NCBI GenBank assembly: GCA_015069195.1
Contig: SVJA01000007.1
Location: forward strand, 1 to 64,000
DNA: 64,000 nt
Direction of reading: 5' to 3'
Origin: Oscillospiraceae bacterium
GTDB taxonomy: Bacteria; Bacillota; Clostridia; UBA1212
The position numbers were made by a program, and so were the translations under genes. This document shows positions 1 through 64,000 of the stretch, one piece after another. Position 1 is the first letter of the stretch; each line of letters starts with the position of its first letter. The notes beneath the pieces are model-generated. The model was given only the letters and a program-made list of their open reading frames with translations, was not told the DNA's origin and did no database searches.

Positions 1-531
1 AAGAGGGGCCTCACCTACTTCTTCTCGATAACCTCGTTTGTGTAATCCGTGACCGCTGGTGTCTATAGAAAGAGTCGCAACATCGTTGAGCAAACTTACT
101 TCTATTTTATATTTAGGGCCTGTTTCATTGATCCAATCAACTTTGTATACTTTTTTAAGTCTTTCGGCTATCGCTTTTTTTACTATTGCCTGGCAATCGG
201 ATATGCTGAAAAGTTTTGATTTGACCGATTTTCCGTCCACCGGAAATTCTGCATTTTCAGTAAGCCATCTTTCCCACGGCAGCGCCTTTGTCCCTTCAAA
301 AAGTTCATCAAACGTAAGAGCTTTGAACTGTCCCATATTTATACAAAGTCTGTTGGCTGTTCTGAGCCACATATTGCATTTACAAATACCTTCTATGTCT
401 GCTGAAAAATATATTCTGCCGTTTTCGGTTGATCTCTCTGTATAGCCAAGCCATTCGAGTTCACGCGCCGTGACCGCTTCGAGACCGAAAGCGGTTGTCG
501 CTATTAAATTTATTTTTTCACTTTCTACCAT
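1..531 (-). CDS. THUMP-domain class I RNA methyltransferase (RlmL/YpsC-like), N-terminal part
   Basis: The gene runs off the left edge; 177 N-terminal codons are visible from an ATG at 531. It has the N-terminal ferredoxin-like/THUMP region and ends at the signature SGHGLHKRGYR, which in the RlmL/YpsC family immediately precedes the SAM-binding methyltransferase domain. The family makes N2-methylguanosine in 23S rRNA using S-adenosylmethionine. The catalytic half, with its NPPY-type motif, lies outside the window, so activity cannot be judged. It follows the pseudouridine synthase gene by 12 bases and is probably the last visible gene of an RNA-modification operon. Confidence 0.85.
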   Translation of the reverse strand, partial: MVESEKINLIATTAFGLEAVTARELEWLGYTERSTENGRIYFSADIEGICKCNMWLRTANRLCINMGQFKALTFDELFEGTKALPWERWLTENAEFPVDGKSVKSKLFSISDCQAIVKKAIAERLKKVYKVDWINETGPKYKIEVSLLNDVATLSIDTSGHGLHKRGYREEVGEAPL

Positions 532-543
532 AATCTTCACCGT

Positions 544-1335
544 TTATTTTGAATCTTTGAGACTTGTAAACTCATCGAAGCGTTCATTTAATATTGCATT
601 TGAAAATTCCGAATAAGAACATGCTTCAAACATAGTCCAATAATCTTTTTGCTCCGGTATACTGCACAGCTTCAGAATTCTATCTTCTGTCGGATGTTTT
701 ACCGCAATAACAGAAGACCAGAGTGCAAGTGAAAACTTATCATTTGAATAAGTATTCTTAGAAATAGCTGCACTTTTTTGATTTCCATATTTTGTGTCGC
801 CTAAAAGAGGATGTCCTGAAAGTGACATCTGTACTCTTATCTGATGTGTTCTGCCTGTGATCGGCACGGCAAAAATAAGACTTAGACCGGCTTTTACTGC
901 TACCGTTTCATAATAAAGAACACATTCTTTTCCGTTTTTGCTCTCGCGAACGGTGTTATCCTTCTCGTTCTTTTCAAGTCTATTAATCAGATAACCGTTT
1001 TCTTTTCCGGGAACTCCTTCAACTATTGCAAAGTAACCCTTGTACATTTTCTTGTTGCGAAGCTGTTCCGAAAGTCTGGATGCACCTTTTGAAGTCTTTG
1101 CAAAAATCATCGTACCGCCGGTATTTCTGTCAAGCCTGTGAATAAGTCCAAGAAAAACATTTCCCGGCTTTTCGTATCTTACTTTTATATCATTTTTTAT
1201 AATAGTTAGCATATCGGTATCGCCGCTTATGTCACACTGCGACAGTATGCCTCCCGGTTTTACCACTGAAATGACATGGTTATCCTCATAAATTACAGGC
1301 AATACATAATTTTTGTATTTTATTTCGTATGACAT
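544..1335 (-). CDS. RluA-family pseudouridine synthase
   Basis: The protein has 263 residues. The RluA-family motif HRLDRNTGG at about residues 66-74 contains the catalytic aspartate (D69), which isomerises uridine to pseudouridine in rRNA or tRNA. The later segment GRTHQIRVQMSLSGHPLLGD is the conserved RluA substrate-binding region. There is no clear N-terminal S4 domain, so this is a short, RluA/RluD-like stand-alone catalytic domain. The ATG at 1335 overlaps the TAA stop of the upstream methyltransferase gene by one base, indicating translational coupling. The exact target uridine cannot be inferred. Confidence 0.9.
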   Translation of the reverse strand: MSYEIKYKNYVLPVIYEDNHVISVVKPGGILSQCDISGDTDMLTIIKNDIKVRYEKPGNVFLGLIHRLDRNTGGTMIFAKTSKGASRLSEQLRNKKMYKGYFAIVEGVPGKENGYLINRLEKNEKDNTVRESKNGKECVLYYETVAVKAGLSLIFAVPITGRTHQIRVQMSLSGHPLLGDTKYGNQKSAAISKNTYSNDKFSLALWSSVIAVKHPTEDRILKLCSIPEQKDYWTMFEACSYSEFSNAILNERFDEFTSLKDSK

Positions 1336-2216
1336 TACTCAGCGCTCCATCTTGCAAATGAACCGCACGGAAGATATATGTTGTGATTTGATGTCACCGG
1401 GATACAGATATCTCCGCTCTCAACGATTCCGCCTCTGCCTCTTTTTACAAGAAGGTTTAATATATTTCCGGTAACAACAGGAGAAAGACCTGTTGTGTAT
1501 GAATTCAATAAAAAGAATAATGCATTATCACTCAGAAGTCCTGCACACTCCTCCACAAATCCCCAAAGGTTGTCCTCAAGTTTCCAGACCTCACCGCCGG
1601 GACCTCTGCCGTATGACGGAGGATCCATAATAATCGCATCGTACTTGTTTCCGCGTCTTATTTCTCTGCTGACAAATTTGAAAGCATCATCTACAAGATA
1701 ACGGACTTCCGCCTTATCAAGACCTGAAAGAAGAACATTTTCTCTTGCGCGAGTAACCATACCCTTTGATGCATCTACATGGCAAACGCTTGCTCCGGCA
1801 GACGCCGCTGCAACAGTCGCACCGCCTGTATATCCGAAAAGATTTAAAACTTTTACAGGTTGTCCTGCAGATGTTCTCTTTTTGATGGCATCAATCATTA
1901 TATCCCAATTTGCAGCCTGCTCAGGAAAAAGTCCCGTATGCTTAAAACCGGTAGGTTCTATGTAGAATTTGAGATTTTTATATGAAATAGTCCATTTTTC
2001 GGCAAACTTTTTATTGTACTGCCACTGACCGCCGCCGGAATTGCTCCTTTTGTAAGAAGCGTCAGCCTTTGCCCACAGCTCCGGTCGCACCTTTCCCCAG
2101 ATAACCTGCGGATCAGGTCTTGCAAGAACAATATCGCCCCATCTTTCAAGTTTCATACCGTCTCCGCAATCAAGTATTTCGTAATCTTTCCATGAATCAG
2201 CAATTAAAACAGACAT
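1335..2216 (-). CDS. class I SAM-dependent rRNA methyltransferase (RlmI/RlmK-like)
   Basis: The product has 293 residues. The SAM-binding loop NLFGYTGGATVAA is at about residues 125-137 and the catalytic-type motif MDPPSYGRG is near residue 198. This pattern matches the RlmI/RlmK-like family (PF10672-type) that modifies 23S rRNA bases, though the target is not predictable here. There is no N-terminal PUA domain, so it is shorter than E. coli RlmI. The ATG at 2216 is chosen because GGAG lies nine bases upstream; a TTG just before it is less likely. Its stop overlaps the start of the pseudouridine synthase. Confidence 0.85.
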   Translation of the reverse strand: MSVLIADSWKDYEILDCGDGMKLERWGDIVLARPDPQVIWGKVRPELWAKADASYKRSNSGGGQWQYNKKFAEKWTISYKNLKFYIEPTGFKHTGLFPEQAANWDIMIDAIKKRTSAGQPVKVLNLFGYTGGATVAAASAGASVCHVDASKGMVTRARENVLLSGLDKAEVRYLVDDAFKFVSREIRRGNKYDAIIMDPPSYGRGPGGEVWKLEDNLWGFVEECAGLLSDNALFFLLNSYTTGLSPVVTGNILNLLVKRGRGGIVESGDICIPVTSNHNIYLPCGSFARWSAE

Positions 2217-2297
2217 CAATAAAATCTCCGCTCATCAAAAATTTGTCTGAACAACATCTTGTGTCACGCCGTCCGAACCTTTTGAATTATAGCAGAA

Positions 2298-2696
2298 TTA
2301 AAGCAAAATATACAATAGCGCAATCAAAAGAATATCATTGTCATTAAATCGGTTTAAAATGTCAGACGCCTTCGACAAAAAATCAGTAACAGAAAACTCT
2401 TTTTCATCACTTCCGGATGTATCGTCGTAATCAGTTTCCGAATTTCTTCTTGAAAGAAAAATTATTACAATCAGTACAATAAGAAGCAAATCATCACTGC
2501 CGGTGCTTCCCGAAAACTTATCGAAAAAATTTTTTAAACCTTTTGCTCTTGATTTCTTATTACGGGAAGATTTCTTTAAAGGTTCTTCGGAACATTCTAA
2601 GTCACAAGGCGGTTGGACATATACAGTTTCCTGTCTTTCCGGACGATGACCTCTGTTATAATTATTTTTTCTTTTACGTCTGCGCCTCGCCCTCAT
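2298..2696 (-). CDS. small basic membrane-associated protein, unknown
   Basis: The protein has 132 residues and no family I recognise. The N-terminus is extremely Arg/Lys-rich (MRARRRRKRK). Two short hydrophobic stretches follow: DDLLLIVLIVIIFLS in the middle, and NDILLIALLYILL at the very C-terminus. The middle has a Lys-rich segment and an acidic segment. Two short LLLI-type hydrophobic segments each preceded by acidic residues suggest a membrane-peripheral or two-hairpin protein. The start ATG at 2696 has GAGAGGTG eight bases upstream. It is third in a run of three small unknown genes (3422 to 2298), probably co-transcribed with the RNA-modification genes downstream. Confidence 0.6.
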   Translation of the reverse strand: MRARRRRKRKNNYNRGHRPERQETVYVQPPCDLECSEEPLKKSSRNKKSRAKGLKNFFDKFSGSTGSDDLLLIVLIVIIFLSRRNSETDYDDTSGSDEKEFSVTDFLSKASDILNRFNDNDILLIALLYILL

Positions 2697-2723
2697 TTTC
2701 GGGACACCTCTCAAAATTTATAA

Positions 2724-3113
2724 TCAGCCGTTCTGACCGTACATTTCAACGATTTTTGCAAAACAGAGAAACTTAATACATTTATCAACTCTGCTCTGCC
2801 TATTATTTTTCAATAGCGGTTTAAGATTTTTCAAAAAAATAATTTTGTAATCATTTTCATTTTGATGTTGTGCAGCCTTTACGCCGGTAATAATACGCAT
2901 AATGTCCATACCGTTACCGAGCAAATTACTCGGAAAGCCGGAAATATTTTCCTGTTTTTCGCAAGATGTACTTTCTTCGTTCTCACATCCGCATTCGGAA
3001 CTGTCATCAGAGCCGAGAAAGGCAGACAACATATCTCCGATATTATCCGGCATTTTTTCTATGCCTAAAGCGCTGCCGATCTCTTTAATTTTATTTTCAA
3101 GCTCTGCGTCCAT
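2724..3113 (-). CDS. hypothetical protein with central Cys/Glu-rich segment
   Basis: The protein has 129 residues and an unrecognised family. The N-terminal half is acidic and contains a cysteine cluster (SSECGCENEESTSCEKQ, about residues 38-54). The C-terminal half is helical and basic, with KNLKPLLKNNRQSRVDKCIKF. It is predicted soluble, without a signal peptide. The ATG at 3113 has GGAGG five bases upstream. It sits 15 bases after the 97-residue gene and 27 bases before the small basic membrane protein gene, so the three look like one transcription unit. Confidence 0.6.
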   Translation of the reverse strand: MDAELENKIKEIGSALGIEKMPDNIGDMLSAFLGSDDSSECGCENEESTSCEKQENISGFPSNLLGNGMDIMRIITGVKAAQHQNENDYKIIFLKNLKPLLKNNRQSRVDKCIKFLCFAKIVEMYGQNG

Positions 3114-3128
3114 CAAAACCTCCGAAAA

Positions 3129-3422
3129 TTATTTATTTCCTAAGAGTTCATTCAATTTCTTCATCACCACATCGCTGTCTTTACCTGCAACAGCTTTAAT
3201 TTTTTCCATATCAGCCTTTGTAAGTGTACGTTTAATCTTTTCCGTATCAATGTTAAGTGACTTTATAGTCTGTGCATCAATCTGATCAAGTTGTTTTATC
3301 AAATCCTCTCTTTTCATATTCCCGAGTTTTCGTTTAATTTCCTCAGGACTTTTATTTTTCAGCATATCCATAGCTTGATTTACCTTTGCGTTTGCAATCT
3401 TTTTGTCAATAATATTAGCCAT
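3129..3422 (-). CDS. hypothetical small helical Lys-rich protein
   Basis: The protein has 97 residues, is entirely charged and helical, and has no hydrophobic segment. It contains two repeat-like amphipathic segments (EEIKRKLGNMKREDLIKQL and TEKIKRTLTKADMEKIKAV), which suggests a small helical-bundle or coiled-coil protein. No family was recognised. The ribosome site GGAGG is about 13 bases before the ATG, longer than usual. It is the first gene of the leftmost minus-strand unit and is divergent from the metallo-beta-lactamase gene at 3498, so the 75-base gap must hold both promoters. Confidence 0.6.
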   Translation of the reverse strand: MANIIDKKIANAKVNQAMDMLKNKSPEEIKRKLGNMKREDLIKQLDQIDAQTIKSLNIDTEKIKRTLTKADMEKIKAVAGKDSDVVMKKLNELLGNK

Positions 3423-3497
3423 AAAAATTTATGTACCTCCGAGACAGTTTGTTATATAATATGCATAAAATACGCAAAAAGTTCTGCGAGGAGTAAA

Positions 3498-4514
3498 ATG
3501 CACAAAAAATATTCGAAAAAATATACTTTCATAAAAAAGCTATCGAAAGCCGCCGTTATGCTTGCATTGATTATGATAATGATTGCACCTGCGAGCGGTT
3601 GTCATAATATTGATTTCAGCCTTCCGTTCTACACCATGACGCCGCGCAGGACATCACGCCCGAAAAGTACCGTAAACGCAACATCTTCGCCTTCAGAAAA
3701 CCGGGATTATAACGAAACCGAAAAGCCCCAATCCACCGCAGATGTTACAATCGGAGACGGCACATTAGAAGTCCATTTCATAAACGTCGGCCAAGGCGAC
3801 TCAATTTTTATAAGACAAGGCGATAAAACAATGCTCATAGACGCCGGAGAACGTGATCAAGGCACCGTAGTCACAAAATATCTTAACAAACTGCACATTG
3901 ACAATATCGATTATCTGGTGGGCACACATCCTCACAGCGACCACATCGGAGGACTTGCGACAGTCATAAAAAGCATTCCTGTAGATAACGCTATTATACC
4001 GGACATAGAACACGACACAAAAACTTATGAGAACTTCATAGTCGCTCTCTTAGACAAAGAGATAGAAACTTTTCCTGCAGAAGCGGGCGACACTTATTCA
4101 CTCGGAGATGCAGAATTTAAAATTTTAGCACCTGTGCGTGACGATTACGAAGACCTCAACAATTGGTCTGTTGTAATCAAACTCACATACGGAGAAAAAT
4201 CGTTTTTATTCACGGGAGACGCAGAGAGCCTTGCGGAAACAGATATAATAAACAGCGGTTATGATTTATCGGCAGACGTTCTAAAAGTAGGACACCACGG
4301 TTCTGCCACAAGCAGTACATTAAAGTTCTTAAAAAAGGTTTCTCCCGAATACGGAATCATTTCGTGCGGAGTGGACAATTCTTACGGCCACCCTGACCCG
4401 ATAATCACAAAGCGCCTTGCTAATATGAAGATAACAACATACTCAACGCACACCGTCGGAACCGTAATAGTAACAAGCGACGGCAAAACTATAGAAATAA
4501 AAACAGAAAAATAA
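3498..4514 (+). CDS. ComEC/Rec2-like metallo-beta-lactamase fold lipoprotein
   Basis: The protein has 338 residues from the ATG at 3498 (GAGGAG seven bases upstream); the frame is open further upstream but without a credible site. The N-terminus has a basic region, a hydrophobic stretch and the lipobox-like ASGC, so it is probably a surface lipoprotein. After a Ser/Thr/Pro-rich spacer, the beta-lactamase fold begins at VHFINVGQGDSIFIRQG. The metal site THPHSDHIGG and the later LKVGHHGSATSS match the C-terminal nuclease-like domain of ComEC. Such stand-alone proteins are putative extracellular hydrolases or nucleases. The DUF3006 gene follows by 15 bases, a common pairing. Confidence 0.85.
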   Translation: MHKKYSKKYTFIKKLSKAAVMLALIMIMIAPASGCHNIDFSLPFYTMTPRRTSRPKSTVNATSSPSENRDYNETEKPQSTADVTIGDGTLEVHFINVGQGDSIFIRQGDKTMLIDAGERDQGTVVTKYLNKLHIDNIDYLVGTHPHSDHIGGLATVIKSIPVDNAIIPDIEHDTKTYENFIVALLDKEIETFPAEAGDTYSLGDAEFKILAPVRDDYEDLNNWSVVIKLTYGEKSFLFTGDAESLAETDIINSGYDLSADVLKVGHHGSATSSTLKFLKKVSPEYGIISCGVDNSYGHPDPIITKRLANMKITTYSTHTVGTVIVTSDGKTIEIKTEK

Positions 4515-4529
4515 CAGAGGTCATCTTAT

Positions 4530-4790
4530 ATGAAATTCACTATTGAACGAATTGAAAACAATATTGCCATTTGCGAATACGAGGAAAACTGTGAAATACT
4601 GCATAAAGAAATCGCAGTTTCGGACCTGCCTTTTAAACCCAAAGAAGGATTGGTATTTACCGCCGAAGAAATTGACGGAATATGGTGTTACAAACTGACC
4701 GAAGCCGACATTCAAGAGCCTGAAAAAAGGAAAAAACGTGTCAGAAACAAACTGAACATATTGTTCGGAAGAAAGACGAAGGATGAATAA
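4530..4790 (+). CDS. DUF3006 domain-containing protein
   Basis: The protein has 86 residues. The start MKFTIERIENNIAICEYEE followed by a LPFKPKEG turn is the DUF3006 pattern: a small beta-barrel-like protein of unknown function often encoded beside ComEC-like metallo-beta-lactamase genes, as here. The C-terminal 20 residues are strongly basic (KRKKRVRNK), unlike most family members, and could bind nucleic acid or membrane. It is followed after about 10 bases by a strong hairpin terminator. Confidence 0.8.
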   Translation: MKFTIERIENNIAICEYEENCEILHKEIAVSDLPFKPKEGLVFTAEEIDGIWCYKLTEADIQEPEKRKKRVRNKLNILFGRKTKDE

Positions 4791-4800
4791 AAAAAGAAAG

Positions 4801-4840
4801 CGACTTAAAACTGTTTTGCAAACAATTTTAAGTCGTTTTT
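4801..4840. terminator. Rho-independent terminator between convergent units
   Basis: Arms 4801-4810 and 4826-4835 pair perfectly (CGACTTAAAA with its complement). An inner TGTTT/AAACA stem extends them with one mismatch, and TTTTT follows at 4836-4840. An A-rich run before the hairpin gives a T-run on the minus strand, so it can stop both the DUF3006 unit and the typA-mltG-trmR-trhP unit. Confidence 0.85.
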
Positions 4841-4884
4841 CAATCCTTGCCGCATAAAACAAAATAATTATTTAGTGTGCATCA

Positions 4885-6165
4885 TCACTTCCAACGCCTT
4901 ATAAGAGCACCTTCCGTTGTTTTAAACGGAGTCTTTATATGAACTTCCATCATTGCATGGGGCGCACGTGCGATGCTTTCGCCATACTGATTGAACATCT
5001 CATTTACAATAAATTTATGATTTTCCGCATCTCCCGGAATTAAAAACTCCAGTTCGTTACCGACATCAAATGCACCTTTAAGGCTGAATATCGTTTCGTA
5101 TTCATTTTCACCGCAAACACGGCACTCTTTTACAATACCTATAAAATCACTATCTCTGCTGTACGATGACGAAGAGAATATCTGCTCTCCTCTGTTCCCA
5201 AGTGCAAATCCCGTGCTGTAATCACGGTGGCTTACGGAGCAAAGCTCTTTCATCATTTCTTGAATAAATTTATCGTCTGATTTATATTTTTCCATATTCT
5301 CAAAGCAATAATCAATTGCTTTTCGGTATGCACGAGTTGTAACAGCCGTGTAAAATTCACTCTTCATACGGCCTTCGATTTTAAGACTGCCTACACCCGC
5401 CATAATCATTTCGGGAAGATATTGTATAAGGCACAGATCCTTGGAATTAAATATAAATGTACCACGTTCATTTTCTTCTACCGGCATATACTCTCCCGGT
5501 CTTTTTTCCTCCGCGATATGGTAATTCCATCTGCACGGCTGTGCACAGTCTCCCCTGTTTGACGATCTGCCTGTCATATAATCGCTGAGCATACATCTGC
5601 CCGAGAACGACATACACATCGCCCCGTGAACAAACGCCTCCAGATACGGCTCATCAGCAGGTCGATCAGCAAGTTCCGGATTATTTTTCAGCAAATTATA
5701 ATTTATACCGGCAATCTCTTCGATAGACAATTCTCTTGCAAGATTTACTCGTACCGCACCGTTTTTCAGCCAGAAATCCACTGTTTTCCAGTTAAGATTG
5801 TTAGCCTGTGTGCTTACGTGAATTTTAAGTTCCGGACAAATTTCACGAACAGTCATAAAAGTACCGATATCGGCAACAATAACTCCGTGAACACCTATTT
5901 CTTCAAGTTCTTTTGCATACTCTGCAATTTTATCAAGGTCGGCATCGCGAGAGATTATATTCATAGTAACAAATATCTTTTTTCCGATAGCATTTGCAAT
6001 CCTTACGGCTTCTATCATTTCTTCACGAGTAAAATTATCCGCCTGCGCACGAAGACTGAAACATTCACCGCCTATGTAAACTGCGTCAGCACCAAATGCA
6101 AATGCCGTTTTAAGTTTTGTAAAATTTCCTGCCGGTGCTAAAAGTTCCGGTTTCTTTATTGTCAT
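4885..6165 (-). CDS. trhP: U32 family protein, tRNA uridine-34 hydroxylation (TrhP)
   Basis: The protein has 426 residues. It begins with the U32 TIM-barrel signature PELLAPAGNFTKLKTAF and carries the family motif EAFVHGAMCMSFSGRC at about residues 176-191. Cysteines at about 184, 191, 207 and 211 are the likely iron-sulfur ligands. In B. subtilis and E. coli, TrhP-type U32 proteins support prephenate-dependent 5-hydroxylation of U34 in tRNA. The gene directly follows trmR, which methylates that hydroxyl, as in the Bacillus yrrM-yrrN-yrrO order, supporting this role rather than proteolysis. Bacillus has two U32 genes here; only one is present. Confidence 0.88.
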   Translation of the reverse strand: MTIKKPELLAPAGNFTKLKTAFAFGADAVYIGGECFSLRAQADNFTREEMIEAVRIANAIGKKIFVTMNIISRDADLDKIAEYAKELEEIGVHGVIVADIGTFMTVREICPELKIHVSTQANNLNWKTVDFWLKNGAVRVNLARELSIEEIAGINYNLLKNNPELADRPADEPYLEAFVHGAMCMSFSGRCMLSDYMTGRSSNRGDCAQPCRWNYHIAEEKRPGEYMPVEENERGTFIFNSKDLCLIQYLPEMIMAGVGSLKIEGRMKSEFYTAVTTRAYRKAIDYCFENMEKYKSDDKFIQEMMKELCSVSHRDYSTGFALGNRGEQIFSSSSYSRDSDFIGIVKECRVCGENEYETIFSLKGAFDVGNELEFLIPGDAENHKFIVNEMFNQYGESIARAPHAMMEVHIKTPFKTTEGALIRRWK

Positions 6166-6170
6166 CAGCC

Positions 6171-6821
6171 TTAGTCCTTTCGTTTGACGGATATTGTCAT
6201 ACCGTCCCCTGTTTCAATTACGCTTGTCGTATAGTCATCATCACTTGTAAGTTTTTCAAGGAATGCTCTCAGATTGGCAATTATAGTACGATGCTTGTGC
6301 GGTGCATCTTCCGGTGCGTCAAAGATTTTTCCATAAAATATAACATTGTCGCAGACCAAGAGTCCACCCGGCTTAAGGAGCCTTTTTATATCGTCATACA
6401 TCTCTATGTACTGACTTTTGGCACTGTCAACAAATATCATATCATACACTTCACTGCCGCTGAGGCAAGATAAAACCTCCCCGGCATCACCGACTATAAC
6501 TCGTATATTTTTTTCAAGGCCGGCTTTTTTTATGTTTTCTTTTGCTATCGCAGCGGTATCAATATCAAGCTCTACTGTGTCAATATTTACGCCACATTTA
6601 CCGTCCACATCACTACAGCAAGTTGCCATAAGAATTGCGGAATACCCGACGGCAGTTCCTGCCTCGAGTATTCGTTGCGGCGCTTTGAGCGTCGTCAGAA
6701 CGCGCATAAGTGCCGCAGCATCAGCACGCAGAATAGGTACGTTGTCCGATTCTGCGTGCTGCCGCAACTCCGTTAAAAATTGATTTTTTTCAGTTGATAA
6801 AGTTTTAAGATAATCATTCAT
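6171..6821 (-). CDS. trmR: tRNA 5-hydroxyuridine O-methyltransferase (TrmR-like)
   Basis: The protein has 216 residues and an O-methyltransferase (PF01596) fold. Motif I ILEAGTAVGYS is at about residues 51-61, motif IV DMIFVDSAKSQYIEMYDDI contains metal-binding Asp residues, and LLKPGGLLVCDNVIFYGKI is the post-IV strand. TrmR converts 5-hydroxyuridine at tRNA position 34 to 5-methoxyuridine with SAM. The assignment among catechol-O-methyltransferase-like enzymes rests on position: it lies between mltG and trhP, exactly as in Bacillus. Five bases separate its stop from the trhP start. Confidence 0.85.
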   Translation of the reverse strand: MNDYLKTLSTEKNQFLTELRQHAESDNVPILRADAAALMRVLTTLKAPQRILEAGTAVGYSAILMATCCSDVDGKCGVNIDTVELDIDTAAIAKENIKKAGLEKNIRVIVGDAGEVLSCLSGSEVYDMIFVDSAKSQYIEMYDDIKRLLKPGGLLVCDNVIFYGKIFDAPEDAPHKHRTIIANLRAFLEKLTSDDDYTTSVIETGDGMTISVKRKD

Positions 6822-6848
6822 GGTGTAAATAATCAGCTGACAAAGCCG

Positions 6849-8147
6849 TCATTCTTCAATTTTATTTGCTTCTACCGCCTGTTTGTGTTGCTCCAATGTT
6901 TCTGAGAATACATGAGACTTTGGATTTTCCTTTGATACAACATAGTAGCAATAGCCATGCTTTTCGTAGTTGAGAATCGCTCTGATTGAAGAGCTGCTTG
7001 GGTTACAAATAGCTCCCGGAGTAAGACCTTCATAAAGATAAGTGTTGTAAGGATTATCAATCTCTTTCATCTCTTTCGTTATCTTTTCAGGAGTTTCACC
7101 ATTATTCATATTTCTGTAAATATATTGAATCGTGGCATCGCATTGCATCAATTTGAATTCGTCACTTTGAATTCTGTTTACGTATACACCGGCTATTGTT
7201 GAACGCTCTTTTGCAAGTTTTGCCTCTCTTTCGACAAAGGACGCCAGAATAACGACTTCTTCTACTGAAAGTCCCATCTTATCTGCCATCTCGTAGTATT
7301 CGGGCAAGAACTTCGCACTGAAATTGTTGAGCATTTTGTATATAACATCCTCGACATTAGCATTTATATCAAACTCATATGTGTCGGGGAACAAGAAACC
7401 TTCGAGCTTGTAATCCTTTTTTGAATCATTCTTTCCTATAAACGAATAAGACGATACATCTATGGAGTTTACTGCCTCTAAAAATGTTTTTTTGGGCACT
7501 ACACCGTTTTTCTCAAGACGTTCTGCATACTGAACCACGGTAAATCCCTCCGGAAATGTCACCTTTACGGTTTCGGGTTCACTTGAAAGTATTACCATAA
7601 TTTCATCGTAATTAAGACCTTTTGAAAGGTAATGCGTTCCGGCGGAATACTTACTGTCATAACCGTTAAAGTTTGAAAGCAGTTTAAAAATAAACTTGCT
7701 TGCAATAAGGTCGGCATCCTTAAGTGCATCTGCTATTTCCGAAGAATTTGCACCTTTTTTTATTTTAAACGGAACCTTTGTACCCTCATCAATTGTAATG
7801 GAGTCCTCTGTTATCGGATTTTCGTATCTGTCAACCAGATATGTATAAGACAGAAAACTGGTAAACAAAGTAAGTGCAAACAGTCCTATAATGCAGATAA
7901 TAACTAACGGAACTTTCTTTTTACGTGAAAACTTTCCGTCACTGAAATTACGCTTGATTTTGGGCGCATTTGCATTTCTCGGGGAGACAGAGTTTCTCTT
8001 CGGCATACCTTCTGAAGCTTTTGTTTCGTTACTCTTTTTTTCAGCTGTTTTATCGGATTTTTTCGCAGTTTTTTCAGGTTCGGGCTGTCTGGATGCACCC
8101 GGTTTTCTTATGCCTCTCACAGGTTTTAAATCACCTTTTCCTGCCAT
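6849..8147 (-). CDS. mltG: endolytic murein transglycosylase MltG
   Basis: The protein has 432 residues. A long basic cytoplasmic tail (about 1-78) is followed by one transmembrane helix (about 80-102) and the extracellular YceG/MltG domain with an N-terminal LysM-like part. The catalytic region LASFVEREAK carries the conserved glutamate at about residue 306. Downstream EGLTPGAICNPS is the family signature. MltG cleaves nascent peptidoglycan glycan strands and sets their length. The charged, low-complexity cytoplasmic tail is longer than in E. coli MltG, common in Clostridia. The gene sits between typA and trmR in one direction with small gaps. Confidence 0.93.
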   Translation of the reverse strand: MAGKGDLKPVRGIRKPGASRQPEPEKTAKKSDKTAEKKSNETKASEGMPKRNSVSPRNANAPKIKRNFSDGKFSRKKKVPLVIICIIGLFALTLFTSFLSYTYLVDRYENPITEDSITIDEGTKVPFKIKKGANSSEIADALKDADLIASKFIFKLLSNFNGYDSKYSAGTHYLSKGLNYDEIMVILSSEPETVKVTFPEGFTVVQYAERLEKNGVVPKKTFLEAVNSIDVSSYSFIGKNDSKKDYKLEGFLFPDTYEFDINANVEDVIYKMLNNFSAKFLPEYYEMADKMGLSVEEVVILASFVEREAKLAKERSTIAGVYVNRIQSDEFKLMQCDATIQYIYRNMNNGETPEKITKEMKEIDNPYNTYLYEGLTPGAICNPSSSSIRAILNYEKHGYCYYVVSKENPKSHVFSETLEQHKQAVEANKIEE

Positions 8148-8195
8148 ATTTTACACCGCCTTTTCTCAACTGTTATATTTGTCATATAAGAACTT

Positions 8196-10025
8196 TTACA
8201 CTTGCGATTTTGATCTTGCCTTTGCACGAAGTTCTGTATTAAGTATCTTTTTTCTGAGTCTTATATTTGTAGGAGTTACTTCAACAAGTTCATCGTCATT
8301 TATAAACTCAAGTGACTGCTCCAAACTGAATATCACGGGTGGTACAAGCTTAAGCGCTTCGTCCGAACCGGATGCTCTGACATTGGACAAATGCTTTTTC
8401 TTGCAAACATTTATAACGAGATCCTCGTTTCTGGAACATTCACCTACTATCATACCCTGATATACTTTTACACCTGCACCGATAAAGAGTCTGCCTCTCT
8501 CCTGTGCATTAAACAATCCGTATGCGACAGATTCACCGTCTTCCCAAGCTACCATCGAACCCCTCTGGCGAGTTGTCATATCGCCTTTGTACTCCTCATA
8601 ACCGTCGAAAACGTGGTTCATAACACCTTTACCTTTGGTGTCGGTCAAAAACTCGGAACGATAACCGATAAGACCTCTCGACGGAATCTTAAAATCAAGT
8701 CTCGTGTAGCCTTCCTGTCCGGGATGCATATCAAGCATTTCACCCTTACGCAGTCCGATTTTCTCAATAACCGTACCCACATACTCCTCGGGAACGTCTA
8801 TCGTGAGTCGCTCCATAGGCTCGTTGAGAATACCTTTGATCTCTTTGAAAATAACTCTCGGTCTGGATACCTGGAATTCGTAATCCTGACGTCTCATAGT
8901 TTCAATCAATACTGACAAATGAAGCTCTCCTCTGCCGGACACTTTGAATGTATCGGGAGAATCAGTCTCTTCTACTCTCATACTTACATTTGTTTCGAGC
9001 TCTTTAAAAAGTCTGTCACGAAGATGTCTGGATGTTACAAACGAACCTTCCTTACCGGCAAAAGGACTGTTGTTCACGCTGAAATTCATCGATAGTGTAG
9101 GCTCGTCAATATTAACGAACGGAATCGGCTCAACACAATCGTGATCGCATACGGTATCTCCGATGTTACAATCCGTAAGACCTGCTACAACCACTATATC
9201 ACCGGCTTCTGCGCTGTCCGCCTCTATTCTTTTAAGACCTTTATATTTGTAAAGATAGTTTATTCTCGCGCTCCTTGACATACCGTCATTGTTGCAAACA
9301 ACAACCGCCTGACCGTTTTTTACACTTCCTCTGTCAATTCGTGCAACGGCAATTCTGCCTACATACTCGTCAGTAGTAACATTCGAAATGAGCATTCGAA
9401 ACGGGGCGTCACAGTCTACCTTAGGTCCCGGTATATGCTCTATTATAGCCTCAAACAAAGGCTCCAGATTTTTCTTATCTCCGCCGTCCGGTTCTAAAGA
9501 TGCATAACCCTCTCTCGACGAAGCGTACACAACAGGAAAATCGAGTTGCTCATCACTTGCACCTAAATCCATAAAAAGTTCAAGAACTTCGTCAAGCACC
9601 TCAAGAGGCCTTGCACCGTCACGGTCAATTTTGTTTATAACAACGATAGGCGTAAGATTCATCGCAAGAGCTTTTGAAAGAACGAATCTCGTCTGCGGCA
9701 TAGCACCCTCAAAAGCATCTACAAGCAAAAGAACACCGTCTGTCATGCCGAGTACACGTTCTACCTCTCCGCCGAAGTCGGCATGTCCGGGAGTGTCCAC
9801 AATATTTATCGTGTAGTCCTTGTATGAAATCGCCGTATTCTTTGACAGAATGGTGATACCTCTTTCTCGTTCGAGATCATTTGAGTCCATAACACGTTCT
9901 GCCACAACCTCGTTATCTCTGAAAGTACCGCTCTGTCTCAAAAGTCCGTCTACCATGGTTGTTTTTCCGTGGTCAACATGGGCGATTATAGCTATATTTC
10001 TTACTTTATCTCTGATCTGCAACAT
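8196..10025 (-). CDS. typA: translational GTPase TypA/BipA
   Basis: The protein has 609 residues. It carries the GTPase signatures [12 protein letters not shown] (P-loop), RERGITI (switch I), [12 protein letters not shown] (switch II) and [10 protein letters not shown], then the EF-G-like domains and the BipA C-terminal domain ([18 protein letters not shown]). TypA binds the ribosome and aids 50S assembly and stress adaptation. An upstream in-frame ATG at 10037 abuts the AAAGG ribosome site, so the ATG at 10025 is preferred. It is first in the typA-mltG-trmR-trhP series, 48 bases before mltG. Confidence 0.95.
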
Positions 10026-10113
10026 AAAATATATCATCCTTTGTCTTTGACATTTTTAACAAATTTCTCACGTTCTTCAGTATACCACGAGTTTGTCAAA
10101 AACAAAAGTAATT

Positions 10114-11202
10114 TTATGCTTTTTTACCTTTATATTCGGAAATAATTTCGTTCAATTCCGCGCTTATATCCTCCGCGTACTCTTCCCTGTAACATTCAAT
10201 ATCTATATCAATACCCTTTTTGCCTGAATTGACAGAAATCATCACGTATCCGTCATCATCGTTATGCAAAAGAAACTCTCCCTGCTTAAAACATTTTCTT
10301 AGAGCTTTATTTCTGCCTATATACTCCAAAAGCTCGTTTTCCTCACATTCATCGCAATCAATAAAAATATTTTTTCTGTAAATTCGCGGAATAACTATAC
10401 TTCTCAGTCTATCGAGACCTTTCAAAGCTTTATAATGGCTCAGACCGATTTCAAATGCAAAATCGTCGAACATCATAAGATATTGCTCATATACTCCGGG
10501 GATTCTTATAAAGCGTTCCATTTCCGCCATAATGTCCCCGACATATGAACCGCATCGTATAATATTAGGATGTTTACCCAATACTTTTGACACAGCAAGA
10601 TATGATTCTTCCGGTACAAATATCGGTGCATTAGGAAAAAGTTCCGATGTTATAAATGCGCATACAATGTTTTTTATATTTCCGTCTATATTTTTCATAT
10701 CAAGGCACAAACATCGATAAGCTTCAAGAAAAATTCCGGAAATATATGCAGTATAAAACTCTTCCGGCGCAGATATTTTCTCGGAGCTTCCGGAATATTC
10801 ACACAACACATCAGCAAACTCTTTTTTTATGAAAATTCTCGCAAATTTTTTTCTCTCATCTGACGTGATATCATTGCCGCGATTATTTAAAATACAAATT
10901 TTTTCAGATTTCACGCCGCTTATATAAACACCACCGTCACAAATTCCCTGCCTACACATCCAACGCAAAACCGGAAGCACTGTTTCTTCAACAATCTTTA
11001 CGTTTATACCGTAAAACATAAGACCCGCGGAAACGGCATTCACTGCCGCAAGCGACTCAATATCACTTTCGCAACCTATAGCGACAGTTGAAGTTGTTCC
11101 GAAAAATTCACCGAGCGCTAAACCGATTCTTGCAAAAATCTCCGGTTCAGCTCTATTTTCGTTGAAATCAAAGTTAACATTGTTCAATATCAAAGCTTTC
11201 AT
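10114..11202 (-). CDS. phosphohexomutase-like protein lacking catalytic motifs
   Basis: The protein has 362 residues. Residues 18-110 follow domain I of alpha-D-phosphohexomutases (phosphoglucomutase/phosphomannomutase): EIFARIGLALGEFF, then VAIGCESDIESL where the family has VxxGRDxRxSS. DGGVYISGVKSEK at about 89-101 stands where the family has GGxMITASHNP. The phosphoserine loop is therefore replaced, and the C-terminal RPSGTEP phosphate loop is also missing, although the last 35 residues retain the domain IV pattern. It is about 100 residues shorter than active enzymes. I infer a pseudoenzyme, perhaps a sugar-phosphate sensor. It sits alone between terminator 11279-11328 and typA. Confidence 0.55.
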   Translation of the reverse strand: MKALILNNVNFDFNENRAEPEIFARIGLALGEFFGTTSTVAIGCESDIESLAAVNAVSAGLMFYGINVKIVEETVLPVLRWMCRQGICDGGVYISGVKSEKICILNNRGNDITSDERKKFARIFIKKEFADVLCEYSGSSEKISAPEEFYTAYISGIFLEAYRCLCLDMKNIDGNIKNIVCAFITSELFPNAPIFVPEESYLAVSKVLGKHPNIIRCGSYVGDIMAEMERFIRIPGVYEQYLMMFDDFAFEIGLSHYKALKGLDRLRSIVIPRIYRKNIFIDCDECEENELLEYIGRNKALRKCFKQGEFLLHNDDDGYVMISVNSGKKGIDIDIECYREEYAEDISAELNEIISEYKGKKA

Positions 11203-11278
11203 CGTTTTATATTCCTTTCAAACGCATTTGATATTACTATTTTGCAGTTTTTCTCAATTTGTATTCGCAAAAAGCTGC

Positions 11279-11328
11279 AAAAAAACGGCAGGGAATCGGG
11301 CAACAGCCCGATTCCCTGCCGTTTTTTT
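11279..11328. terminator. strong bidirectional terminator hairpin
   Basis: A perfect 23-base-pair inverted repeat (11279-11301 with 11306-11328) has a four-base loop AACA. The core is ACGGCAGGGAATCGGGC flanked by A7 and T7, so each strand has a U-run. It lies just after the stop of the secreted 5'-nucleotidase and ends the cinA/nucleotidase unit. Confidence 0.92.
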
Positions 11329-11357
11329 GTACGGTTTACAAAATTTGAATATTCAAA

Positions 11358-13088
11358 TTAAAATGTTTTTTGCATACGATTTGACAAAACAGTAGCCAAC
11401 ACCATAACCGCCGCAAATCCGATCAATATAATTAACACACTCAAGTTTGCATCCGATGTCTCGGGAATTTTTTCTTTTCCGTCAATTACATTTATTCTGC
11501 CTTGTGTTTCCTTATATTCGTCACCTATAACACCGTTTAAATGATCGGTTATGTAGACTTCCAAAAGTTCGACATCAAGCATACCGCTGTCGCTCAGAAC
11601 ATTTGCATCTGCAAGCATTGTCGCTCCTCCGCCCTGCTCCAAAAGAAGGTAGTTGTGCGATGCCAAAGTGTATTTTTTCGAAAGACCTATCGGCTCATAG
11701 TTATCTGTGTTTTTATTAAGTACTTTGACATTTGACATTCTGTATTCACCGTCAACACTTACAAAAGCCATGTCCGAATCAAGTTTTACGGAAGTCTGCA
11801 CGGATTTATCCAAATCAAATGTTATACCTGACACGTGCTGGAATGATCCGTTTTCGTCCGGATAAAACATAAGCCCGAGCTCCAGCAAATCTAAAATCTG
11901 CTGTCCCGTGACCTCAACTACACATACACGGTTATTAAAAGGATATACATTCAATATATCGTTAAAAGTCACATCGCCTTTCGGAATACCGGCACGCATA
12001 CCGCCGCCGTTTATGAGACCGATATCCGCATCAGTTATGATTCTGAATGCATCCGCACAGAAATCACCGAGATTGGTTTCCGTATGTCTTACAAGTCGGT
12101 TTCCGTCCTTGTCTGAAGCTATCAAATCTACTTTACTTATGCCGATTTTTCTTTCACCTAGTACGCTGTATTCGTCATTTATGCGTTTGATACAATCGCT
12201 TACTTCGGTGTCTGTTTTTGTGTAAGTTTCGGTAGAAATCAGCTCAGTTTTAACGGTTCCTCCGGATATCGTAAGCTTACCTATATTTTCGAAATTTGTA
12301 CCGGTAGATGTGATAATAACATCGTTTCCCAACTTGTCCTCCACCGTCATTTTCTCTAGTACGCTGTGGGAATGTCCATCCAGCAAAACATCGATACCTT
12401 CAGTGTTCTTTACAAGTGTCTGTGCACTCCACTTTTCAAAAACATCTTCCGTTCCTAGGTGTGAAAGTACTATTATGTAATCTGCACCTGCAGTCTTTGC
12501 CGCATTAATATTTTTCTGCACTGTTTCGTAAAGATCATCGCCGTGGAATGTATATATGTAATCGCCATTTTCATCTTTGAATTGTGCAGGTGAAGAAGAC
12601 GTCAATGTATCCGGTGTTGTCACGCCGATGTATGCGATATCTGTATCACCGTATGTCACTATCGAAAACGGATCAAACACGGTTTCACTCTCACCGATTT
12701 TTTGAAAATTCGAGCAAACAGGCTTTGTACTCATAGTGTCAACTAATTCTTTCAGGCGCGGCAACTTGTAATCAAACTCATGATTTCCCAACGCAACGGC
12801 ATCATATCCGACAAGGTTTATCAATTCTACAATGTAGTCTCCCTGCGATATCGCACCCAAGCTGCTGCCCTGTATAAAATCACCAATCGATACAGCACAG
12901 ACATGAGCTGACTTCTCAGCCATTTCTTTCTTCAACGCAGCAATCTTTGCATATCCGTCGACAGCACAATGCACGTCATTTTCATATAAAATAACGATTT
13001 CATCATTACTTTCCGCTATCGTAGCAAGCGACAAAAACGACATTACAAAACACAATACCAACACAAATGATACTATTTTTTTCTTCAT
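11358..13088 (-). CDS. secreted, membrane-anchored 5'-nucleotidase/UDP-sugar hydrolase family protein
   Basis: The protein has 576 residues from the ATG at 13088 (AAAGGGTGA five to seven bases upstream). There is an N-terminal signal peptide (KKKIVSFVLVLCFVMSFLSL). The metallophosphatase domain has YENDVH, GDFIQGS, GNHEFDYK and HLGTED and GHSHS metal motifs. The 5'-nucleotidase C-terminal domain follows (NLGDFCADAFR, NGGGMRAG). A single C-terminal transmembrane segment (VLIILIGFAAVMVLATVLS) with a short basic tail anchors it; there is no LPXTG motif. It hydrolyses nucleoside phosphates or nucleotide sugars outside the cell. It lies directly after cinA. Confidence 0.92.
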   Translation of the reverse strand: MKKKIVSFVLVLCFVMSFLSLATIAESNDEIVILYENDVHCAVDGYAKIAALKKEMAEKSAHVCAVSIGDFIQGSSLGAISQGDYIVELINLVGYDAVALGNHEFDYKLPRLKELVDTMSTKPVCSNFQKIGESETVFDPFSIVTYGDTDIAYIGVTTPDTLTSSSPAQFKDENGDYIYTFHGDDLYETVQKNINAAKTAGADYIIVLSHLGTEDVFEKWSAQTLVKNTEGIDVLLDGHSHSVLEKMTVEDKLGNDVIITSTGTNFENIGKLTISGGTVKTELISTETYTKTDTEVSDCIKRINDEYSVLGERKIGISKVDLIASDKDGNRLVRHTETNLGDFCADAFRIITDADIGLINGGGMRAGIPKGDVTFNDILNVYPFNNRVCVVEVTGQQILDLLELGLMFYPDENGSFQHVSGITFDLDKSVQTSVKLDSDMAFVSVDGEYRMSNVKVLNKNTDNYEPIGLSKKYTLASHNYLLLEQGGGATMLADANVLSDSGMLDVELLEVYITDHLNGVIGDEYKETQGRINVIDGKEKIPETSDANLSVLIILIGFAAVMVLATVLSNRMQKTF

Positions 13089-13093
13089 AAAAA

Positions 13094-14353
13094 TCACCCT
13101 TTGTTATCGGAAGCTTTTATCGCGCGTCTGAGCAGATCGTATGCATTTACCGCACACAAAGTTCTTACACGCTCACGGTTTCCGTTAAATATAAATTTGT
13201 GAACTTTTTCGCAATCAAAGCATTTTATACCTATGAATACCAAGCCGACTGGCATACCCGGATCTGAAGTGGGACCAGCATAACCGGTAACCGATATACC
13301 GCAATCAGCACCTGACAATTTGCATATGCCCTGCACCATTTCAAGAGCCGTCTCACCGCTGACAACTCCGTATTTTTCTATGGTATCCGCAGATACTCCA
13401 AGAAGCTTACACTTAGACTCTGCCGTATATACAACAGTACTGCATTTGAACACCGCAGAAGAACCCGGGAAAGCAGTCATTTTCTGTGATATCAAACCGC
13501 CTGTACAAGACTCGGCAGCAGCCATAGTCATACTTTTCTCTTTCAGCATTCTGAAAACGGTAAACTCCGGATCTTCGTCAACCCTCGCATAAACATTCTC
13601 ACCGAGTATCGCACATATCTTCTCTACTGTACATTCTACAAGAGCTTCGGGGGATTCTCCGTTTTCGTCATTCGCGGTAACTCTTATTGTAACGATACCG
13701 TCCTTTGCATATGTAGCTACTGTAGGATTTGTCTGACCGTCAATAGTTTCAATCAGCAGCTCCTCGACTTTGGATTCTCCTACTCCGATAACTTTCAAAA
13801 ACATTGAATATATGCGGTGTTCTGCTTTCTCTTTGAAATACGGTAAAACACAATTGTCAAACATCGGAACAAGCTCTTTCGGCGGTCCGGGAAGCAATAT
13901 AACAACTTTCTCCTTACCCTCATATTCCGTCTCTATTATACAGCCCGGGGCAGTACCCATCCCATTCTCCATAAGTGTACTTCCGCTTGGAAAAAATGCC
14001 TGCCTATAATTATTCTTAGGCATATCTCTGCCTATGTTTTTAAAATATGCTTCTATCATTTCTTTACAGTTCTCATTAAGCACCATAGGTATACCGAGTG
14101 CCGCCGCAACAGTCTCTTTTGTAAGGTCGTCCTGCGTAGGACCGAGACCGCCGGTTGTAACTACTACATCGCTTCTTTTCAGCGCTATAAAGAGACTGTC
14201 GGCAAGCCTTTTCGGATTATCTCCGACTACACTGTGATAAAAAACACCTAATCCTATCTCCGGAAAACGTCTGGAAATATACTGTGCATTTGTGTTTGCA
14301 ATTTGACCCATCAATAACTCGGTACCAACCGATAAAATTTCAACTTTTTTCAT
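13094..14353 (-). CDS. cinA: CinA: competence/damage-inducible protein, NMN deamidase
   Basis: The protein has 419 residues. The N-terminal MoCF-binding-like domain begins KVEILSVGTELLMGQIANTN and has TTGGLGPTQDDLTKE. The C-terminal CinA deamidase domain contains AAESCTGGLISQ and GISVTGYAGPTSD, conserved in nicotinamide-nucleotide amidohydrolases. Full-length CinA recycles pyridine nucleotides and is linked to competence in Firmicutes. The ATG at 14353 is preferred over an upstream in-frame ATG because GGAGG lies eight bases before it. It is followed within five bases by the 5'-nucleotidase gene, so the two may share nucleotide-salvage functions. Confidence 0.95.
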   Translation of the reverse strand: MKKVEILSVGTELLMGQIANTNAQYISRRFPEIGLGVFYHSVVGDNPKRLADSLFIALKRSDVVVTTGGLGPTQDDLTKETVAAALGIPMVLNENCKEMIEAYFKNIGRDMPKNNYRQAFFPSGSTLMENGMGTAPGCIIETEYEGKEKVVILLPGPPKELVPMFDNCVLPYFKEKAEHRIYSMFLKVIGVGESKVEELLIETIDGQTNPTVATYAKDGIVTIRVTANDENGESPEALVECTVEKICAILGENVYARVDEDPEFTVFRMLKEKSMTMAAAESCTGGLISQKMTAFPGSSAVFKCSTVVYTAESKCKLLGVSADTIEKYGVVSGETALEMVQGICKLSGADCGISVTGYAGPTSDPGMPVGLVFIGIKCFDCEKVHKFIFNGNRERVRTLCAVNAYDLLRRAIKASDNKG

Positions 14354-14466
14354 AAATTCCTCCGAAAAATCTTCGCACACATATTTTATAACAACTAACC
14401 CTTTTTTCGCAATACAAAACTACATACTTCCGACATTTTTTCTTTATAATATTATATAAAATTGAA

Positions 14467-14495
14467 TTGACTTAGGTATTGATTGAATATATAAT
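14467..14495 (+). promoter_or_regulatory. sigma-A promoter of the LRR lipoprotein gene
   Basis: The -35 box TTGACT (14467-14472) and -10 box TATAAT (14490-14495) are separated by exactly 17 bases. GGAGG lies at 14518-14522, shortly before the ATG at 14534. Confidence 0.8.
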
Positions 14496-14533
14496 GAACA
14501 TCATATGAATGAAATATGGAGGATGATTAGATC

Positions 14534-16624
14534 ATGAAAAAATCCTTGGCAGTTATTCTTGCTGTTGTTATGGTCTGTTCGTTGCTTTGCGCATGTACAG
14601 ATGATGCAAAAAACACACCTACCGTCACTCCGAGTGCAACAGCACCCGAAGTCAGCAAAGAGCCTACAGCTACATTGGCACCTGACGTCATTATCGAATA
14701 CGACAAGAAGCTCTTTACGGTAGAAGACGCTACACTTGTTAAATATCTCGGTTCTGCAGAAAGTGTTACAGTTCCAAATGGAATAAAGGCAATCGGCGCC
14801 TCCGCTTTCGAGAACAAAGTATCTCTTAAGAACATCACTCTTCCCGATTCTTTGATCAAGATTGAGAAAAATGCTTTTTCAGGTTGCAGTGCTCTCGCTG
14901 AAATCAAAATACCTAAATCCGTAGAATCTATCGGTAACTCTGCATTTGCAAAATGTACTGCTCTCAAGCAGATTTCGTTCCCTGCAAAAACAGTTGAGAT
15001 TGGAGAAGGTATACTTTCAGGTTGTACAGCTCTCACAGAAGCTACAATTTCAGCATCTACAAGAGCTATCCCCGCAAAAGCATTCTTCGGCTGTACAAAT
15101 CTTGCTTCTATAGTTATTCCCGGTGCCGCTAAAACTATCGGTGATAGTGCATTCGAAGGTTGTACAAAACTCTCCGACATAGAGTTTGGAAAGGGTGTTG
15201 AGTCAATCGGCACAAAAGCATTCTTCGGTTGTACATATCTCGGTATTTCCGGGAAACAGCTTTCTAAAGTAGAAGACGGTTCCCTTAAAGCAGAAGAAGC
15301 TGATTACGAAATCGACATACCTAACTCGATAACATCTATTGCAGCAGGCGCATTCGACGGAACAAAATGGTTAGAAAAAGCAGTTGCAGAAGCGCAGACA
15401 AAAGATATCGACAGCAATGACAGGTTTATACTTCTAGGCAAACACGGTATCCTTGTAAAATATGTACTTGCAGATGCTACAACAGTAAAAGCCAAGGTAA
15501 ACGACAACAATGTCTTCGAAAGTACAACACTTAACCTCACTTACGATTCTGCAAAAAATGATGTTATAATTAATAACATCGTACTCCATTACTCCGTGAA
15601 ATATATCTCTACAGGTGCTTTTGCTGACATAAAAGACAAAATCGAAAGAATCGATTTATCAGAAGATGCTGTAAAGAAAATAAATGAGTCTGCTTTTGCA
15701 AGTATGACAAAACTCAAAGAAATCACTTTGACAGAAGAAATTACAGAAATCCCTGCAAACTTGTTCCTCGGTTGCACTGCTCTTGAAACAGTTACTGTCG
15801 AAGGAAACATCGCGGCTGTCGGAGAAAATGCATTCAAAGGTTGTTCAAAGCTTTCTAAAATTGTAACAAGTTCTATCGCAGCAGATTCTACTGTCGGGGC
15901 GGATCTTTCCAGAAGCTTCGCAGTATTAGGTGACAGAGCATTCTCCGGTTGTTCATCTCTCACAGAAGTCACTCTTTCAAATGAACTTACAAGTATCGGA
16001 GAGTACTGTTTTGAGGGTTGCTCGAAAATAGCAAAAATCACAGTTGGCAACGCAGTTACACACATCGGTATCAAGGCATTCGACGGTACAGCATGGTTTG
16101 ACAAATGGGCCGGTGAAGGAGACAACAAAGCACTTGTTGTTGGTGATGGCATTCTTATCAAATCACTCGACGGAACAATTCCGGAAGGCGTAAAGGCTAT
16201 CGCAGCTTTCACATTTGCATCTTCAAAAACCACTATCACAGAGAAGGAATTCTACAACAGCAAACTTCCTGTTACAATTACAATTCCCGGTACTGTTACA
16301 AAGATTTCTGATTATGCATTCTACTATGCGACAAATCTCCAGGCAGTAATTATTGAGGAAGGTGTCAGAGAAATCGGTCAGAAGGCATTCTACGGATGTT
16401 CTTCTCTCTCTTACATAAAGATTCCTTCTTCAGTAAAACAGATAAGTGATTATGCATTCTATAACTGTACATCACTTACTTCGATTGAGCTTCCTGCAAG
16501 CGTTACAAAAATCGGAAACTATGCATTCTTTAACTGCCTCAGCCTTGAGGAAGCAAAGTACAATGCAAGTGCTCAGATCGGTACAGATGCATTCACAAAC
16601 ACAAAAGTAGTAACAGCAAAATAA
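14534..16624 (+). CDS. BspA-type leucine-rich-repeat surface lipoprotein
   Basis: The protein has 696 residues. The N-terminus is a lipoprotein signal with lipobox LCAC (Cys about residue 20), then a Thr/Pro-rich spacer. About a dozen BspA-like LRR_5 repeats follow, with the form IGxxAFxGCxxLxxIxIPxxVxxI, in three blocks separated by less regular insertions. Such proteins are surface-exposed and often bind host or environmental ligands, but no ligand can be named. It is monocistronic, with its own promoter and a long terminator hairpin. Three other LRR_5 proteins occur in this window (27942, 47314, 51223). Confidence 0.85.
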   Translation: MKKSLAVILAVVMVCSLLCACTDDAKNTPTVTPSATAPEVSKEPTATLAPDVIIEYDKKLFTVEDATLVKYLGSAESVTVPNGIKAIGASAFENKVSLKNITLPDSLIKIEKNAFSGCSALAEIKIPKSVESIGNSAFAKCTALKQISFPAKTVEIGEGILSGCTALTEATISASTRAIPAKAFFGCTNLASIVIPGAAKTIGDSAFEGCTKLSDIEFGKGVESIGTKAFFGCTYLGISGKQLSKVEDGSLKAEEADYEIDIPNSITSIAAGAFDGTKWLEKAVAEAQTKDIDSNDRFILLGKHGILVKYVLADATTVKAKVNDNNVFESTTLNLTYDSAKNDVIINNIVLHYSVKYISTGAFADIKDKIERIDLSEDAVKKINESAFASMTKLKEITLTEEITEIPANLFLGCTALETVTVEGNIAAVGENAFKGCSKLSKIVTSSIAADSTVGADLSRSFAVLGDRAFSGCSSLTEVTLSNELTSIGEYCFEGCSKIAKITVGNAVTHIGIKAFDGTAWFDKWAGEGDNKALVVGDGILIKSLDGTIPEGVKAIAAFTFASSKTTITEKEFYNSKLPVTITIPGTVTKISDYAFYYATNLQAVIIEEGVREIGQKAFYGCSSLSYIKIPSSVKQISDYAFYNCTSLTSIELPASVTKIGNYAFFNCLSLEEAKYNASAQIGTDAFTNTKVVTAK

Positions 16625-16636
16625 ATTATAAAAACG

Positions 16637-16705
16637 AAAAGGTCCCCGCTTATAAATTCCTGGTTTAGCTTACGCTAAAAAGGAATTTATAAGCGGGGAC
16701 CTTTT
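16637..16705. terminator. long hairpin terminator shared by convergent genes
   Basis: Arms 16637-16661 and 16681-16705 pair over 25 bases without mismatch, around a loop that itself holds a small TTTAGC/GCTAAA stem. The outer AAAA/TTTT ends give U-runs on both strands, so it can serve the LRR lipoprotein (+) and ktrA (-). Confidence 0.85.
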
Positions 16706-16818
16706 CATTACCAATATGGATTGCTAAAAGAAATTATAAGTATTTTTTCTTATCATATAATTATCGCTTTAGTTAACCTCTTCTGCCCTATCACATCTCC
16801 TGGAATCATAACGCATAA

Positions 16819-17463
16819 TCAACTTAACTTACCTAATTTCTCTGTATCAGCAATTACTATAAATTTCATACCTTCGGCAAGAGGCATATCCGGATCTATA
16901 AATGTCATAATATTATCATGCTGTCTGAGAGCAACAATGTTAACGGAATATTTTTTTCGTAAATTAAGCTCTTTAAGGCTTTTTCCTATCCAATCGGCTT
17001 TGACATCAATCTCAACCATTGAAACGCCGTCCGAAAGTTCCACCATATCTACAAAACCTGAGCTGAGCAGATTCTTCGCAAGTCTCTTTCCCGACTCTTT
17101 TTCAGGAATTACAACGCGATCCGCACCTACTCTTTCAAGAACTTTTCCGTGAATCTCACTCGCACATTTAACAATAACAGTAGGCACACCTACATCTTTA
17201 CAAAGAACGGTCGCCATTACGCTGGACTCAAGATTTCCGGCCATAGAAATAATGACGGTATCAACATTTTCAATACCGAGTTGTTTTATTACCTCCGGAT
17301 CGGTAACATCCGCACATTTGCACACCGGAACAATATTTATAATTTCATCAACATTTTCTTCGTTATCATCAACGGCTATAACTTCGGCTCCGCTTTCAAC
17401 AAGTTCTTTTACAACAGCCTTACCGTATCTTCCCAAACCGAAAACTGCATAAGTCTTCTTCAT
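16819..17463 (-). CDS. ktrA: KtrA/TrkA-type potassium uptake regulatory subunit (RCK)
   Basis: The protein has 214 residues. The N-terminal RCK/TrkA-N Rossmann domain starts YAVFGLGRYGKAVV (nucleotide-binding GxGxxG) and has VDTVIISMAGNLESS. The C-terminal TrkA-C domain follows from about residue 135. It gates the membrane partner in response to nucleotides such as ATP/ADP or c-di-AMP. The ATG at 17463 is preferred over an in-frame GTG because GATGAGG is eight bases upstream. It follows the KtrB gene by 10 bases, so the two form an operon ending at hairpin 16637-16705. Confidence 0.93.
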   Translation of the reverse strand: MKKTYAVFGLGRYGKAVVKELVESGAEVIAVDDNEENVDEIINIVPVCKCADVTDPEVIKQLGIENVDTVIISMAGNLESSVMATVLCKDVGVPTVIVKCASEIHGKVLERVGADRVVIPEKESGKRLAKNLLSSGFVDMVELSDGVSMVEIDVKADWIGKSLKELNLRKKYSVNIVALRQHDNIMTFIDPDMPLAEGMKFIVIADTEKLGKLS

Positions 17464-17473
17464 ATCAAACACC

Positions 17474-18844
17474 TCATCCTACACTTAATTCCTCAATGGG
17501 ATTTTTAACTATCAGTTTATTACTCTTTTTAAATTTCAATGCAAAAGCAAGAGATATCGGGCCTATACGACCGAAATACATTGTAAATATTATTATCAGC
17601 TTACCGTACAGATTTAAACCCGATGTCAAATTCCGTGACAAACCTACCGTAGCAGTTGCACTTACCGTTTCATACACTATATCTGTAAGACCGACATTCG
17701 GTGTGACAAATGCCAATAAAACAGTAGAAAGTACAGCAATCAAAATTGCCAATCCTGTAACGGCAACCGATTTTCTTATCGCCTGTTCAGAAATACGTCT
17801 GCCGAATATATTTACATCATCATTACCTTTTATAACCGAATACGCTGCACAAATCAATATTATCACGGTAACAGTTTTAATACCGCCGGCTGTACCCACG
17901 GGTGAACCACCTACGAGCATCAAAATCACCGATACAACAGCAGAAGCATTGGTGAAATTCTCCTGCGGAATTGTCATAAATCCGGCTGTACGACAAGTAA
18001 CCGACTGGAACACGGATGCCTGAATTTTTTCAAGCAGGAAAAAATCCTTTATGGTATCGGGATTGTTATATTCGAAAACAAATATCAGAACCGCACCGAT
18101 TACAATAAACAAAACAGTAGCCAGAATCGCAATCTTACTGTGCAAAGTCAAACGGTTTATACGACTTTTAATACCTGTTTTACGATATGAGTAAACTCTG
18201 ATGATATCCCACCAGACGATATATCCGAGACCACCGAGAATTATAAGCATACAAGTAACAATATTTATCAAAGGATTTTTTGCATACCCGCACAGACTGT
18301 CTGCGGCAAAAATGTCAATACCGGCATTACAGAACGCCGAAACAGAATTAAACACAGAAATCCATATGCCTTTTAAACCGAAATCAGGAACAAAAACAAA
18401 CATATACAGAAGTGCTCCGACAGCTTCCACAATCAACGTACCGGCTAAAACCTTTTTAACAAAAGCAACAAGCCCATGAAGAGTATTAAGATTAAAAGCA
18501 TCCTGTATCAAAAGTCTGTCGGCAATACCTATCTTTCTGTGAAATAAAATCATTGCACCCGACATAACCGTTACAATACCGAGACCGCCAACCTGTATAA
18601 GAATCAGTATAACTATCTGCCCGAACAAACTCCATGTAGAAAATGTCGGAACTGTGACAAGCCCGGTAACACAAGTGGCAGTCGTCGCAGTAAAAAGAGC
18701 GTCTATATATGAAACAGACACCCCGTCAACCGTACTTATAGGCAACGAAAGAAGAACACTGCCCAAAAGTATGACAGCCATAAAACCAAGCAATATAAAT
18801 TGTGATGTAGACAGTTTAAATTTCTTTCTTTTCATAACACTCAT
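17474..18844 (-). CDS. ktrB: KtrB/TrkH family potassium transporter membrane subunit
   Basis: The protein has 456 residues with eight or more membrane helices in the four-fold M1-P-M2 pattern. Pore-loop signatures include TATCVTGLVT, SVSAFCNAGIDIF, QSVTCRTAGF and VSATATVGLS, each with the conserved selectivity-filter glycine. It imports K+ (or Na+-coupled K+) with the RCK subunit encoded next. The adjacent ktrA and the length near 450 residues support KtrB rather than TrkH. Confidence 0.92.
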   Translation of the reverse strand: MSVMKRKKFKLSTSQFILLGFMAVILLGSVLLSLPISTVDGVSVSYIDALFTATTATCVTGLVTVPTFSTWSLFGQIVILILIQVGGLGIVTVMSGAMILFHRKIGIADRLLIQDAFNLNTLHGLVAFVKKVLAGTLIVEAVGALLYMFVFVPDFGLKGIWISVFNSVSAFCNAGIDIFAADSLCGYAKNPLINIVTCMLIILGGLGYIVWWDIIRVYSYRKTGIKSRINRLTLHSKIAILATVLFIVIGAVLIFVFEYNNPDTIKDFFLLEKIQASVFQSVTCRTAGFMTIPQENFTNASAVVSVILMLVGGSPVGTAGGIKTVTVIILICAAYSVIKGNDDVNIFGRRISEQAIRKSVAVTGLAILIAVLSTVLLAFVTPNVGLTDIVYETVSATATVGLSRNLTSGLNLYGKLIIIFTMYFGRIGPISLAFALKFKKSNKLIVKNPIEELSVG

Positions 18845-18884
18845 ATAATACTAAAAATTAATATATCTTTCAATAATCCCGGAG

Positions 18885-20105
18885 TTATTTCAAAATCTCC
18901 ATTTGTTTAAGCCAAGGTCTTATGCAAAGCAAACATACAAGAGTTCCGCAAACAGCAATCACAGCCCATATACAAACGGTAAATCCCCAGCCGTAATGTG
19001 AATTCAAAACAGCCATTCCGTAGGTAGAAATGGCACTACCTACATAGGTACAACTGTTCAGCACTCCGGAAACTGTCGAAACATTTCCGCGTTTTTCAAA
19101 GAAAGGAGGGATCATACTTATAAGCATCAGGTTAACACCGTGCATTGCACCTGTAAGCAACGCTGAAAACAACACAGAAAGAATTACACTCTTTCCTGTG
19201 AAAAGAGCCACGCAAAGAGACGAAACGGCACCGCAACCGAACAATACGGCAGCACAGGTCATCGGATTTGAAAACTTCTTTCTGTAAATGCTTGATGTAA
19301 AGTTAAAGCAGAAAATACTAAAAACAGGAAGTACAACACCGGTCAGAATCGATATTTCAGTACCCAGATTGTACGTACTCTTTATGTACGAAGGCATCCA
19401 TGTCGTAACACCGTCACGAAGCATTCCCTGCAAAACAATTGCGAGCATAATTCCTACCAAAACAACTGACATAAATGATTTTTTTGTAACTTTTGAACTA
19501 TCTGACTTCAATTTGTCAGGTTGCACATTTTGTGTAACAAAAGGAAGCTTTGCCATACCGAAATTCCATACAAAAATCATAATTGCACCGCAAACGGCAG
19601 AAAACACGAAAACACTCTTCCATCCGGCAAGTGAAATAAATACCGGAGCTATCAAATATATAAGTATCGTACCGAATGAACTGCCCCAGGAAACCTTAAC
19701 AATAGATTTTTTATATTCATCGCTTGTCAAAGAACCTGACATAATTTTAACCAGCGGCGGCCACATAAACGCCTGAGCAAAACCGTTTATACACCACACA
19801 ACAAGCATCTGGTACGGATTTGCACAAACCGGAATAAGTAAATTCATGCAAACCGTAACTATAAGACCTAAGCTTACGAGCTTCTTCGGAGAAAATTTAT
19901 CACCCAAAAAACCACTGACAATCTGACCGAGACCGTATGCGATAAAATTACCCGTAAGCGCCATCGAAAGCATCGTTTCCGAAAAACCGGTATCCTCTAC
20001 CATCTCCGATATAATAGCACCGTAATTTATTCTTGTTATGTAGCTGACAAAATATGTCATCGACATCATAAGGACCAATAGTTTTTTTGCATTTTTATTA
20101 TCCAT
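18885..20105 (-). CDS. MFS transporter, OPA (GlpT/UhpT-like) type
   Basis: The protein has 406 residues and about twelve membrane helices. The N-terminal YFVSYITRINYGAIISEM, loop GFLGDKFSPKKLVSLG and later NGFAQAFMWPPLVKIMSG resemble organophosphate:phosphate antiporters of the major facilitator superfamily. The substrate is not predictable. The central loop is charged (about residues 195-210). It lies 49 bases after the ABC exporter pair and 40 bases before ktrB in the same direction, so co-transcription is possible but not shown. Confidence 0.8.
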   Translation of the reverse strand: MDNKNAKKLLVLMMSMTYFVSYITRINYGAIISEMVEDTGFSETMLSMALTGNFIAYGLGQIVSGFLGDKFSPKKLVSLGLIVTVCMNLLIPVCANPYQMLVVWCINGFAQAFMWPPLVKIMSGSLTSDEYKKSIVKVSWGSSFGTILIYLIAPVFISLAGWKSVFVFSAVCGAIMIFVWNFGMAKLPFVTQNVQPDKLKSDSSKVTKKSFMSVVLVGIMLAIVLQGMLRDGVTTWMPSYIKSTYNLGTEISILTGVVLPVFSIFCFNFTSSIYRKKFSNPMTCAAVLFGCGAVSSLCVALFTGKSVILSVLFSALLTGAMHGVNLMLISMIPPFFEKRGNVSTVSGVLNSCTYVGSAISTYGMAVLNSHYGWGFTVCIWAVIAVCGTLVCLLCIRPWLKQMEILK

Positions 20106-20154
20106 TTAAAATATACCTTCTATTCTAGCGTTGTATGCGTCGCATTAAATTTTA

Positions 20155-21894
20155 TCAATCAAATTGGCTGTTGTAAAGATTAGCATAAAAACCGCCTTTT
20201 TTAAGCAGTTCGTCGTGGTTGCCCTGCTCTATAACCTGACCGTCTCGCATTACCAAGATAACGTCTGCCTCACGTATTGTAGAAAGCCTGTGTGCAACTA
20301 TAAAACTTGTACGACCTTTCATCATTACGGCAAAAGCAGATTGTATCTTAAGTTCAGTTCTCGTATCAATCGACGAAGTAGCCTCATCAAGTATAAGCAT
20401 CTGAGGAAGACTAAGCATAGCACGCGCTATACAAATGAGCTGCCTCTGACCGGCTGAAAGATTTGCACCGCCCCCGATTATCACAGTATCGTAACCTTGC
20501 GGCAAACGTTTTATAAATGAATGTGCGTGAGCAGCCTTTGCAGCAGTAACAATATCCTCATCACTCGCATCAGGTTTTCCGTATGAAATATTTTCTTTTA
20601 CCGTACCGTGACAAAGCCATGTATCCTGAAGCACCATTCCGTATCTCAATCGGAGATTATGTCTGGTCATATCTTTTATTTCAACGCCGTCAACTATAAT
20701 CTCGCCACTGTCGGTATCGTAAAATCTCATCAAAAGATTTATAAGCGTAGTTTTTCCGCAACCTGTAGGACCTACTATCGCAACCCTCTGGCCTTTTTTT
20801 ACATCAAGATTAAGGTCGGTAATAAGCGGTTTTTCAGGTTCATAAGAGAATGCAACATTTTTAAGTTCTACCTCACCTTTTACAGTCGGATTTACCGGTG
20901 TGTCAGTTTCAACAATTTCTTTTTCATCGAGAAGCTCAAAAATTCTTTCTATGCAAGTAAAAGCATTCTGAAGTTCTGTTATCACACCGCTTATTTCATT
21001 AAAAGGTTTCGCATACTGACCGGCATAATTCAGGAACACACTGAGACCTCCGACAGTCATAGCCATACCCACGCCGCCTGTTATTGCAAAAAAAGCACCT
21101 ATCAATGCTACAAAAGCATACACAACGTTGTTTATAAGTCTGGTGCTCGGATTTACAAGGCTGGAATAGAAAGTCGCATTAAGCGCAGCCTTCTCAAGGC
21201 GTTTATTTACCTCATCAAAATCCTCAATACTCTCTTCCTCATGGCCGAAAGCCTTTACTGTTTTCTGTCCCTCTATCAATTCATTTATGAGAGCTGTCTG
21301 TTCTCCGCGGATGGCAGACTGCTGTTTGAAATATTTGTGAGTATGTGATGCAATAAACTTTGCTACGAATATCGAAGCAGGAGTTAAAATTATCACGGTT
21401 AAAGCGATTACCCAATTAAGTACAAGCATTATCACCAATGCGGCAACAATCGTCAGCACACCTGTAAATAACTGCGTAAAGCCCATTAAAAGGCCGTCGG
21501 CGAAGCTGTCAACATCTGCTGTCACTCTGCTTACCAAATCGCCTGTGCGGTGCGAATCCGTGTACGAAACGGGAAGCTTGTGAAGTTTTTCATTAACTTT
21601 ATTTCTGATATCGTTACATATCTTGAATGTAACACGGTTGTTCAGCGCAGAAGAAAAATACTGGGCAAGACATGCCGCACCTACGGTAACAGCAATGATA
21701 ATTATAAATTTTAGTATTTCGCCGAATACTGTCTGACCGTCGCCGATCATATAATCAATCGCTTTTCCGCTGAATATCGGTATCAAAAGACTTGCCGCAA
21801 CACTTATTACCGAACACAAAACACTCATAAAAATCATAAATCCGTACGGTTTTATAAGCAAAAGAACACGTTTTAAGGAAGATTTGTTTTTCAT
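20155..21894 (-). CDS. ABC exporter half-transporter, canonical ATPase site (partner 2)
   Basis: The protein has 579 residues: six N-terminal membrane helices, then the ATPase domain. It has Walker A GPTGCGKTTL, the signature variant NLSAGQRQL, and Walker B MLILDEATSSIDT with the catalytic glutamate. This belongs to the type IV multidrug/lipid exporter family (YheH/BmrD-like). Its ATG overlaps the stop of the upstream half-transporter by one base, and it should form an obligate heterodimer with it. The substrate is unknown. Confidence 0.9.
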   Translation of the reverse strand: MKNKSSLKRVLLLIKPYGFMIFMSVLCSVISVAASLLIPIFSGKAIDYMIGDGQTVFGEILKFIIIIAVTVGAACLAQYFSSALNNRVTFKICNDIRNKVNEKLHKLPVSYTDSHRTGDLVSRVTADVDSFADGLLMGFTQLFTGVLTIVAALVIMLVLNWVIALTVIILTPASIFVAKFIASHTHKYFKQQSAIRGEQTALINELIEGQKTVKAFGHEEESIEDFDEVNKRLEKAALNATFYSSLVNPSTRLINNVVYAFVALIGAFFAITGGVGMAMTVGGLSVFLNYAGQYAKPFNEISGVITELQNAFTCIERIFELLDEKEIVETDTPVNPTVKGEVELKNVAFSYEPEKPLITDLNLDVKKGQRVAIVGPTGCGKTTLINLLMRFYDTDSGEIIVDGVEIKDMTRHNLRLRYGMVLQDTWLCHGTVKENISYGKPDASDEDIVTAAKAAHAHSFIKRLPQGYDTVIIGGGANLSAGQRQLICIARAMLSLPQMLILDEATSSIDTRTELKIQSAFAVMMKGRTSFIVAHRLSTIREADVILVMRDGQVIEQGNHDELLKKGGFYANLYNSQFD

Positions 21895-23630
21895 CACATA
21901 TCCTCCTTTTTGAACTGGCTTTCGTATATTTCACGGTAGACCGTACAATTTTCAAGGAGCTCTTCGTGGCGACCTATACCGACAGCTTTTCCGTCATCTA
22001 AAACTATTATTTTGTCAGCGTGACAAACAGAGCCGGTTCTCTGACTAACGATAAATACGGTAGTATCATCAGTCAACGTTTTCAAACCTCTCCTGAGTGC
22101 GGCATCTGTTGCAAAATCCAGCGCAGAAGAACTGTCGTCGAGTATGAGTATCTTTGAATTTTTAAGTAATGCGCGCGCAATAGAAAGGCGTTGTTTCTGA
22201 CCTCCGGAAAGGTTTGCACCGCCCTGCTCGACAACTTCGTAAATTCCTTTTTCTTTTTTCGCAACAAACTCGGCTGCCTGTGAAAGTTCAAGAGCCGTCT
22301 TTATATCATCATCCGTAGCATTTTTATTACCCCAAAGAAGATTACTCTTTATAGTACCTGCAAAAAGCAAAGACTTCTGCGGAACAACAGCTACAGCATT
22401 ATTTAAAGTTTCTTTATCAAGTGTTTTTACATTAAAACCATTCAGATATACAGAGCCTTCTGTCGCATCATAAAATCTCGGAATAAGATTTATTAAAGTG
22501 GACTTACCGCTGCCTGTACCACCGATAATACCAACCGTTTCACCCTTTTTAACAGTAAAACTGATACCCGCCAATGACTCTTCGCCTGCTCCGTCATAGT
22601 GCATACTCACATTTTCAAAGCGAACCGCCTCATCCGTCTGACTTTCGCAGAAATCTTTTTCAGAAACATCTGAGCCGTATACAAGGGAACTCTCTACTTC
22701 AAAAACTTTACCTACACGGCTGAGACTCGCTGCAGATTTACCGAGCAAGACAATAAGATTTGCAAGTTTTACAAGCTCTACCAAAATCTGACCTATATAA
22801 TTTATCAGTGCAATAACTGCTCCGGACATTATAACACCGGAGTCTACTTTTGACGCACCTATCCAAAGAACAAGGATAACAACCGTATTTACAACAAGAT
22901 AAGTAAGAGGATTCATAAAAGCAGAAACATTTCCAACCTTTATCTGAGATGCAAGCAGCATCGAATTATGCCTGCGGAACTTTTCTTTTTGAGTTTCCTC
23001 CCTGCAAAACGCACGTATAACTCGGACACCGTTTAAATTTTCACGAGTTTCTTCCGTAACTCCGTCAAGATTTTCCTGCACTTTTTTATACATCGGATTT
23101 GTGATTTTCATAAATCCGAAAACAATCACAAACAAAACTAAAATCGCTGCAACAAAAAGCATCGCAAGTTCAAAATCTATGGTGAATGCAAGTATCATCG
23201 CACCGAATACAATAAATGGACTTCGCATAAAAAGTCTTAAAAACATATTTACGCCGCTTTGTATCTGATTTACGTCACCTGTCATTCTTGTAATAAGTGT
23301 AGATGTGCCGACCTTATCAAGTTCCGAATATCCGAGCGTCTGAATTTTTGAAAACAAATCGTGACGAAGCATCGCCGACGTTCCGACAGCCGCCTTTGCA
23401 GCAAAATACTGGGCAGTAACGCTCGAAGCAAGTCCGAGTACTGCCATCAGCACAAGTAAACTAAATCGTGATAAAATATAGCCTTTGTCTCCGCCGGCTA
23501 TACCATAGTCTATAATATCCGCAACTATAAGTGGCACAACGAGATCAAAGCATGCCTCCAGGCACTTGAAAAGGGGTGCTAAAATGCTTTCTTTTTTATA
23601 CTTTTTCAGATATGAAAGTAAATATTTCAT
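21894..23630 (-). CDS. ABC exporter half-transporter, degenerate ATPase site (partner 1)
   Basis: The protein has 578 residues from the ATG at 23630 (GAGGT nine bases upstream). It has an N-terminal six-helix membrane domain and an ATPase domain with GGTGSGKSTL and NLSGGQKQRLSIARAL. Walker B reads ILILDDSSSALD: the catalytic glutamate after the Walker B aspartate is replaced by aspartate. This is the expected signature of the degenerate partner in heterodimeric exporters (BmrC/LmrC/TM287 type). It is translationally coupled to the next gene. Confidence 0.9.
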   Translation of the reverse strand: MKYLLSYLKKYKKESILAPLFKCLEACFDLVVPLIVADIIDYGIAGGDKGYILSRFSLLVLMAVLGLASSVTAQYFAAKAAVGTSAMLRHDLFSKIQTLGYSELDKVGTSTLITRMTGDVNQIQSGVNMFLRLFMRSPFIVFGAMILAFTIDFELAMLFVAAILVLFVIVFGFMKITNPMYKKVQENLDGVTEETRENLNGVRVIRAFCREETQKEKFRRHNSMLLASQIKVGNVSAFMNPLTYLVVNTVVILVLWIGASKVDSGVIMSGAVIALINYIGQILVELVKLANLIVLLGKSAASLSRVGKVFEVESSLVYGSDVSEKDFCESQTDEAVRFENVSMHYDGAGEESLAGISFTVKKGETVGIIGGTGSGKSTLINLIPRFYDATEGSVYLNGFNVKTLDKETLNNAVAVVPQKSLLFAGTIKSNLLWGNKNATDDDIKTALELSQAAEFVAKKEKGIYEVVEQGGANLSGGQKQRLSIARALLKNSKILILDDSSSALDFATDAALRRGLKTLTDDTTVFIVSQRTGSVCHADKIIVLDDGKAVGIGRHEELLENCTVYREIYESQFKKEDM

Positions 23631-23678
23631 AAAAAATGACCTCGTATAAAACATGCTTAGTCTAAATTAAAATATAAC

Positions 23679-24431
23679 CTAGCTATTATAATACATTTTG
23701 TCTTCTATTACCAACACATTTATGCGTCCGCTTGTATAAGTTCCGGCGTCAATAGCAATAATTCCTTCATCATAAAAAGGCTCTGAAGAACCGGGCTTGC
23801 GCGACCTGTCAAAAATATTAGCAAAAATCGCAGGATAATGTCCGCAAACGATAGTTTTACCCTCTACCAAAGCACCATCACCGTACATCTCGGGCCATTT
23901 TTTCCACCTTGCCTGACTCCACACAGAAGGCGCAGCATTTCTCCAACCGTCATAAATAACATTCTTACCGTCACGAATAACTGTCGGCAACCAACCGTGA
24001 GTGAAAATATAATTTTCTGTTTCAAAATAATCACGCATCTCACCTATCAGATCGCTTATCCGGTCAACAGTTCTGGTATTCCCCGAAAAATCAACATCGC
24101 CTGTATTACCGTCAACTGCATATTTACCGAAAAATTCAACCATAGATCCTGCAGTGCCGTTATCAAAGTCATGTTCTTTCAGTTTTCCCGTTCTGAAAAT
24201 TTCAAGAAACCTTTCATCGTGATTACCCATTATCAATATTTTATTATCAATAGCATCAATAAATTTCAGCACTTTCATGTTTTCAGGGCCTCTGTCAAAA
24301 AGGTCACCGCAGCATATAAGCACGTGTTCTTCGTTATTTTTATCAAAACCGGCTTTTGAAAGAGCTTCCTTTAAAATACTGCAATGTCCGTGAATATCAC
24401 TTACAACAAAAAACTTTTTCATCTCATCCAA
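23679..24431 (-). CDS. calcineurin-like (PPP-family) metallophosphoesterase
   Basis: The protein has 250 residues. The metal-binding motifs are in PPP order: VVSDIHGHCSIL (DxH), CCGDLFDRGPEN (GDxxDRG) and IMGNHDERFL (GNHD/E), then FTHGWLP and VCGHYPA histidines. Single-domain bacterial PPP phosphatases include protein phosphatases and Ap4A hydrolase (PrpE-like). The substrate is not determined. The ATG at 24431 has GGAGGT about 11 bases upstream; an ATG three codons later is further from the site. It starts just after the trpB terminator. Confidence 0.87.
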   Translation of the reverse strand: MDEMKKFFVVSDIHGHCSILKEALSKAGFDKNNEEHVLICCGDLFDRGPENMKVLKFIDAIDNKILIMGNHDERFLEIFRTGKLKEHDFDNGTAGSMVEFFGKYAVDGNTGDVDFSGNTRTVDRISDLIGEMRDYFETENYIFTHGWLPTVIRDGKNVIYDGWRNAAPSVWSQARWKKWPEMYGDGALVEGKTIVCGHYPAIFANIFDRSRKPGSSEPFYDEGIIAIDAGTYTSGRINVLVIEDKMYYNS

Positions 24432-24450
24432 AGTCTGTCACCTCCAATCA

Positions 24451-24485
24451 TATAAAATAAAAGCCAAGGCACAAAACCTTGACTT
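24451..24485 (-). terminator. terminator of trpB
   Basis: On the minus strand AAGTCAAGG (24477-24485) pairs with CCTTGGCTT (24461-24469) with one G-U pair and a seven-base loop. A U-rich run follows (24451-24460). It lies 19 bases beyond the trpB stop. Confidence 0.8.
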
Positions 24486-24503
24486 TTAACAACTTGCAAA
24501 CAA

Positions 24504-25745
24504 TCAATTATCGTACTTAAGTTTGAATTGCTCACCGCAACCGTACTTTTCGTACACATAGTCAATATCTTTATCACCGCGACCGGAAAGGCAAGCAAGT
24601 ATCGAACCCGACTTGTGAGTCTTTGCATATTTTATAGCATACGCAACAGCGTGAGCACTCTCAATCGCAGGAATGATACCCTCATATCTCGAAAGCAAGA
24701 AGAATGCTTCCATAGCTTCCTCATCGGAAACAGTATCGTAATGCACTCTGTCAAGGTCACGAAGGAGTGCATGTTCAGGGCCTACACCGGGATAGTCAAG
24801 ACCACTGGCAATAGAATAAACAGGGAGCGGCTCTCCGGCCTCGTCCTGAAGAACGTAAGTATTGAATCCGTGAATACGACCCTTTGTACCGAACTTCATC
24901 GTAGCCGCATGATCACCGATATTTTCGCCTCTACCCAAAGGCTCAATACCGTAAATCTCAACAGGATCTGCAAGAAAAGGAACAAACATACCGAGAGAGT
25001 TTGAACCGCCGCCTACGCAAGCACAAACAGCATCAGGCATAATGCCTGTCATCTCGAGGAACTGCTCTCTCGCCTCAATACCGATAACCGACTGGAAATC
25101 ACGAACCATCATCGGGAACGGATGCGGTCCGAGTGCTGAACCGATACAGTAAATAGCAGTCTCGTGTTCTCTAAGGAAAGCGTCAAATGCAGCGTCGCAA
25201 GCTTCTTTGAGAGTCTTAAGGCCTGCACTTACCGGAACAACATTAGCACCGAGCATCTTCATACGGATAACATTCGGATGCTGCTTCTCAATATCAACCT
25301 CGCCCATATAAACATCGCACTCCATACCGAAGTATGCAGCCGCAGTAGCTATAGCAACACCGTGCTGTCCTGCACCCGTCTCTGCAATAATCTTTTTCTT
25401 ACCCATATATTTTGCAAGCAAACCCTCACCCATACAGTGATTGAGTTTATGAGCACCTGTGTGGTTAAGATCCTCACGCTTCAAGTAAATCTGGCAATTT
25501 CCGAAAAGCTTAGAAAGTCTCTCGCAATGGTGAACCGGAGTCGGTCTGCCCTGGAAATCCTTTCTGATACGTCTAAGCTCATTTATAAATTGTGCCGAAT
25601 GACAAATAGCCTCGTAAGCCTCATCGGACTCCTTAAAAGCCTTTATAAGCTCCTCGGGAAGATATGCACCGCCATACTCACCGAAGTAACCGTTCTCATC
25701 CGGATATTCTTTTAAATAATTATCAAAATCTTTGTACTTATTCAT
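24504..25745 (-). CDS. trpB: tryptophan synthase beta chain
   Basis: The protein has 413 residues. The PLP-lysine motif HTGAHKLNH (K about 100), TGAGQHG with the catalytic glutamate before it, and the phosphate-binding GGGSNSLG are intact. It catalyses indole plus serine to tryptophan. The opening [13 protein letters not shown] is typical of TrpB1. No trpA or other trp gene is adjacent; it has its own promoter and terminator. HKLNH replaces the usual HKINN, as in a subgroup of clostridial sequences. It may salvage indole rather than act in a complete local pathway, which is an inference. Confidence 0.94.
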
Positions 25746-25785
25746 GATAAAAGACCTTTCGTAAAAAAGTTTCTTTAATTTAGTT

Positions 25786-25814
25786 ATTATACAACAAAAA
25801 AGTCAGGCAATCAA
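25786..25814 (-). promoter_or_regulatory. sigma-A promoter of trpB
   Basis: On the minus strand, TTGATT (25809-25814) and TATAAT (25786-25791) are spaced by 17 bases. The leader to the ATG is only about 35 bases, too short for a T-box. The -35 box lies inside one arm of the long palindrome 25796-25865. Confidence 0.7.
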
Positions 25815-26004
25815 TCGTAAAATCGGCCCGATATCCGATTTTAACGATTGATGCCTGACTTTTTTACCGAGAGTTTAACAATATATGCAGATATCCGATT
25901 TTTGCAATTGAACACTAACTTTTTTATGAGAATTGACAATTTAGAGTGGATAGGATTAAATCAACTGATATCAGATTTTTACGATTGAATGCTACCTTTT
26001 TTAC
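25796..26004. repeat. palindrome plus three degenerate copies of a 36-base unit
   Basis: Arms 25796-25826 and 25835-25865 pair over about 30 bases with two single-base bulges, ending in A6/T6. The right arm (25831-25866, starting ATATCCGATTTTAACGATTG) recurs in degenerate form at 25891-25926 and 25968-26004, each ending in a T-run but without a matching left arm. It may be a terminator-derived repeat cluster. Confidence 0.65.
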
Positions 26005-26207
26005 AAAGATTAGCAAAACAGTAGCAAATTTATTTCCCGGAAAATTCTATAATTTACAATTAAACAAATTCTAAAATCTTGGGGAATTGTCAAATAACGA
26101 TAAAGAAAACGCTAATCGCACCTAAATACCCTACAACCGTATCTTTTATAAATCGATTGGACACTGTAGGTGCGTTTTGACATAAGCTTGCGTTCAGTAT
26201 GATTTCA

Positions 26208-26255
26208 ATGACAAACACGGAGTGAAAGCTATTACTTCCACTCCGTGTTTGTCAT
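26208..26255. repeat. 17-base-pair palindrome downstream of the cohesin gene
   Basis: Arms 26208-26224 and 26239-26255 (ATGACAAACACGGAGTG and its exact complement) surround a 14-base loop. Neither side has a U-run, so it is an atypical terminator at best; it starts 24 bases past the stop of the cohesin gene and could stabilise the transcript 3' end. Confidence 0.7.
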
Positions 26256-26278
26256 AAACTTATCAGGTAAAATCCATA

Positions 26279-27928
26279 TCAAACCTTTTTCTTCTTTTTC
26301 AAGAAAATGAACACACCGGCTCCGCCTACAGCAAGAACAGCTACAACGCCTATGATTATACCTACAACAGGAGATGCGTTTTTGTTTTCATCCTTACCAT
26401 CTGAAGATTGATTAGTATTTGCTTCAGGAGTTTCACTCGGTTTACTGGTGCTATCTTCAGGGGAAACAGCATCTCCGGAATTGTCAGGAGTAACATCATT
26501 TGAAGGCTCCCCATCAACATCTGATGCTATTTTGCAAATTGCATACGTACCCAATTCAGACAAGTCAGCTGAAATAGTTTTTCCATCGTCACTAACTTTT
26601 GAATCTGTGACAGTCGCAACGCCATCTACAATCGAATACAATCTTACTTCTTTACCATAACCATCAGGAATATTAAAAATCGTTTCAACCCTTCCGTTTG
26701 GTGTAGCCGCACTTCCGTTTACAGTAGCAGAAATATTGTATATGGTAAAATCACTTGATACAGCACTCAATGATTTTTTAATATTTTCGTAGACAGAATT
26801 TGAAGAAGTCACACTCTCTATTTTCAATTCTGTACCTTCTGCAAAAACACCTTTTTCTGCATTGAAAACAGTACCTGTCGTTTCGTCTTTGGCTGTACAA
26901 GGAATCACTTGCTGTGTTTTTTCATTGCATACAGTACAAGTACCTTCCATAAGACCTTCCGAACTTATTGTCGGCTGAGTTACTATTGTCGGTTCACTGA
27001 ATTTGTGTCCTACAGCAGATATTGTTCTTCGTTCAGAGTGACTACAATCAGCACAAGCTCTTTCCTCTGTTCCGTTTTTAGTACATGTAGCTGTGGTTGA
27101 TACAACCCATGATTCATAACTGTGTCCGGTAGCATCTATACTTTGTGTTTCAATCTTACCGCATATTGTACAACTTCTACGTTGACTACCCTTACTTGTA
27201 CATGTAGGTTTCGTGGTAATAGACCATGCACCATATGTATGGTTAGTAGTTTTTGGAATAGTTTCATTTTTTGAAGTTCCGCATTTTGTACAAGTGTAAT
27301 GTTTGTTGCCATATTCTTTACAACTTGCATTTTGGGTAATATTACCTGTATTCCAAGTGTGATTAGTCTTTTCTACATATTGACATGCGCTGCAAGTACG
27401 TTCATGTTGAGTACTGTCAGTCTTCTTGTACGAACCATATGTATGTGTTTTACATTCTACTGTAACATTACTCGTATAGGAACCTTGAAAAGATAAAGGT
27501 TGGTAGTCAACATCATACGAATCAACCACTTGTAATTGTACAGAAGTCTTTCCGACAGGTGCATTCTCCTTTATTTTAAATGTATATGTTGCAATATCAC
27601 CTGTTTTAAAATTATTAACAGTTGTAGTACCATCAATCCAAGATATTGTGTACGGAGAACCATAACTGGTATTAAGCTGCGAACCAACTAATATACCATT
27701 ATCAGTAACCTTTGTAAGTTCCAAAACCGATGTGTCATAAGTTACTCTAACGGTCAATGTTACCAATCCGGGATTTGTTCTCAAATTCAAATTTACGTTG
27801 ACCGTACTACCTTGTTTTCCTGCTGCTTCAGTAAGATAAGCAAAAGCATAAGCTCCGGCTTTTACAGGCACAAAGTTCATTGTACAAACAAGTACAATTG
27901 TTAATATAAATAACAAAAATTTTTTCAT
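26279..27928 (-). CDS. membrane-anchored cohesin-domain surface protein
   Basis: The protein has 549 residues from the ATG at 27928 (AAAGGAGG seven bases upstream). A signal peptide is followed by a cohesin module of about 125 residues: GSTVNVNLNL, VRVTYDTSVLELTKV and GDIATYTFKIKENAPVGK are the typical strands. Next come about five Cys/His-rich repeats (CxxC pairs with GHxY/NHTY turns), each about 40 residues. Then there is a beta-rich domain, a Ser/Pro/Glu-rich spacer and a C-terminal helix (VVGIIIGVVAVLAVGGAGVF) with KKKKK tail. There is no LPXTG. It should display a cohesin at the cell surface. It follows the dockerin-LRR gene by 13 bases. Confidence 0.85.
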   Translation of the reverse strand: MKKFLLFILTIVLVCTMNFVPVKAGAYAFAYLTEAAGKQGSTVNVNLNLRTNPGLVTLTVRVTYDTSVLELTKVTDNGILVGSQLNTSYGSPYTISWIDGTTTVNNFKTGDIATYTFKIKENAPVGKTSVQLQVVDSYDVDYQPLSFQGSYTSNVTVECKTHTYGSYKKTDSTQHERTCSACQYVEKTNHTWNTGNITQNASCKEYGNKHYTCTKCGTSKNETIPKTTNHTYGAWSITTKPTCTSKGSQRRSCTICGKIETQSIDATGHSYESWVVSTTATCTKNGTEERACADCSHSERRTISAVGHKFSEPTIVTQPTISSEGLMEGTCTVCNEKTQQVIPCTAKDETTGTVFNAEKGVFAEGTELKIESVTSSNSVYENIKKSLSAVSSDFTIYNISATVNGSAATPNGRVETIFNIPDGYGKEVRLYSIVDGVATVTDSKVSDDGKTISADLSELGTYAICKIASDVDGEPSNDVTPDNSGDAVSPEDSTSKPSETPEANTNQSSDGKDENKNASPVVGIIIGVVAVLAVGGAGVFIFLKKKKKV

Positions 27929-27941
27929 AATATCCTCCTTT

Positions 27942-29870
27942 TTATCCAATAGTTACATTCCATCCATTCAAATATCTTGCCAATATAAGTCCGTCAAGTG
28001 AATTAACCTTTCCGTCTTTGTTTACATCCATAACTTCTGTGTTTGAAATCACAATATCCCAGCCATTCAAATATCTGAGCAGCAAAAGACCGTCAAGTGA
28101 ATTAATCTTGTCGTCACCATTAAGGTCTCCGCAATACTGCTTTATTAAGAATATAATATTTGCGTTCAGTAAAGGATCATTATATGACCCAATGCCAATT
28201 TTATTCCACTCACTCCCGGTTCCGTTAAAATAGACATCTTCAAGTGACAATGCCCCGCTAAAAGCCGTATAATAAATATTTTTCACACTACGCGGTATAG
28301 TTATCTGAGTAAGATAACTACAACCATCACAAAAACCAGCTAAGACAACATCTCCTCCAGTCAGCACAATCTCCTTTACCCCATTACGAGAAGCAGATAG
28401 ACCAAATAAATCCGAAATAGTTAAACAATATGGTAATGTTATTTTTTCGAGCTGTGTACAATCATAAAAAATTAAACTGCCAATACTTGTCACACTATTC
28501 GGTATAGATATACTCTTCAAGCTTGAACATTCACCGAATGCATAATAACCTATATTCGTCACACTATCAGGTATCGTTACACCGATCAAACCTTCACAAG
28601 CAGAAAATGCATATTCTTCAATGCGCGTCACCTTTTCAGGAACTTCAAAATACCCTTTTCTTCCAGAAGGAAAACACAGCAATATTGTACCAGTCTTATC
28701 GTACATTACCCCTTCGATATCTGAATATACCGAATTATTATCTGAAATGTATATATTTTCAAAGGATTCGCATCTCGGAAAAGCATAATCGACAATACTG
28801 GTTACACTACTTGGTATAACTATGCTTTTAAGCGCAGTACAATCAAAAAACGCACGACCTATTTCTGTTAGTCCTTCAACCAGCTCAACACTTTCAAGCG
28901 AGCTGCAACCGCTAAAAGCGCCACCACAAATCTGTGTTACATTTTTCGGAATTGAAATACTCTTAAGAGATGTGCAGTCATAAAACATATAATCAGAAAT
29001 GCTTGTGATTCCATTTCCCAAGGTAACTGTTTCTAGTGAACTACATCCCCTAAATGACGATTCATCTATTGTTGTCACACTATCAGGGATAGTGATACTC
29101 TTAAGCGATTTACAATAACTAAAAGCATATTCACCAATGTAAATTGTACCTTCAGGTATATAAACATATTCCAGGGACTCACAAAATTGAAAAGCTTCAT
29201 TTCCGATAGAATTGATACCTTCAGGTAATGTAATACTTTTTATATACTCGCAATTGGCAAAATACTCAGTCCCTATAGAGCTCCCACCTCCGATTGTTCC
29301 GGTTATTACCAATTCCTTTAAAGATTTTGGGAAAAACAATGTTGAATATTCGCTAAACAAATGGTTTGGAAAACAAGGTATAGTCAATTTTTCAATACTA
29401 TAACAATATTCAAACACACACTCTCCAACACTAGTCACACTGTTAGGAATCACCACACTTGTAAGCGACTTACACCCAGAAAAAGCTCTTTTCTCTATTG
29501 TCGTAACACTATTAGGTATTGTTATACTTTTAAGTGATTCGCAATTTTCAAATGCACGATATTCAATCTTAAGCACGCCGTCCGGAATTACAACACTCGT
29601 TAATGAATTACAACGACTAAATGCACTATACTGTATTTCTACAACAGGGTAACCACCTAATGATGAAGGTATCGTCACATCACCACTAATGCTAGTTTCG
29701 ACTTCTGTTATTCTAGCAACACCATTAAAAACTTTATATGTATAATACCCACTTGTTTCAGCATTTACCGGCATTTGCTTATTTGATTGAGTGTTTCCAA
29801 ACAACACAACACCAAAAATTATAACACCAACAAAAAGCACATTAATTAAAAACACTTTCTTACTTTTCAT
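27942..29870 (-). CDS. secreted BspA-type LRR protein with C-terminal type I dockerin
   Basis: The protein has 642 residues. A signal peptide (about 1-38) is followed by about 18 LRR_5/BspA-like repeats (CxSLxSIxIPxSVTxIxxxAF). A type I dockerin occupies about residues 580-642, with duplicated calcium-binding F-hand loops DLNGDDKINSLD and DVNKDGKVNSLD, each followed by a GLLLLRYLNGW-like helix. Dockerins bind cohesins, and the next gene encodes one, so this protein is probably tethered to the cell surface that way. There is no membrane anchor of its own. Its ATG overlaps the end of the DUF2971 gene by 11 bases; GGAGG is 15 bases upstream, unusually far. Confidence 0.88.
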   Translation of the reverse strand: MKSKKVFLINVLFVGVIIFGVVLFGNTQSNKQMPVNAETSGYYTYKVFNGVARITEVETSISGDVTIPSSLGGYPVVEIQYSAFSRCNSLTSVVIPDGVLKIEYRAFENCESLKSITIPNSVTTIEKRAFSGCKSLTSVVIPNSVTSVGECVFEYCYSIEKLTIPCFPNHLFSEYSTLFFPKSLKELVITGTIGGGSSIGTEYFANCEYIKSITLPEGINSIGNEAFQFCESLEYVYIPEGTIYIGEYAFSYCKSLKSITIPDSVTTIDESSFRGCSSLETVTLGNGITSISDYMFYDCTSLKSISIPKNVTQICGGAFSGCSSLESVELVEGLTEIGRAFFDCTALKSIVIPSSVTSIVDYAFPRCESFENIYISDNNSVYSDIEGVMYDKTGTILLCFPSGRKGYFEVPEKVTRIEEYAFSACEGLIGVTIPDSVTNIGYYAFGECSSLKSISIPNSVTSIGSLIFYDCTQLEKITLPYCLTISDLFGLSASRNGVKEIVLTGGDVVLAGFCDGCSYLTQITIPRSVKNIYYTAFSGALSLEDVYFNGTGSEWNKIGIGSYNDPLLNANIIFLIKQYCGDLNGDDKINSLDGLLLLRYLNGWDIVISNTEVMDVNKDGKVNSLDGLILARYLNGWNVTIG

Positions 29871-30801
29871 TTTTTCTTTTATTTTCCTCCTTATTTTTTT
29901 CGCATTTATAACACAATTTCATGCTGATATCTCCCGCATTTTCACTCAACATTGTACGGGAATTTCTGAGCATAAAATCATTTATATACTCGTATCTAGT
30001 AACCTCTAAAAAATTTTCTATCTCCGGAGCGAACATTATTTTCATAGCATCTATCTGTCTTTGGGATAGTTTCCACAAAACAGCATAGCATTTATCCGGA
30101 TTAATCTTATCGGCTAAATCACCTTTTAACTTGATCAACAAACGAGTTTCCTTTTCATAGTACCAAACCAAAGATTTGTTGAATCCATTGTGTTTATTTG
30201 CATACGTTTCAAATTCACTTTTTTTTATTTTTTCGTGATTTGTCATCGTGTTATATTTCAAGTCAACGCGCCAATTTGCATCAGATTCATCTTTCTTATC
30301 TCCCTTAGCGGTTAGTTTAGAATACAATACATCTCTGAAAGAAATATCTATATCGTCCTTGGGAGACAACAAAATTTCTTCACCCATAATTTTATTGTTA
30401 TCATAATCATACTCAGCCCAAAAGAAATCACCTTCCGAAATCATTTGAAAGAGCTTGTTTCGAGTAAAACCGATTCGTCCGCCTTTTCCATTCAAACCTG
30501 AATATAAATACCACAAAGAAAGATTTTCATTCTGACCGGAGCTAAAACAAATAGAATAGTATTTCTTCTGTTCTTTCTTATTATCCCCGAATTGTTTTTT
30601 ATCTTTCTCATCATTAAACCTATCCACAGAGGATATACGAAGAGTTTTTGTTCTTAAAATTTCATTTATTGCTTTTAATGAAGTATAGTGAAAAAAATAA
30701 CTGTGTCCGACAGTTCTATGTTCAAAATACTTTTCCAACTCATCAGAACTTCCCAACTGCGGAAAATAAATCCACTTGGTTTTATCAATTACTTCAGCCA
30801 A
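29860..30801 (-). CDS. DUF2971 domain protein
   Basis: The protein has 313 residues. The DUF2971 pattern is clear: FFHYTSLKAINEILRTKTL near the N-terminus, SSVDRFNDEKDKKQF, then ISICFS-like YSICFSSGQNENLSLWYLY. Residues after 220 are variable; the end is Lys/Glu-rich. The family has no firmly assigned reaction and is scattered in accessory regions and defence loci. The TTG at 30801 has AGGAG eight bases upstream; an in-frame ATG at 30834 lacks a site and is the alternative. The last 11 bases overlap the start of the dockerin-LRR gene, so it heads that operon. Confidence 0.75.
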   Translation of the reverse strand: MAEVIDKTKWIYFPQLGSSDELEKYFEHRTVGHSYFFHYTSLKAINEILRTKTLRISSVDRFNDEKDKKQFGDNKKEQKKYYSICFSSGQNENLSLWYLYSGLNGKGGRIGFTRNKLFQMISEGDFFWAEYDYDNNKIMGEEILLSPKDDIDISFRDVLYSKLTAKGDKKDESDANWRVDLKYNTMTNHEKIKKSEFETYANKHNGFNKSLVWYYEKETRLLIKLKGDLADKINPDKCYAVLWKLSQRQIDAMKIMFAPEIENFLEVTRYEYINDFMLRNSRTMLSENAGDISMKLCYKCEKNKEENKRKNEK

Positions 30802-30864
30802 TACATCATCTCCTAATAAAATCACAAGTAACATTTGTCATTTTACACCCACTCCACCTCAAAA

Positions 30865-30897
30865 TCCTATGCTGTGAGCATAGGACTTTGTTTTTTT
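30865..30897 (+). terminator. plus-strand terminator-like hairpin without an upstream gene
   Basis: TCCTATGCT (30865-30873) pairs with AGCATAGGA (30877-30885), followed by CTTTGTTTTTTT. No plus-strand gene ends here. Its right arm AGCATAGGACTTT also occurs in the terminator of the first XRE-like copy at 31524-31556. Confidence 0.6.
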
Positions 30898-30991
30898 ACA
30901 ATTTTTGAAGCTTTCGCTTATCGCGGATAATTTCTGATATTGCACTTCACCATGTCTAACACAACTCCACATTTGTATCTCTCGTTAAATG

Positions 30992-31020
30992 TTGAAAAGT
31001 ATCATTAAATGTGTTAACCT
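30992..31020 (+). promoter_or_regulatory. possible promoter of the first XRE-like gene
   Basis: TTGAAA (30992-30997), a 17-base spacer and TAACCT (31015-31020) precede the ATG at 31057. The -10 box is weak, so activation by another factor is possible. Confidence 0.4.
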
Positions 31021-31056
31021 TTTGTGGCAGTGATTCATTCTTACAGGAGTACTCAG

Positions 31057-31479
31057 ATGGGAAAAGATACATCAAAAATCGTAGAAGAACTCGGTATTTG
31101 TTCCGATTTCAACACATTCTACAATGAAAACAAAGATTATATGGTTTCTGACACGCTTTCAAGTTTGCTTGAAAAGTTACTTGCAGAAAAAGGTCTGAAA
31201 AAATCTCAGGTTATAAAAAACTCCGAACTTGCAGAAATTTATGCATACCAGATTTTCTCTGGTGTCAGAGTTCCAGAAAGAAAGAAGCTTCTTTCACTAG
31301 CAGTCGGTATGTCACTTAAGCTCGACGAAGTCCAGCTTTTGCTCAAATGTGCCGGTTATTCTCAGCTCTATATAAAATTGCCCTTCGACAGTATCATTAT
31401 CTACGGTATATGCAAGAAACTTTCGGTTATGGAAATTAACAACCTTTTATATGACTACGAACTTGAAACTTTGGGATAA
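31057..31479 (+). CDS. XRE-like small regulator, copy 1
   Basis: The protein has 140 residues from the ATG at 31057 (AGGAG seven bases upstream); an upstream in-frame codon at 31024 has no site. Residues about 36-100 resemble an XRE/Cro helix-turn-helix: LLEKLLAEKGLKKSQVI, then SGVRVPERKKLLSLAV in place of the xGxxxPxxxxLxxLA segment. The C-terminal 35 residues form a helical extension. It is about 80 percent identical by hand count to the 140-residue product at 31704, hence a tandem duplicate. It has its own terminator (31524-31556). Confidence 0.7.
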   Translation: MGKDTSKIVEELGICSDFNTFYNENKDYMVSDTLSSLLEKLLAEKGLKKSQVIKNSELAEIYAYQIFSGVRVPERKKLLSLAVGMSLKLDEVQLLLKCAGYSQLYIKLPFDSIIIYGICKKLSVMEINNLLYDYELETLG

Positions 31480-31523
31480 TTTATACATTTTAACTTTACA
31501 AAGCTAAAAATATGTACTAAGTC

Positions 31524-31556
31524 AAAAGTCTTATGCAATCAGCATAGGACTTTTTT
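31524..31556 (+). terminator. terminator after XRE-like copy 1
   Basis: AAAAGTCTTATGC (31524-31536) pairs with GCATAGGACTTTT (31542-31554) with one G-U pair around a five-base loop; TT follows. It separates the first copy from the second copy's promoter. Confidence 0.8.
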
Positions 31557-31645
31557 GTATTTTCGTTATAAACTCACTCTCAGTTTATGCTAGAGGCATA
31601 GACAATCTTTTCATTTATATAATTTTCAAAATTTCATTTTTATAG

Positions 31646-31674
31646 TTGAGAAATAAAATACAATCTGTTATGCT
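31646..31674 (+). promoter_or_regulatory. promoter of the kinase cassette
   Basis: TTGAGA (31646-31651) and TATGCT (31669-31674) are 17 bases apart, 30 bases before the TTG start of the second XRE-like gene. Confidence 0.6.
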
Positions 31675-31703
31675 GACTGCATACAGTGAGAGGATGCACT
31701 GTA

Positions 31704-32126
31704 TTGAAAAAAGACACTGTTAAGATTATTGAAGAACTCGGTATCTGCCCTGATTTCAACACATTCTATAACGAAAACAAAGATTATATGATTTCGGAAA
31801 CACTTTCGACTATGCTTGAAAAGTTGCTTTCAGAAAAAGGTTTGAAAAAATCGCAGGTTATAAAGAAATCTGAACTTGCAGAAATCTATGCATATCAGAT
31901 ATTCTCCGGAGTGAGAATTCCCGAGAGGAAAAAATTACTTTCACTTGCAGTGGCTATGGAGCTGGATCTTGATGAAGTCCAGACACTACTCAAATGTTCC
32001 GGGTATTCTCCGCTCTATGCAAAACGTCCTTTTGACAGTATCACAATTTACGGAATTTACAACAAGTTATCCGTGATAGAAATTAACAATATTTTGTACA
32101 ACTACAAACTTGAAACTTTGGGGTAA
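31704..32126 (+). CDS. XRE-like small regulator, copy 2
   Basis: The protein has 140 residues if it starts at the TTG at 31704, which makes it exactly as long as copy 1 and aligns them end to end. AGAGG lies about 10 bases upstream. A GTG at 31686 is the alternative. The helix-turn-helix-like region LEKLLSEKGLKKSQVIKK and the SGVRIPERKKLLSLAV segment are conserved with copy 1. Differences concentrate in the C-terminal half. Its stop is six bases before the zinc-ribbon/DUF6273 gene, and a kinase gene follows, so it likely regulates or partners that cassette. Confidence 0.7.
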   Translation: MKKDTVKIIEELGICPDFNTFYNENKDYMISETLSTMLEKLLSEKGLKKSQVIKKSELAEIYAYQIFSGVRIPERKKLLSLAVAMELDLDEVQTLLKCSGYSPLYAKRPFDSITIYGIYNKLSVIEINNILYNYKLETLG

Positions 32127-32132
32127 TGTTTA

Positions 32133-33314
32133 ATGAAGAAATGTCCTTTTTGCGGCGAACATATTGAAGATAATGCAAATTTCTGTATTTATTGCATGAC
32201 TTCTCTCGATGAAAAAACTAAAGTTGCAGCAACCGTTGCTACTACTAAAAAAAGAATACTATTGACGGTACTGTTATTTTTAGCGTTCTTATCTGTCATA
32301 GTGACAATCATTCTGATACTCCCCGGTAAGACCCCAAATGATTCAGGTACCACCGATACTCTCATAGGAGTTACCCCATCCGCCAACCCGACCGGCACCT
32401 CAAAACCGATAAATCTTACAAAATCACCCGGTATTCCGGAGACAGATGATCTTACAGGAGTTAATGGAAACGGTCCTAATTTCACAAATTCAGGGGCTTT
32501 TTCTACGCCAATAAAGAAACCCACCGAAACCATAAGACCCTCGTATGCTACAATGGGAAATCTTCCGATTGAGACAGATAATCATTATAAACCCACACCT
32601 ACGACTACAAATGTGATAACATCTACCCCTACGTCAACTAAAAAATCCACGGCTAAACCTACCGTGTCAACAACCGCTACAAAAGTTCCGACATCTACAC
32701 CGTCAGCAACTGATTCCGGTAACATACCGTCAATTTCAACATCAACAAATGTAGGAGATATTATAAAATTCGGACAATACGAACAAGATAATAACACTTC
32801 AAACGGCAAAGAAGACATAGAATGGATAGTACTGGCAAAGGAAAACAACAGAATCCTTGTTATTAGTAAATATGCTCTGGACAGTCAGCCGTATAATACG
32901 TCTGCCGGATATTTCAGCTGGGACTCCTGTACTCTCAGGGCATGGCTGAATGACACATTTTTAAACAATGCTTTTACAAGTGCAGAAAAGAATAAAATCC
33001 CGGCCGTCACAATAATTCCTGAGGATAATGGTTTCAAAACAAATGACAAAGTATTTTTACTTAGCACATCCGAAGCTAATAAATACTTCAGTTCAGATAA
33101 TGCAAGAATGTGCTATGCTACGTCCTATGCAAAAGCACAAGGAGTGTTTATAAGATCCGACAATGAATCTGTTTATTGGTGGTTACGAACTTCCGGTTAT
33201 ATTCAAAAATACGCTACATGCGTCTACTACAACGGTTTTATCTTCGAATTTGGCGAAAGTGTTTCAATACGAGGTCACGCAGTTCGCCCTGCTATGTGGA
33301 TAACTTTAGGTTGA
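32133..33314 (+). CDS. zinc-ribbon, single-TM protein with Thr/Pro-rich linker and DUF6273 domain
   Basis: The protein has 393 residues. The N-terminal zinc ribbon CPFCGEHIEDNANFCIYC occupies residues 4-21. A transmembrane helix spans about 40-64, and a 145-residue Thr/Ser/Pro-rich linker follows. The C-terminal DUF6273 domain starts about residue 210 (IIKFGQYEQ) and has IEWIVLAKENNRILVIS, WDSCTLRAWLND and WWLRTSGY typical of that family, with a final VRPAMWITL. Topology predicts a cytoplasmic ribbon and an extracellular DUF6273 domain. It lies between the XRE-like and kinase genes and may be the kinase substrate or receptor (inference). Confidence 0.8.
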   Translation: MKKCPFCGEHIEDNANFCIYCMTSLDEKTKVAATVATTKKRILLTVLLFLAFLSVIVTIILILPGKTPNDSGTTDTLIGVTPSANPTGTSKPINLTKSPGIPETDDLTGVNGNGPNFTNSGAFSTPIKKPTETIRPSYATMGNLPIETDNHYKPTPTTTNVITSTPTSTKKSTAKPTVSTTATKVPTSTPSATDSGNIPSISTSTNVGDIIKFGQYEQDNNTSNGKEDIEWIVLAKENNRILVISKYALDSQPYNTSAGYFSWDSCTLRAWLNDTFLNNAFTSAEKNKIPAVTIIPEDNGFKTNDKVFLLSTSEANKYFSSDNARMCYATSYAKAQGVFIRSDNESVYWWLRTSGYIQKYATCVYYNGFIFEFGESVSIRGHAVRPAMWITLG

Positions 33315-33324
33315 GGACTTACGT

Positions 33325-34026
33325 ATGAATTATGAAAACTTCATCGAAAATCTAAAAAAAATGTATGACATTGTCGGAGTTCTTGCTGATAAAAACGACT
33401 GCAAGACTCTCCGTTTACGCCACAAAAAGATCGAAAAAGATCTTGTTCTCCACCGTTTGCCTAAAAACATTGCAGCGTACGAATCATTATCTAAAATAGA
33501 GTGTGAAAATCTCCCTGTTATTTATGATGTTATTGATCTTGACGATTTCCGGATAGTTTTAGAAGAATTCATTTCAGGCATCACGGTCGCAGATGTTATG
33601 GAAACCGGCAGATATACATATCACGGAGCAAAAAAAGTCATACAAGGAGTTTGCAATGCACTATCTGTACTCCACTCACGAAACATAGTCCACCGTGATA
33701 TAAAACCGGAAAACATAATGGTTGACAGCAGCGGCAGAGTCGTTTTAATCGATTTTAATGCTTCCAGAACAATAACGCCTGACAGCAAAGATACAGTTGT
33801 CATGGGAACTGTAGGATATGCTTCTCCGGAACAAATAGGTATTGCCCAAAGCGATTCCCGAACAGATATTTACGCTATCGGAGTTCTTCTGAATGTTATG
33901 ATGACAGGCAAGCATCCAAGCGAACTTATTGCAAAAGGTAAAGCCGGTCGTATTGTCAGAAAATGCACTAATGTAAATCCAAATGACAGATATCAAACGG
34001 TAGAAAAACTGAGCGGCGCCCTGTAG
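33325..34026 (+). CDS. small Ser/Thr protein kinase domain protein
   Basis: The protein has 233 residues and consists only of a kinase fold. The catalytic loop HRDIKPEN is at 123-130 and the metal-binding motif DFN (in place of DFG) is at 143-145. The activation-segment end GYASPEQ and the helix F aspartate in SDSRTDIYAIGV are present. The glycine-rich loop and the AxK lysine of the N-lobe are not evident; DLVLHRLP occupies the expected strand 3 position. There is no transmembrane segment. It is last in the cassette, and its final codons form the left arm of the terminator. Catalytic activity is plausible but uncertain. Confidence 0.85.
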   Translation: MNYENFIENLKKMYDIVGVLADKNDCKTLRLRHKKIEKDLVLHRLPKNIAAYESLSKIECENLPVIYDVIDLDDFRIVLEEFISGITVADVMETGRYTYHGAKKVIQGVCNALSVLHSRNIVHRDIKPENIMVDSSGRVVLIDFNASRTITPDSKDTVVMGTVGYASPEQIGIAQSDSRTDIYAIGVLLNVMMTGKHPSELIAKGKAGRIVRKCTNVNPNDRYQTVEKLSGAL

Positions 34027-34042
34027 GCACCGCTCAGTTTTT
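34004..34042 (+). terminator. terminator overlapping the kinase gene end
   Basis: AAAAACTGAGCGG (34004-34016) pairs with CCGCTCAGTTTTT (34030-34042); after one mismatch GCC pairs with GGC. The TAG stop at 34024-34026 starts in the five-base loop CTGTA (34021-34025), so the left arm is coding sequence. Confidence 0.85.
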
Positions 34043-34082
34043 CTGCAACATCTTAACGAAAAATAGTAACTACCAAATATTA

Positions 34083-35213
34083 TTATTTATCATATTGTTT
34101 TAATATTTCAAGTCTTCTGAAGAATATTTCACATTCTTTTTTATCAGAAAACCATTCTCTTTGTATTTCGGAAATTTTATTTAATCCAATATGTTTAACA
34201 GCATCAATTGCAGCTTCTCGTTGAGTAATTCTTTTATCGGTAGTCTGACATTTTGCTCCATCAATAGTGTCATATGATAAAAATGATTTATTAAAATCCA
34301 TCAGTGAATATAAACCTTGTAATTTGTTTGTGGAATTATCAACAAAGAAACCCCAATTTCCCCAATGCCGGTCTGTGTTTCCGATGAGATAGTCAACAAT
34401 ATTCATCATATAATAGGAGTAACTATCTTTTTTTAATACATAACTGAGGGTATCAATACCACGGTTTGTACAATACACCTCAATAAACTCATACGGCACT
34501 ATACTTATCATCTCAGATGTAATAATTTTACATTTTGATACCCTTAAATCATCAAAAAAAGCTTCTTGATAAGGAACATAATCAACTCTAAAGCAACCTG
34601 CTATTTTTGAAGCAAGTAGTTCAGCATCCACATCACGTTCATCACCATCTTTTAATAGATAAAAACTTCCGTTTTCTCTGATCCATGCCTTTGGTGCTAC
34701 TCCGGGAGTTCCCACATCTCCGGCAGCTTCTTTTGACATAAACAGCTCTGCATTCTGAAGAGTTATATCTTTTCCTCTCAAACTTACATCCGCAAATGCA
34801 TCAGAAAGAGAATGATTATATAAATTGAGTTCGGCAAAAGTCGTTTTCTCATTAGCTCTTCTAATCCAAAAAACATCTGTCAATGTAAGTCCATGATAAG
34901 AAACAGCAATCATTGCCCTATCTTTATCGGTTAGTGCCTGGCTTGCACCGATAGCACGCAGAATTTCTTTTGCATATTTTCTATCTAATGTCAAAACCCT
35001 TGAAGCACACCAATAGTAAAAATTATTTAAATTGTTAACCCTACTGTCAAAATCATTTGATTTTTCTAAATATAAGTTATATGGCATATATGAGGGATAA
35101 TTTATTGTACACCTTCCGTCTTCGTAAATACGAGCTACCCTACGCTCCTTATGCATTATATCAAAAAACTTCCAGCCCTTTTGCATTACTTCACGCTTAA
35201 TACATATGCCCAC
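34083..35213 (-). CDS. HipA-like kinase-fold protein, orphan
   Basis: The protein has 376 residues. The HipA-type fold is indicated by APKAWI, the lysine strand GSFYLLKDG (K about 188), the catalytic loop GNTDRHWGNWGFF (N279, D281, H283, N286) and the metal-binding LMDFNKSF (D306). HipA kinases phosphorylate translation factors such as tRNA synthetases and act as toxins with a HipB antitoxin. No HipB gene adjoins; the nearest XRE-like genes are 2 kb away on the other strand. The N-terminal 170 residues are not the usual HipA N-domain. The GTG at 35213 has GGGGTG five bases upstream. Confidence 0.75.
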   Translation of the reverse strand: MGICIKREVMQKGWKFFDIMHKERRVARIYEDGRCTINYPSYMPYNLYLEKSNDFDSRVNNLNNFYYWCASRVLTLDRKYAKEILRAIGASQALTDKDRAMIAVSYHGLTLTDVFWIRRANEKTTFAELNLYNHSLSDAFADVSLRGKDITLQNAELFMSKEAAGDVGTPGVAPKAWIRENGSFYLLKDGDERDVDAELLASKIAGCFRVDYVPYQEAFFDDLRVSKCKIITSEMISIVPYEFIEVYCTNRGIDTLSYVLKKDSYSYYMMNIVDYLIGNTDRHWGNWGFFVDNSTNKLQGLYSLMDFNKSFLSYDTIDGAKCQTTDKRITQREAAIDAVKHIGLNKISEIQREWFSDKKECEIFFRRLEILKQYDK

Positions 35214-35304
35214 AAAATCACCCCGCTAAAATGAACTTACACCGTTCTTATTTTATCATAATAAATTTACAAATTCCACAATCTTAAATTTTACAAAATC
35301 AGGC

Positions 35305-35964
35305 TTAACTAAACTTACTTTTCAAAAATGCCGTTATTTTATCCGCCAATATCACGTGGCCGGCATCATTCGGATGAAGTCCGTCAGGTACATATTTCTC
35401 TTGTATAATCGGAACAAGAGGCTGAAGACCGCTGTCTTTATATAAATCCAAAACAGGCAGTGCATAATACTCTGCTACCTCTCGGATGATATTCACATAA
35501 TCAATGAGCTTGACTGCCTTGGGTATACCGCCTTTAATCATGCAATTTTCTTCATCGCATCTGTGCAAAGGAGTTGCCACAACAATTTTTGAATCCGGGT
35601 ACTTTGTAATAAGCTTTGTAAACAACGTGTGAAGCGCACCGTAGAATGTATACGGATCTCTGTCCTCCATACAACCGATAGCAGCATCACCGTGACCGAA
35701 ATCGTTTGTACCTCCGAAAACAAAAACTATGTCTGCATCGTGTTCCATTTCAACTACCCTGTCGAGAAAGCACATATCCCAACGAGGCTCCGCCGAAGGT
35801 GCATGCTGATATGCAATCCTCGTACCGCCTATTCCGTAGTTATAACATACCGCACCCTCATTTTTTGAAATCAACTCCGTAAAACGATTTTCAATAGAGC
35901 TTGTGCCGTGACCTTCCGTAATACTATCCCCTAAAAAAACAATTTTTTTGTCTTTTAAATCCAT
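35305..35964 (-). CDS. SGNH/GDSL-family hydrolase
   Basis: The protein has 219 residues from the ATG at 35964 (AAGGGGAT eight bases upstream). Block I FLGDSITEGHG carries the catalytic serine. NYGIGGTR provides the oxyanion glycine, GGTNDFGHG the block III asparagine, and DGLHPNDAGH the catalytic Asp-His. There is no signal peptide, so it acts in the cytoplasm, perhaps as an esterase or acyl-group remover. It is the third gene of an apparent xpt/GDPD-PHP/SGNH unit. Confidence 0.9.
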   Translation of the reverse strand: MDLKDKKIVFLGDSITEGHGTSSIENRFTELISKNEGAVCYNYGIGGTRIAYQHAPSAEPRWDMCFLDRVVEMEHDADIVFVFGGTNDFGHGDAAIGCMEDRDPYTFYGALHTLFTKLITKYPDSKIVVATPLHRCDEENCMIKGGIPKAVKLIDYVNIIREVAEYYALPVLDLYKDSGLQPLVPIIQEKYVPDGLHPNDAGHVILADKITAFLKSKFS

Positions 35965-35991
35965 AATCATATCCCCTTAAAATCAGCAGTA

Positions 35992-37566
35992 TCATATCTC
36001 AATCGGATATGGTTTTCGCTTTTGGTAGTAATAAATGTTTTTAAAACCAATTCTTTTTATGGTTTCAATCGCCTCAACAAAACCAAACGAAGCATTTCCC
36101 GCAATGTGCGCATCAGAGCCCAATGTTATAAGATATCCGCCCAAGTCATAATACTTTTTAATTATTTCAATCGACGGCATAAAGTCACCCGTCAAAACCA
36201 ACGACGAAGTATTCACCTCAAGAGCAATTCCTTTTTTTATTATTTTTTTCAAAATCGTTTCTATCTTATCAGCATACCGCGATAACTCAATATCAATTTT
36301 GTACTTCCCGACAATGTAACGAAGCGGGCACGTAAGATGTGCCAATATATCAAAATCCGCGAAGTCGACCATCGTCAACACATCGTTAAAATATGCGTCA
36401 AGGAAACCGTATATCTCGTCCATATCGATCAAAGAAAAATCAATACCTGAATAAGCGCTTGTCATTTTCTTGTACTTCACCAGATGCACAGAACCGATGA
36501 TAACATCAAATTCAGCAAGCTTCATAACTTTTTCATACACATCGGGATACCAAAAGCTTTCACTTATCTCAACACCCGAAAGTATGAGGCACTTTTCACC
36601 GTACTTTTTATTCAACTCTCCTACCGTATTATAAGCATTTCGTATCGGAGTAAAAATATCGTATCTGTCAAAAGACGCCGTGTCGAAATGATCTGTCACC
36701 GCCATTATCCGGGTGCCTTTTTCAATCTGCGATAGGCACATATCTTCGATCCGGCAAACCGAATCGTGCGAACTTTCAGAATGTGTGTGCATATCGGCAC
36801 ACACGCCCTCAATCAATGTCGGTTTTATTTCACCGTTTGTTTCAATGACATCTGCACCGAGCTTCACTGCCGCCGATAACTCGCTGCTCCGAGACAAAAT
36901 CCACAGACCGAGCCTCGCATATTCCTTCACAAGCGCCGCAAACTGCTCATTTGCAAAAGGAACCTTAACCCACGCTGTTTTCTGACACTCAAAAGGCAAC
37001 CATACAGTAAGTCTTTCTTTCGGCAAAACAGCTCGTATGCTTTTCAGAATATTCTCTGTCACAATACCGTCATAGTGGAAGTGCATATCACGAAAAAACT
37101 CCGCTGCCTCAATAAGCTTTTCTGCATTATTAAATGTAAGACAAGCAGTTTCTTCAAATGGCTTTATTAACTCAAAAAGAGCCTTTTTCTGTCCCTCTGT
37201 AAAAGATTGAAACTTGTTATCTATTTTTAACAGAATGCCATTCTTTTGTGCCAGATTCAAAACATCTTCTAAAAGCGCAATTTTGGTTCCTTTAAACTTT
37301 TTTGCAAACCATACTCCGAAATCATATTCCAAAACTTCTTCATAAGTCATCTCATCTATTCGCACAGGCTCAGCAATAATACCACCGTCATTATGTCTTG
37401 CGGTACGGTTTATATTGGCATCGTGAAGCAAAACAAAGTGCATATCCTTTGTCACCCCTACATCCAGCTCTATAAGCTTATAACCCTGCTCAATAGCTGC
37501 CTCAAACGCAGGCATTGTGTTCTCCGGATTTTCTGTACTTACGCCTTTATGTGCCTGAAAAATCAT
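35992..37566 (-). CDS. fused glycerophosphodiester phosphodiesterase and PHP phosphoesterase
   Basis: The protein has 524 residues. The N-terminal half (1-250) is a GDPD domain: AHKGVSTENPENTMPAFEAA, IELDVGVTKD and VLLHD give the catalytic histidines (6 and 48) and metal residues. The invariant HRG arginine is lysine here. The C-terminal half (about 255-524) is a PHP domain: ADMHTHSESSHDS, VTDHFD, GVEISE and SDAH metal motifs, like histidinol-phosphatase HisK. A two-phosphoesterase fusion could process glycerophosphodiesters stepwise, though that is inference. It is 12 bases from xpt and 27 from the SGNH gene. Confidence 0.85.
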   Translation of the reverse strand: MIFQAHKGVSTENPENTMPAFEAAIEQGYKLIELDVGVTKDMHFVLLHDANINRTARHNDGGIIAEPVRIDEMTYEEVLEYDFGVWFAKKFKGTKIALLEDVLNLAQKNGILLKIDNKFQSFTEGQKKALFELIKPFEETACLTFNNAEKLIEAAEFFRDMHFHYDGIVTENILKSIRAVLPKERLTVWLPFECQKTAWVKVPFANEQFAALVKEYARLGLWILSRSSELSAAVKLGADVIETNGEIKPTLIEGVCADMHTHSESSHDSVCRIEDMCLSQIEKGTRIMAVTDHFDTASFDRYDIFTPIRNAYNTVGELNKKYGEKCLILSGVEISESFWYPDVYEKVMKLAEFDVIIGSVHLVKYKKMTSAYSGIDFSLIDMDEIYGFLDAYFNDVLTMVDFADFDILAHLTCPLRYIVGKYKIDIELSRYADKIETILKKIIKKGIALEVNTSSLVLTGDFMPSIEIIKKYYDLGGYLITLGSDAHIAGNASFGFVEAIETIKRIGFKNIYYYQKRKPYPIEI

Positions 37567-37578
37567 ATCTTGATACCC

Positions 37579-38163
37579 TCAGTTTTGCTCACGAAAAACT
37601 ATCTTTCCTGTTTCGTCGTCCATTGAGTCGACAATAGCCAGTGATTCTAATTTGTATCCGAGATTTCTTATAACACGACCGCCGATCTGGAAGCCTTTTT
37701 CTATTGCAATACCAAGACCCTCTACTGTCGCACCTGCATCCTCTGCAATCGATATGAGGCCTTGGAGAGCACAACCATTTGCAAGGAAGTCATCTATAAT
37801 CAAAATATGGTCATCTGCATTCAAAAACTTCTTTGATACTATGACCTGATTTTTATTTTTGTGAGTAAATGACTCAACCTCGGCAACATACATATCGCCG
37901 TCAATATTTATCGACTTTGACTTTTTAGCAAACACCATCGGCACACCGAATTCTTTTGCAACAAAGCACGCTATACCGATTCCGGAAGCCTCAATCGTCA
38001 AAACTTTCGTAACCTTTTTATCGGCAAAGCGGCGTTTAAATTCTCTGCCCATTTCCTCCATCAGAGATATATCCATCTGATGATTCAAAAAGCTGTCAAC
38101 TTTGAGAACATTTCCCTTCTTTACTATTCCGTCTTTTACTATTCTTTCTTCTAAAAAGTTCAT
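37579..38163 (-). CDS. xpt: xanthine phosphoribosyltransferase
   Basis: The protein has 194 residues. The type I PRTase loop [14 protein letters not shown] binds [23 protein letters not shown] and the opening [12 protein letters not shown] match Xpt. It converts xanthine and PRPP to XMP for purine salvage. The promoter at 38231-38259 gives a leader of about 60 bases with no purine-riboswitch core, unlike Bacillus xpt. It is the first gene of the unit with the GDPD-PHP fusion. Confidence 0.93.
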
Positions 38164-38230
38164 TTTTTACACCGCCTGAAATAAATTTATTATCATTTTT
38201 CTGTTGAAACAAGTTTAAAAGTTGTCTGTA

Positions 38231-38259
38231 ATAATATCACACATGTAAAATTTTGTCAG
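38231..38259 (-). promoter_or_regulatory. sigma-A promoter of xpt
   Basis: On the minus strand CTGACA (38254-38259) and TATTAT (38231-38236) are 17 bases apart. The ATG of xpt follows about 68 bases downstream of the -10 box. Confidence 0.65.
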
Positions 38260-38288
38260 CAAATTCCTTTAAAGCAAATTGAATTAGT

Positions 38289-39311
38289 TTACTTCCAACT
38301 TAATTTTTTTGTACCTACATATTTTTTACACATATAATACAGATAGCTTATAATCACCGATAAAGCAGTCGTAAAAATAAAACTATCTAAACCGAATTGT
38401 TTCTTTCCGTATACACACAAATAATAAAATGTCCATATATACATGTGAATCAGGTATATGTCCGTACTCATAGTTCTGAGAATCGGATATATCAAGTGAT
38501 CTTTGAGATTTATATTGATAATAACTCCGAAAAGTGCAATCGATGTAAAAATTAATAAATAATTGCTGATTACAGAATTTGTCACAAAATAATTACCTGC
38601 AAAACACACTGCAAAAACTATTGCACAGATTTTCGGTGCTATCACTTTATGTGCCATATAAATTCCGATAGGCATGAAAATTAATCCCTGAAAAATTCTG
38701 CCGTTTGCTATCGTATATCCTATTATCTTTTTAGCCAATTCCAGAATATTTAAAGAAGAACTACTGGATACTGTAAGTTCATCTATACCAATGCTGATTA
38801 TACTGATCAAAGCACTTACAATGAGCATACCTATCGGTTTCACATTCATTCGCAACAATAACAAAACAAACAGGAATGCATAAATAGTGGACAGCAGATA
38901 CCATAAATGCCAAGAATTATAGTGTTCCCCGATAAAAACAAAATTTTTGATATAGTAAAAAATTGCTTTCGTAACAGAAGTATCCCATAAATAGTAGTCA
39001 TAAATTGCCAAAGGAAGATAAATAAGATTCCAAACAAAGTACATCCGTATAATTTTGGACAACTGCTTAAAAACAATTCTAATTTTCACTTCTTTTGGAT
39101 CATACTCCCGAAACTTTACAGCAAGAAGATAACCAGATGCCAGAAAGAAAAAAGGAACTGCCATAGACACTATCAAATCATAGATTGTCAATATACTATA
39201 ATTTTTGCAATGCCCCAAAGGACCCGTATGTATAGCAATAACACATATCGCCATAATAAACTTCGTTAAATCTATGCTATTTTTATTTGATGTAGTTTGT
39301 AATGTCCCCAT
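38289..39311 (-). CDS. acyltransferase 3 family membrane protein
   Basis: The protein has 340 residues and about ten hydrophobic helices. The N-terminal SIDLTKFIMAICVIAIHTGP with the conserved histidine and the following FFFLASGYLLAVKF are signatures of the acyltransferase 3 (OafA/WecH-like) family, which transfers acyl groups to cell-surface sugars. The acceptor is unknown. It starts five bases after the PlsC-like gene, so the two are probably co-transcribed. Confidence 0.85.
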   Translation of the reverse strand: MGTLQTTSNKNSIDLTKFIMAICVIAIHTGPLGHCKNYSILTIYDLIVSMAVPFFFLASGYLLAVKFREYDPKEVKIRIVFKQLSKIIRMYFVWNLIYLPLAIYDYYLWDTSVTKAIFYYIKNFVFIGEHYNSWHLWYLLSTIYAFLFVLLLLRMNVKPIGMLIVSALISIISIGIDELTVSSSSSLNILELAKKIIGYTIANGRIFQGLIFMPIGIYMAHKVIAPKICAIVFAVCFAGNYFVTNSVISNYLLIFTSIALFGVIININLKDHLIYPILRTMSTDIYLIHMYIWTFYYLCVYGKKQFGLDSFIFTTALSVIISYLYYMCKKYVGTKKLSWK

Positions 39312-39316
39312 TTAAT

Positions 39317-40588
39317 TTAACCTCTTCTGTGTTTCTTTTTCATCTTATACAGTTCTTCGGTTGCCAAACGAGCTTTAGTTACGGATATATTTTCTTTCGG
39401 GAAGCAGAAATAGGTAAACTCATTGTCACCTATTGCAATCACATCGCCGATTTCATACCAATAGTAATCAGAATATAAAGTATGTGAAAACGCAGGAGAC
39501 TGACTGTAATCTAACTTTCCGTCTGCCCCTACCAATCGGAATCCATCTAAGGTATGCATCAAACGACCGCTTCCGATCTTGCATACACCATTCAAATTTA
39601 CTTGAATGGCAATATCGACCTCGGTATCTAATGAATACGAGCCTTCTTCGAGTTCGGTCCGAACACATTCCCTTTGCCACTTGTACCAGTCCGGAATATG
39701 CGGATATTCTGTATCACCGACATCCGCTGATAACTGTCCGTATTCGTCCATCGTCCACTGCTTTTCACAAGCATGGCAAGTCAAGTAAATACCTTTTCCC
39801 TCCATCTGATTTTCAACACCGCAATGAGGACATTTGTAAAGTATTCTGTGCAATCCGTCTGCGCGGAAAGGCACGTCAATAGAAATCCGATTGTCTCTCT
39901 GCCATGCAAAATTATCAAAAGAAAATGAATCAGCAAGCAACGCATCCAGTTCATCCACCGATTTTTCTTTGACTTCTTCCGCAGTAGCGATACACTTTAC
40001 ATGCGCACTGACTTTTACATCACGAATTTGCAGCATATTGTAAAGCGGATCTCGATGGAAGGCACCCTGTGTGATAACTGTTACGACCGGTACACCAAGA
40101 CGTTTCATCAATATTCCCAATTTTCTCGGCATGGTTGTGGCACAACCGTCAAATGAATAGCCTGCCTCAGGATACATCAAAACGCTGGTTTTATTTTTCT
40201 TCAGCATATATTCAATATCTTTTATCAGAGTCATATCAGGAACATATTTACGAGTCGGAGTACATCCTAACAGACGCATAAGTTTTCCCAGAATACCGCT
40301 CATAGCATCAACAGATGTAACAATTCCCATTTTTTTAGGGTAAAAAATTCCGTAAGCAAGTTTCATATCGGTAAAACTTGAATGGTTCATTAAAATTAAG
40401 CACGGCTGATCTTTTACCAAATCCATGCGTTCGGTTGTATATGAAAACTTTATCCGGCTGAGTGTAGGCGCACATATAATACGAACAAGAGTTGTAAGCC
40501 ACAGTTGCGGTTTTAACGGTTTCTTATGTTTAAGTCTGGGTAATTTCAGAACTTCTTCATAAGACATTTCTTTTACGTTAATTTTCAT
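39317..40588 (-). CDS. PlsC-like acyltransferase with C-terminal zinc ribbon
   Basis: The protein has 423 residues. The acyltransferase domain has MNHSSFTD (the HxxxxD catalytic motif) and later MYPEAGYSFDG, corresponding to PlsC block III. A zinc-ribbon (CPHCG, 16 residues, CHAC) lies about residues 250-275, then a 150-residue C-terminal region follows. The family acylates lysophosphatidate-like acceptors; the extra C-terminal part suggests another substrate or regulation. The ATG at 40588 is preferred (GAGG eight bases upstream). Confidence 0.85.
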   Translation of the reverse strand: MKINVKEMSYEEVLKLPRLKHKKPLKPQLWLTTLVRIICAPTLSRIKFSYTTERMDLVKDQPCLILMNHSSFTDMKLAYGIFYPKKMGIVTSVDAMSGILGKLMRLLGCTPTRKYVPDMTLIKDIEYMLKKNKTSVLMYPEAGYSFDGCATTMPRKLGILMKRLGVPVVTVITQGAFHRDPLYNMLQIRDVKVSAHVKCIATAEEVKEKSVDELDALLADSFSFDNFAWQRDNRISIDVPFRADGLHRILYKCPHCGVENQMEGKGIYLTCHACEKQWTMDEYGQLSADVGDTEYPHIPDWYKWQRECVRTELEEGSYSLDTEVDIAIQVNLNGVCKIGSGRLMHTLDGFRLVGADGKLDYSQSPAFSHTLYSDYYWYEIGDVIAIGDNEFTYFCFPKENISVTKARLATEELYKMKKKHRRG

Positions 40589-40617
40589 CAATTAAACCTC
40601 ATTCAATTTGATAGTTC

Positions 40618-42453
40618 TCAGCATTTTATCCACGCTTCCGTAAGTGATGAGTCATTCCATGTTTTTCCGGCACTTCCGTAGTCAACCATATCCATTACAC
40701 GATCTCCGACAGTAACATCAGCACGGAACAAGCAATCAAAATCATTGCTTATTTTCCGTGAAACACTTAACGTATCAGAAAGTTCAACTTTAGTGCCTGC
40801 ATCTGAAATCTGCAGATCTCTTGCCAGAACCAGAGGTCCGTACAAAACCGCAAAATAATTCTTTGATTCTTCTTTTCCCTCTACACCGCACGGTCGGACG
40901 ATACGAGGATTCATATCAAATTCAATTTCTATCACATCACCGTCTGTCCAGTTTCTGCAAAGAGAAACATAGAAACTTTCAGTGTCACAGATATCTATCG
41001 GTTGCTCTGTTTTGTTTACAAAAATCTTGCTGTTTGTACCAGAAAATGCAGGAATTCTTATAAGAAGCTCGTTTGCATCCGGATTTGCTTTTTCGATAAC
41101 TATTTTTACATTTCCGCAGGTAGGATATTCAGTTTCCACAGTGAATTTGAAACCGTTTATTTCAGCACGCCCTGCTTCGTAATAGTTCACGGCAACACCC
41201 TTTTGCGTAGCAGTAAAGGCAGTAAGTAACGGCAAAGAAGTACCAGCAGCACCGATTGCCGCACAGCAGCCGTAATATTTACCGGGAGCAATATCTTTGT
41301 AACCGCCTATAAAACGGCCTCTTTTACCGATAGTAAGAGGGCTGTAACTGTCAAACATAAATCCGCCGTTTTCAGAACGTTTTTTGTTATTTATTGCACC
41401 GTGAAGTGCATTGTACAAAGAGAGTTCTATGTAGTCTGCATATTTCGCATCACCTGTCAGAAGAAGCAACTGGTTGCAAAGCTTCATCCAAGTTACCGTT
41501 ACGCAAGTCTCCTGCATAATTCCGGTATAGTCAGTGTCGGTCTGGGTTGCTGCGGAATGATTAAATAACTCGTGTTCACAACCTGCACAGCCGATAACCG
41601 TAATATCACTTTCTTTCACACGGTCAACAAATTTTATGACAGCGTCTTTCCACTTTTCTTCGCCTGTTACTCTGTAATACTCCAACAGGCCTTCAAAGCA
41701 AGACATCATTTCGTAGGCTTTCGTAACGGGATACTGATACGGCATCAGCTTATCTTCCAGCGCAAGTGCAAAAATGTTTACATTACTGTTAAGCAAAAAG
41801 TCAATTATGTACTGTGCAAACTCAATATACATCTCTTTGCCGGTGATATTGTACATACGCATAACCGGCTCTAAAATCGACGCGGAATTTATACCGCCCC
41901 AACACTCAGATGTCTTTGAAAGGTCTCTTTTTTCACCACCGCCGACACGCTCAATGATATAATCAAGATGTCTTGTAAGCGCAACAATAATTCTGTCCTT
42001 CATCTCCTCGTCGCGACAAATCTCATGAAAATGCAAAAATCCGAGCAATACATATTTTCTGCTCCACATATCCCATCCGTCAAGTTCACATTCAACGCTG
42101 TATGTGGAAAACCGACCCGAACTCTCCTGGCGGGACAACATTTGCTCCGCAACTTTGTAAAGCAATTCGTATAATGCTTCATTTGATGTGTATTGATATG
42201 TCATACAAGCACCGCGCATCATTTTACCTAAGTATTCACCGCGCCAGCCTTTGTCGGCATCATCTACCGAATTACCAAACTGCTCGATAAATAAAAACCA
42301 CTCATCTTCGTTAAAAAGTTGATTTTCTTCAATAAATCGAGCCTGCATGTCCATAATTCCGTTGAACTTTCGTCCGTGTGTCACATCAATTATCTGCGCA
42401 TCAGTTTTTGCCCTGTTTCCGTATTGATTGCTATTTAAAAATACATTTTTCAC
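40618..42453 (-). CDS. GH127-family (DUF1680) glycoside hydrolase, putative beta-L-arabinofuranosidase
   Basis: The protein has 611 residues, without signal peptide. The GH127 zinc/nucleophile site is recognisable: MQETCV (E315, C317) and YYGCCAAIGA (C396, C397), matching the Glu-Cys-Cys-Cys set of Bifidobacterium HypBA1. The N-terminal (alpha/alpha)6 barrel is followed by beta-sandwich domains. It likely removes beta-L-arabinofuranose or a similar sugar from imported oligosaccharides. No transporter or other glycosidase adjoins. An XRE-membrane regulator lies upstream on the same strand. Confidence 0.87.
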   Translation of the reverse strand: MKNVFLNSNQYGNRAKTDAQIIDVTHGRKFNGIMDMQARFIEENQLFNEDEWFLFIEQFGNSVDDADKGWRGEYLGKMMRGACMTYQYTSNEALYELLYKVAEQMLSRQESSGRFSTYSVECELDGWDMWSRKYVLLGFLHFHEICRDEEMKDRIIVALTRHLDYIIERVGGGEKRDLSKTSECWGGINSASILEPVMRMYNITGKEMYIEFAQYIIDFLLNSNVNIFALALEDKLMPYQYPVTKAYEMMSCFEGLLEYYRVTGEEKWKDAVIKFVDRVKESDITVIGCAGCEHELFNHSAATQTDTDYTGIMQETCVTVTWMKLCNQLLLLTGDAKYADYIELSLYNALHGAINNKKRSENGGFMFDSYSPLTIGKRGRFIGGYKDIAPGKYYGCCAAIGAAGTSLPLLTAFTATQKGVAVNYYEAGRAEINGFKFTVETEYPTCGNVKIVIEKANPDANELLIRIPAFSGTNSKIFVNKTEQPIDICDTESFYVSLCRNWTDGDVIEIEFDMNPRIVRPCGVEGKEESKNYFAVLYGPLVLARDLQISDAGTKVELSDTLSVSRKISNDFDCLFRADVTVGDRVMDMVDYGSAGKTWNDSSLTEAWIKC

Positions 42454-42568
42454 AAGATCGACCTCCTTGCATCTATTGCTATTGTAACTAACATATTAAC
42501 GATTTTCAACTTTTTTGATAATTACGATTAGTATTATGACTGTACGTACTCATCTGTGACCGTTTTGA

Positions 42569-43183
42569 TCACTCTGCCCTCACATATCTAAAAAGCAACA
42601 ACCCCTTTATTACCGTGAGCAGAAACATCACTACCACGGCATACGGTTCTCTTGCAAGTGCCAAAAGCAAAACTGCTGCAACACCGATCAGTATCGAGCA
42701 GACAGTCAAAATTTTTTGACTTTTCACAATTTTTAATTGTGTAAATAAGATTTTAAGAATTCCGAGTAAAACAAGTGCTATAAACATACCCCAATATATA
42801 AAACGATTAAACGCAGCGGTCTCGGTATACGCGAACAGATTTACCGAATAAATGTATCCATCCGAAGTTTTTGAATACAGCGGCAATATAATGAGCAAAA
42901 AAGAAAAGACATCGACTATTCCAAACAATAAATTGCACATGTTACGGATATTAGTTTTATTCTCCTTTTCAGCGATTGATATCAATTTTTCTCCGGACAG
43001 CAAATCGTCAATTGACACCGAAAAATAGTTTGATATTTCTTTCAACGAATCAATGCTCGGATAACCTCTGCCCGATTCCCACTTTGAAACGGCGGTTCTG
43101 GATACATACAATGCTTCCGCGAGTTCTTCCTGCGTAAGACATCTGTTCTTTCTTAACTCCTGAAGTTTTTCACCAAATTCCAT
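42569..43183 (-). CDS. XRE-family regulator with membrane domain
   Basis: The protein has 204 residues from the ATG at 43183 (GGAGG seven bases upstream). Residues 4-60 are a clear HTH_3 domain: LRKNRCLTQEELAEALYVSRTAVSKWESGRGYPS is the helix-turn-helix stretch, spread over about 34 residues. The C-terminal part has four hydrophobic helices. Membrane-tethered XRE regulators of this type are common in Firmicutes. Its targets are unknown; the PAP2 gene lies 15 bases upstream. Confidence 0.85.
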   Translation of the reverse strand: MEFGEKLQELRKNRCLTQEELAEALYVSRTAVSKWESGRGYPSIDSLKEISNYFSVSIDDLLSGEKLISIAEKENKTNIRNMCNLLFGIVDVFSFLLIILPLYSKTSDGYIYSVNLFAYTETAAFNRFIYWGMFIALVLLGILKILFTQLKIVKSQKILTVCSILIGVAAVLLLALAREPYAVVVMFLLTVIKGLLLFRYVRAE

Positions 43184-43198
43184 AGTCAATCCTCCGAC

Positions 43199-43858
43199 TC
43201 AATTTTCTTTATTATAAATCAAAACAATCGCTTTATAAACACAAAACATCCCTGCGCTGAGCAGAACAGAGCCAACAATATCCGTAAACCAATGCACACC
43301 GGAAATCAGTCTGCCTATTACCATAAAAATTGAAAACGTCATTACAGAAAATATTATAATCTTTTTGATCATCAAATTTTTCAATCTGCGATTTATCTGG
43401 AAAATAAGTGTCGGCATGACGCTCAACACAAGCAAGGTAGTCGATGAAGGATACGAAGCTTCCCTAAAACCCTCTATCAATATCGGTCTGTAATTTATCT
43501 GAACCATCTCAAAAACAAGATAACAAAAAATAACAATCACATAGTAAATACCCAAAAGTAAGATGTCGAAATCGACTTTAATCAGGCTTTTTCTGCTGAC
43601 AAGTTGTGTAAGACCCAACACAGCAAACACCATACAAATAAACACCGGAAGAAGCCCAAGCCAATCTGTGATGTAATATACTGACATATGAACTCCGGTG
43701 AATTTGTGAAAACAACAATTTAATGTCGCAAAACCAACTTCAGCTTCGGTTTGCCCTGCAACCTGCACATCTATCGTTTGAATTAACAATGTCCACAGCA
43801 CAAACAATAGAATAAATATGACACCTATAAGCAATAATCTTTTTCCGTTTCTTATCAT
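43199..43858 (-). CDS. PAP2-superfamily membrane phosphatase
   Basis: The protein has 219 residues with about six membrane helices. The PAP2 signatures are SYPSSTTLL (PSxH-like motif with Ser-Ser-Thr in place of SGH) and GRLISGVHWFTDIVGS (SRxxxxxHxxxD). The catalytic histidine is retained in GVHW. It probably dephosphorylates a lipid phosphate or pyrophosphate at the membrane. It begins the unit that continues with the XRE-membrane gene. Confidence 0.85.
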   Translation of the reverse strand: MIRNGKRLLLIGVIFILLFVLWTLLIQTIDVQVAGQTEAEVGFATLNCCFHKFTGVHMSVYYITDWLGLLPVFICMVFAVLGLTQLVSRKSLIKVDFDILLLGIYYVIVIFCYLVFEMVQINYRPILIEGFREASYPSSTTLLVLSVMPTLIFQINRRLKNLMIKKIIIFSVMTFSIFMVIGRLISGVHWFTDIVGSVLLSAGMFCVYKAIVLIYNKEN

Positions 43859-44054
43859 TTTCCAAGTCCTCTCTTTTTAGCAATTTAACTTGATTCAAAA
43901 CTATCAAAGGACTAAAAAAACTTAAATAAACTTATTTTCACATTGATGATACTTATGGTATCACTGCAGAGTTTCATCACGTTCGCAAGATTTTATCAAT
44001 TTAATAACTCTCGGACTGTTATATCTTTGCATTATAATCATATTCTCGTTTATT

Positions 44055-44864
44055 CTAATAATTTAATTTAAGCAACGTAGCATATATTTCTTCATACACT
44101 TCCAAAATATCACTGACTCCGTCGCCCTTCTTTTTTGTAAACCTTCTTCTTCGCATATCGACTTCGTCACAATGAGAAATACCTCTGCGCCCTGTTCCGG
44201 TGTAAATGCCTTTAAAATCGCCCCACTTTGCAGCATCAGGCGTAAGCAGACCGTCATTCTTACCTTCAATAATTGATACCGCTATGTTAGGAATACACAT
44301 AAATATGTCACTGAATGCATTTTTCATAACAAACGCATAACTCTGATAATACACATTTTCATCATTCACATACTTTTCGTTAAATATCTTTGCTTCTTTT
44401 GTTGTAAATGCCTGAAATACTCTATACGAGTTCGGTTTTTTATCTCCCAAAACGCGAAACACACAATCCGTACAAAAGCCGGCAAATTTCACTAAAAACT
44501 TAGGAAACTTCATCAATAAATCCACAGTTTTAGAGCCATTATGAGGGGTAGATATCGTAGTCAACGAAGCAATCCTGTCGCCCTTTCCCAAGGCGGAAAT
44601 CGCATAGCGACAATCAAGTCCGCCCTTTGAATGTGCTATTATATTTAATTTTTCAGCTCCGGTCTCCTTGATTATTTCATCAATCCTGTTTGCGATATGC
44701 AATCCATTAGTCTCGATATCTGCATTGCTGTCCTGATAACCATAATACACGGGAACACCTTTTTCTTCAAAAACACGCGGAATTCTCCCCCAGTATGAAA
44801 TAAGCTTATAGTCGCGATAGCCCATACCGTGTACAAATAATACAGGATATTTTAATGAATCCAT
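44055..44864 (-). CDS. alpha/beta-hydrolase, lipase-like
   Basis: The protein has 269 residues. The oxyanion region PVLFVHGMGYRD and nucleophile elbow NIIAHSKGGLDCRYA (AHSxGG, Ser about residue 79) resemble triacylglycerol lipases of the Bacillus type. TISTPHNGSKT follows. DGLLTP and ISHCDEVDM carry the expected Asp and His. There is no signal peptide, so it is a cytoplasmic esterase or lipase. SD sequence AGGAG lies at the stop codon of the short reading frame upstream. Confidence 0.85.
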   Translation of the reverse strand: MDSLKYPVLFVHGMGYRDYKLISYWGRIPRVFEEKGVPVYYGYQDSNADIETNGLHIANRIDEIIKETGAEKLNIIAHSKGGLDCRYAISALGKGDRIASLTTISTPHNGSKTVDLLMKFPKFLVKFAGFCTDCVFRVLGDKKPNSYRVFQAFTTKEAKIFNEKYVNDENVYYQSYAFVMKNAFSDIFMCIPNIAVSIIEGKNDGLLTPDAAKWGDFKGIYTGTGRRGISHCDEVDMRRRRFTKKKGDGVSDILEVYEEIYATLLKLNY

Positions 44865-44873
44865 TTTTTGCTC

Positions 44874-45134
44874 CTAATACTGTGAAAATTTACTTTCGAT
44901 TATTATAGCATAAACAAACGAAAAAAGCAGAGTTTTTTTAACCTCTGCCGTTTCTGCATATCCAGGAACTTCAATGTTATCGGATAAAACCGCCAATATA
45001 TACTGCATACCTTTGTCAGCCAGCAACGAAAATATTTCTGCGTTATAATAATCAGAATGACCATAACTTGCAAAAATAAAAATCGTCTTATTGACATCCA
45101 TGTCCGGAAAGCAACCATTTTCATAATCAAACAA
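44874..45134 (-). CDS. short unassigned reading frame upstream of the lipase gene
   Basis: The frame encodes 86 residues from a TTG at 45134 and is open upstream to about 45190 without an ATG or clear ribosome site. The product is not recognised; it may be the C-terminal remnant of a larger gene. The tight spacing to the lipase start (nine bases) argues for a past or present coupled gene. Treat with caution. Confidence 0.25.
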   Translation of the reverse strand: MFDYENGCFPDMDVNKTIFIFASYGHSDYYNAEIFSLLADKGMQYILAVLSDNIEVPGYAETAEVKKTLLFSFVYAIIIESKFSQY

Positions 45135-45416
45135 GTAGTAGAAACGCTCATTTTCTACAGGAAAGCAACTGTGATGTATATATAACTTTCACTGCATTTA
45201 TCTTCCTCTCTTTTGTTGAGTAAGACATCTCTCTGCAAAGAGATATTATATGAAAAAATGAATTTCAATGTAAAGAAAGGTCAGGTTTTGAGCACAGACA
45301 CACGTCATAAGGCTAAACAAACGCAATACAGAACTGTGCTATGAGGCTTTTTCTATTATCAAAATAACATAGGCAAGCATATTATGGTAATACAGACTTT
45401 CAAGGATGTGAATTTA

Positions 45417-45982
45417 ATGAGCAGACGAAATTTGCGTAATAACTGTTGTGAAAATGATGACAGACAAAACCATTGCAATGATAATAATTCAACTGTGATT
45501 TCTGTTGTCAAAAAGAGACTTGCGAGGATAAATATTGTCCGGAATGTCCGATCGGTCCTACAGGACCACAAGGCACTACAGGCGAAACAGGTCCTACCGG
45601 ACCGCAGGGCGCTGCAGGCGGAATTCTTAACTATGCCGACTTTTACGCACTAATGCCACCCGATAATGCGGCAACCGTAGCTCCCGGAACCGATGTCAGC
45701 TTTCCGCAAGATGGTCCCAATAGTGGTTCTGATATCTCCAGAATCGGACCGGATTCATTTAATCTGGCACAGATCGGAACCTATCAGATATTCTTTGAAG
45801 TGAGTGTAGATGAAGCAGGTCAATTAATATTGACCTTAAACGGAGCAGATCTGGCACACACTGTAGTAGGCAGAGCATCCGGTACCTCACAAATCGTTGG
45901 AATAGCTAAAGAACATCAAAATGACAGGAGCAAAAGCCCCTGTCATACTTTTATCCCGCTGCATCCAGCATATTCTCTATAA
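45417..45982 (+). pseudogene. collagen-like exosporium-type protein gene, frameshifted and 3'-truncated
   Basis: An ATG at 45417 with AAGGATG opens a Cys/Asn-rich leader (MSRRNLRNNCCENDD). A one-base frameshift near 45480-45495 is required to enter the frame FCCQKETCEDKYCPECPIG. Seven Gly-X-Y triplets follow (GPTGPQGTTGETGPTGPQG). Then comes the BclA-type C-terminal beta domain (NYADFYALMPPDNAATVAPG, VVGRASGTSQIVG). That domain stops abruptly after IVG; the rest of the frame reads through a spoIVB remnant in antisense. Family members end about 45 residues later. The gene is thus disrupted twice. Confidence 0.8.
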
Positions 45983-46083
45983 AAATTCCGTACCCTCTCG
46001 TAGGATCATTTATCAAAACATGGGTTACAGCACCTACTAATTTGCCATTTTGTATGACTGGCGACCCAGACACGAGTGTGTCA
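45958..46083 (-). pseudogene. spoIVB 3'-end remnant
   Basis: On the minus strand the fragment reads [19 protein letters not shown] and continues [21 protein letters not shown] before TAA. It closely matches the last 39 residues of the intact SpoIVB at 59260 but is only about 75 percent identical in DNA. The sequence upstream of VSGSP no longer matches. A GACAGG/CCTGTC hairpin follows its stop (about 45922-45945). It is a displaced or decayed spoIVB 3' end, marking one border of the inserted region. Confidence 0.75.
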
Positions 46084-46221
46084 ATATAGGACCAACAAGC
46101 TTCTGCACTTAAAATAAAAATAGCAGCAAGCTATCTGCCTACTGCTATCTGTATGGTAAATTAAAATATTTTGGTCAATTTTTGGATCAAGCTCCGAAAA
46201 CAAATCTCCTTTCTTTATCAC

Positions 46222-46260
46222 TTTAAAAAATTGCCGAAATATATTTTATTTCGGCAATTT
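46222..46260 (-). terminator. terminator of the twelve-gene operon
   Basis: AAATTGCCGAAAT (46228-46240) pairs with ATTTCGGCAATTT (46248-46260), with a U-run on the minus strand at 46222-46227. It lies 27 bases beyond the last gene of the operon. Confidence 0.85.
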
Positions 46261-46287
46261 AATAAACCTATTGTAATGCCGGTACCC

Positions 46288-46614
46288 TTATTCCTTCTCA
46301 ATGGTAAACTTCAGACACCAGCTTTCGTGAACTGAGTCACCGGCAACGGAATAGCTATTGCTTGCGTGTGCGATGACGGGTTCACCACCGCTGACAACCG
46401 TAACGGTATGATGGTCAACATACACTTCGGCTTTGACGATGTCACCTTCCTGTGTAACCGAGCGGATTTCAACTTTTATCTTATCTTCGTGGGGTAGAGG
46501 ATACTGGGCACCCTCTACTAATTCGTATCGCTTTTCGCCGTTATCCTCGTCAAACCAAGTGCTTTCCTTGTCGTATTCATAGTCCCATTTCATTACTAAC
46601 AAATATTTATCCAT
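46288..46614 (-). CDS. hypothetical protein, last gene of the operon
   Basis: The protein has 108 residues from the ATG at 46614 (GAGGTG seven bases upstream). It is beta-rich and acidic, with KIKVEIRSVTQEGDIVKAEVYVDHHTVTVV and a glycine turn, resembling a small beta-sandwich. No family was recognised. It is the distal gene of the island operon, 27 bases before the terminator. Confidence 0.6.
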   Translation of the reverse strand: MDKYLLVMKWDYEYDKESTWFDEDNGEKRYELVEGAQYPLPHEDKIKVEIRSVTQEGDIVKAEVYVDHHTVTVVSGGEPVIAHASNSYSVAGDSVHESWCLKFTIEKE

Positions 46615-46633
46615 AAATATCACCTCATTATTA

Positions 46634-47293
46634 TTAATCAAAAAGAACTCGCGGATTTAATTCGGCGGGCGTATGCCACTCGATATCGTGCTCCAAAAGA
46701 TAGGATTTTGTCAGCGACCATACCTCAAAACAGGAGCCGTGTCCGTAGGTCGTGCGGCTCTTTTCGACTTTTTCTTCTATTTCATCAATAACCGCAAGGT
46801 ATTCTTCGGTCATTTCAATAGGGTCATGTTTCAGCGAGCGACGTCGTTCTTTTCGTTCGTTTATGATCCGCCAGGCATCATCGGCATTCATAAGTTCTGT
46901 CGCAATGCCGGCAAGGTCGTCACAGTCATCATCAATATAAAAATTTCTTGCTTGCAAGGCGGCATAAAGATACCCGTCAATGCAATCGGTATCCGTGCCG
47001 TATTGCTGTTTCAGTGTCAGCGCCAATGTAAGAATTTGGTTATAAAACTTTGCTGACACAGCATAGCGCCCCAAACTATCGTAGCGGTCGGCTACGTATC
47101 CTAAAACTGCGATGCTATCAACATAAGTAGATTCGTCAGAGTCCCCAGCCAACTGTTCCTCTACAAGTCGCACAATCTCTTTCAGCGCAGGGACATCCTT
47201 ATAGGTAGCGGCGGCATATTCGTGTTCTTTGCGACCTTCTATTTTCCAAAATAATTCGGTCAGTTGCTTTTCGGTTTCTTTACTATAAGCCAT
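46634..47293 (-). CDS. hypothetical helical protein
   Basis: The protein has 219 residues, mostly helical and acidic, with a TPR-like pattern (VLGYVADRYDSLGRYAVSA then FYNQILTLALTLK). No catalytic motif was seen. It is unassigned and follows the small LRR gene by 20 bases in the operon. Confidence 0.65.
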   Translation of the reverse strand: MAYSKETEKQLTELFWKIEGRKEHEYAAATYKDVPALKEIVRLVEEQLAGDSDESTYVDSIAVLGYVADRYDSLGRYAVSAKFYNQILTLALTLKQQYGTDTDCIDGYLYAALQARNFYIDDDCDDLAGIATELMNADDAWRIINERKERRRSLKHDPIEMTEEYLAVIDEIEEKVEKSRTTYGHGSCFEVWSLTKSYLLEHDIEWHTPAELNPRVLFD

Positions 47294-47313
47294 CCTTTAT
47301 CCACCGCCCTTTC

Positions 47314-47751
47314 TTAATGCGGATTATAATCATCATCCGACCAAAGCCTGTCATCCTCATAGCGTTCCGCAAACTTACTCGCTTTGCTGTTTTCCGGCAC
47401 ATCGAACCAGAGATCAGGTGAGCATTCATAAAACGCCCATTTGCTTATCATCGTACTGCTGCCGAGAACGGTAACATCAGTAAGGCCCGTACAGCCCTGA
47501 AACGCCCAGTCTTCAACATTTTCAACACGGGCAGGAATGGTGATTTCGGTAAGTCCCTCACAATCTTGGAACGCAGACCCTCTGATTCTCATAACGCCAT
47601 CGGGGAGGGTTACGCTTTTCATTTCCCGACAGCCATAAAACGCAGACCTACCGATCTCGTACACACCGTCGGGGATCACAACATCGCCACCGTTACCAAG
47701 ATATTTTCTCAAAACGCCGTCTTCAATTTCAAAAACTTTTGCGTTACTCAT
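47314..47751 (-). CDS. small BspA-type LRR protein
   Basis: The protein has 145 residues with four LRR_5 repeats (IGRSAFYGCREMKSVTLPDG and similar) and no signal peptide, so it is cytoplasmic. The C-terminal tail is acidic (YEDDRLWSDDDYNPH). Cytoplasmic LRRs may mediate protein recognition within this operon. It shares the repeat type with the C-terminal part of the 51223 product. Confidence 0.8.
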   Translation of the reverse strand: MSNAKVFEIEDGVLRKYLGNGGDVVIPDGVYEIGRSAFYGCREMKSVTLPDGVMRIRGSAFQDCEGLTEITIPARVENVEDWAFQGCTGLTDVTVLGSSTMISKWAFYECSPDLWFDVPENSKASKFAERYEDDRLWSDDDYNPH

Positions 47752-47780
47752 AACTTAACCTTCTTTCTTTTAGACACCGC

Positions 47781-48341
47781 TTATGTATATTCTTCCCTTA
47801 GCGTAACATCGCTAAGGTCTTTTTCATTTTCACCGAAGAACAAGTAAACAAATCCATCCAAAGTATCGAGGAAATCCATATCGTTATCCAGAGGATCGTA
47901 TTGCATCAGAAGCTTCGGCGGCTCGTCCACGTAGTTCCAATCGCTCGGTATACCGAAAAGTCGGGTGCAGATCTCATCCTCGTCCACCTCGGAAAACTCC
48001 ATTATGTACGCATGAGTGTATTTCTCATATCCTTCCACGGCAGCATTGAAATCATCGATGGCAAGCTCAGGTTCCCCATCATGATAACGCACATCTGCGC
48101 AGAGATGATATTTTCCATCTTCGGTATGTAAAAACACGTAAAGATATCCCGTATGCGGGAGTCTGTTTTCCGTGTCAAGAAGTGCTATATCGGAAAGCCT
48201 TATCTGACAGAAAAATATCTCATCATCGTAGAAATCTCCGTCCCATACAAGGGGAACGGTGGGTGTTCCGAAGAACTTACTTGCTCCAAGGTCGTAGCCT
48301 TCTGGAGCCTTTTTTACTGTAATCTTGATTGCTTTACTCAT
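47781..48341 (-). CDS. DUF1963 (YwqG-family) protein
   Basis: The protein has 186 residues from the ATG at 48341 (AGAGGG six bases upstream). The family pattern includes SKFFGTPTVPLVWDG near the start, IFFCQIRLSDIALLD, and the ending PPKLLMQYDPLDNDMDFLD with GFVYLFFG. YwqG-like proteins are encoded in Bacillus beside polymorphic toxin and antitoxin genes and have no assigned reaction. Its presence supports an immunity-like tail of the operon (inference). Confidence 0.75.
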   Translation of the reverse strand: MSKAIKITVKKAPEGYDLGASKFFGTPTVPLVWDGDFYDDEIFFCQIRLSDIALLDTENRLPHTGYLYVFLHTEDGKYHLCADVRYHDGEPELAIDDFNAAVEGYEKYTHAYIMEFSEVDEDEICTRLFGIPSDWNYVDEPPKLLMQYDPLDNDMDFLDTLDGFVYLFFGENEKDLSDVTLREEYT

Positions 48342-48356
48342 ACGCATCCCTCTTTG

Positions 48357-48698
48357 TTACTCGACAATTTGAAAGTTCATCTCATCGGTTGCATACCATC
48401 CCGGGCCGTCGTCACTGGTTTCGTACTGACTATCCTCAAAGCCAATGATACTGCCTTTTATAAGTCTTTGCGGCTCGTGATTTTTCACTCCACGGTCGGT
48501 TTTGGAAACCGCCGATATCGTGACACTGTTCTCGTCCATTGACAGGATTTCAAAACTGCGAAAGGCGTGGAAAATGCCAAATAGTGAAGGGGTTGAATAC
48601 TCACCCAAAACGGCTTCCATCTCAATTTCATCAGCGAAGTTCCCCGAGGAAGGTCTCCTTGCACCAAAATCACTATATCTTGTTATCTTCAGTTTCAT
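48357..48698 (-). CDS. hypothetical protein
   Basis: The protein has 113 residues from the ATG at 48698; a TTG at 48704 is the alternative. It is predicted to be beta-rich, with MKLKITRYSDFGARRPSSG, SFEILSMDENSVTISAV and GSIIGFEDSQYE. No family was recognised. It starts two bases after the stop of the Sel1-like gene, so it is translationally coupled to it. Confidence 0.6.
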   Translation of the reverse strand: MKLKITRYSDFGARRPSSGNFADEIEMEAVLGEYSTPSLFGIFHAFRSFEILSMDENSVTISAVSKTDRGVKNHEPQRLIKGSIIGFEDSQYETSDDGPGWYATDEMNFQIVE

Positions 48699-48700
48699 AA

Positions 48701-49213
48701 TCAATCATCCTTTTTCTCATTGCGTTTTTGCCTTGCCGCTTCTTCACCTACACCCCGAAACACGTTCATTCCATAACGGCAGGGGTAGGCAGGCCGTAAA
48801 TAATAACTGCCATCAGACCGAAAGCCCTCTTCCATTTCGCACCATTCGGGGTGATGCTCCTTGATCCAATATTCAATAGAACCATAAAGACATTCAGGCT
48901 CAACATCCGTAAAGGTTTTGCCCGATGCAAAGGCCAGACGGCAGTAATGCTCAATTTTGTCGTGGTGTTCCTTTCTGTCCCAATTGGCATATAGGTCTGC
49001 CAACTTCCAATACGCCGTTTCCCGACCATGCTCGGCGGCAAAAGTCAGCATTTCTATTATCTCTTCGCGGGTGGGATACATCACTTTTTGGGTGTGAAAT
49101 GCCAACATTTCCATCGCTTCGGGGTCGCCGTTTTCCGCAGCTTCCTTATATTCTTTTATTTTACCCTTATGGTAATTTTCCCATTGTTCTCTTGCGCCAT
49201 CAAAGCTTGACAT
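48701..49213 (-). CDS. Sel1/TPR-like repeat protein
   Basis: The protein has 170 residues from the ATG at 49213 (GGAGG seven bases upstream). EYKEAAENGDPEAMEMLA, LTFAAEHGRETAYWKLADLY and CRLAFASGKTF show the alanine/glycine spacing of Sel1-like helical hairpins (two to three). Such proteins are scaffolds. The C-terminal part is Tyr/Gly/Arg-rich and unassigned. Confidence 0.7.
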   Translation of the reverse strand: MSSFDGAREQWENYHKGKIKEYKEAAENGDPEAMEMLAFHTQKVMYPTREEIIEMLTFAAEHGRETAYWKLADLYANWDRKEHHDKIEHYCRLAFASGKTFTDVEPECLYGSIEYWIKEHHPEWCEMEEGFRSDGSYYLRPAYPCRYGMNVFRGVGEEAARQKRNEKKDD

Positions 49214-49233
49214 CGCCATACCTCCTTCGATAG

Positions 49234-49866
49234 TTATACAGTAAATTTACTGACCGCGTCAATTTCTTCATCCTCGCCGTAGAAGCATTTGATATTACCG
49301 ACAAAGTTATCCTCAACCACAAAACCTATCTTTTGGGTTTCAAATGCACCAAACTCTATCTCTTTGGCAAAGTCGTAACCGATCATCACGCCGTCAATCC
49401 ACACACATTCATCGTAGCTGCACCATTTGCCGTTTGAATAGCAGGTTCGGGTGCCAACGCCGTATTCCTTGCCGCCGAGCACTTCGCCCTCGTATTCTGT
49501 CGTAAAGTTTTCGCTAATGGTATCGCTCACCGTGGATACTTTAGCCTGATCCATTTCTCTGTAGCCAGGGAATCCGAACGCCGTAAAAAAGATTTCAAGT
49601 GCTCGCTTGGCATCCATCGCATCGAGTCCATCTGACACAAGAATTCCATGCGCCTTGACAGCATATTCTTTGAAGTTGTACGCATCATTAATCATTTCAA
49701 TAATTACGCTTCTTGCTTTGCCGTAAATTAAGGTTGTAAATAATTCGAAATCCTTTTTATCATCGGTAATAAAGTTCAATTTAAAATAACTTTTATTTTT
49801 GTTAAATAAATCGCGGAAGGCATTTTCACCCTCACACAATTTTCGAATAGCACTTACAATTTCCAT
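49234..49866 (-). CDS. hypothetical protein
   Basis: The protein has 210 residues. The first 100 residues are helical (KARSVIIEMINDAYNFKEY, ALEIFFTAFGFPGY); the rest is beta-rich and Gly/Tyr-rich. No family or catalytic motif was recognised. It lies 14 bases after the 420-residue gene in the operon. Confidence 0.6.
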   Translation of the reverse strand: MEIVSAIRKLCEGENAFRDLFNKNKSYFKLNFITDDKKDFELFTTLIYGKARSVIIEMINDAYNFKEYAVKAHGILVSDGLDAMDAKRALEIFFTAFGFPGYREMDQAKVSTVSDTISENFTTEYEGEVLGGKEYGVGTRTCYSNGKWCSYDECVWIDGVMIGYDFAKEIEFGAFETQKIGFVVEDNFVGNIKCFYGEDEEIDAVSKFTV

Positions 49867-49880
49867 TTCTTCACCTTCTT

Positions 49881-51143
49881 TTATACAATAGAGATAGCTT
49901 TTTCATAAAAGTCAATACACTCATCAATGGCGATCAGAAGCTTATCCAGCATTTCATCGTAATTGGTACGGCGCACCATACCATGCTCAATTGCATAGTT
50001 CTGCCACGCCGCTGCGTCAAGCTGTCCGCCGCTCAGTCCGCCCAGATCGTAATTAGGCTCAGGTGAAGGGGACATACCAAGCGCGCCTTTTTTCTTTAGT
50101 TCTTCGGCCGCTACTTTTAATTCGTAAACGTTTGTGTTGGACTCAAGCCATTGTCTCAATTCATAACGACAGTTGCCTACGCTTCGTGCTTCATCTGCGA
50201 TTTCTATACCTATGCAACCGTCAGCGTAAACCGGTTTGCCCTTTTGCACATCAACGACCGTTGTCTTTACCGGGTTACCGTTTTGGTCCACGGTCAGTGT
50301 CCAGGAATCAATCACGGTATAATCAAGTATGCCAATCTCTTTTTGCGCTTTGAACTTTCGATATTCCTCTTCCAACGCTCTTTGGTAGTAGGGAATCATT
50401 TTGAGTTCACATTCCCGCACAAATGCTTTTTCTTCCTCACGGAACGCCCAATAGAGCAAATCCGATATGGCGGCGTAAAATTTATACTGTATAGAAAAGA
50501 TGCTTTGGAGCTGCTCGTCTTGTTTAGCCAAAACCTCAAGAAACTCTTTGTATGCCTTGTTTAAGCGCTCATTATGTTCCAACATTAACTCCCTCATTTT
50601 TCTGCGGCAGGCATTTTCACGGTCTTGTATCATCTTACTGGTGGATATACCCGAATAAGCGGCTGCCGCTTCTTTAAAGTCGCCTTTTACCTCTGCCAAA
50701 ACGCCTTTACGCACCAGCACACGGTCGGCATATTCCACGTAGTGTCCCGCAAAAATATCGTCCGCACATCCCGTTTGAATTTGTGCCAGTTCTTTTACCG
50801 TGAAATAAGAAGAAGCAAACGCCATATCTTCCTCGTTGCCCAATGGGAAATCGCCGTCAAGACTATCGTTTTCCTCCTTCTTCATCTCATCCAGCCATTC
50901 ATAATAAGAGTCATCGTGACTGATGGCATCGGATACGACAGGTTCAATATGTCGGCGGATGAACAACTCTGCGACACGAATTATGCGAACAACCAAGTAA
51001 TCGCATAACTCGCGTTTAGAGGAGTCCTTTTCCGCAATCTCACGGTAAGCGGCAACCCATTCATCCCGTGCCGCCTCAATTTGCTGTCGGGTGTACTTTT
51101 TAAGAATATCGTAATCAAATTTCAACGCAATTTCCGGTTTCAT
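49881..51143 (-). CDS. hypothetical 420-residue protein
   Basis: The protein has 420 residues and is largely helical and charged. The central region is coiled-coil-like (EFLEVLAKQDEQLQSIFSIQ, AFVRECELKMIPYYQRALEE). A short beta segment SWTLTVDQNGNPVKTTVVDV and a basic/acidic C-terminal helix (DEMLDKLLIAIDECIDFYEK) follow. No family was recognised. GGAGG is eight bases before the ATG and lies within the small frame 51147-51209. Confidence 0.65.
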   Translation of the reverse strand: MKPEIALKFDYDILKKYTRQQIEAARDEWVAAYREIAEKDSSKRELCDYLVVRIIRVAELFIRRHIEPVVSDAISHDDSYYEWLDEMKKEENDSLDGDFPLGNEEDMAFASSYFTVKELAQIQTGCADDIFAGHYVEYADRVLVRKGVLAEVKGDFKEAAAAYSGISTSKMIQDRENACRRKMRELMLEHNERLNKAYKEFLEVLAKQDEQLQSIFSIQYKFYAAISDLLYWAFREEEKAFVRECELKMIPYYQRALEEEYRKFKAQKEIGILDYTVIDSWTLTVDQNGNPVKTTVVDVQKGKPVYADGCIGIEIADEARSVGNCRYELRQWLESNTNVYELKVAAEELKKKGALGMSPSPEPNYDLGGLSGGQLDAAAWQNYAIEHGMVRRTNYDEMLDKLLIAIDECIDFYEKAISIV

Positions 51144-51146
51144 AGG

Positions 51147-51209
51147 TCATCCCTCCTTTTTACAGGGTATGTAATCAAATTCACCTTGACAGTATCTACA
51201 TTTTCCCAT
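51147..51209 (-). CDS. possible 20-residue Cys-rich micropeptide
   Basis: An ATG at 51209 starts MGKCRYCQGEFDYIPCKKEG, ending at TGA 51147. CxxC followed by a third cysteine suggests a zinc-knuckle fragment. It fills the only sizeable gap (79 bases) in the operon and stops three bases before the next ATG, but its ribosome site is weak. Confidence 0.3.
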   Translation of the reverse strand: MGKCRYCQGEFDYIPCKKEG

Positions 51210-51222
51210 AATCTTTTCTCTT

Positions 51223-53751
51223 TTATTTTTTAAACGCTCTGCGATTTATGTCTTTGATTTTCCTAATCATATCCTTAGACATAGCCACATCACATTCTGA
51301 GAAAGCACCGTTTTCCAGTTCAACTCCCCGTGGTGGGTCAGTTTCAAATATTACATCCCTTACACCACACATTAAGCCCCATTTTTCCACATTAATATTA
51401 TTAGGCAAATAAATAGTTTTAATTTCGAAGCAAATTGAAAATGCCGAAGCTCCAATACGTCTTACACTGTTAGGAATTCTTAAAACAGGACCAATATTTT
51501 TGCACCACGAAAAAGCATCCTTACCGATTTCCTCTAAGTCCTCATTAAAGCAAACTTTTTTCAAATTCTCGCATTTAGAGAACACATAATCTGAGATCTT
51601 TTTTACGCCATTCGGAACAACCAACACAGGACATTTAGCGAAAAAGTTCTGCTTCTCCTGGGTATTCATATCCAACAGTCGATTCCATACCTTCTCACAA
51701 TTATAATCGTAACTTAGATAACGCCCAAACTCTGCAGGGTCACCTTGCTCTCCGTTTGGTAAAACCACTGACAAAATGCGAGATAACTCACCATTCATAA
51801 AATAACCAGTAAAACTATGCCCATCCGGATATACGCGGGTGCCTTTTCCGTTAAGAGAACCATTTATAAATTCCCCATTATCATAGTATACCAAATTAAT
51901 CTTATCGTTTGGATACGCAAAATATCCTTTGCAACCCATCGGGCGCTCCACTGTTGTATTCAGTATGTAGTCACCATTGCTATTTCGTACAAAAGCGCCA
52001 TATTCCCATTTTGTGCTTTTATCATCATATAGCCAAGCACGAAGTCCAAATTTTAATATTCCGTGTTCAAAGATGCCCTCTTCGTAATACTGGGGTTCTC
52101 TAAAAGATGTCCAAAGGCAGCACCAGCCGTGTGCCTTTAAACTATTATCAACATTACCAAAATACCACATATCACCGGAATATATGCCAAATTCTCCTGC
52201 TTCCCTACATCCAAAATCTGGCGAACTAACACCGTTACCGTTATTATAATAAAGACTGCTTATTGGGCCTTGACCGCTAGGATAGGAAAGACTGCGGTCA
52301 AATCCACGACCGTGTAGAACTCCTTCTTTATAATTTCCTACAAAGATTGTATCTCCATCTTTGTAGATTCCAAATCCGTGCATAGAACCGTTTTTCCAAA
52401 ACCCTTCATATATGCTGCCATCAGAGAAATAGGAAATTCCCCAACCATTTGGAGTGCCTTCGTCGGTGGCATAACCGATGTAAGCGTGGCCTTTTTCGGT
52501 CATAAAAGATTGGAATCCATCGTAAAAAAGTCCTTCATTCTCCTCTTCGGTCTCATTGCTTTCCTCGCACCCTTCTTCCTCTTCGTCCTCATCATACTCC
52601 GCATTTATGTACCCAAAATCCGTATCATAGAGACGTCCTTGAACGTTTGGTGTGATATACATATCTTCCATCTCTAGAAGTTCGTCTAAAAACTCACCAT
52701 AGATTTTCTCGATTTCATAATAGGATTCCCCCTCAACAATACATGAATATTGCTGATCATTTACGAACAATCGGGCAAAATACAGGGCCCCTATATCCCA
52801 CATAATGTTTTCTTCAAGTCCATAGGTTTCTAAATAGTAATCAAGATAATATTTAAACAGATCCGATGGGCAACGATCATTTAATGTAGAATATTCGTTA
52901 TAAAGGTAATGCGCAAAATGAAGCATGGCAGTTTCGGTAAGATCGTTAGGTTCAGCAAGACATTCGTTATATGCACATTTCAACGCACATTCACAGAGGT
53001 CAAAAAGCTGTACTTCTTCACCCGAAAAAATTCCTTCATCAGAAGTAGCACTATTCAAGACATTCGCATCCACCTGTACAATTTCAGCCAAAAATTCCTG
53101 TGCCGTACCGAGGTCTCTTTCTTCTAAGTTGTTCAAAACTGCCTGGAAGAATGGACCGATATTATTTACAGCATTATCCAGATTACCATATCCATCATTA
53201 TACAAACTGCTTTCTTCATCCATACAAGCGTTGTAATAGTCTGTCATGGTTTCAAATTCTTCGTCATAAGTATCCACATCCTGCTCGTATACTTCTTCTA
53301 TACAGTCTTCCACTTCAATGACAGTTGCTTTCTTTGGAGTTTCAGACTGAGGCTTTATCTCATTTTTCTGTGCTTCCGCACCGAAAATAGCATCAAATTC
53401 ATCATTTTTCGGCGTAGATACCTTTGCTGGAGAAGGAGTAGTCTTTTTCGTAGCGGATTTTTTTGTTGTGTTAGACTTCTTTGTTGTGGTAGTCTTTTTT
53501 TCTGCAGGAGCTTCTATTTTCAGTTCAAGACCTGGGACTGACACGGTATTGCCAAGTGAGTCCAGTTCCTTGAATAGAGCGGTCGCCTTGTCTTTGTCCA
53601 ATCCTGTTGCAACAGTTGAAGGCGCTTTGTCCACCATAGCTTTAGCTGCAGCAAGACCAAGCCCTAATGCCTGGCATATGGCTCTGGTCGTCTTTAACTG
53701 TTGATTTCCAACTTTTTCTAAAATAACATCATAATTTTTCTTATCAGCCAT
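51223..53751 (-). CDS. L7/L12-CTD-like, MORN and LRR multidomain protein
   Basis: The protein has 842 residues. Residues about 5-72 match the ribosomal protein L7/L12 C-terminal domain (YDVILEKVGNQQLKTTRAIC, ALGLGLAAAKAMVDKAPSTV). A Lys/Thr-rich linker and an acidic helical domain follow. The middle has MORN-type repeats (GSIYEGFWKNGSMHGFGIY, FVGNYKEGVLHGRGF, GHSFTGYFMNGEL). The last 130 residues are LRR_5 repeats (YVFSKCENLKKVCFNEDLEE). No signal peptide is seen, so it is cytoplasmic. Its ATG lies within the last eight bases of the STAND NTPase gene (ATGGCTGA), so the two are translationally coupled and probably interact. Confidence 0.8.
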   Translation of the reverse strand: MADKKNYDVILEKVGNQQLKTTRAICQALGLGLAAAKAMVDKAPSTVATGLDKDKATALFKELDSLGNTVSVPGLELKIEAPAEKKTTTTKKSNTTKKSATKKTTPSPAKVSTPKNDEFDAIFGAEAQKNEIKPQSETPKKATVIEVEDCIEEVYEQDVDTYDEEFETMTDYYNACMDEESSLYNDGYGNLDNAVNNIGPFFQAVLNNLEERDLGTAQEFLAEIVQVDANVLNSATSDEGIFSGEEVQLFDLCECALKCAYNECLAEPNDLTETAMLHFAHYLYNEYSTLNDRCPSDLFKYYLDYYLETYGLEENIMWDIGALYFARLFVNDQQYSCIVEGESYYEIEKIYGEFLDELLEMEDMYITPNVQGRLYDTDFGYINAEYDEDEEEEGCEESNETEEENEGLFYDGFQSFMTEKGHAYIGYATDEGTPNGWGISYFSDGSIYEGFWKNGSMHGFGIYKDGDTIFVGNYKEGVLHGRGFDRSLSYPSGQGPISSLYYNNGNGVSSPDFGCREAGEFGIYSGDMWYFGNVDNSLKAHGWCCLWTSFREPQYYEEGIFEHGILKFGLRAWLYDDKSTKWEYGAFVRNSNGDYILNTTVERPMGCKGYFAYPNDKINLVYYDNGEFINGSLNGKGTRVYPDGHSFTGYFMNGELSRILSVVLPNGEQGDPAEFGRYLSYDYNCEKVWNRLLDMNTQEKQNFFAKCPVLVVPNGVKKISDYVFSKCENLKKVCFNEDLEEIGKDAFSWCKNIGPVLRIPNSVRRIGASAFSICFEIKTIYLPNNINVEKWGLMCGVRDVIFETDPPRGVELENGAFSECDVAMSKDMIRKIKDINRRAFKK

Positions 53752-56700
53752 TTTCAATTTCCTCCTTTAAAATCTCGCAATATGCCTCGATTGATATAGA
53801 AGCAATACGTTCTAATCCCATATATTGGTCCTTGATCGTATTAAATTTTTCTACGATTTCTAAAAATTTATCCATATCCTCTTCAATATAATAGTACCTG
53901 ATGATATCTTGTACGATGGTTTCCAATTCTCCGTCGCATTTTGCCGCTTCAAGCAATCTTTCTATGTCGTCTATGTATTGCAACACATATGCACAGTGGA
54001 GAATGTCCACATAATCTGAAACATCTAATACCGTTTCTACCAAATACTTCGTAATGGTTATATACCAATCTACTAAATTCTCGTCAAGCTCCTCTTCTTT
54101 ATCAGACAAATCAGCAAAATAAAACAGCAATGCACGCCAAAACATGATACCATCTGACCTATGACTTGTACGTTTCCATACTTCCTCGGCTTTATGCATA
54201 AGGTCTTCATTATCAACCTCTTTGACATCAAGATTTACCTGAATTTCTGCACGGAGCAAATCTAAATCGAAAGGATATTCCTGCTTACCAATCATAATCC
54301 AATAGTCATCTTCCATAAGCTTGGAAATATACATAAAATCTTCTTTCTTAGCTTCAAATATATCTGATTCATAAGCAATGTCGTAGGCCATATCATGATA
54401 TTTTTCTCCTAATTCATCATCGAATAAGCTAACTATTTCTGAAAACTCGGTATACACCTTCATTCTTAAAAAGATATTTTCATATTCCGAATCATATGAG
54501 AAAACATCCAGAAATTCCTCTCCCTTAATATACTGTTCAAAAAACGCAATGGATTTCGTTTTATTAACAGCCTTAAGTAAACAAAAATAGATTTTGTTGG
54601 CTAAGTTTTCATCAAACTCCATTTCATTTTTTTGAAACAAATCAAGTGTATTCGTTAGTAATATAAAAGCGTTTTTAGGTTTGATATCAATCAAACATTC
54701 AACTAACTCAATAAGTGCCTTTATTTCGATTATAAAAAGAAGCTTGCTATCTTTGGTTAAACACTCATCACAGGCAATTGCAAGCGGCGAGTAAAAATCA
54801 TATACTAAACTTTCCGAGTCCGCATCAACATCATAGAAAGACGGTAAAAGCCTAACATTATAAAACTCCTCATTCTTTCCAATTGCAAGCAACAAATCAA
54901 TCGCTTTTTGATAATATCCTCGTATAAGCAAATAACAAATACTATCCGTAATATCTTCTATTTTAGAACGTCTCAGTACAGAAACCAAATACTCAGGTGA
55001 AGAATCTAGTATTGCCGATTTAAACGCGTATGGACGCAGTTCTTCATTCTGTAGCATGTATTCAGCCGCCGGAATGGCATCCCAATCATTCACATATCTA
55101 GAAATGCTTTGTTCAATTGCTCTGTTTTTTATTTTATAAAAACGATGGTAAGGATTGTAGCTTAGAACATCTTCTAACATCTGTACTACAAGCGAAAACT
55201 CAAGGTCATTAAAATCCCAATTGTATTCTGCGAAAATACCACGAATATCTTCAATGCTAAAACTGACAGGAACATGTGTGAAGAGTCCTATTATTCTCTC
55301 TACAAACACATGGTTAATACGTTCCCCTGCCTCTTCCATAAGCTCACCCAGGATCTCATATCGTTCATCGGTAGTGTTATCTACAATGGATATCATATAT
55401 TTATTAATGTTATCCATACCATCTCCCATAGCACGAATAGTGGCAAAATCCTCACTATCCAGAATCAGCAGTCTCTTAATAATGCTTTTTAGATATGAAC
55501 TATAACAACTGCTTTCCTTAGATAGAATACATTCTTTTACTACCTCCGAGATTTCTTTGTGATTACTTCTTACAATACTGTCAAGTACTAATTTGGACTC
55601 TTCTTTCGTCAGCCCTCTCATAAGTGCCTTATTCGAAAACTCGAAAAAAGGATAAAAAGGAAGTTCCCTTTGCATTGCTATCACAAAAACAGCCTTAAAT
55701 TCCATATTTTCTTCACTACTGCGCCATGTTGTTTCCAAAAAAGCCATATTTTGCAGCAATTCTCTATCGGCATTATCGATAAAAATACCAATTGGTTCTT
55801 CCAATTTTGATAGCATACTCAAAATTTCTGCGTATAAATCTTCATCCGTATAGACCCTGTGTTCCAATCCTAAGATATCTTCTAATTTATAGATTAGAAT
55901 CTCTGGAAATGAGAGAAAATCACTACTGAATTTATCAAGGCCAAAGGAATATGCCAGTTTTTCTCCCTTCCACTTGCAATATGAGCTAATAACTGATGTG
56001 CTTTTACCGCTGCCCTCTTCTCCGTTAACATAAATGAACATTCTATCCTCTGTGACCTCTGAGCCACAATAAGCAAAATCATAATTATCGACAGCAGCGA
56101 TGGTTTTATTGATTTCTTCAAAATAGCGTTGGGCGGCCTGCATACTACGTTCCTGCCATGGAGTATTGCTTTCTGCCTCTAAATCCCGAAGTAATACTTT
56201 ACTAAGATCTGCCTCTACCTGCGATAGGAAATTTTCAAGACCTACAACTCTTTTGTTCTTTGCATCCCAAATAGCATCATAATAGCGAATCTGATCCGGA
56301 TAAATTTCTCCAATGCGTTTTTTGAGTTCATTCACCTTATTTAAATGAATTTCACTTTCTGCTTCATAATCACGACGCTCTACATCGGTCATGCCGGATT
56401 TATCAAGATTACGGAAATAGAACAAGATGCGACCTTCATATTCCGGATTCAGTAATGCACCGTAATCAATCTCTAATTCCGTTACGGAAATATCTTTGAT
56501 TTTTTCAATACCCTTTAATACACAAGCCTCATCGATTAACTCCTGTGCCGGTATCCATCCATATCGCTCACCAATGAGCACAATCATATATGGCTTACAA
56601 TTGTCGATTTGGTCGAGACATACTTTAAGAACCTTACGGCTTCCTTCATCCGAATCCAAATCCGTGGTGTTAACACCCCAACGCAAATCGCCGAAGTACG

Positions 56701-56815
56701 CTTTTTCACCGTATTCACGCAATTGTTCGTTAAGCGTGGGAATAGCATAGGTCTGCAACATATCCCTTTCAAACTGCATGTCTTTAAATGTTGATGAAAC
56801 AAATACCAGCTTCAT
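53744..56815 (-). CDS. DUF4062-STAND NTPase (predicted conflict-system sensor)
   Basis: The protein has 1023 residues. Residues 1-130 match the DUF4062/TEP1-NPHP3-type N-domain: VFVSSTFKDMQFERDML, DLRWGVNTTD, CLDQIDNCKPYMIVLIGERY. A STAND-type NTPase follows: Walker A VNGEEGSGKST (about 263-273) and Walker B IGIFIDNAD (about 342-350). The remaining 600 residues are helical, TPR-like repeats that would act as the sensor arm. Similar STAND proteins include anti-phage Avs-like systems, but no target is known. It follows the RyR membrane protein by 20 bases and overlaps the next gene by eight. Confidence 0.82.
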   Translation of the reverse strand: MKLVFVSSTFKDMQFERDMLQTYAIPTLNEQLREYGEKAYFGDLRWGVNTTDLDSDEGSRKVLKVCLDQIDNCKPYMIVLIGERYGWIPAQELIDEACVLKGIEKIKDISVTELEIDYGALLNPEYEGRILFYFRNLDKSGMTDVERRDYEAESEIHLNKVNELKKRIGEIYPDQIRYYDAIWDAKNKRVVGLENFLSQVEADLSKVLLRDLEAESNTPWQERSMQAAQRYFEEINKTIAAVDNYDFAYCGSEVTEDRMFIYVNGEEGSGKSTSVISSYCKWKGEKLAYSFGLDKFSSDFLSFPEILIYKLEDILGLEHRVYTDEDLYAEILSMLSKLEEPIGIFIDNADRELLQNMAFLETTWRSSEENMEFKAVFVIAMQRELPFYPFFEFSNKALMRGLTKEESKLVLDSIVRSNHKEISEVVKECILSKESSCYSSYLKSIIKRLLILDSEDFATIRAMGDGMDNINKYMISIVDNTTDERYEILGELMEEAGERINHVFVERIIGLFTHVPVSFSIEDIRGIFAEYNWDFNDLEFSLVVQMLEDVLSYNPYHRFYKIKNRAIEQSISRYVNDWDAIPAAEYMLQNEELRPYAFKSAILDSSPEYLVSVLRRSKIEDITDSICYLLIRGYYQKAIDLLLAIGKNEEFYNVRLLPSFYDVDADSESLVYDFYSPLAIACDECLTKDSKLLFIIEIKALIELVECLIDIKPKNAFILLTNTLDLFQKNEMEFDENLANKIYFCLLKAVNKTKSIAFFEQYIKGEEFLDVFSYDSEYENIFLRMKVYTEFSEIVSLFDDELGEKYHDMAYDIAYESDIFEAKKEDFMYISKLMEDDYWIMIGKQEYPFDLDLLRAEIQVNLDVKEVDNEDLMHKAEEVWKRTSHRSDGIMFWRALLFYFADLSDKEEELDENLVDWYITITKYLVETVLDVSDYVDILHCAYVLQYIDDIERLLEAAKCDGELETIVQDIIRYYYIEEDMDKFLEIVEKFNTIKDQYMGLERIASISIEAYCEILKEEIENG

Positions 56816-56835
56816 AGCGCACCTCCATTCATCTT

Positions 56836-58869
56836 TTATTTTTCTATTAACGAATAACCAAGAGATGTTAATAGTTCCTCGGCTGAGGTAATCAGCATTT
56901 CATCATAAATATAATAGTCATAGTCTTCGGCGGTACATCCATTTCCTGCTTTTTCTGCTAGGTAGGATGATAAATCGTTCAGACCATTATATGTCGTAAG
57001 GCAGGCATGTTTTTTAGACACGGTATTTTTCACATTAAAGCGTACTTTCTTACCGTCTTCAGACTTGATTGTAATACCGTCTTTCCTAAGAGGAAGGTAT
57101 TCCCCGAGCAGATGATACGCATTCCATCTTGCATGCTCCTGGGCAATCAATGCATTACGAACAGAAGGTGTAAAATATTCGCTGTAAGCGTATTCTCCGT
57201 TGCGTCCGTAACGTTCCCCAACAAGTGCAGTGTTTGCTCCATTGCCGTCCTTTACATAATCCAAACCAAGCAAATTGAGCTTTACTCGCAGACTCATTGC
57301 CGAATAGATGTTGGAATATAAGGTAAAATAGTCAAGGCTGTTCCAATCTTCTTCTGCTTTTTTCTGAATATACTCGGCAAAATCTGGACGTTTTCTTTCC
57401 TCTTCCCCTGCATATTGTGCGGTGTATACTTCGTTAAGCTTCTTTGCCATAACCGACAAACTATCATTAACAATAACCTCGTGATTAAACACGCTTTCAC
57501 TCTTTCCAAAATATGTAGTATTCGCATTGTCCTCGGTATATGCAGCTTCGCTACGCACAAACAACTGATAATTGTCCTTATCAAATAGAGCCGTATTTAT
57601 TTTTGCAGCAATCTCAATATTATGACAATCTTCATTGGTATCCACAACAATCAATGTATAACTGTTATCCTTTTGTACCTTTGTTTTAATTGCCTTTAGC
57701 ACCTCGCGTGAGGCAGGCGACTTATCGATTGTCACGGTTTTATATGGCAATTCTGGTAATGGGAAATATTCCGCAGTATTACATTCTTCCAGTTCCTCTG
57801 CCAAACCGCCAATATCCCATTCTGCAGTATCAATATTTGTGTCGCATAAAAAATAATTTATCGGCAGGACTTTATATTCGCCATCAAAAGTAACCAGCTG
57901 ATTGTTCAGAATGGATTGACGATACCATTCTTTACAAAACTTTCCAAAACCAAGCACAAACATGTTGATTTCCGTTCCTTGCTTAACAGCAGCTTTTTCG
58001 ATAAAGTTATTTGGCAGATACTTTGTAACAGGATGTTCTTCCATAAGCATACGTACTAACAGTTCATTTGTGCTGAAGGTGTCAATGTACGCTTCCATCC
58101 CATTCTTCTCAATAATTTCACGACGAATCGTTTCGGCCTTCTCTCCCTCCATCTCTACATAGAGGTATATGTTTTTAGATTCCTGTGCCGCTTTCTTGTA
58201 CGCAATGAATGTGTCTACACAATCCAGGCTCTTTTCCTCATTAATACAAATCAGGTTATAACGTGTGTTGGTGTTGAACAGGTGACCTTTTAGCAAAGTC
58301 TCTGTAAAGCCTTTGTGTAAAATTACATACTTATCTTCGATTAATTCATTAATAGCATCTTTGCTTACGCTGTCATCCAGTAGCAATACTGCATTGTATG
58401 ACTTCGCATAACGCAAGGCACGTGGACTGTTCCCCATTACCACATCACAATCTGTCTGTTTCATTGCCTTTGCAAGACGAAAGCTATTGACTATTGAATT
58501 GTGAAAAGCCTCAACAACTGTACTGATAACAGAAATGAGGGATACCAGAACCGCCAATATATAGGCATATGCAAAAATCGAAACGACTTCAGAGAAAGCA
58601 ATTGCTGATTCACCGCCACCCTGGCCAATGAACATCTGAACCGCCGACATCACACAGCCGAACAACCCAAAAACATGATTTACTTTTTCCTCAAGCACTA
58701 TCACGTTATACAGATACGGCACAAGATTTAACGCCAAATTCACAAGAAATACAACCGCTAAATATGGGAGCGTTTCATTGAGTTTCTTCCTGTTAAATCG
58801 TCCAATAATAAAACTAAGTAATAGCACGACTTCGACAATTAAAATAAAAATGCTAATATTGTTCCACAT
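56836..58869 (-). CDS. membrane protein with TrkA-N-like and RyR domains
   Basis: The protein has 677 residues. Three to four hydrophobic segments (about 5-25, 33-60, 95-122) are followed by two Rossmann-like regions: CDVVMGNSPRALRYAKSYNA with LICINEEKSLDC, and later INMFVLGFGKFCKEWY. The C-terminal RyR domain has LIAQEHARWNAYHLLGEYLP and KKHACLTTYNGL, then YDYYIYDE. TM-TrkA-N-RyR proteins were proposed in comparative genomics of nucleotide-centred conflict systems as ligand-gated channel-like effectors. Here it would be the membrane effector of the STAND NTPase (inference). Confidence 0.8.
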   Translation of the reverse strand: MWNNISIFILIVEVVLLLSFIIGRFNRKKLNETLPYLAVVFLVNLALNLVPYLYNVIVLEEKVNHVFGLFGCVMSAVQMFIGQGGGESAIAFSEVVSIFAYAYILAVLVSLISVISTVVEAFHNSIVNSFRLAKAMKQTDCDVVMGNSPRALRYAKSYNAVLLLDDSVSKDAINELIEDKYVILHKGFTETLLKGHLFNTNTRYNLICINEEKSLDCVDTFIAYKKAAQESKNIYLYVEMEGEKAETIRREIIEKNGMEAYIDTFSTNELLVRMLMEEHPVTKYLPNNFIEKAAVKQGTEINMFVLGFGKFCKEWYRQSILNNQLVTFDGEYKVLPINYFLCDTNIDTAEWDIGGLAEELEECNTAEYFPLPELPYKTVTIDKSPASREVLKAIKTKVQKDNSYTLIVVDTNEDCHNIEIAAKINTALFDKDNYQLFVRSEAAYTEDNANTTYFGKSESVFNHEVIVNDSLSVMAKKLNEVYTAQYAGEEERKRPDFAEYIQKKAEEDWNSLDYFTLYSNIYSAMSLRVKLNLLGLDYVKDGNGANTALVGERYGRNGEYAYSEYFTPSVRNALIAQEHARWNAYHLLGEYLPLRKDGITIKSEDGKKVRFNVKNTVSKKHACLTTYNGLNDLSSYLAEKAGNGCTAEDYDYYIYDEMLITSAEELLTSLGYSLIEK

Positions 58870-58881
58870 ACACGATCTCCT

Positions 58882-59094
58882 TTATGCCTCTTTAATTACA
58901 TCCATCATATCACCAATGTTACAGTCTAATTTATCACAAATGCGAAGCAAAACATCAATAGACACCGGCTCATCTTTGCGCATTTTAGTCAGCGTATTAG
59001 GTGCAATTTCAGCCATTTTCCTAAGATCTGCTTTGCTCATTTTCTTATCCACTAGTAACTTCCAAAGCTTGTTATAACTTACTTTCATAGCCAT
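58882..59094 (-). CDS. small XRE-family regulator (YozG-like)
   Basis: The protein has 70 residues with one HTH_26/XRE domain: MSKADLRKMAEIAPNTLTKM is the helix-turn-helix and VSIDVLLRICDKLDCNIGDM the following helices. AAAGGA lies 10 bases before the ATG. It is first in the operon, 12 bases before the RyR membrane gene, and probably controls the promoter at 59135-59163. Confidence 0.9.
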   Translation of the reverse strand: MAMKVSYNKLWKLLVDKKMSKADLRKMAEIAPNTLTKMRKDEPVSIDVLLRICDKLDCNIGDMMDVIKEA

Positions 59095-59134
59095 GTTAGT
59101 ATATTCCTTTCTGCATATATAAGTTTACTTTTAT

Positions 59135-59163
59135 ATTATAGCACAACGGATTCATTCTTACAA
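59135..59163 (-). promoter_or_regulatory. promoter of the twelve-gene operon
   Basis: On the minus strand TTGTAA (59158-59163) and TATAAT (59135-59140) are 17 bases apart. It lies between the spoIVB terminator and the XRE gene. Confidence 0.7.
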
Positions 59164-59177
59164 CAAACATTACTAAA

Positions 59178-59214
59178 ACAAAAACAGACTCTCGCACAGA
59201 AATGCGAAAGTCTG
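59178..59214 (-). terminator. terminator of spoIVB
   Basis: CAGACTCTCGCA (59185-59196) pairs with TGCGAAAGTCTG (59203-59214) with one mismatch; a U-rich run follows on the minus strand (59178-59184). It lies 45 bases after the spoIVB stop and separates it from the island operon. Confidence 0.8.
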
Positions 59215-59259
59215 CTATTTTTCATATATATTAATTGTTTACATTTTTAAGGGGTTATA

Positions 59260-60354
59260 TCAACGATCCAACATATTCTCAATAAATATCCCATACCCCC
59301 TCGTTGGGTCATTCACTAGCACATGCGTCACCGCACCGATTAGTTTGCCATCCTGTAATATTGGACTGCCGCTCATACCCTGAACAATTCCTCCTGTCTC
59401 TGCAAGAAGATCACGGTCAGTTACATAAATTGACATTCCTTTTGAAGTTTCGCTCGAATCATTTTTAATTAATTCTATTTTCACGGCATATTCTTTCGGA
59501 GTTGTTCCCGATACCGTAGAAATAATCGTTGCGTCTCCGGAGTATATCTCACTCATCCGTGCAACCGGCATTAAAATTCCGTACTCGTCCATATCATTGA
59601 CTACGCTTTCAGATATTGTTCCGTAGATACCTCTGTCACAGTTTGTTTCAACGTTTCCTATTCCGTTTTCATTTTCTGAATTCAGAAAATAACCTTGCAA
59701 TTCACCGGGAGAACCCGACTTACCTTTTACACAACCGCCTATTGCAGCATCGTATAAAGTACCGTCTGACATTTCAAAAAGTCCGCAATACTCCGCACCG
59801 CCTATGCCGTGACCGAGAGCACCGTATTGATTATTTTCAGGATTTATATATGTGAGTGTACCGATACCTGCCGCATTGTCCTTTACCCACAAACCAAGCT
59901 TGTTCTGATGGCTTTCAGCCGAAACATCCGGTGTCACTGTAATTGTACAAACTTCATCATTTCGTATGACATTTACATCACAACTGCCCGTGCTTTTGTA
60001 AATACAGTTTTGCAAATCTACCGTTGAATGAACTTCCTCTCCGGAAACCGAAACAATTCTGTCACCGACAAGTATTCCCGCATCAAAGCTCGGATTTACG
60101 AATTTATCGTTTTCATTTTTAAAACCGATAAAACCTGTTACAATAACTCCGTCCGATTGCATCTTTATACCAATAGGAACACCGCACACATAAAGGTGCG
60201 ACGGATAAGCATTCACTTCACTGTATCCGTAAGTTTCTACAGCCGTTACGGTATCACATGTATTTATTCCGCCAAAGAAACCGCATGAAAAAATCATTAA
60301 AACAAATGACAAAAAGCAAAGATTTTTAGCAAACAGTTTCGTTTTTTCTTTCAC
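59260..60354 (-). CDS. spoIVB: SpoIVB sporulation peptidase (S55)
   Basis: The protein has 364 residues. A signal/TM segment (about 10-30) is followed by a PDZ domain (about 85-150; DAGILVGDRIVSVSGEEV) and the S55 serine peptidase domain. The catalytic-region motifs are GALGHGIG (His) and IVQGMSGSPILQ (Ser). SpoIVB is secreted from the forespore and triggers pro-sigma-K processing by cleaving SpoIVFA. The C-terminus ENMLDR is very short after the last conserved motif. It follows recN; spo0A, the usual next gene, is missing and is replaced by the island operon. Confidence 0.95.
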   Translation of the reverse strand: MKEKTKLFAKNLCFLSFVLMIFSCGFFGGINTCDTVTAVETYGYSEVNAYPSHLYVCGVPIGIKMQSDGVIVTGFIGFKNENDKFVNPSFDAGILVGDRIVSVSGEEVHSTVDLQNCIYKSTGSCDVNVIRNDEVCTITVTPDVSAESHQNKLGLWVKDNAAGIGTLTYINPENNQYGALGHGIGGAEYCGLFEMSDGTLYDAAIGGCVKGKSGSPGELQGYFLNSENENGIGNVETNCDRGIYGTISESVVNDMDEYGILMPVARMSEIYSGDATIISTVSGTTPKEYAVKIELIKNDSSETSKGMSIYVTDRDLLAETGGIVQGMSGSPILQDGKLIGAVTHVLVNDPTRGYGIFIENMLDR

Positions 60355-60373
60355 ATTTAAAACCTCCTTTACA

Positions 60374-60411
60374 CAAAAAAATCGGACGCAGATTTTTTCT
60401 GCCGTCCGATT
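60374..60411 (-). terminator. terminator of recN, overlapping the spoIVB leader
   Basis: AATCGGACG (60380-60388) pairs with CGTCCGATT (60403-60411) with an internal CAG/CTG pair and a bulge; T7 follows on the minus strand. It lies immediately upstream of the spoIVB ribosome site (60361-60370). Confidence 0.75.
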
Positions 60412-60412
60412 A

Positions 60413-60442
60413 TAAATTGTCCTGAGAAAGGTTTTGATATGC
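60413..60442 (-). promoter_or_regulatory. possible sigma-G promoter of spoIVB
   Basis: GCATA (60438-60442) and CAATTTA (60413-60419), spaced by 18 bases on the minus strand, resemble the sigma-G consensus GNATA/CATNNTA. Transcripts would start inside the recN terminator stem, so they would escape it. Confidence 0.4.
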
Positions 60443-60502
60443 TGTCAAATGACACATTAAAAACCATTATACGGAATGATATTTTTTACAATTTTTTGTA
60501 AA

Positions 60503-62206
60503 TTATTTACTAAGCCTTTGTATCAATTCTTTCGCGTGACCGATTGTAGTTTCTGTAATTTCACCGCCGTCCAAAAGCCGGCAGATTTCCAATACTTTCT
60601 CGTCGCCATTCAAAACTTTTACGGAAGTTCTTGTCTGTTCATCCAGCGAAACTTTGCTTACAAAAATATTGTGATTTGCAATCGCTGCTATCTGAGCAAG
60701 ATGAGTTACACAGATAACCTGATGATTTTTTGACAATTTTTTAAATTTTGTTCCGACGCTTATCGCGGTCTGACCGCTTATACCGGTGTCTATCTCATCA
60801 AATATAAGGGTCGGTGTATTGTCAATTTCGGCAAGTACACACTTTATCGCAAGCATTATACGCGAAAGTTCACCGCCGGAAGCAATTTTAGCTAAAGGTC
60901 TCGGCGGCTCGCCGGGATTTGTCGAAACCAAAAATTCTACACTGTCAAGACCATTCTTTCCGAAACTAATCTCCTCTCCGTCATCAGTATTCTCATAGTC
61001 TATCTTTGCTTTAAACTTTACTTTACTCATATCCATATCTGAAAGCTCGCCCGATATGTTTGATTCAAGAATTAACGCAGCCTTTGCTCGCATAAAATTC
61101 AAGTCCTCGCAAAGGTCTTTCAAAATTTCACACACAGATGCTCTCTCTTTTAATGCCGCATCATAACGCTCCGCACTGTTTTCTATAGCAGAAAGTTTCT
61201 CCGCAGCTTCATCGCAGAATTTCAGTATCTCTTTTATCGTTGCTCCGTATTTTCTTTTTAACTTAAATATCAATTCAAGTCTTTCGTCAATTTCGTCGGC
61301 TTCTTCTTTGTTGTAAAGATCTTCGTCTTTTTCTCTTCTGAGTACTGATGTAACATCTTCGAGTGCATACACCGCATCATTTATTTTCTCCAGAAGTTCC
61401 GAATATTTTTCGCTGTATTCAGAAATTTTTTCAAAATCAGACTGAATGTCATAGAGAGCATCGCAAACAGAGCCGTGCATACCGTCACTTTCAGTCAGAC
61501 GCGCGTATGTACCGTTCAGGCATACAGATATATCCTCGGCATTTGCAAGAACTTTTCTTCTGTCTTCGAGTTCTTCTTCCTCACCGATTTTAAACTCTGC
61601 ACTTTTTATTTCTTCAATCTGAAATGACAAAAGATCAATCTTCGCCTGTCGCTCTTCCGGATCTCCCGACAACGATTTTATCTCTGCATCTATTTCGTGC
61701 AGATGTGCATATGCACTTTTATAACGAGTTTTTACGGCAGTGATCTCTTCGCCGCCGAATGCATCAAGTATATCTATGTGTGAAGCAGGCATTAAAAGCG
61801 CATGACTGTCGTGCTGTCCGTGAATATCAATCAACGTTTCACCGAGTTTTTTGAGCATAGAAAGTGTAACTGCCTGTCCGTTTATTCTGCAGATATTTTT
61901 TCCGGAAACACCGTATTCTCTGAACAATATCAATGTACCGTCATCTTCTACATCTATTCCAAATTCTTCCAGAAGATCGAGAACAGCCTCTGATTCGTCA
62001 TAAAATACACCCTGAACGGAAGCACTTTCGCAGCCATTTCTTATATTTTCACGCGATGAACGTTCTCCTAAAAGACAACAAATCGAATCGATGATAATCG
62101 ACTTTCCGGCACCGGTTTCACCGCTCAGGCAGTTAAGACCTTCTCCGAACTCGACTGTCAATTTATCTATTATCGCAGTATTTTTTATAGTAAGTGACTG
62201 AATCAT
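60503..62206 (-). CDS. recN: DNA repair protein RecN
   Basis: The protein has 567 residues. It has the SMC-like ATPase head split by a coiled coil: Walker A GETGAGKSIIID, the central helices (about 160-360), and the C-terminal signature IASGGELSRIMLAIK with Walker B TLIFDEIDTGISG. RecN binds DNA ends and acts in double-strand-break repair. It follows nadK by 10 bases, as in many Firmicutes. Confidence 0.96.
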   Translation of the reverse strand: MIQSLTIKNTAIIDKLTVEFGEGLNCLSGETGAGKSIIIDSICCLLGERSSRENIRNGCESASVQGVFYDESEAVLDLLEEFGIDVEDDGTLILFREYGVSGKNICRINGQAVTLSMLKKLGETLIDIHGQHDSHALLMPASHIDILDAFGGEEITAVKTRYKSAYAHLHEIDAEIKSLSGDPEERQAKIDLLSFQIEEIKSAEFKIGEEEELEDRRKVLANAEDISVCLNGTYARLTESDGMHGSVCDALYDIQSDFEKISEYSEKYSELLEKINDAVYALEDVTSVLRREKDEDLYNKEEADEIDERLELIFKLKRKYGATIKEILKFCDEAAEKLSAIENSAERYDAALKERASVCEILKDLCEDLNFMRAKAALILESNISGELSDMDMSKVKFKAKIDYENTDDGEEISFGKNGLDSVEFLVSTNPGEPPRPLAKIASGGELSRIMLAIKCVLAEIDNTPTLIFDEIDTGISGQTAISVGTKFKKLSKNHQVICVTHLAQIAAIANHNIFVSKVSLDEQTRTSVKVLNGDEKVLEICRLLDGGEITETTIGHAKELIQRLSK

Positions 62207-62216
62207 AAAATATTAC

Positions 62217-63059
62217 TCACACTCCCGAAACTTTTCCGTTTCTGTCAGTAAACTTAGAACGAAGCGCCGTATAGAAGTTCGGCGGATCTATTCTTACAAT
62301 CCTCAGACTCTTATCACTTGCTCTGCACTCTATAGTATCTTTTCCGTAAATAGTATGGCTGATTCTGCTGTCTAAAATCACGTGCATACCGTCGTGTTCA
62401 CGGCAAAGTTCAAGTCTAACGGTGCTTGTAGGTTTTGCGACAAAAGATCTTGCGAACAAAGTATGCGGGCAAATAGATGTGATAATATTTACATCATTTC
62501 CCGGCTCCACAATAGGACCTCCTGCAGACATAGAATATGCAGTCGAACCGGTTTGTGTCGCAACAATAAATCCGTCACACGGATACATATCTACAAAAAC
62601 GTCATCTATATACAAATTCACATACGCTATGCCGGAAAGGACATCTCGTGTATACACACAATCATTAAGAGCTATACCCAAAAACTCATCATGTCCTTTT
62701 CTGTCAACAGTATATACGTCAATAACTCTTCTCTGCTCTATGTCGTACTCGCCTGATGCAATTTTGGCAATTTTACTGTCAATATCGTCTTTTTCAAACT
62801 CAGTCAAAAGGCCCAGAGTACCTAAATTAAATCCAAGAACAGGAATATCTTTCTCAACAGCAGAAGCCGCCGCACTCAAAAAAGTACCGTCTCCGCCTAC
62901 ACTTATAACCATATCCGAGCCATCATATGCAGTCGTCATATCACCGTCACAATCCGCAACAACGGCAACACCGCCGTGTTTCTCTATCGCACGAACGATT
63001 TTCTCAACATATATATCGCAATTTTCCTTAGTTTTATTTTGGATAATACCTATTTTCAT
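62217..63059 (-). CDS. nadK: NAD kinase
   Basis: The protein has 280 residues from the ATG at 63059 (GAGGTG eight bases upstream); an in-frame ATG at 63113 lacks a site. The GGDGTFLSAA motif and the NLGTLGLLTEFE segment are diagnostic. TQTGSTAYSMSAGGPIV is the conserved second motif. It phosphorylates NAD to NADP. It heads the nadK-recN-spoIVB series. Confidence 0.95.
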   Translation of the reverse strand: MKIGIIQNKTKENCDIYVEKIVRAIEKHGGVAVVADCDGDMTTAYDGSDMVISVGGDGTFLSAAASAVEKDIPVLGFNLGTLGLLTEFEKDDIDSKIAKIASGEYDIEQRRVIDVYTVDRKGHDEFLGIALNDCVYTRDVLSGIAYVNLYIDDVFVDMYPCDGFIVATQTGSTAYSMSAGGPIVEPGNDVNIITSICPHTLFARSFVAKPTSTVRLELCREHDGMHVILDSRISHTIYGKDTIECRASDKSLRIVRIDPPNFYTALRSKFTDRNGKVSGV

Positions 63060-63218
63060 AAGCACGGCACCTCTTTTTTGAGAAATCAAAATGAAATATC
63101 CATCAAGTTCCAATATTTTACCATACTATACGAAAAATTTAAAGAACATTTCCCGGGAAAGTTACGGAAGAACAAGTCAGATTAAAAACATTAAAAGTAC
63201 TTCGACACAAAAAATACC

Positions 63219-63247
63219 TTTACATTAAATATAAAATATTGTAAACT
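63219..63247 (+). promoter_or_regulatory. sigma-A promoter of the SRP RNA
   Basis: TTTACA (63219-63224) and TAAACT (63242-63247) are 17 bases apart; transcription should begin near 63254. Confidence 0.65.
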
Positions 63248-63265
63248 TTGATAGTCGAATTTATT

Positions 63266-63405
63266 CGCCGGGGCAAGCCTCTATGGGTGCAGCCGGGTCT
63301 CATGCAACGGAACTTTGTGAACCCCGCCAGGTTCGGAAGGAAGCAACGGTAAGCAAACCCTTTCGTGTGACATGAACAGCCCGGTTGTTGCCATAGAGGC
63401 TTGTT
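63266..63405 (+). ncRNA. ffs: signal recognition particle RNA, small bacterial type
   Basis: The diagnostic apical loop GGTTCGGAAGGAAGCAACGG (63330-63349) binds Ffh. The closing stem CAAGCCTCTATGG (63274-63286) pairs with CCATAGAGGCTTG (63391-63403). The total is about 135 bases, so there is no Alu domain, unlike the long Bacillus type. A T-rich tail (63406-63420) follows. It guides ribosomes to the membrane as part of SRP. It lies directly upstream of dnaX, as in many bacteria. Confidence 0.92.
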
Positions 63406-63435
63406 TTGATTTATTTTTTTCGAAGGAGATTTCTG

Positions 63436-64000
63436 ATGGATTACGTAGCCCTTTACAGAAAATGGAGACCTGTCACTTTTGATGAAGTTGTAGAACAGGA
63501 TAGTGTTGTGACTATACTGAAAAATACCGTTAAATCCAGACGTATTGCACATGCATACCTTTTCTGCGGAACTCGCGGTACGGGTAAAACCACTATGGCA
63601 AAAATATTTGCACGTGCTATAAATTGTCAGTCACCGATTGACGGAAACCCCTGTAATCAGTGCGAAATCTGTAAGGCCATTATGTCTGACCAACTCCTTG
63701 ATATATCGGAAATCGACGCAGCTTCAAATAACGGCGTGGAAAATATCCGTCAGATTATTGAAAATTCAGCATATGCTTCGTCACGTACAGAGTACAAAGT
63801 ATTTATCATCGACGAGGTTCATATGCTATCTACAGGTGCATTTAATGCTCTTTTGAAAACATTGGAAGAGCCTCCGGCAAACGTTGTATTTATACTTGCA
63901 ACGACCGAACCTCACAAATTGCCTATCACTATTCTTTCCAGATGCCAGAGATATGATTTTAAACGAATTTCACGTGACGGTATCGCCGGCAGACTTGAAG
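63436..64000 (+). CDS. dnaX: DNA polymerase III subunits gamma/tau, N-terminal part
   Basis: The frame is open to the right edge; 188 codons are visible. The start MDYVALYRKWRPVTFDEVV has GAAGGAG seven bases upstream. Walker A GTRGTGKTTMAK, the zinc-binding cysteines (C-x8-C-x2-C-x2-C: NCQ, PCNQCEICK), DEVHMLS (Walker B) and EPPANVVFILATTEP are all present. It loads the sliding clamp and organises the replisome. Full length cannot be assessed. Confidence 0.95.
   Translation, partial: MDYVALYRKWRPVTFDEVVEQDSVVTILKNTVKSRRIAHAYLFCGTRGTGKTTMAKIFARAINCQSPIDGNPCNQCEICKAIMSDQLLDISEIDAASNNGVENIRQIIENSAYASSRTEYKVFIIDEVHMLSTGAFNALLKTLEEPPANVVFILATTEPHKLPITILSRCQRYDFKRISRDGIAGRLE

Follow-up and report, generated by a model that had tools for sequence, protein, structure and literature searches.

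A leucine-rich-repeat dockerin protein and its adjacent membrane-anchored cohesin as a probable surface-display cassette in an uncultured member of the Clostridia

OlpA and OlpC are type I cohesins fixed to the cell surface by S-layer domains, and each attaches single dockerin proteins straight to the cell. Outside cellulosomes, strong and specific binding has been described for a cohesin-dockerin pair of Archaeoglobus fulgidus, AfuCoh76/AfuDoc75 (O30294/O30295) (PMC9705933). Non-SLH anchoring scaffoldins have at least one cohesin and an element other than SLH for anchoring to the cell wall or membrane. Forms with one cohesin and a C-terminal transmembrane helix occur for example in Lachnoclostridium sp. 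MSJ-17, and the same source describes it as unclear what similar anchors of H. luporum and C. cibarium bind (PMC11557425). Dockerin proteins with leucine-rich repeats (LRR) account for 28 entries in the dockerin-protein table of Ruminococcus flavefaciens FD-1 (PMC2930009). In gut Clostridia, a cohesin-dockerin assembly with a non-cellulose purpose is the Limousia mucinolysome (PMC12997984). LRR-dockerins, single-cohesin transmembrane anchors, a non-cellulosomal binding pair and non-cellulose complexes in gut Clostridia are all known, separately from one another.

We analysed two neighbouring genes in a 64,000-nucleotide stretch of DNA (hereafter the window) from an uncultured member of the Clostridia, most likely of gut origin. 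The features of the two genes are listed in Table 1. We consider it likely that they form a cargo-plus-anchor cassette, in which a BspA-type LRR protein is displayed on the membrane via calcium-dependent binding of a dockerin to a cohesin. The support computed here consists of the domains, the signal and anchor sequences, the gene order and the finding that, from pair to pair, cohesin type and dockerin type vary together.

Table 1. Features of the LRR-dockerin gene and the cohesin anchor gene, in window coordinates
Feature	Position	Strand	Basis
LRR-dockerin cargo gene, 642 aa	27945..29870, stop 27942-27944	minus	ORF; LRR_5 E 4.6e-106; Dockerin_1 E 2.6e-14
Cargo signal sequence, about residues 1-38	29757..29870	minus	hydrophobic N-terminus; predicted helix 4-23
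BspA-type leucine-rich repeat region	28191..29750	minus	PF13306; predicted strands about every 23 residues
Two-loop type I dockerin	27945..28136	minus	PF00404; match to solved dockerins; model helices 591-601, 624-633
Intergenic stretch, 13 nt, Shine-Dalgarno AGGAGG at 27934-27939	27929..27941	minus	direct reading
Cohesin anchor gene, 549 aa from ATG	26279..27928	minus	ORFs and Shine-Dalgarno position
Anchor signal sequence, about residues 1-27	27848..27928	minus	hydrophobic N-terminus; predicted helix 2-16
Cohesin module, N-terminal in anchor	27503..27859	minus	PF00963; model of nine-strand type, fold matches to solved type I cohesins
About five Cys/His-rich repeats, C-x9-C-x2-C then His	26927..27454	minus	sequence pattern; hairpin repeats pLDDT about 70-90
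Second beta-rich region, family unassigned	26531..26896	minus	model strands 396-466, low confidence; matches in relatives
C-terminal transmembrane helix then KKKKKV	26300..26356	minus	hydropathy 2.75 over 19 residues

The start of the cargo gene is supported by an AAGGAGG 15 nt upstream. Its product combines a signal sequence with LRR_5 repeats, as BspA-type LRR surface proteins do, in agreement with an earlier sequence-only reading of the locus, which had taken it for a secreted LRR protein. In fold comparison, the LRR model came closest to three solved structures, 4fs7, 4gt6 and 4h09, which are BspA-type LRR surface proteins from gut bacteria (the species are Bacteroides ovatus, Faecalibacterium prausnitzii and Eubacterium ventriosum). 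The LRR domain may have an adhesive function. That the protein ends in a two-loop type I dockerin was also borne out by the profile search, in which this dockerin scored highest of all those in the genome. Both calcium loops are complete on direct reading (DLNGDDKINSLD and DVNKDGKVNSLD), with ligands at positions 1, 3, 5, 9 and 12 and helices after them; the expected helices were present in the model with moderate confidence. Sequence searches of the PDB returned 2yik (E 4e-9) and 2mte (E 1.5e-8), and 55 residues could be aligned with the solved CelS dockerin (E 1.5e-8). The two halves of the dockerin are nearly symmetric (KINSLDGLLLLRYLNGW and KVNSLDGLILARYLNGW). Because they are nearly identical, either could probably face the cohesin, a dual binding that is known for type I dockerins (PMC12484212).

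The two genes lie on the same strand and the junction reads GGATAA (with the stop codon TAA), AAAGGAGGATATT and ATG, which confirmed the 13-base gap reported before and places a perfect ribosome site between the genes. The anchor ORF as listed starts at a TTG at 27949, which is less likely to be the true start than the ATG. The first module of the anchor had been called a cohesin, and the profile search upheld this assignment (PF00963, E 1.4e-10, 41.9 bits as compared with a curated cut-off of 24.1). In an AlphaFold model built with 19 aligned sequences, the cohesin region had a pLDDT of about 93-98. Comparison of this model with the PDB by Foldseek gave TM values of 0.81 at 2.0 Å for 6kgd and 0.82 for 3ul4, and the beta-sandwich fold was matched at a TM of about 0.8 in several solved type I cohesins, some of the matches, 6kgd and 3ul4 among them, having been solved as complexes with dockerins. 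The sequence itself is too divergent for a clean match in a sequence-only search of the PDB (best hit 3kcp, E 0.0044), and it shares at most 41% identity with any relative found, which weighs against the reading proposed here.

The prediction that the partner is a transmembrane-anchored protein held, as it has a signal sequence, a C-terminal hydrophobic helix followed by KKKKK, and no LPXTG. With its cohesin, C-terminal membrane helix and lysine tail and no SLH domain, it corresponds to a non-SLH anchoring scaffoldin in the sense of PMC11557425. Anchoring through LPXTG was rejected, the profile signal being weak and below the cut-off and the motif absent, as was anchoring through SLH domains, for which there was no match anywhere in the genome. 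A mobile-element or phage origin was also considered and set aside, the cohesin having given no match among viral contigs with the one pattern searched. As described earlier, about five Cys/His-rich units, with five CxxC motifs, follow the cohesin. They matched no Pfam or NCBIfam family at significance and gave a single weak match, to an IgA protease chain (E 0.0014). Judging by the C-x9-C-x2-C-His spacing and the modelled hairpins, our guess is that these repeats may bind zinc and form a rigid stalk.

On these grounds we propose that the LRR protein would be exported from the cell, and that the next cistron would provide a membrane-anchored protein with the cohesin as its outward module. With calcium, the C-terminal dockerin of the LRR protein would then plug into the cohesin of the anchor, and the Cys/His repeats would serve as a stalk that keeps the LRR domain on the outer side of the membrane. 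We infer the mutual binding of the two proteins, its calcium dependence and the role of the repeats as a stalk.

The genome from which the window comes (2.0 Mb, 23 contigs, 96% complete) was searched for further dockerin proteins, as the sequence-only reading had advised. At least 13 dockerin ORFs were found with the Dockerin_1 profile, together with four Pfam cohesin ORFs and a fifth, divergent cohesin-like anchor. The pair had been called self-contained; this is true within the window and fails for the genome because of these additional dockerin and Pfam cohesin ORFs. Besides the LRR region, the cargo of the dockerin proteins included tyrosine phosphatase, transglutaminase-like, C39-like peptidase, SH3 and cadherin-like proteins, and in several cases the dockerin was the sole recognised domain. 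No Pfam cellulase domain was present in any of the 13 dockerin proteins, so the dockerin-borne cellulases that characterise a cellulosome were not found. The four Pfam cohesin ORFs had one match each; one of them is truncated where its contig ends, and in another genome of the order (G001) the relative of this ORF carries two cohesins. Most of the other dockerins of the genome had a different signature, with IADA in the first half and NILDVMxxLNxI at the end.

A second locus with the same layout was found in this genome (L019). There, a dockerin gene (C18:95027-95197) encodes an SH3-cadherin-like cargo, and about 20 nt or less beyond it begins the gene for a membrane protein of 525 aa. This protein is a homologue of the anchor in one of the G002 pairs (31% identity across 318 aa), and its N-terminus contains a divergent region resembling a cohesin (hhalign 95%, over 45 columns only). 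A third such locus is likely; two further cohesin genes at a contig end are 63-67% identical to genes of G001, where a dockerin gene precedes them. The idea that the system exists because sortase is missing was rejected, since this genome encodes two sortases and 30 of the 31 genomes of the order encode at least one. The two sortases, and two LPXTG proteins also found here, mean that other display routes exist, and with these and no SLH match, display by cohesin and dockerin would be an additional route and no replacement.

To see how general the layout is, we used the neighbourhoods of cohesin matches in 31 genomes of the same order, searched with dockerin and cohesin profiles built from these same genomes. 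A dockerin ORF was counted as adjacent if it ended within 250 nt upstream of a cohesin ORF on the same strand, and G008, a genome very rich in both modules, was left out of the count. Twenty of 51 cohesin ORFs had a dockerin ORF immediately upstream, and three more had one directly downstream; the gaps were mostly no larger than a few tens of nt, or the genes overlapped. Dockerin genes account for no more than a few per cent of all genes, and their share is probably well under 1% (each genome of the family has about four, G008 aside). By chance, about 0.3 of the 51 would be estimated to have a dockerin gene upstream. With an assumed frequency of 0.2-2%, the binomial probability of at least 20 of 51 is below 1e-20 (4e-21 even at 2%). 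This use of the modules had been called uncommon, which is too strong in view of this count and of the second locus in the same genome. In a sample of the class, 124 of 291 genomes had cohesins, and the layout extends beyond the order, as the same arrangement was seen at a few of the best-scoring loci (L182, L184 and, with a wider gap, L191).

Where the partner anchor of a pair is complete, it mostly ends in a transmembrane helix with a basic tail, and none has an LPXTG. The recurrence across relatives of a dockerin (plug) gene followed by a cohesin (socket) gene, the types of the two changing together, suggests a common way of fixing particular proteins to the surface. The combination of an LRR-dockerin with an adjoining cohesin was itself found in two other families. 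In G021 (L089), an LRR-dockerin gene and a second dockerin gene are followed by the gene for a two-cohesin protein with the same Cys/His repeats, and in G013 (L134) the LRR-dockerin gene precedes that of a protein with three cohesins and a dockerin. A scan of named genomes with the whole anchor as query returned no relative, and one with the cohesins only returned nine loci. Among these, Oscillospiraceae bacterium SIG476 (L195) has the closest match in architecture to the window anchor: the gene for a protein with a cohesin and a dockerin is overlapped by the next gene, for an anchor with a cohesin, many Cys/His repeats like those in the window, a transmembrane helix and a lysine tail.

The main evidence, of an indirect kind, that neighbours are partners is that their types co-vary. 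Across 23 adjacent pairs, which come from one order and mostly from draft metagenome assemblies, the Mantel correlation between cohesin and dockerin distances was 0.64, and it was 0.54 after taxonomic rank had been regressed out; in both cases, none of 5000 permutations gave a value as high. The co-variation is partly phylogenetic in origin, r being 0.33 when only cross-genus comparisons were kept. The six pairs closest to the window pair by cohesin were the same six that were closest by dockerin. Dockerins with RYLAxW or QYLAxW pair with cohesins of the NPG...PY..W kind (window, G008, G021, G027:C38, G016 and G019), those with GIADFAKLRQxLL with a second kind of cohesin (six genomes of family f2) and those resembling ITDxIxIKAHIL with a third (G002, G011, G012, G014 and G022). 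The type is not simply taxonomic, because G002, of the same family as the window, has other types and part of f2 shares the type of the window. Furthermore, the window dockerin is nearer to dockerins from systems whose cohesin is of the same type (YLAxW motif) than to those of its own genome with which it was compared.

These data bear on a different relation between the two proteins, in which the anchor would be a general dock, its cohesin taking several dockerins of the genome and the LRR neighbour being merely one client. Cellulosome cohesins are often promiscuous within a species, and the genome offers at least 13 dockerin proteins of varied cargo, some of which the anchor might also take. 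However, most of these dockerins differ in type from that of the window (IADA; NILDVM), at least one has an adjacent anchor of its own, and type matching goes with adjacency, so we regard a general dock as unlikely.

Another view would make the two genes what is left of a cellulosome-like system, or an outlying part of one, with scaffoldins elsewhere; we consider this very unlikely. The genome that might suggest this is G008, of the same family, with 27 cohesin and 48 dockerin matches, many of the same type, and with some dockerins joined to esterase and glycosidase domains; but in the genome of the window recognised cellulase domains are absent from the 13 dockerin proteins, the Pfam cohesin ORFs have no more than one match each (one being cut), and many genomes in which cohesins are few also show the cassette layout. 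We give hardly any credence to the idea that the cohesin is a structural beta-sandwich only, which does not bind dockerins and lies next to one incidentally. Cohesin-like folds do occur, as fold matches, in non-cellulosomal glycosidases of Clostridium perfringens (2jh2, 2vo8 and 2w1n), but adjacency far above chance and the co-variation of the two modules speak against it. Display of the LRR protein by the downstream anchor, as proposed in the sequence-only reading, is thus the reading best supported by synteny and co-variation, although not as a lone or uncommon pair.

A wider scheme, to which we give about even chances, is that Clostridia of the order share a general arrangement in which several exported cargo proteins each carry a separate dockerin and are each served by a separate cohesin anchor encoded directly alongside, with several mutually exclusive pairs per cell, the cargo being alternatively LRR, metallophosphatase-like or putative glucosaminidase-like. 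If this were true, cohesin-dockerin binding in these Clostridia would be largely a device for surface display rather than a cellulose machine, and a non-covalent alternative to sortase anchoring in organisms with few LPXTG proteins. Which cohesin goes with which dockerin is otherwise difficult to predict; the adjacent gene pairs would then list cognate partners ready to hand, and would also yield orthogonal pairs for protein engineering. We found no description of the cargo-then-anchor cassette as a recurring, co-varying unit in the open-licence literature.

Among the known systems, OlpA and OlpC of Clostridium thermocellum (3ul4 and 4dh2) are close fold matches to the window cohesin and differ from it in belonging to a cellulosome-producing organism. 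The non-cellulosomal Archaeoglobus cohesin 2xdh matched the model of the window cohesin with a TM of 0.75, and to our knowledge AfuCoh76/AfuDoc75 involves neither an LRR cargo nor Cys/His repeats. This pair is archaeal, unlike that of the window, and resembles it in that cohesin and dockerin belong to separate proteins, whose accessions in Archaeoglobus are consecutive (PMC9705933). The LRR-dockerins of R. flavefaciens FD-1 likewise join an LRR region to a dockerin, but they belong to a large cellulosome with many scaffoldins, and the accessible part of the report describes no dedicated adjacent anchor (PMC2930009). The Limousia mucinolysome differs in that its scaffoldins, one of them anchored by sortase, assemble multi-enzyme complexes that break down mucin, and no two-gene cassette appears in the sections available to us (PMC12997984). 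Anchors of the MSJ-17 type share with the window anchor a single cohesin and a C-terminal membrane helix, in an organism presumed to be non-cellulolytic; the available text reports no adjacent partner gene for them, whereas in the window the likely partner is encoded by the gene directly upstream (PMC11557425).

Cohesins were present in 124 of the 291 genomes sampled from the class, far more than expected from the handful of known cellulosome makers. The genome containing the window itself has a second locus, at which a cargo-dockerin gene is accompanied by an anchor gene (L019). The cohesin of this anchor is too divergent to reach the Pfam cut-off and was detected solely through its homology to the anchors of two genomes of the same order (G002 and G010).

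Features in the window and at the second locus
Feature	Position	Strand or placement
Second cargo-dockerin and anchor locus	L019:7434-11343 (G000:C18)	same genome as window pair
Near-perfect hairpin, arms GACAAACACGGAGTG	window 26210-26253	directly 3' of anchor gene
Cys/His repeats	window 26927-27454	
DUF2971 protein gene	window 29860-30834	-
Small gene	window 31024-31479	+
Small gene, adjoining	window 31686-32126	+
Short Ser/Thr kinase gene	window 33325-34026	+

The Cys/His repeats of the window anchor were assigned to no family by Pfam, and gave a weak match to a solved structure of an IgA protease chain (9qa6, residues 918-980; E 0.0014). Similar repeats are common in surface proteins across the class. 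The hairpin, which is devoid of a T run, may mark the end of the transcript.

The DUF2971 gene shares 11 nt with the start of the LRR gene, and the two are probably transcribed together; a cytoplasmic-type protein is encoded ahead of the secreted LRR-dockerin/anchor pair. Its similarity to the HYD1-type ADP-ribosyltransferase signature was weak and sub-threshold. The products of the two small genes share 80% identity and had no significant match in a Pfam search; their sequences indicate a recent tandem duplication. The kinase, whose gene comes after that of a zinc-ribbon DUF6273 membrane protein, matched kinase models (PD-T4-6) in a defence library. Because this similarity is that of kinases in general, the match is no evidence of defence.

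In G008, a relative very rich in these modules whose contigs match JAGCZO01 (RGIG10266, yak rumen), many secreted proteins (L136-L149) have a cohesin with a dockerin immediately after it on a single chain, and several of them also contain an esterase, a GDSL lipase or a phosphodiester glycosidase domain. Since both modules lie in the same polypeptide, such proteins could link to one another in chains with no need of a separate scaffoldin. Proteins of a similar kind have been described from Paenibacillus guangzhouensis (PMC11557425).

What the first reader, a model, noticed from the sequence alone, without database searches (positions are those of the whole stretch)
53744..56815. Large STAND NTPase with TEP1/NPHP3-type N-domain
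The N-terminus (SSTFKDMQFERDML, DLRWGV, GERYGW) is strikingly like the N-domain of animal TEP1 and NPHP3, joined to a P-loop NTPase and about 600 residues of helical repeats. Known bacterial STAND sensors bind phage proteins through such repeats; this one has no recognisable C-terminal effector, so partners encoded beside it may supply it.
Basis: partly seen in the sequence, partly recalled or inferred. Interest (0 to 1): 0.7.

Follow-up and report, generated by a model that had tools for sequence, protein, structure and literature searches.

The report
Bacterial TEP1-like NADase immune sensor
A gut bacterium carries a large sensor protein built like human TEP1 and NPHP3 whose front end matches a newly described NAD-destroying enzyme, and genes with a signal-binding RyR domain, here fused to a channel-type membrane protein, recur beside such sensors, hinting at an unrecognised bacterial immune relay.

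Summary
The ORF is real and intact (1023 aa). Its N-domain is DUF4062 (Pfam E 6e-13) and matches the solved human TEP1 TIR-like domain over residues 4-203 (E 2e-16). TEP1's catalytic Glu1008 falls on E115, invariant in 78 of 78 relatives. A STAND/NACHT-type NTPase and about 460 helical residues follow. The N-domain is under strong purifying selection; the C-terminus diverges fast.

The gene lies in a 12-gene, one-strand cassette. The gene before it encodes a membrane protein with a tandem-RCK fold and a divergent RyR domain. RyR-domain genes adjoin such STANDs in 13 of 78 loci, in four orientations and scattered over the tree, although the domain is rare. Phage RyR domains bind or cleave cADPR immune signals (PMC13232231); the ligand residues are kept here.

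Best reading: an NLR-like, probably antiphage, sensor that burns NAD+, sometimes paired with an RyR receptor or switch. Domain identities are well supported; activity, defence role and signal relay are inferred.

The parts
53744..56815 (-). DUF4062-STAND NTPase, 1023 aa
56165..56815 (-). residues 1-217: DUF4062 TIR-like domain (predicted NADase effector)
   Evidence: 11gz TEP1 E 1.6e-16, profile E 1.1e-41; TIR-STING 9lmq Z 10.2 over residues 1-216
56471..56473 (-). codon of E115, predicted catalytic Glu (aligned with TEP1 E1008)
   Evidence: 78 of 78 sequences; numbering fixed
55616..56098 (-). residues 240-400: P-loop NTPase core (Walker A 265-273, Walker B near D347)
55124..55615 (-). residues 401-564: helical and winged-helix part of the STAND module
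   Evidence: AF2 secondary structure; matches to CED-4, NLR and Apaf-1 structures reach residues 570-660
53747..55123 (-). residues 565-1023: helical C-terminus, presumed sensor, fast diverging
56836..58869 (-). membrane protein with tandem-RCK fold and C-terminal RyR-like domain, 677 aa
58882..59094 (-). 70-aa Cro/C1-type HTH regulator (PF13443 E 1e-19)
59135..59163 (-). extended -10 promoter-like site TTGTAA-17-TATAAT with TG
   Evidence: similar sequence in L008 and L022, partly L013, not L009
59183..59216 (-). terminator-like hairpin between spoIVB and the cassette
51223..53751 (-). L7/L12-CTD + MORN + BspA-LRR protein (likely ATG start at 53751, overlapping the STAND stop)
49881..51143 (-). 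420-aa cassette protein; 90% identical gene in L008
49234..49866 (-). 210-aa cassette protein
48701..49219 (-). 172-aa cassette protein (no match in L008)
48357..48704 (-). 115-aa cassette protein
47781..48347 (-). p188, weak DUF1963-like; near DUF4062-STANDs in 7 of 78 loci
47314..47751 (-). 145-aa BspA-type LRR protein
46634..47293 (-). p219, TPR-like; near DUF4062-STANDs in 5 of 78 loci by cluster
46288..46641 (-). p117, last gene of the cassette; in 3 of 78 loci
46118..46150 (-). terminator-like hairpin after the last cassette gene

Best explanation
An NLR-like bacterial immune sensor of TEP1/NPHP3 architecture. The fast-evolving C-terminal helical part senses a phage or other intruder signal; the STAND NTPase then oligomerises and brings the N-terminal DUF4062 TIR-like domains together; these hydrolyse NAD+ around E115 and stop or kill the cell (abortive infection). 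The membrane partner encoded just upstream (RCK gating-ring fold plus RyR domain) most likely reads the ADP-ribose-type product or the NAD state and acts at the membrane, or tunes the signal. Shown by computation: domain identities, TIR-like fold, STAND kinship, catalytic Glu, purifying selection on the N-domain, cassette layout, recurrent RyR adjacency, kept RyR ligand residues. Inferred: activity, trigger, oligomerisation, antiphage role, direction of the RyR step.
For: DUF4062 and TEP1 matches; DUF4062 shown to be a NADase acting in defence, and TEP1 active (PMC13174449); E115 = TEP1 E1008, invariant in 78 of 78 sequences together with R84, S110 and T112; TIR-like fold, TIR-STING Z 10.2; STAND kinship: 6mfv Z 11.0, CED-4, Apaf-1, plant NLRs, Avs3; NPHP3_N in 17 and NACHT in 11 of 38 sequences. 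Residues 1-120: 97-98% identical to L008, L009 and L013 with dN 0.00-0.04 and dS 0.64 or more (some saturated), while the other segments have dN 0.11-0.48. In L010-L012 and L014-L021 the first 120 residues are 55-72% identical and the part beyond 575 only 3-21%, the pattern of a kept effector with a changing sensor. Patchy: with the whole protein as query, 2 of 97 relatives and 5 of 391 class genomes match, own genome counted in both, and every match but the own covers at most about residues 1-504. RyR-domain gene beside the STAND in 13 of 78 loci against 26 of 391 class genomes with any PF02026 match.
Against: No activity or phage data. NPHP3, NWD1 and NWD2, with a similar architecture, showed no NADase activity when purified (PMC13174449). 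None of the ten cassette proteins scanned matches a PADLOC model at better than E 0.03. No classical defence gene in the cassette. RyR is absent between HTH and STAND in the nearest relatives L009 and L013, so it is optional (their downstream side is off the contig). RCK-RyR proteins also occur away from DUF4062, several among housekeeping genes, and in the class sample no DUF4062 place other than the window's lies on one contig with an RyR or RCK-RyR match (15 other places, only 3 of them in frames over 1000 aa). ORC/Cdc6-type AAA+ structures score as well as the STAND ones for the NTPase (Z 10.8 against 11.0). The RCK-RyR model is of low confidence (pLDDT 55.6).
Confidence: 0.66

Rival explanations
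1. Swarozyc-like NAD+ depletion is the whole effector; the RyR protein is an off-switch or guard that binds or cleaves ADPR-type products, so accidental firing is not lethal.
For: Phage RyDEP is an RyR-domain glycosidase using H75 and D117, and homologues are sponges (PMC13232231); the first His and an Asp at the matching place are kept in 15 of 15 RyR domains. RyR is optional, as a modulator would be. KpSwz and TEP1 were reported to make ADPR.
Against: A soluble domain would do for a sponge; here and in the eight relatives of alignment A3 it is fused to membrane helices and an RCK-type part. L024, L031 and L072 lack that part, though.
Confidence: 0.22
2. RyR adjacency is only crowding of mobile defence genes; the two genes work apart.
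For: RCK-RyR homologues sit in unrelated contexts in other Clostridia; RyR was not seen next to the STAND in 65 of 78 loci (some cut by contig ends). By Pfam alone RyR is found in 7 of the 138 nearest neighbours listed, only a little above AAA_14 (5 of 91 scanned, not among the 25 families shown for the other 47).
Against: RyR is rare (26 of 391 class genomes, 31 places). By Pfam 9 of 77 fetched loci have one beside the STAND (7, plus L062 and L072); a rough proportion expects about 0.04 in 1.25 Mb. By sequence cluster RyR (8 of 138) is twice the next family that is not a STAND or LRR piece (4). Four orientations; 11 changes on the tree. The window's HTH-RyR pair recurs (RyR 71%) beside a STAND of another clade in L022.
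Confidence: 0.2
3. A catalytically silent scaffold or ordinary signalling STAND (as NPHP3 or MalT-type), not immune.
For: NPHP3 and NWD1/2 inactive in the preprint; MalT among the fold matches; chromosomal position beside spoIVB; odd cassette partners (L7/L12-MORN-LRR).
Against: Catalytic Glu invariant and near-zero dN in the N-domain; patchy distribution and changing flanks; fast-diverging C-terminus.
Confidence: 0.13
4. One reading: the STAND has no effector of its own and fires one encoded beside it.
For: Recurrent RyR, p188 and p219 neighbours.
Against: An effector domain is present at the N-terminus (PMC13174449).
Confidence: 0.08

Closest known systems
Human TEP1 (DUF4062-NACHT-WD40, NADase of the RNA vault; PMC13174449, PDB 11gz)
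   Same: N-domain aligned over nearly its whole length, catalytic Glu, R976 equivalent (R84); DUF4062 followed by a NACHT/STAND NTPase
   Different: C-terminus helical, not WD40; no TEP1 N-terminal extension; K11 in place of R908 and K61 in place of R954
NPHP3 / NWD1 / NWD2
   Same: DUF4062 + NACHT-type NTPase; 17 of 38 sequences match NPHP3_N and 2 of 38 TPR_NPHP3
   Different: Reported inactive as NADases; functions in cilia or neurons (recalled)
Swarozyc (KpSwz), bacterial DUF4062 antiphage system
   Same: DUF4062 TIR-like domain with catalytic Glu, in bacteria
   Different: KpSwz chain of 326 residues with a portal-binding HTH/winged AUX domain; the family profile matches it only weakly (E 0.012, 15 residues) against 1.1e-41 for TEP1; here a STAND NTPase and helical C-terminus
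Avs / bacterial NLR-like STAND defence proteins
   Same: N-terminal effector, STAND NTPase, helical sensor; Avs3 and AVAST5 among fold matches
   Different: TIR-like DUF4062 effector; no PADLOC match for this protein
Thoeris (TIR enzyme plus signal-reading effector) and phage RyDEP
   Same: Enzyme-plus-reader logic; RyR ligand residues

Membership tests
DUF4062 TIR-like NADase | Pfam DUF4062 above curated cut-off | tested here: met
   49.3 bits against 24.7
DUF4062 TIR-like NADase | catalytic Glu (TEP1 E1008, KpSwz E97) | tested here: met
   E115, 78 of 78 sequences
DUF4062 TIR-like NADase | TIR-like fold | tested here: met
   AF2 model residues 1-216 on TIR-STING 9lmq Z 10.2, 3.6 A, 145 aligned
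DUF4062 TIR-like NADase | NAD+ hydrolysis | not testable with these tools
   needs an enzyme assay
STAND/NACHT NTPase | Walker A and B | tested here: met
   GEEGSGKST 265-273 and IFID with D347; P-loop Lys kept in 27 of 38 rows, 3 rows end before it
STAND/NACHT NTPase | Pfam NTPase model above cut-off in the window protein | tested here: not met
   AAA_22 23.2 bits under 27; relatives such as L033 and L050 pass NPHP3_N
STAND/NACHT NTPase | NTPase + helical + winged-helix fold | tested here: met
   6mfv Z 11.0 (522 aligned, 17.4 A), NRC1 8bv0 Z 10.6 (300, 6.2 A), CED-4 2a5y Z 10.1 (222, 4.6 A); ORC/Cdc6 rows tie (2qby Z 10.8), so the fold alone does not single out STAND
STAND/NACHT NTPase | C-terminal repeat sensor | tested here: inconclusive
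   helical, low confidence beyond residue 650
Swarozyc | AUX winged portal-binding domain after DUF4062 | tested here: not met
   an NTPase follows DUF4062; profile match to KpSwz covers 15 residues of its N-terminus
Known PADLOC defence families | model match | tested here: not met
   none for the STAND at E <= 1, none better than E 0.03 for the ten cassette proteins scanned
RyR domain (PF02026), partner gene | Pfam match of the window protein | tested here: not met
   no RyR row at E <= 1; L008 none either; of the other six A3 relatives scanned five pass the cut-off, L050 is at 26.2 against 27.4
RyR domain (PF02026), partner gene | ligand residues of RyDEP H75, W78, H100, D117 | tested here: met
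   window H579, W582, H621 and D649 (alignment A3) or D651 (alignment of 15 domains; a 13-residue insertion lies before it); the profile matches RyR crystal structures at these columns; His and Trp 15 of 15, second His 14 of 15 (L024 has Thr), Asp 15 of 15
RCK-gated channel/transporter, partner gene | tandem RCK gating-ring fold | tested here: met
   KtrA 5but Z 14.0, MtDMI1 13.7, GsuK 13.6, TrkA 13.4, CASTOR 13.2, from a model with mean pLDDT 55.6
RCK-gated channel/transporter, partner gene | pore with K+ selectivity filter | tested here: inconclusive
   helices predicted at low confidence; no GYG-type motif seen by eye in the N-terminal 140 residues
Thoeris | SLOG- or macro-type effector beside a TIR enzyme | tested here: not met
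   no such Pfam match among the cassette proteins scanned

The most novel reading that the evidence does not exclude
A two-step immune relay not yet described: a TEP1-type STAND/TIR-like enzyme makes an ADP-ribose-type messenger, and an RyR-domain, RCK-gated membrane channel opens on binding it. It would be a bacterial counterpart of cADPR-to-ryanodine-receptor signalling, with the same enzyme architecture as human TEP1.
Probability: 0.28. Interest if true: 0.9.

Novelty: new variant of a known kind. Interest (0 to 1): 0.62.

Why it matters
It gives TEP1 and NPHP3 a bacterial family with the same effector and NTPase order, by sequence profile closer to TEP1 than to the published bacterial system KpSwz. 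It offers small genetic pairs (STAND + RyR protein) with which one can test whether RyR domains are receptors for NAD-derived immune signals, an old question about cADPR and ryanodine receptors.

Tried and rejected
Effector missing: rejected once DUF4062 was identified as a NADase domain.

Gene conversion as the cause of the near-identical N-domain: rejected, synonymous sites there are widely diverged or saturated.

Phage carriage: no match in phages, none confirmed in viral contigs, two distant plasmid matches only.

RyR link as an artefact of one clade: rejected, 11 changes on a quick tree, at least 9 forced by well-supported branches, 105 of 500 shuffles as low. Loci whose flank is off the contig were scored as lacking RyR; L022 and L067 hold under half of the columns, so their places are less sure.

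RyR link as an effect of my own profile: alignment A3 was built from the window and eight of these loci, so its matches there are partly by construction. I therefore give Pfam counts beside it. In one search I had scanned 91 of the 138 neighbours, leaving out RyR genes, STAND pieces, very long proteins and, by hand, some others; one search scanned the remaining 47. The result (RyR 7, AAA_14 at least 5 of 138) is weaker than I first had it, and I raised the crowding rival from 0.18 to 0.20.

Link of the L7/L12-MORN-LRR gene with the STAND: only in L008.

PDB profile searches: p188 nothing significant, p219 TPR-like.

Literature: searches and a term search inside PMC7159879 (no occurrences) showed no paper that joins DUF4062 with RyR or with an RCK channel; PMC13174449 does not hold the words RyR or channel in its main text. 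Supplements were not readable and older subscription-journal work on prokaryotic conflict systems is not in the library, so this is no proof of absence. Papers other than PMC13174449 and PMC13232231 were seen as listings only, or by that one term search.
Full report
What is there. The ORF at 53744-56815 (-) is intact, 1023 aa, with a ribosome-binding-site-like GGAGG before its ATG. Residues 4-117 match Pfam DUF4062 (E 5.8e-13) and residues 4-203 match the crystallised TIR-like domain of human TEP1 (11gz_A, E 1.6e-16). A profile of 38 sequences (A2: the window and 37 of the 77 loci, chosen as near relatives or of similar length) raises this to E 1.1e-41, against E 0.012 over 15 residues for the bacterial KpSwz. 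By this measure the family is nearer to TEP1 than to the published bacterial DUF4062 system.

Effector. A preprint of May 2026 (PMC13174449; [quoted passage not shown] Residue numbers in that paper (R908, R954, R976, E1008) fit the 11gz chain with one offset out of 20 tried, which puts E1008 on window residue E115 and R976 on R84. E115, R84, S110 and T112 are identical in 78 of 78 sequences (window and 77 loci), while residue 113 is Glu in only 25. The protein therefore carries its own effector at the N-terminus. Activity itself is not shown.

NTPase and sensor. The AF2 model (38 rows, mean pLDDT 75.4, pTM 0.60) has an N-domain that aligns with a TIR-STING structure (Z 10.2, 145 residues, 3.6 A) and a middle part that aligns with STAND proteins: 6mfv (Z 11.0), plant NLRs, CED-4, Apaf-1 and Avs3. 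Archaeal and eukaryotic ORC/Cdc6 ATPases score as well (2qby Z 10.8), and the tool warns that Z in this range can mean a common arrangement, so the STAND assignment leans on sequence too: of the 38, 17 match NPHP3_N, 11 NACHT, 12 nSTAND_NTPase5 and 7 TPR_12 at E <= 1e-3. The window's own NTPase is divergent and under Pfam's cut-off. Residues 565-1023 are helical, with low confidence beyond about 650.

Evolution. Against L008, L009 and L013 the first 120 residues are 97-98% identical with dN 0.00-0.04 and dS 0.64 or higher (two of six segments saturated), while the other segments have dN 0.11-0.48. In L010-L012 and L014-L021 the first 120 residues are 55-72% identical and the part beyond residue 575 only 3-21%. 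This is strong purifying selection on the enzyme domain and rapid change in the rest. The protein is rare: with the whole protein as query, 2 of 97 relatives and 5 of 391 class genomes match, own genome counted in both, and apart from the own the matches stay within about residues 1-504. The own genome has one DUF4062 gene. The recN-spoIVB pair upstream is conserved in five relatives examined, with nadK before it in four of them (off the stretch in the fifth, one gene between in two), but what follows spoIVB differs and none shows the cassette in the stretch fetched.

Cassette. Between a terminator-like hairpin and an extended -10 promoter-like site (59216-59135) and a terminator-like hairpin at 46150-46118 lie 12 genes on one strand: HTH, RyR protein, STAND, L7/L12-MORN-LRR, p420, p210, p172, p115, p188, LRR, p219, p117. 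Such consensus sites are no rarer in shuffles (promoter-like 31 against 36.9; terminator-like 14 against 9.7, sd 3.3), so these rest on place, strength and, for the promoter, similarity in L008 and L022. L008 keeps the order, without p172 and with an extra 756-aa ORF. p188 and p219 were found in none of 146 other class genomes yet lie near DUF4062-STANDs in 7 and 5 of 78 loci by cluster (tblastn adds partial p219 matches in L014 and L020), including STAND-p188-p219 in L016 and L018.

The RyR partner. The 677-aa product before the STAND has N-terminal hydrophobic helices, a tandem-RCK fold (KtrA Z 14.0, MtDMI1, GsuK, TrkA, CASTOR; low-confidence model) and a C-terminal RyR-like domain that Pfam misses in the window protein but finds in relatives; a profile of nine members matches solved RyR domains (best E 1.7e-16). 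A preprint of 29 May 2026 (PMC13232231; parts 1-2 of 6 read) shows phage RyR-domain proteins that cleave or sequester 2'- and 3'-cADPR, with ligand residues H75, W78, H100 and D117. The matching window residues are H579, W582, H621 and D649 by alignment A3, or D651 by an alignment of 15 domains. Over those 15 domains from the 13 loci, the HxxW pair is kept in 15, the second His in 14 and an Asp in 15.

How often. RyR-domain genes adjoin the STAND in 13 of 78 loci (window and L008, L022, L024, L025, L030, L031, L033, L034, L050, L062, L067, L072): six upstream on the same strand, one divergent, four convergent downstream, two downstream on the same strand (in L062 the STAND frame is interrupted, in L072 a 91-aa antisense ORF lies between). 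Found with profile A3, of which the window and eight of these loci are members, so the count leans on its own seeds; by Pfam's independent model 9 of 77 loci have it (7 of 138 mechanical nearest neighbours, plus L062 and L072). In 391 class genomes Pfam RyR occurs in 26, at 31 places, and the A3 profile in 29; taking about 2.5 Mb a genome, judged from the listed sizes, about 0.04 would be expected in the 1.25 Mb of loci. Among other neighbours AAA_14 comes near by Pfam (5 of 91 scanned), a family I recall as common in mobile DNA; by sequence cluster RyR has 8 of 138, the next family that is not STAND or LRR pieces 4. The label needs 11 changes on the tree, so the pairing arose or was lost many times. 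In L022 the HTH and RyR genes resemble the window's (RyR 71%) while the STAND, from 197 residues, groups with L014 and L017; this suggests exchange of modules. Against the link: L009 and L013, the nearest STANDs, have HTH directly before the STAND; RCK-RyR genes elsewhere lie away from DUF4062, several among housekeeping genes; and in the class sample none of the 15 DUF4062 places outside the window shares a contig with an RyR match, though only 3 of them are in frames over 1000 aa. The partner is thus optional and probably recruited.

Mechanism. Core: sensing by the C-terminus, NTP-dependent assembly, clustering of TIR-like domains, NAD+ loss. The RyR-RCK protein most likely reads the product or the NAD state; whether it amplifies (opens the membrane) or damps (binds or cleaves the product) is open. 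A channel-type fold favours the first; the kept His/Asp pair and the report that KpSwz and TEP1 make ADPR favour caution. Antiphage function is inferred from kinship and from the evolutionary pattern alone.

Noticed in passing
window 47781-48347 and 46634-47293 (-): p188 (weakly DUF1963-like) and p219 (TPR-like) are found in none of 146 other class genomes but recur near DUF4062-STANDs of several taxa; accessory proteins of unknown role.
   Followed up: partly
L025 3383-5575 and L030 6137-8332 (-): A second RyR protein with an AAA domain lies between the STAND and the RCK-RyR gene, convergent to the STAND.
   Followed up: partly
L024 539-2296, L031 8098-9876, L072 14125-15906: RyR-domain neighbours of about 590 aa without a clear membrane/RCK part; another RyR architecture next to DUF4062-STANDs.
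   Followed up: partly
L037, L039, L062, L067, L068: STAND frames are interrupted shortly after the N-domain or in mid-protein; assembly errors or inactivated genes.
   Followed up: no
window 51223-53751 (-): Unusual fusion of a ribosomal L7/L12 C-terminal domain, MORN repeats and BspA-type LRRs.
   Followed up: no
L073, L074, L075, L082: A small protein gene (163-199 aa, cluster c14) sits directly before the STAND in four related loci.
   Followed up: no
window 10114-16624 and 59260-60354: Relatives of genes from window 10-16.6 kb lie close to spoIVB in two relatives (L130, L131) but some 42 kb from it here, so a long stretch including the cassette is inserted or rearranged.
   Followed up: partly
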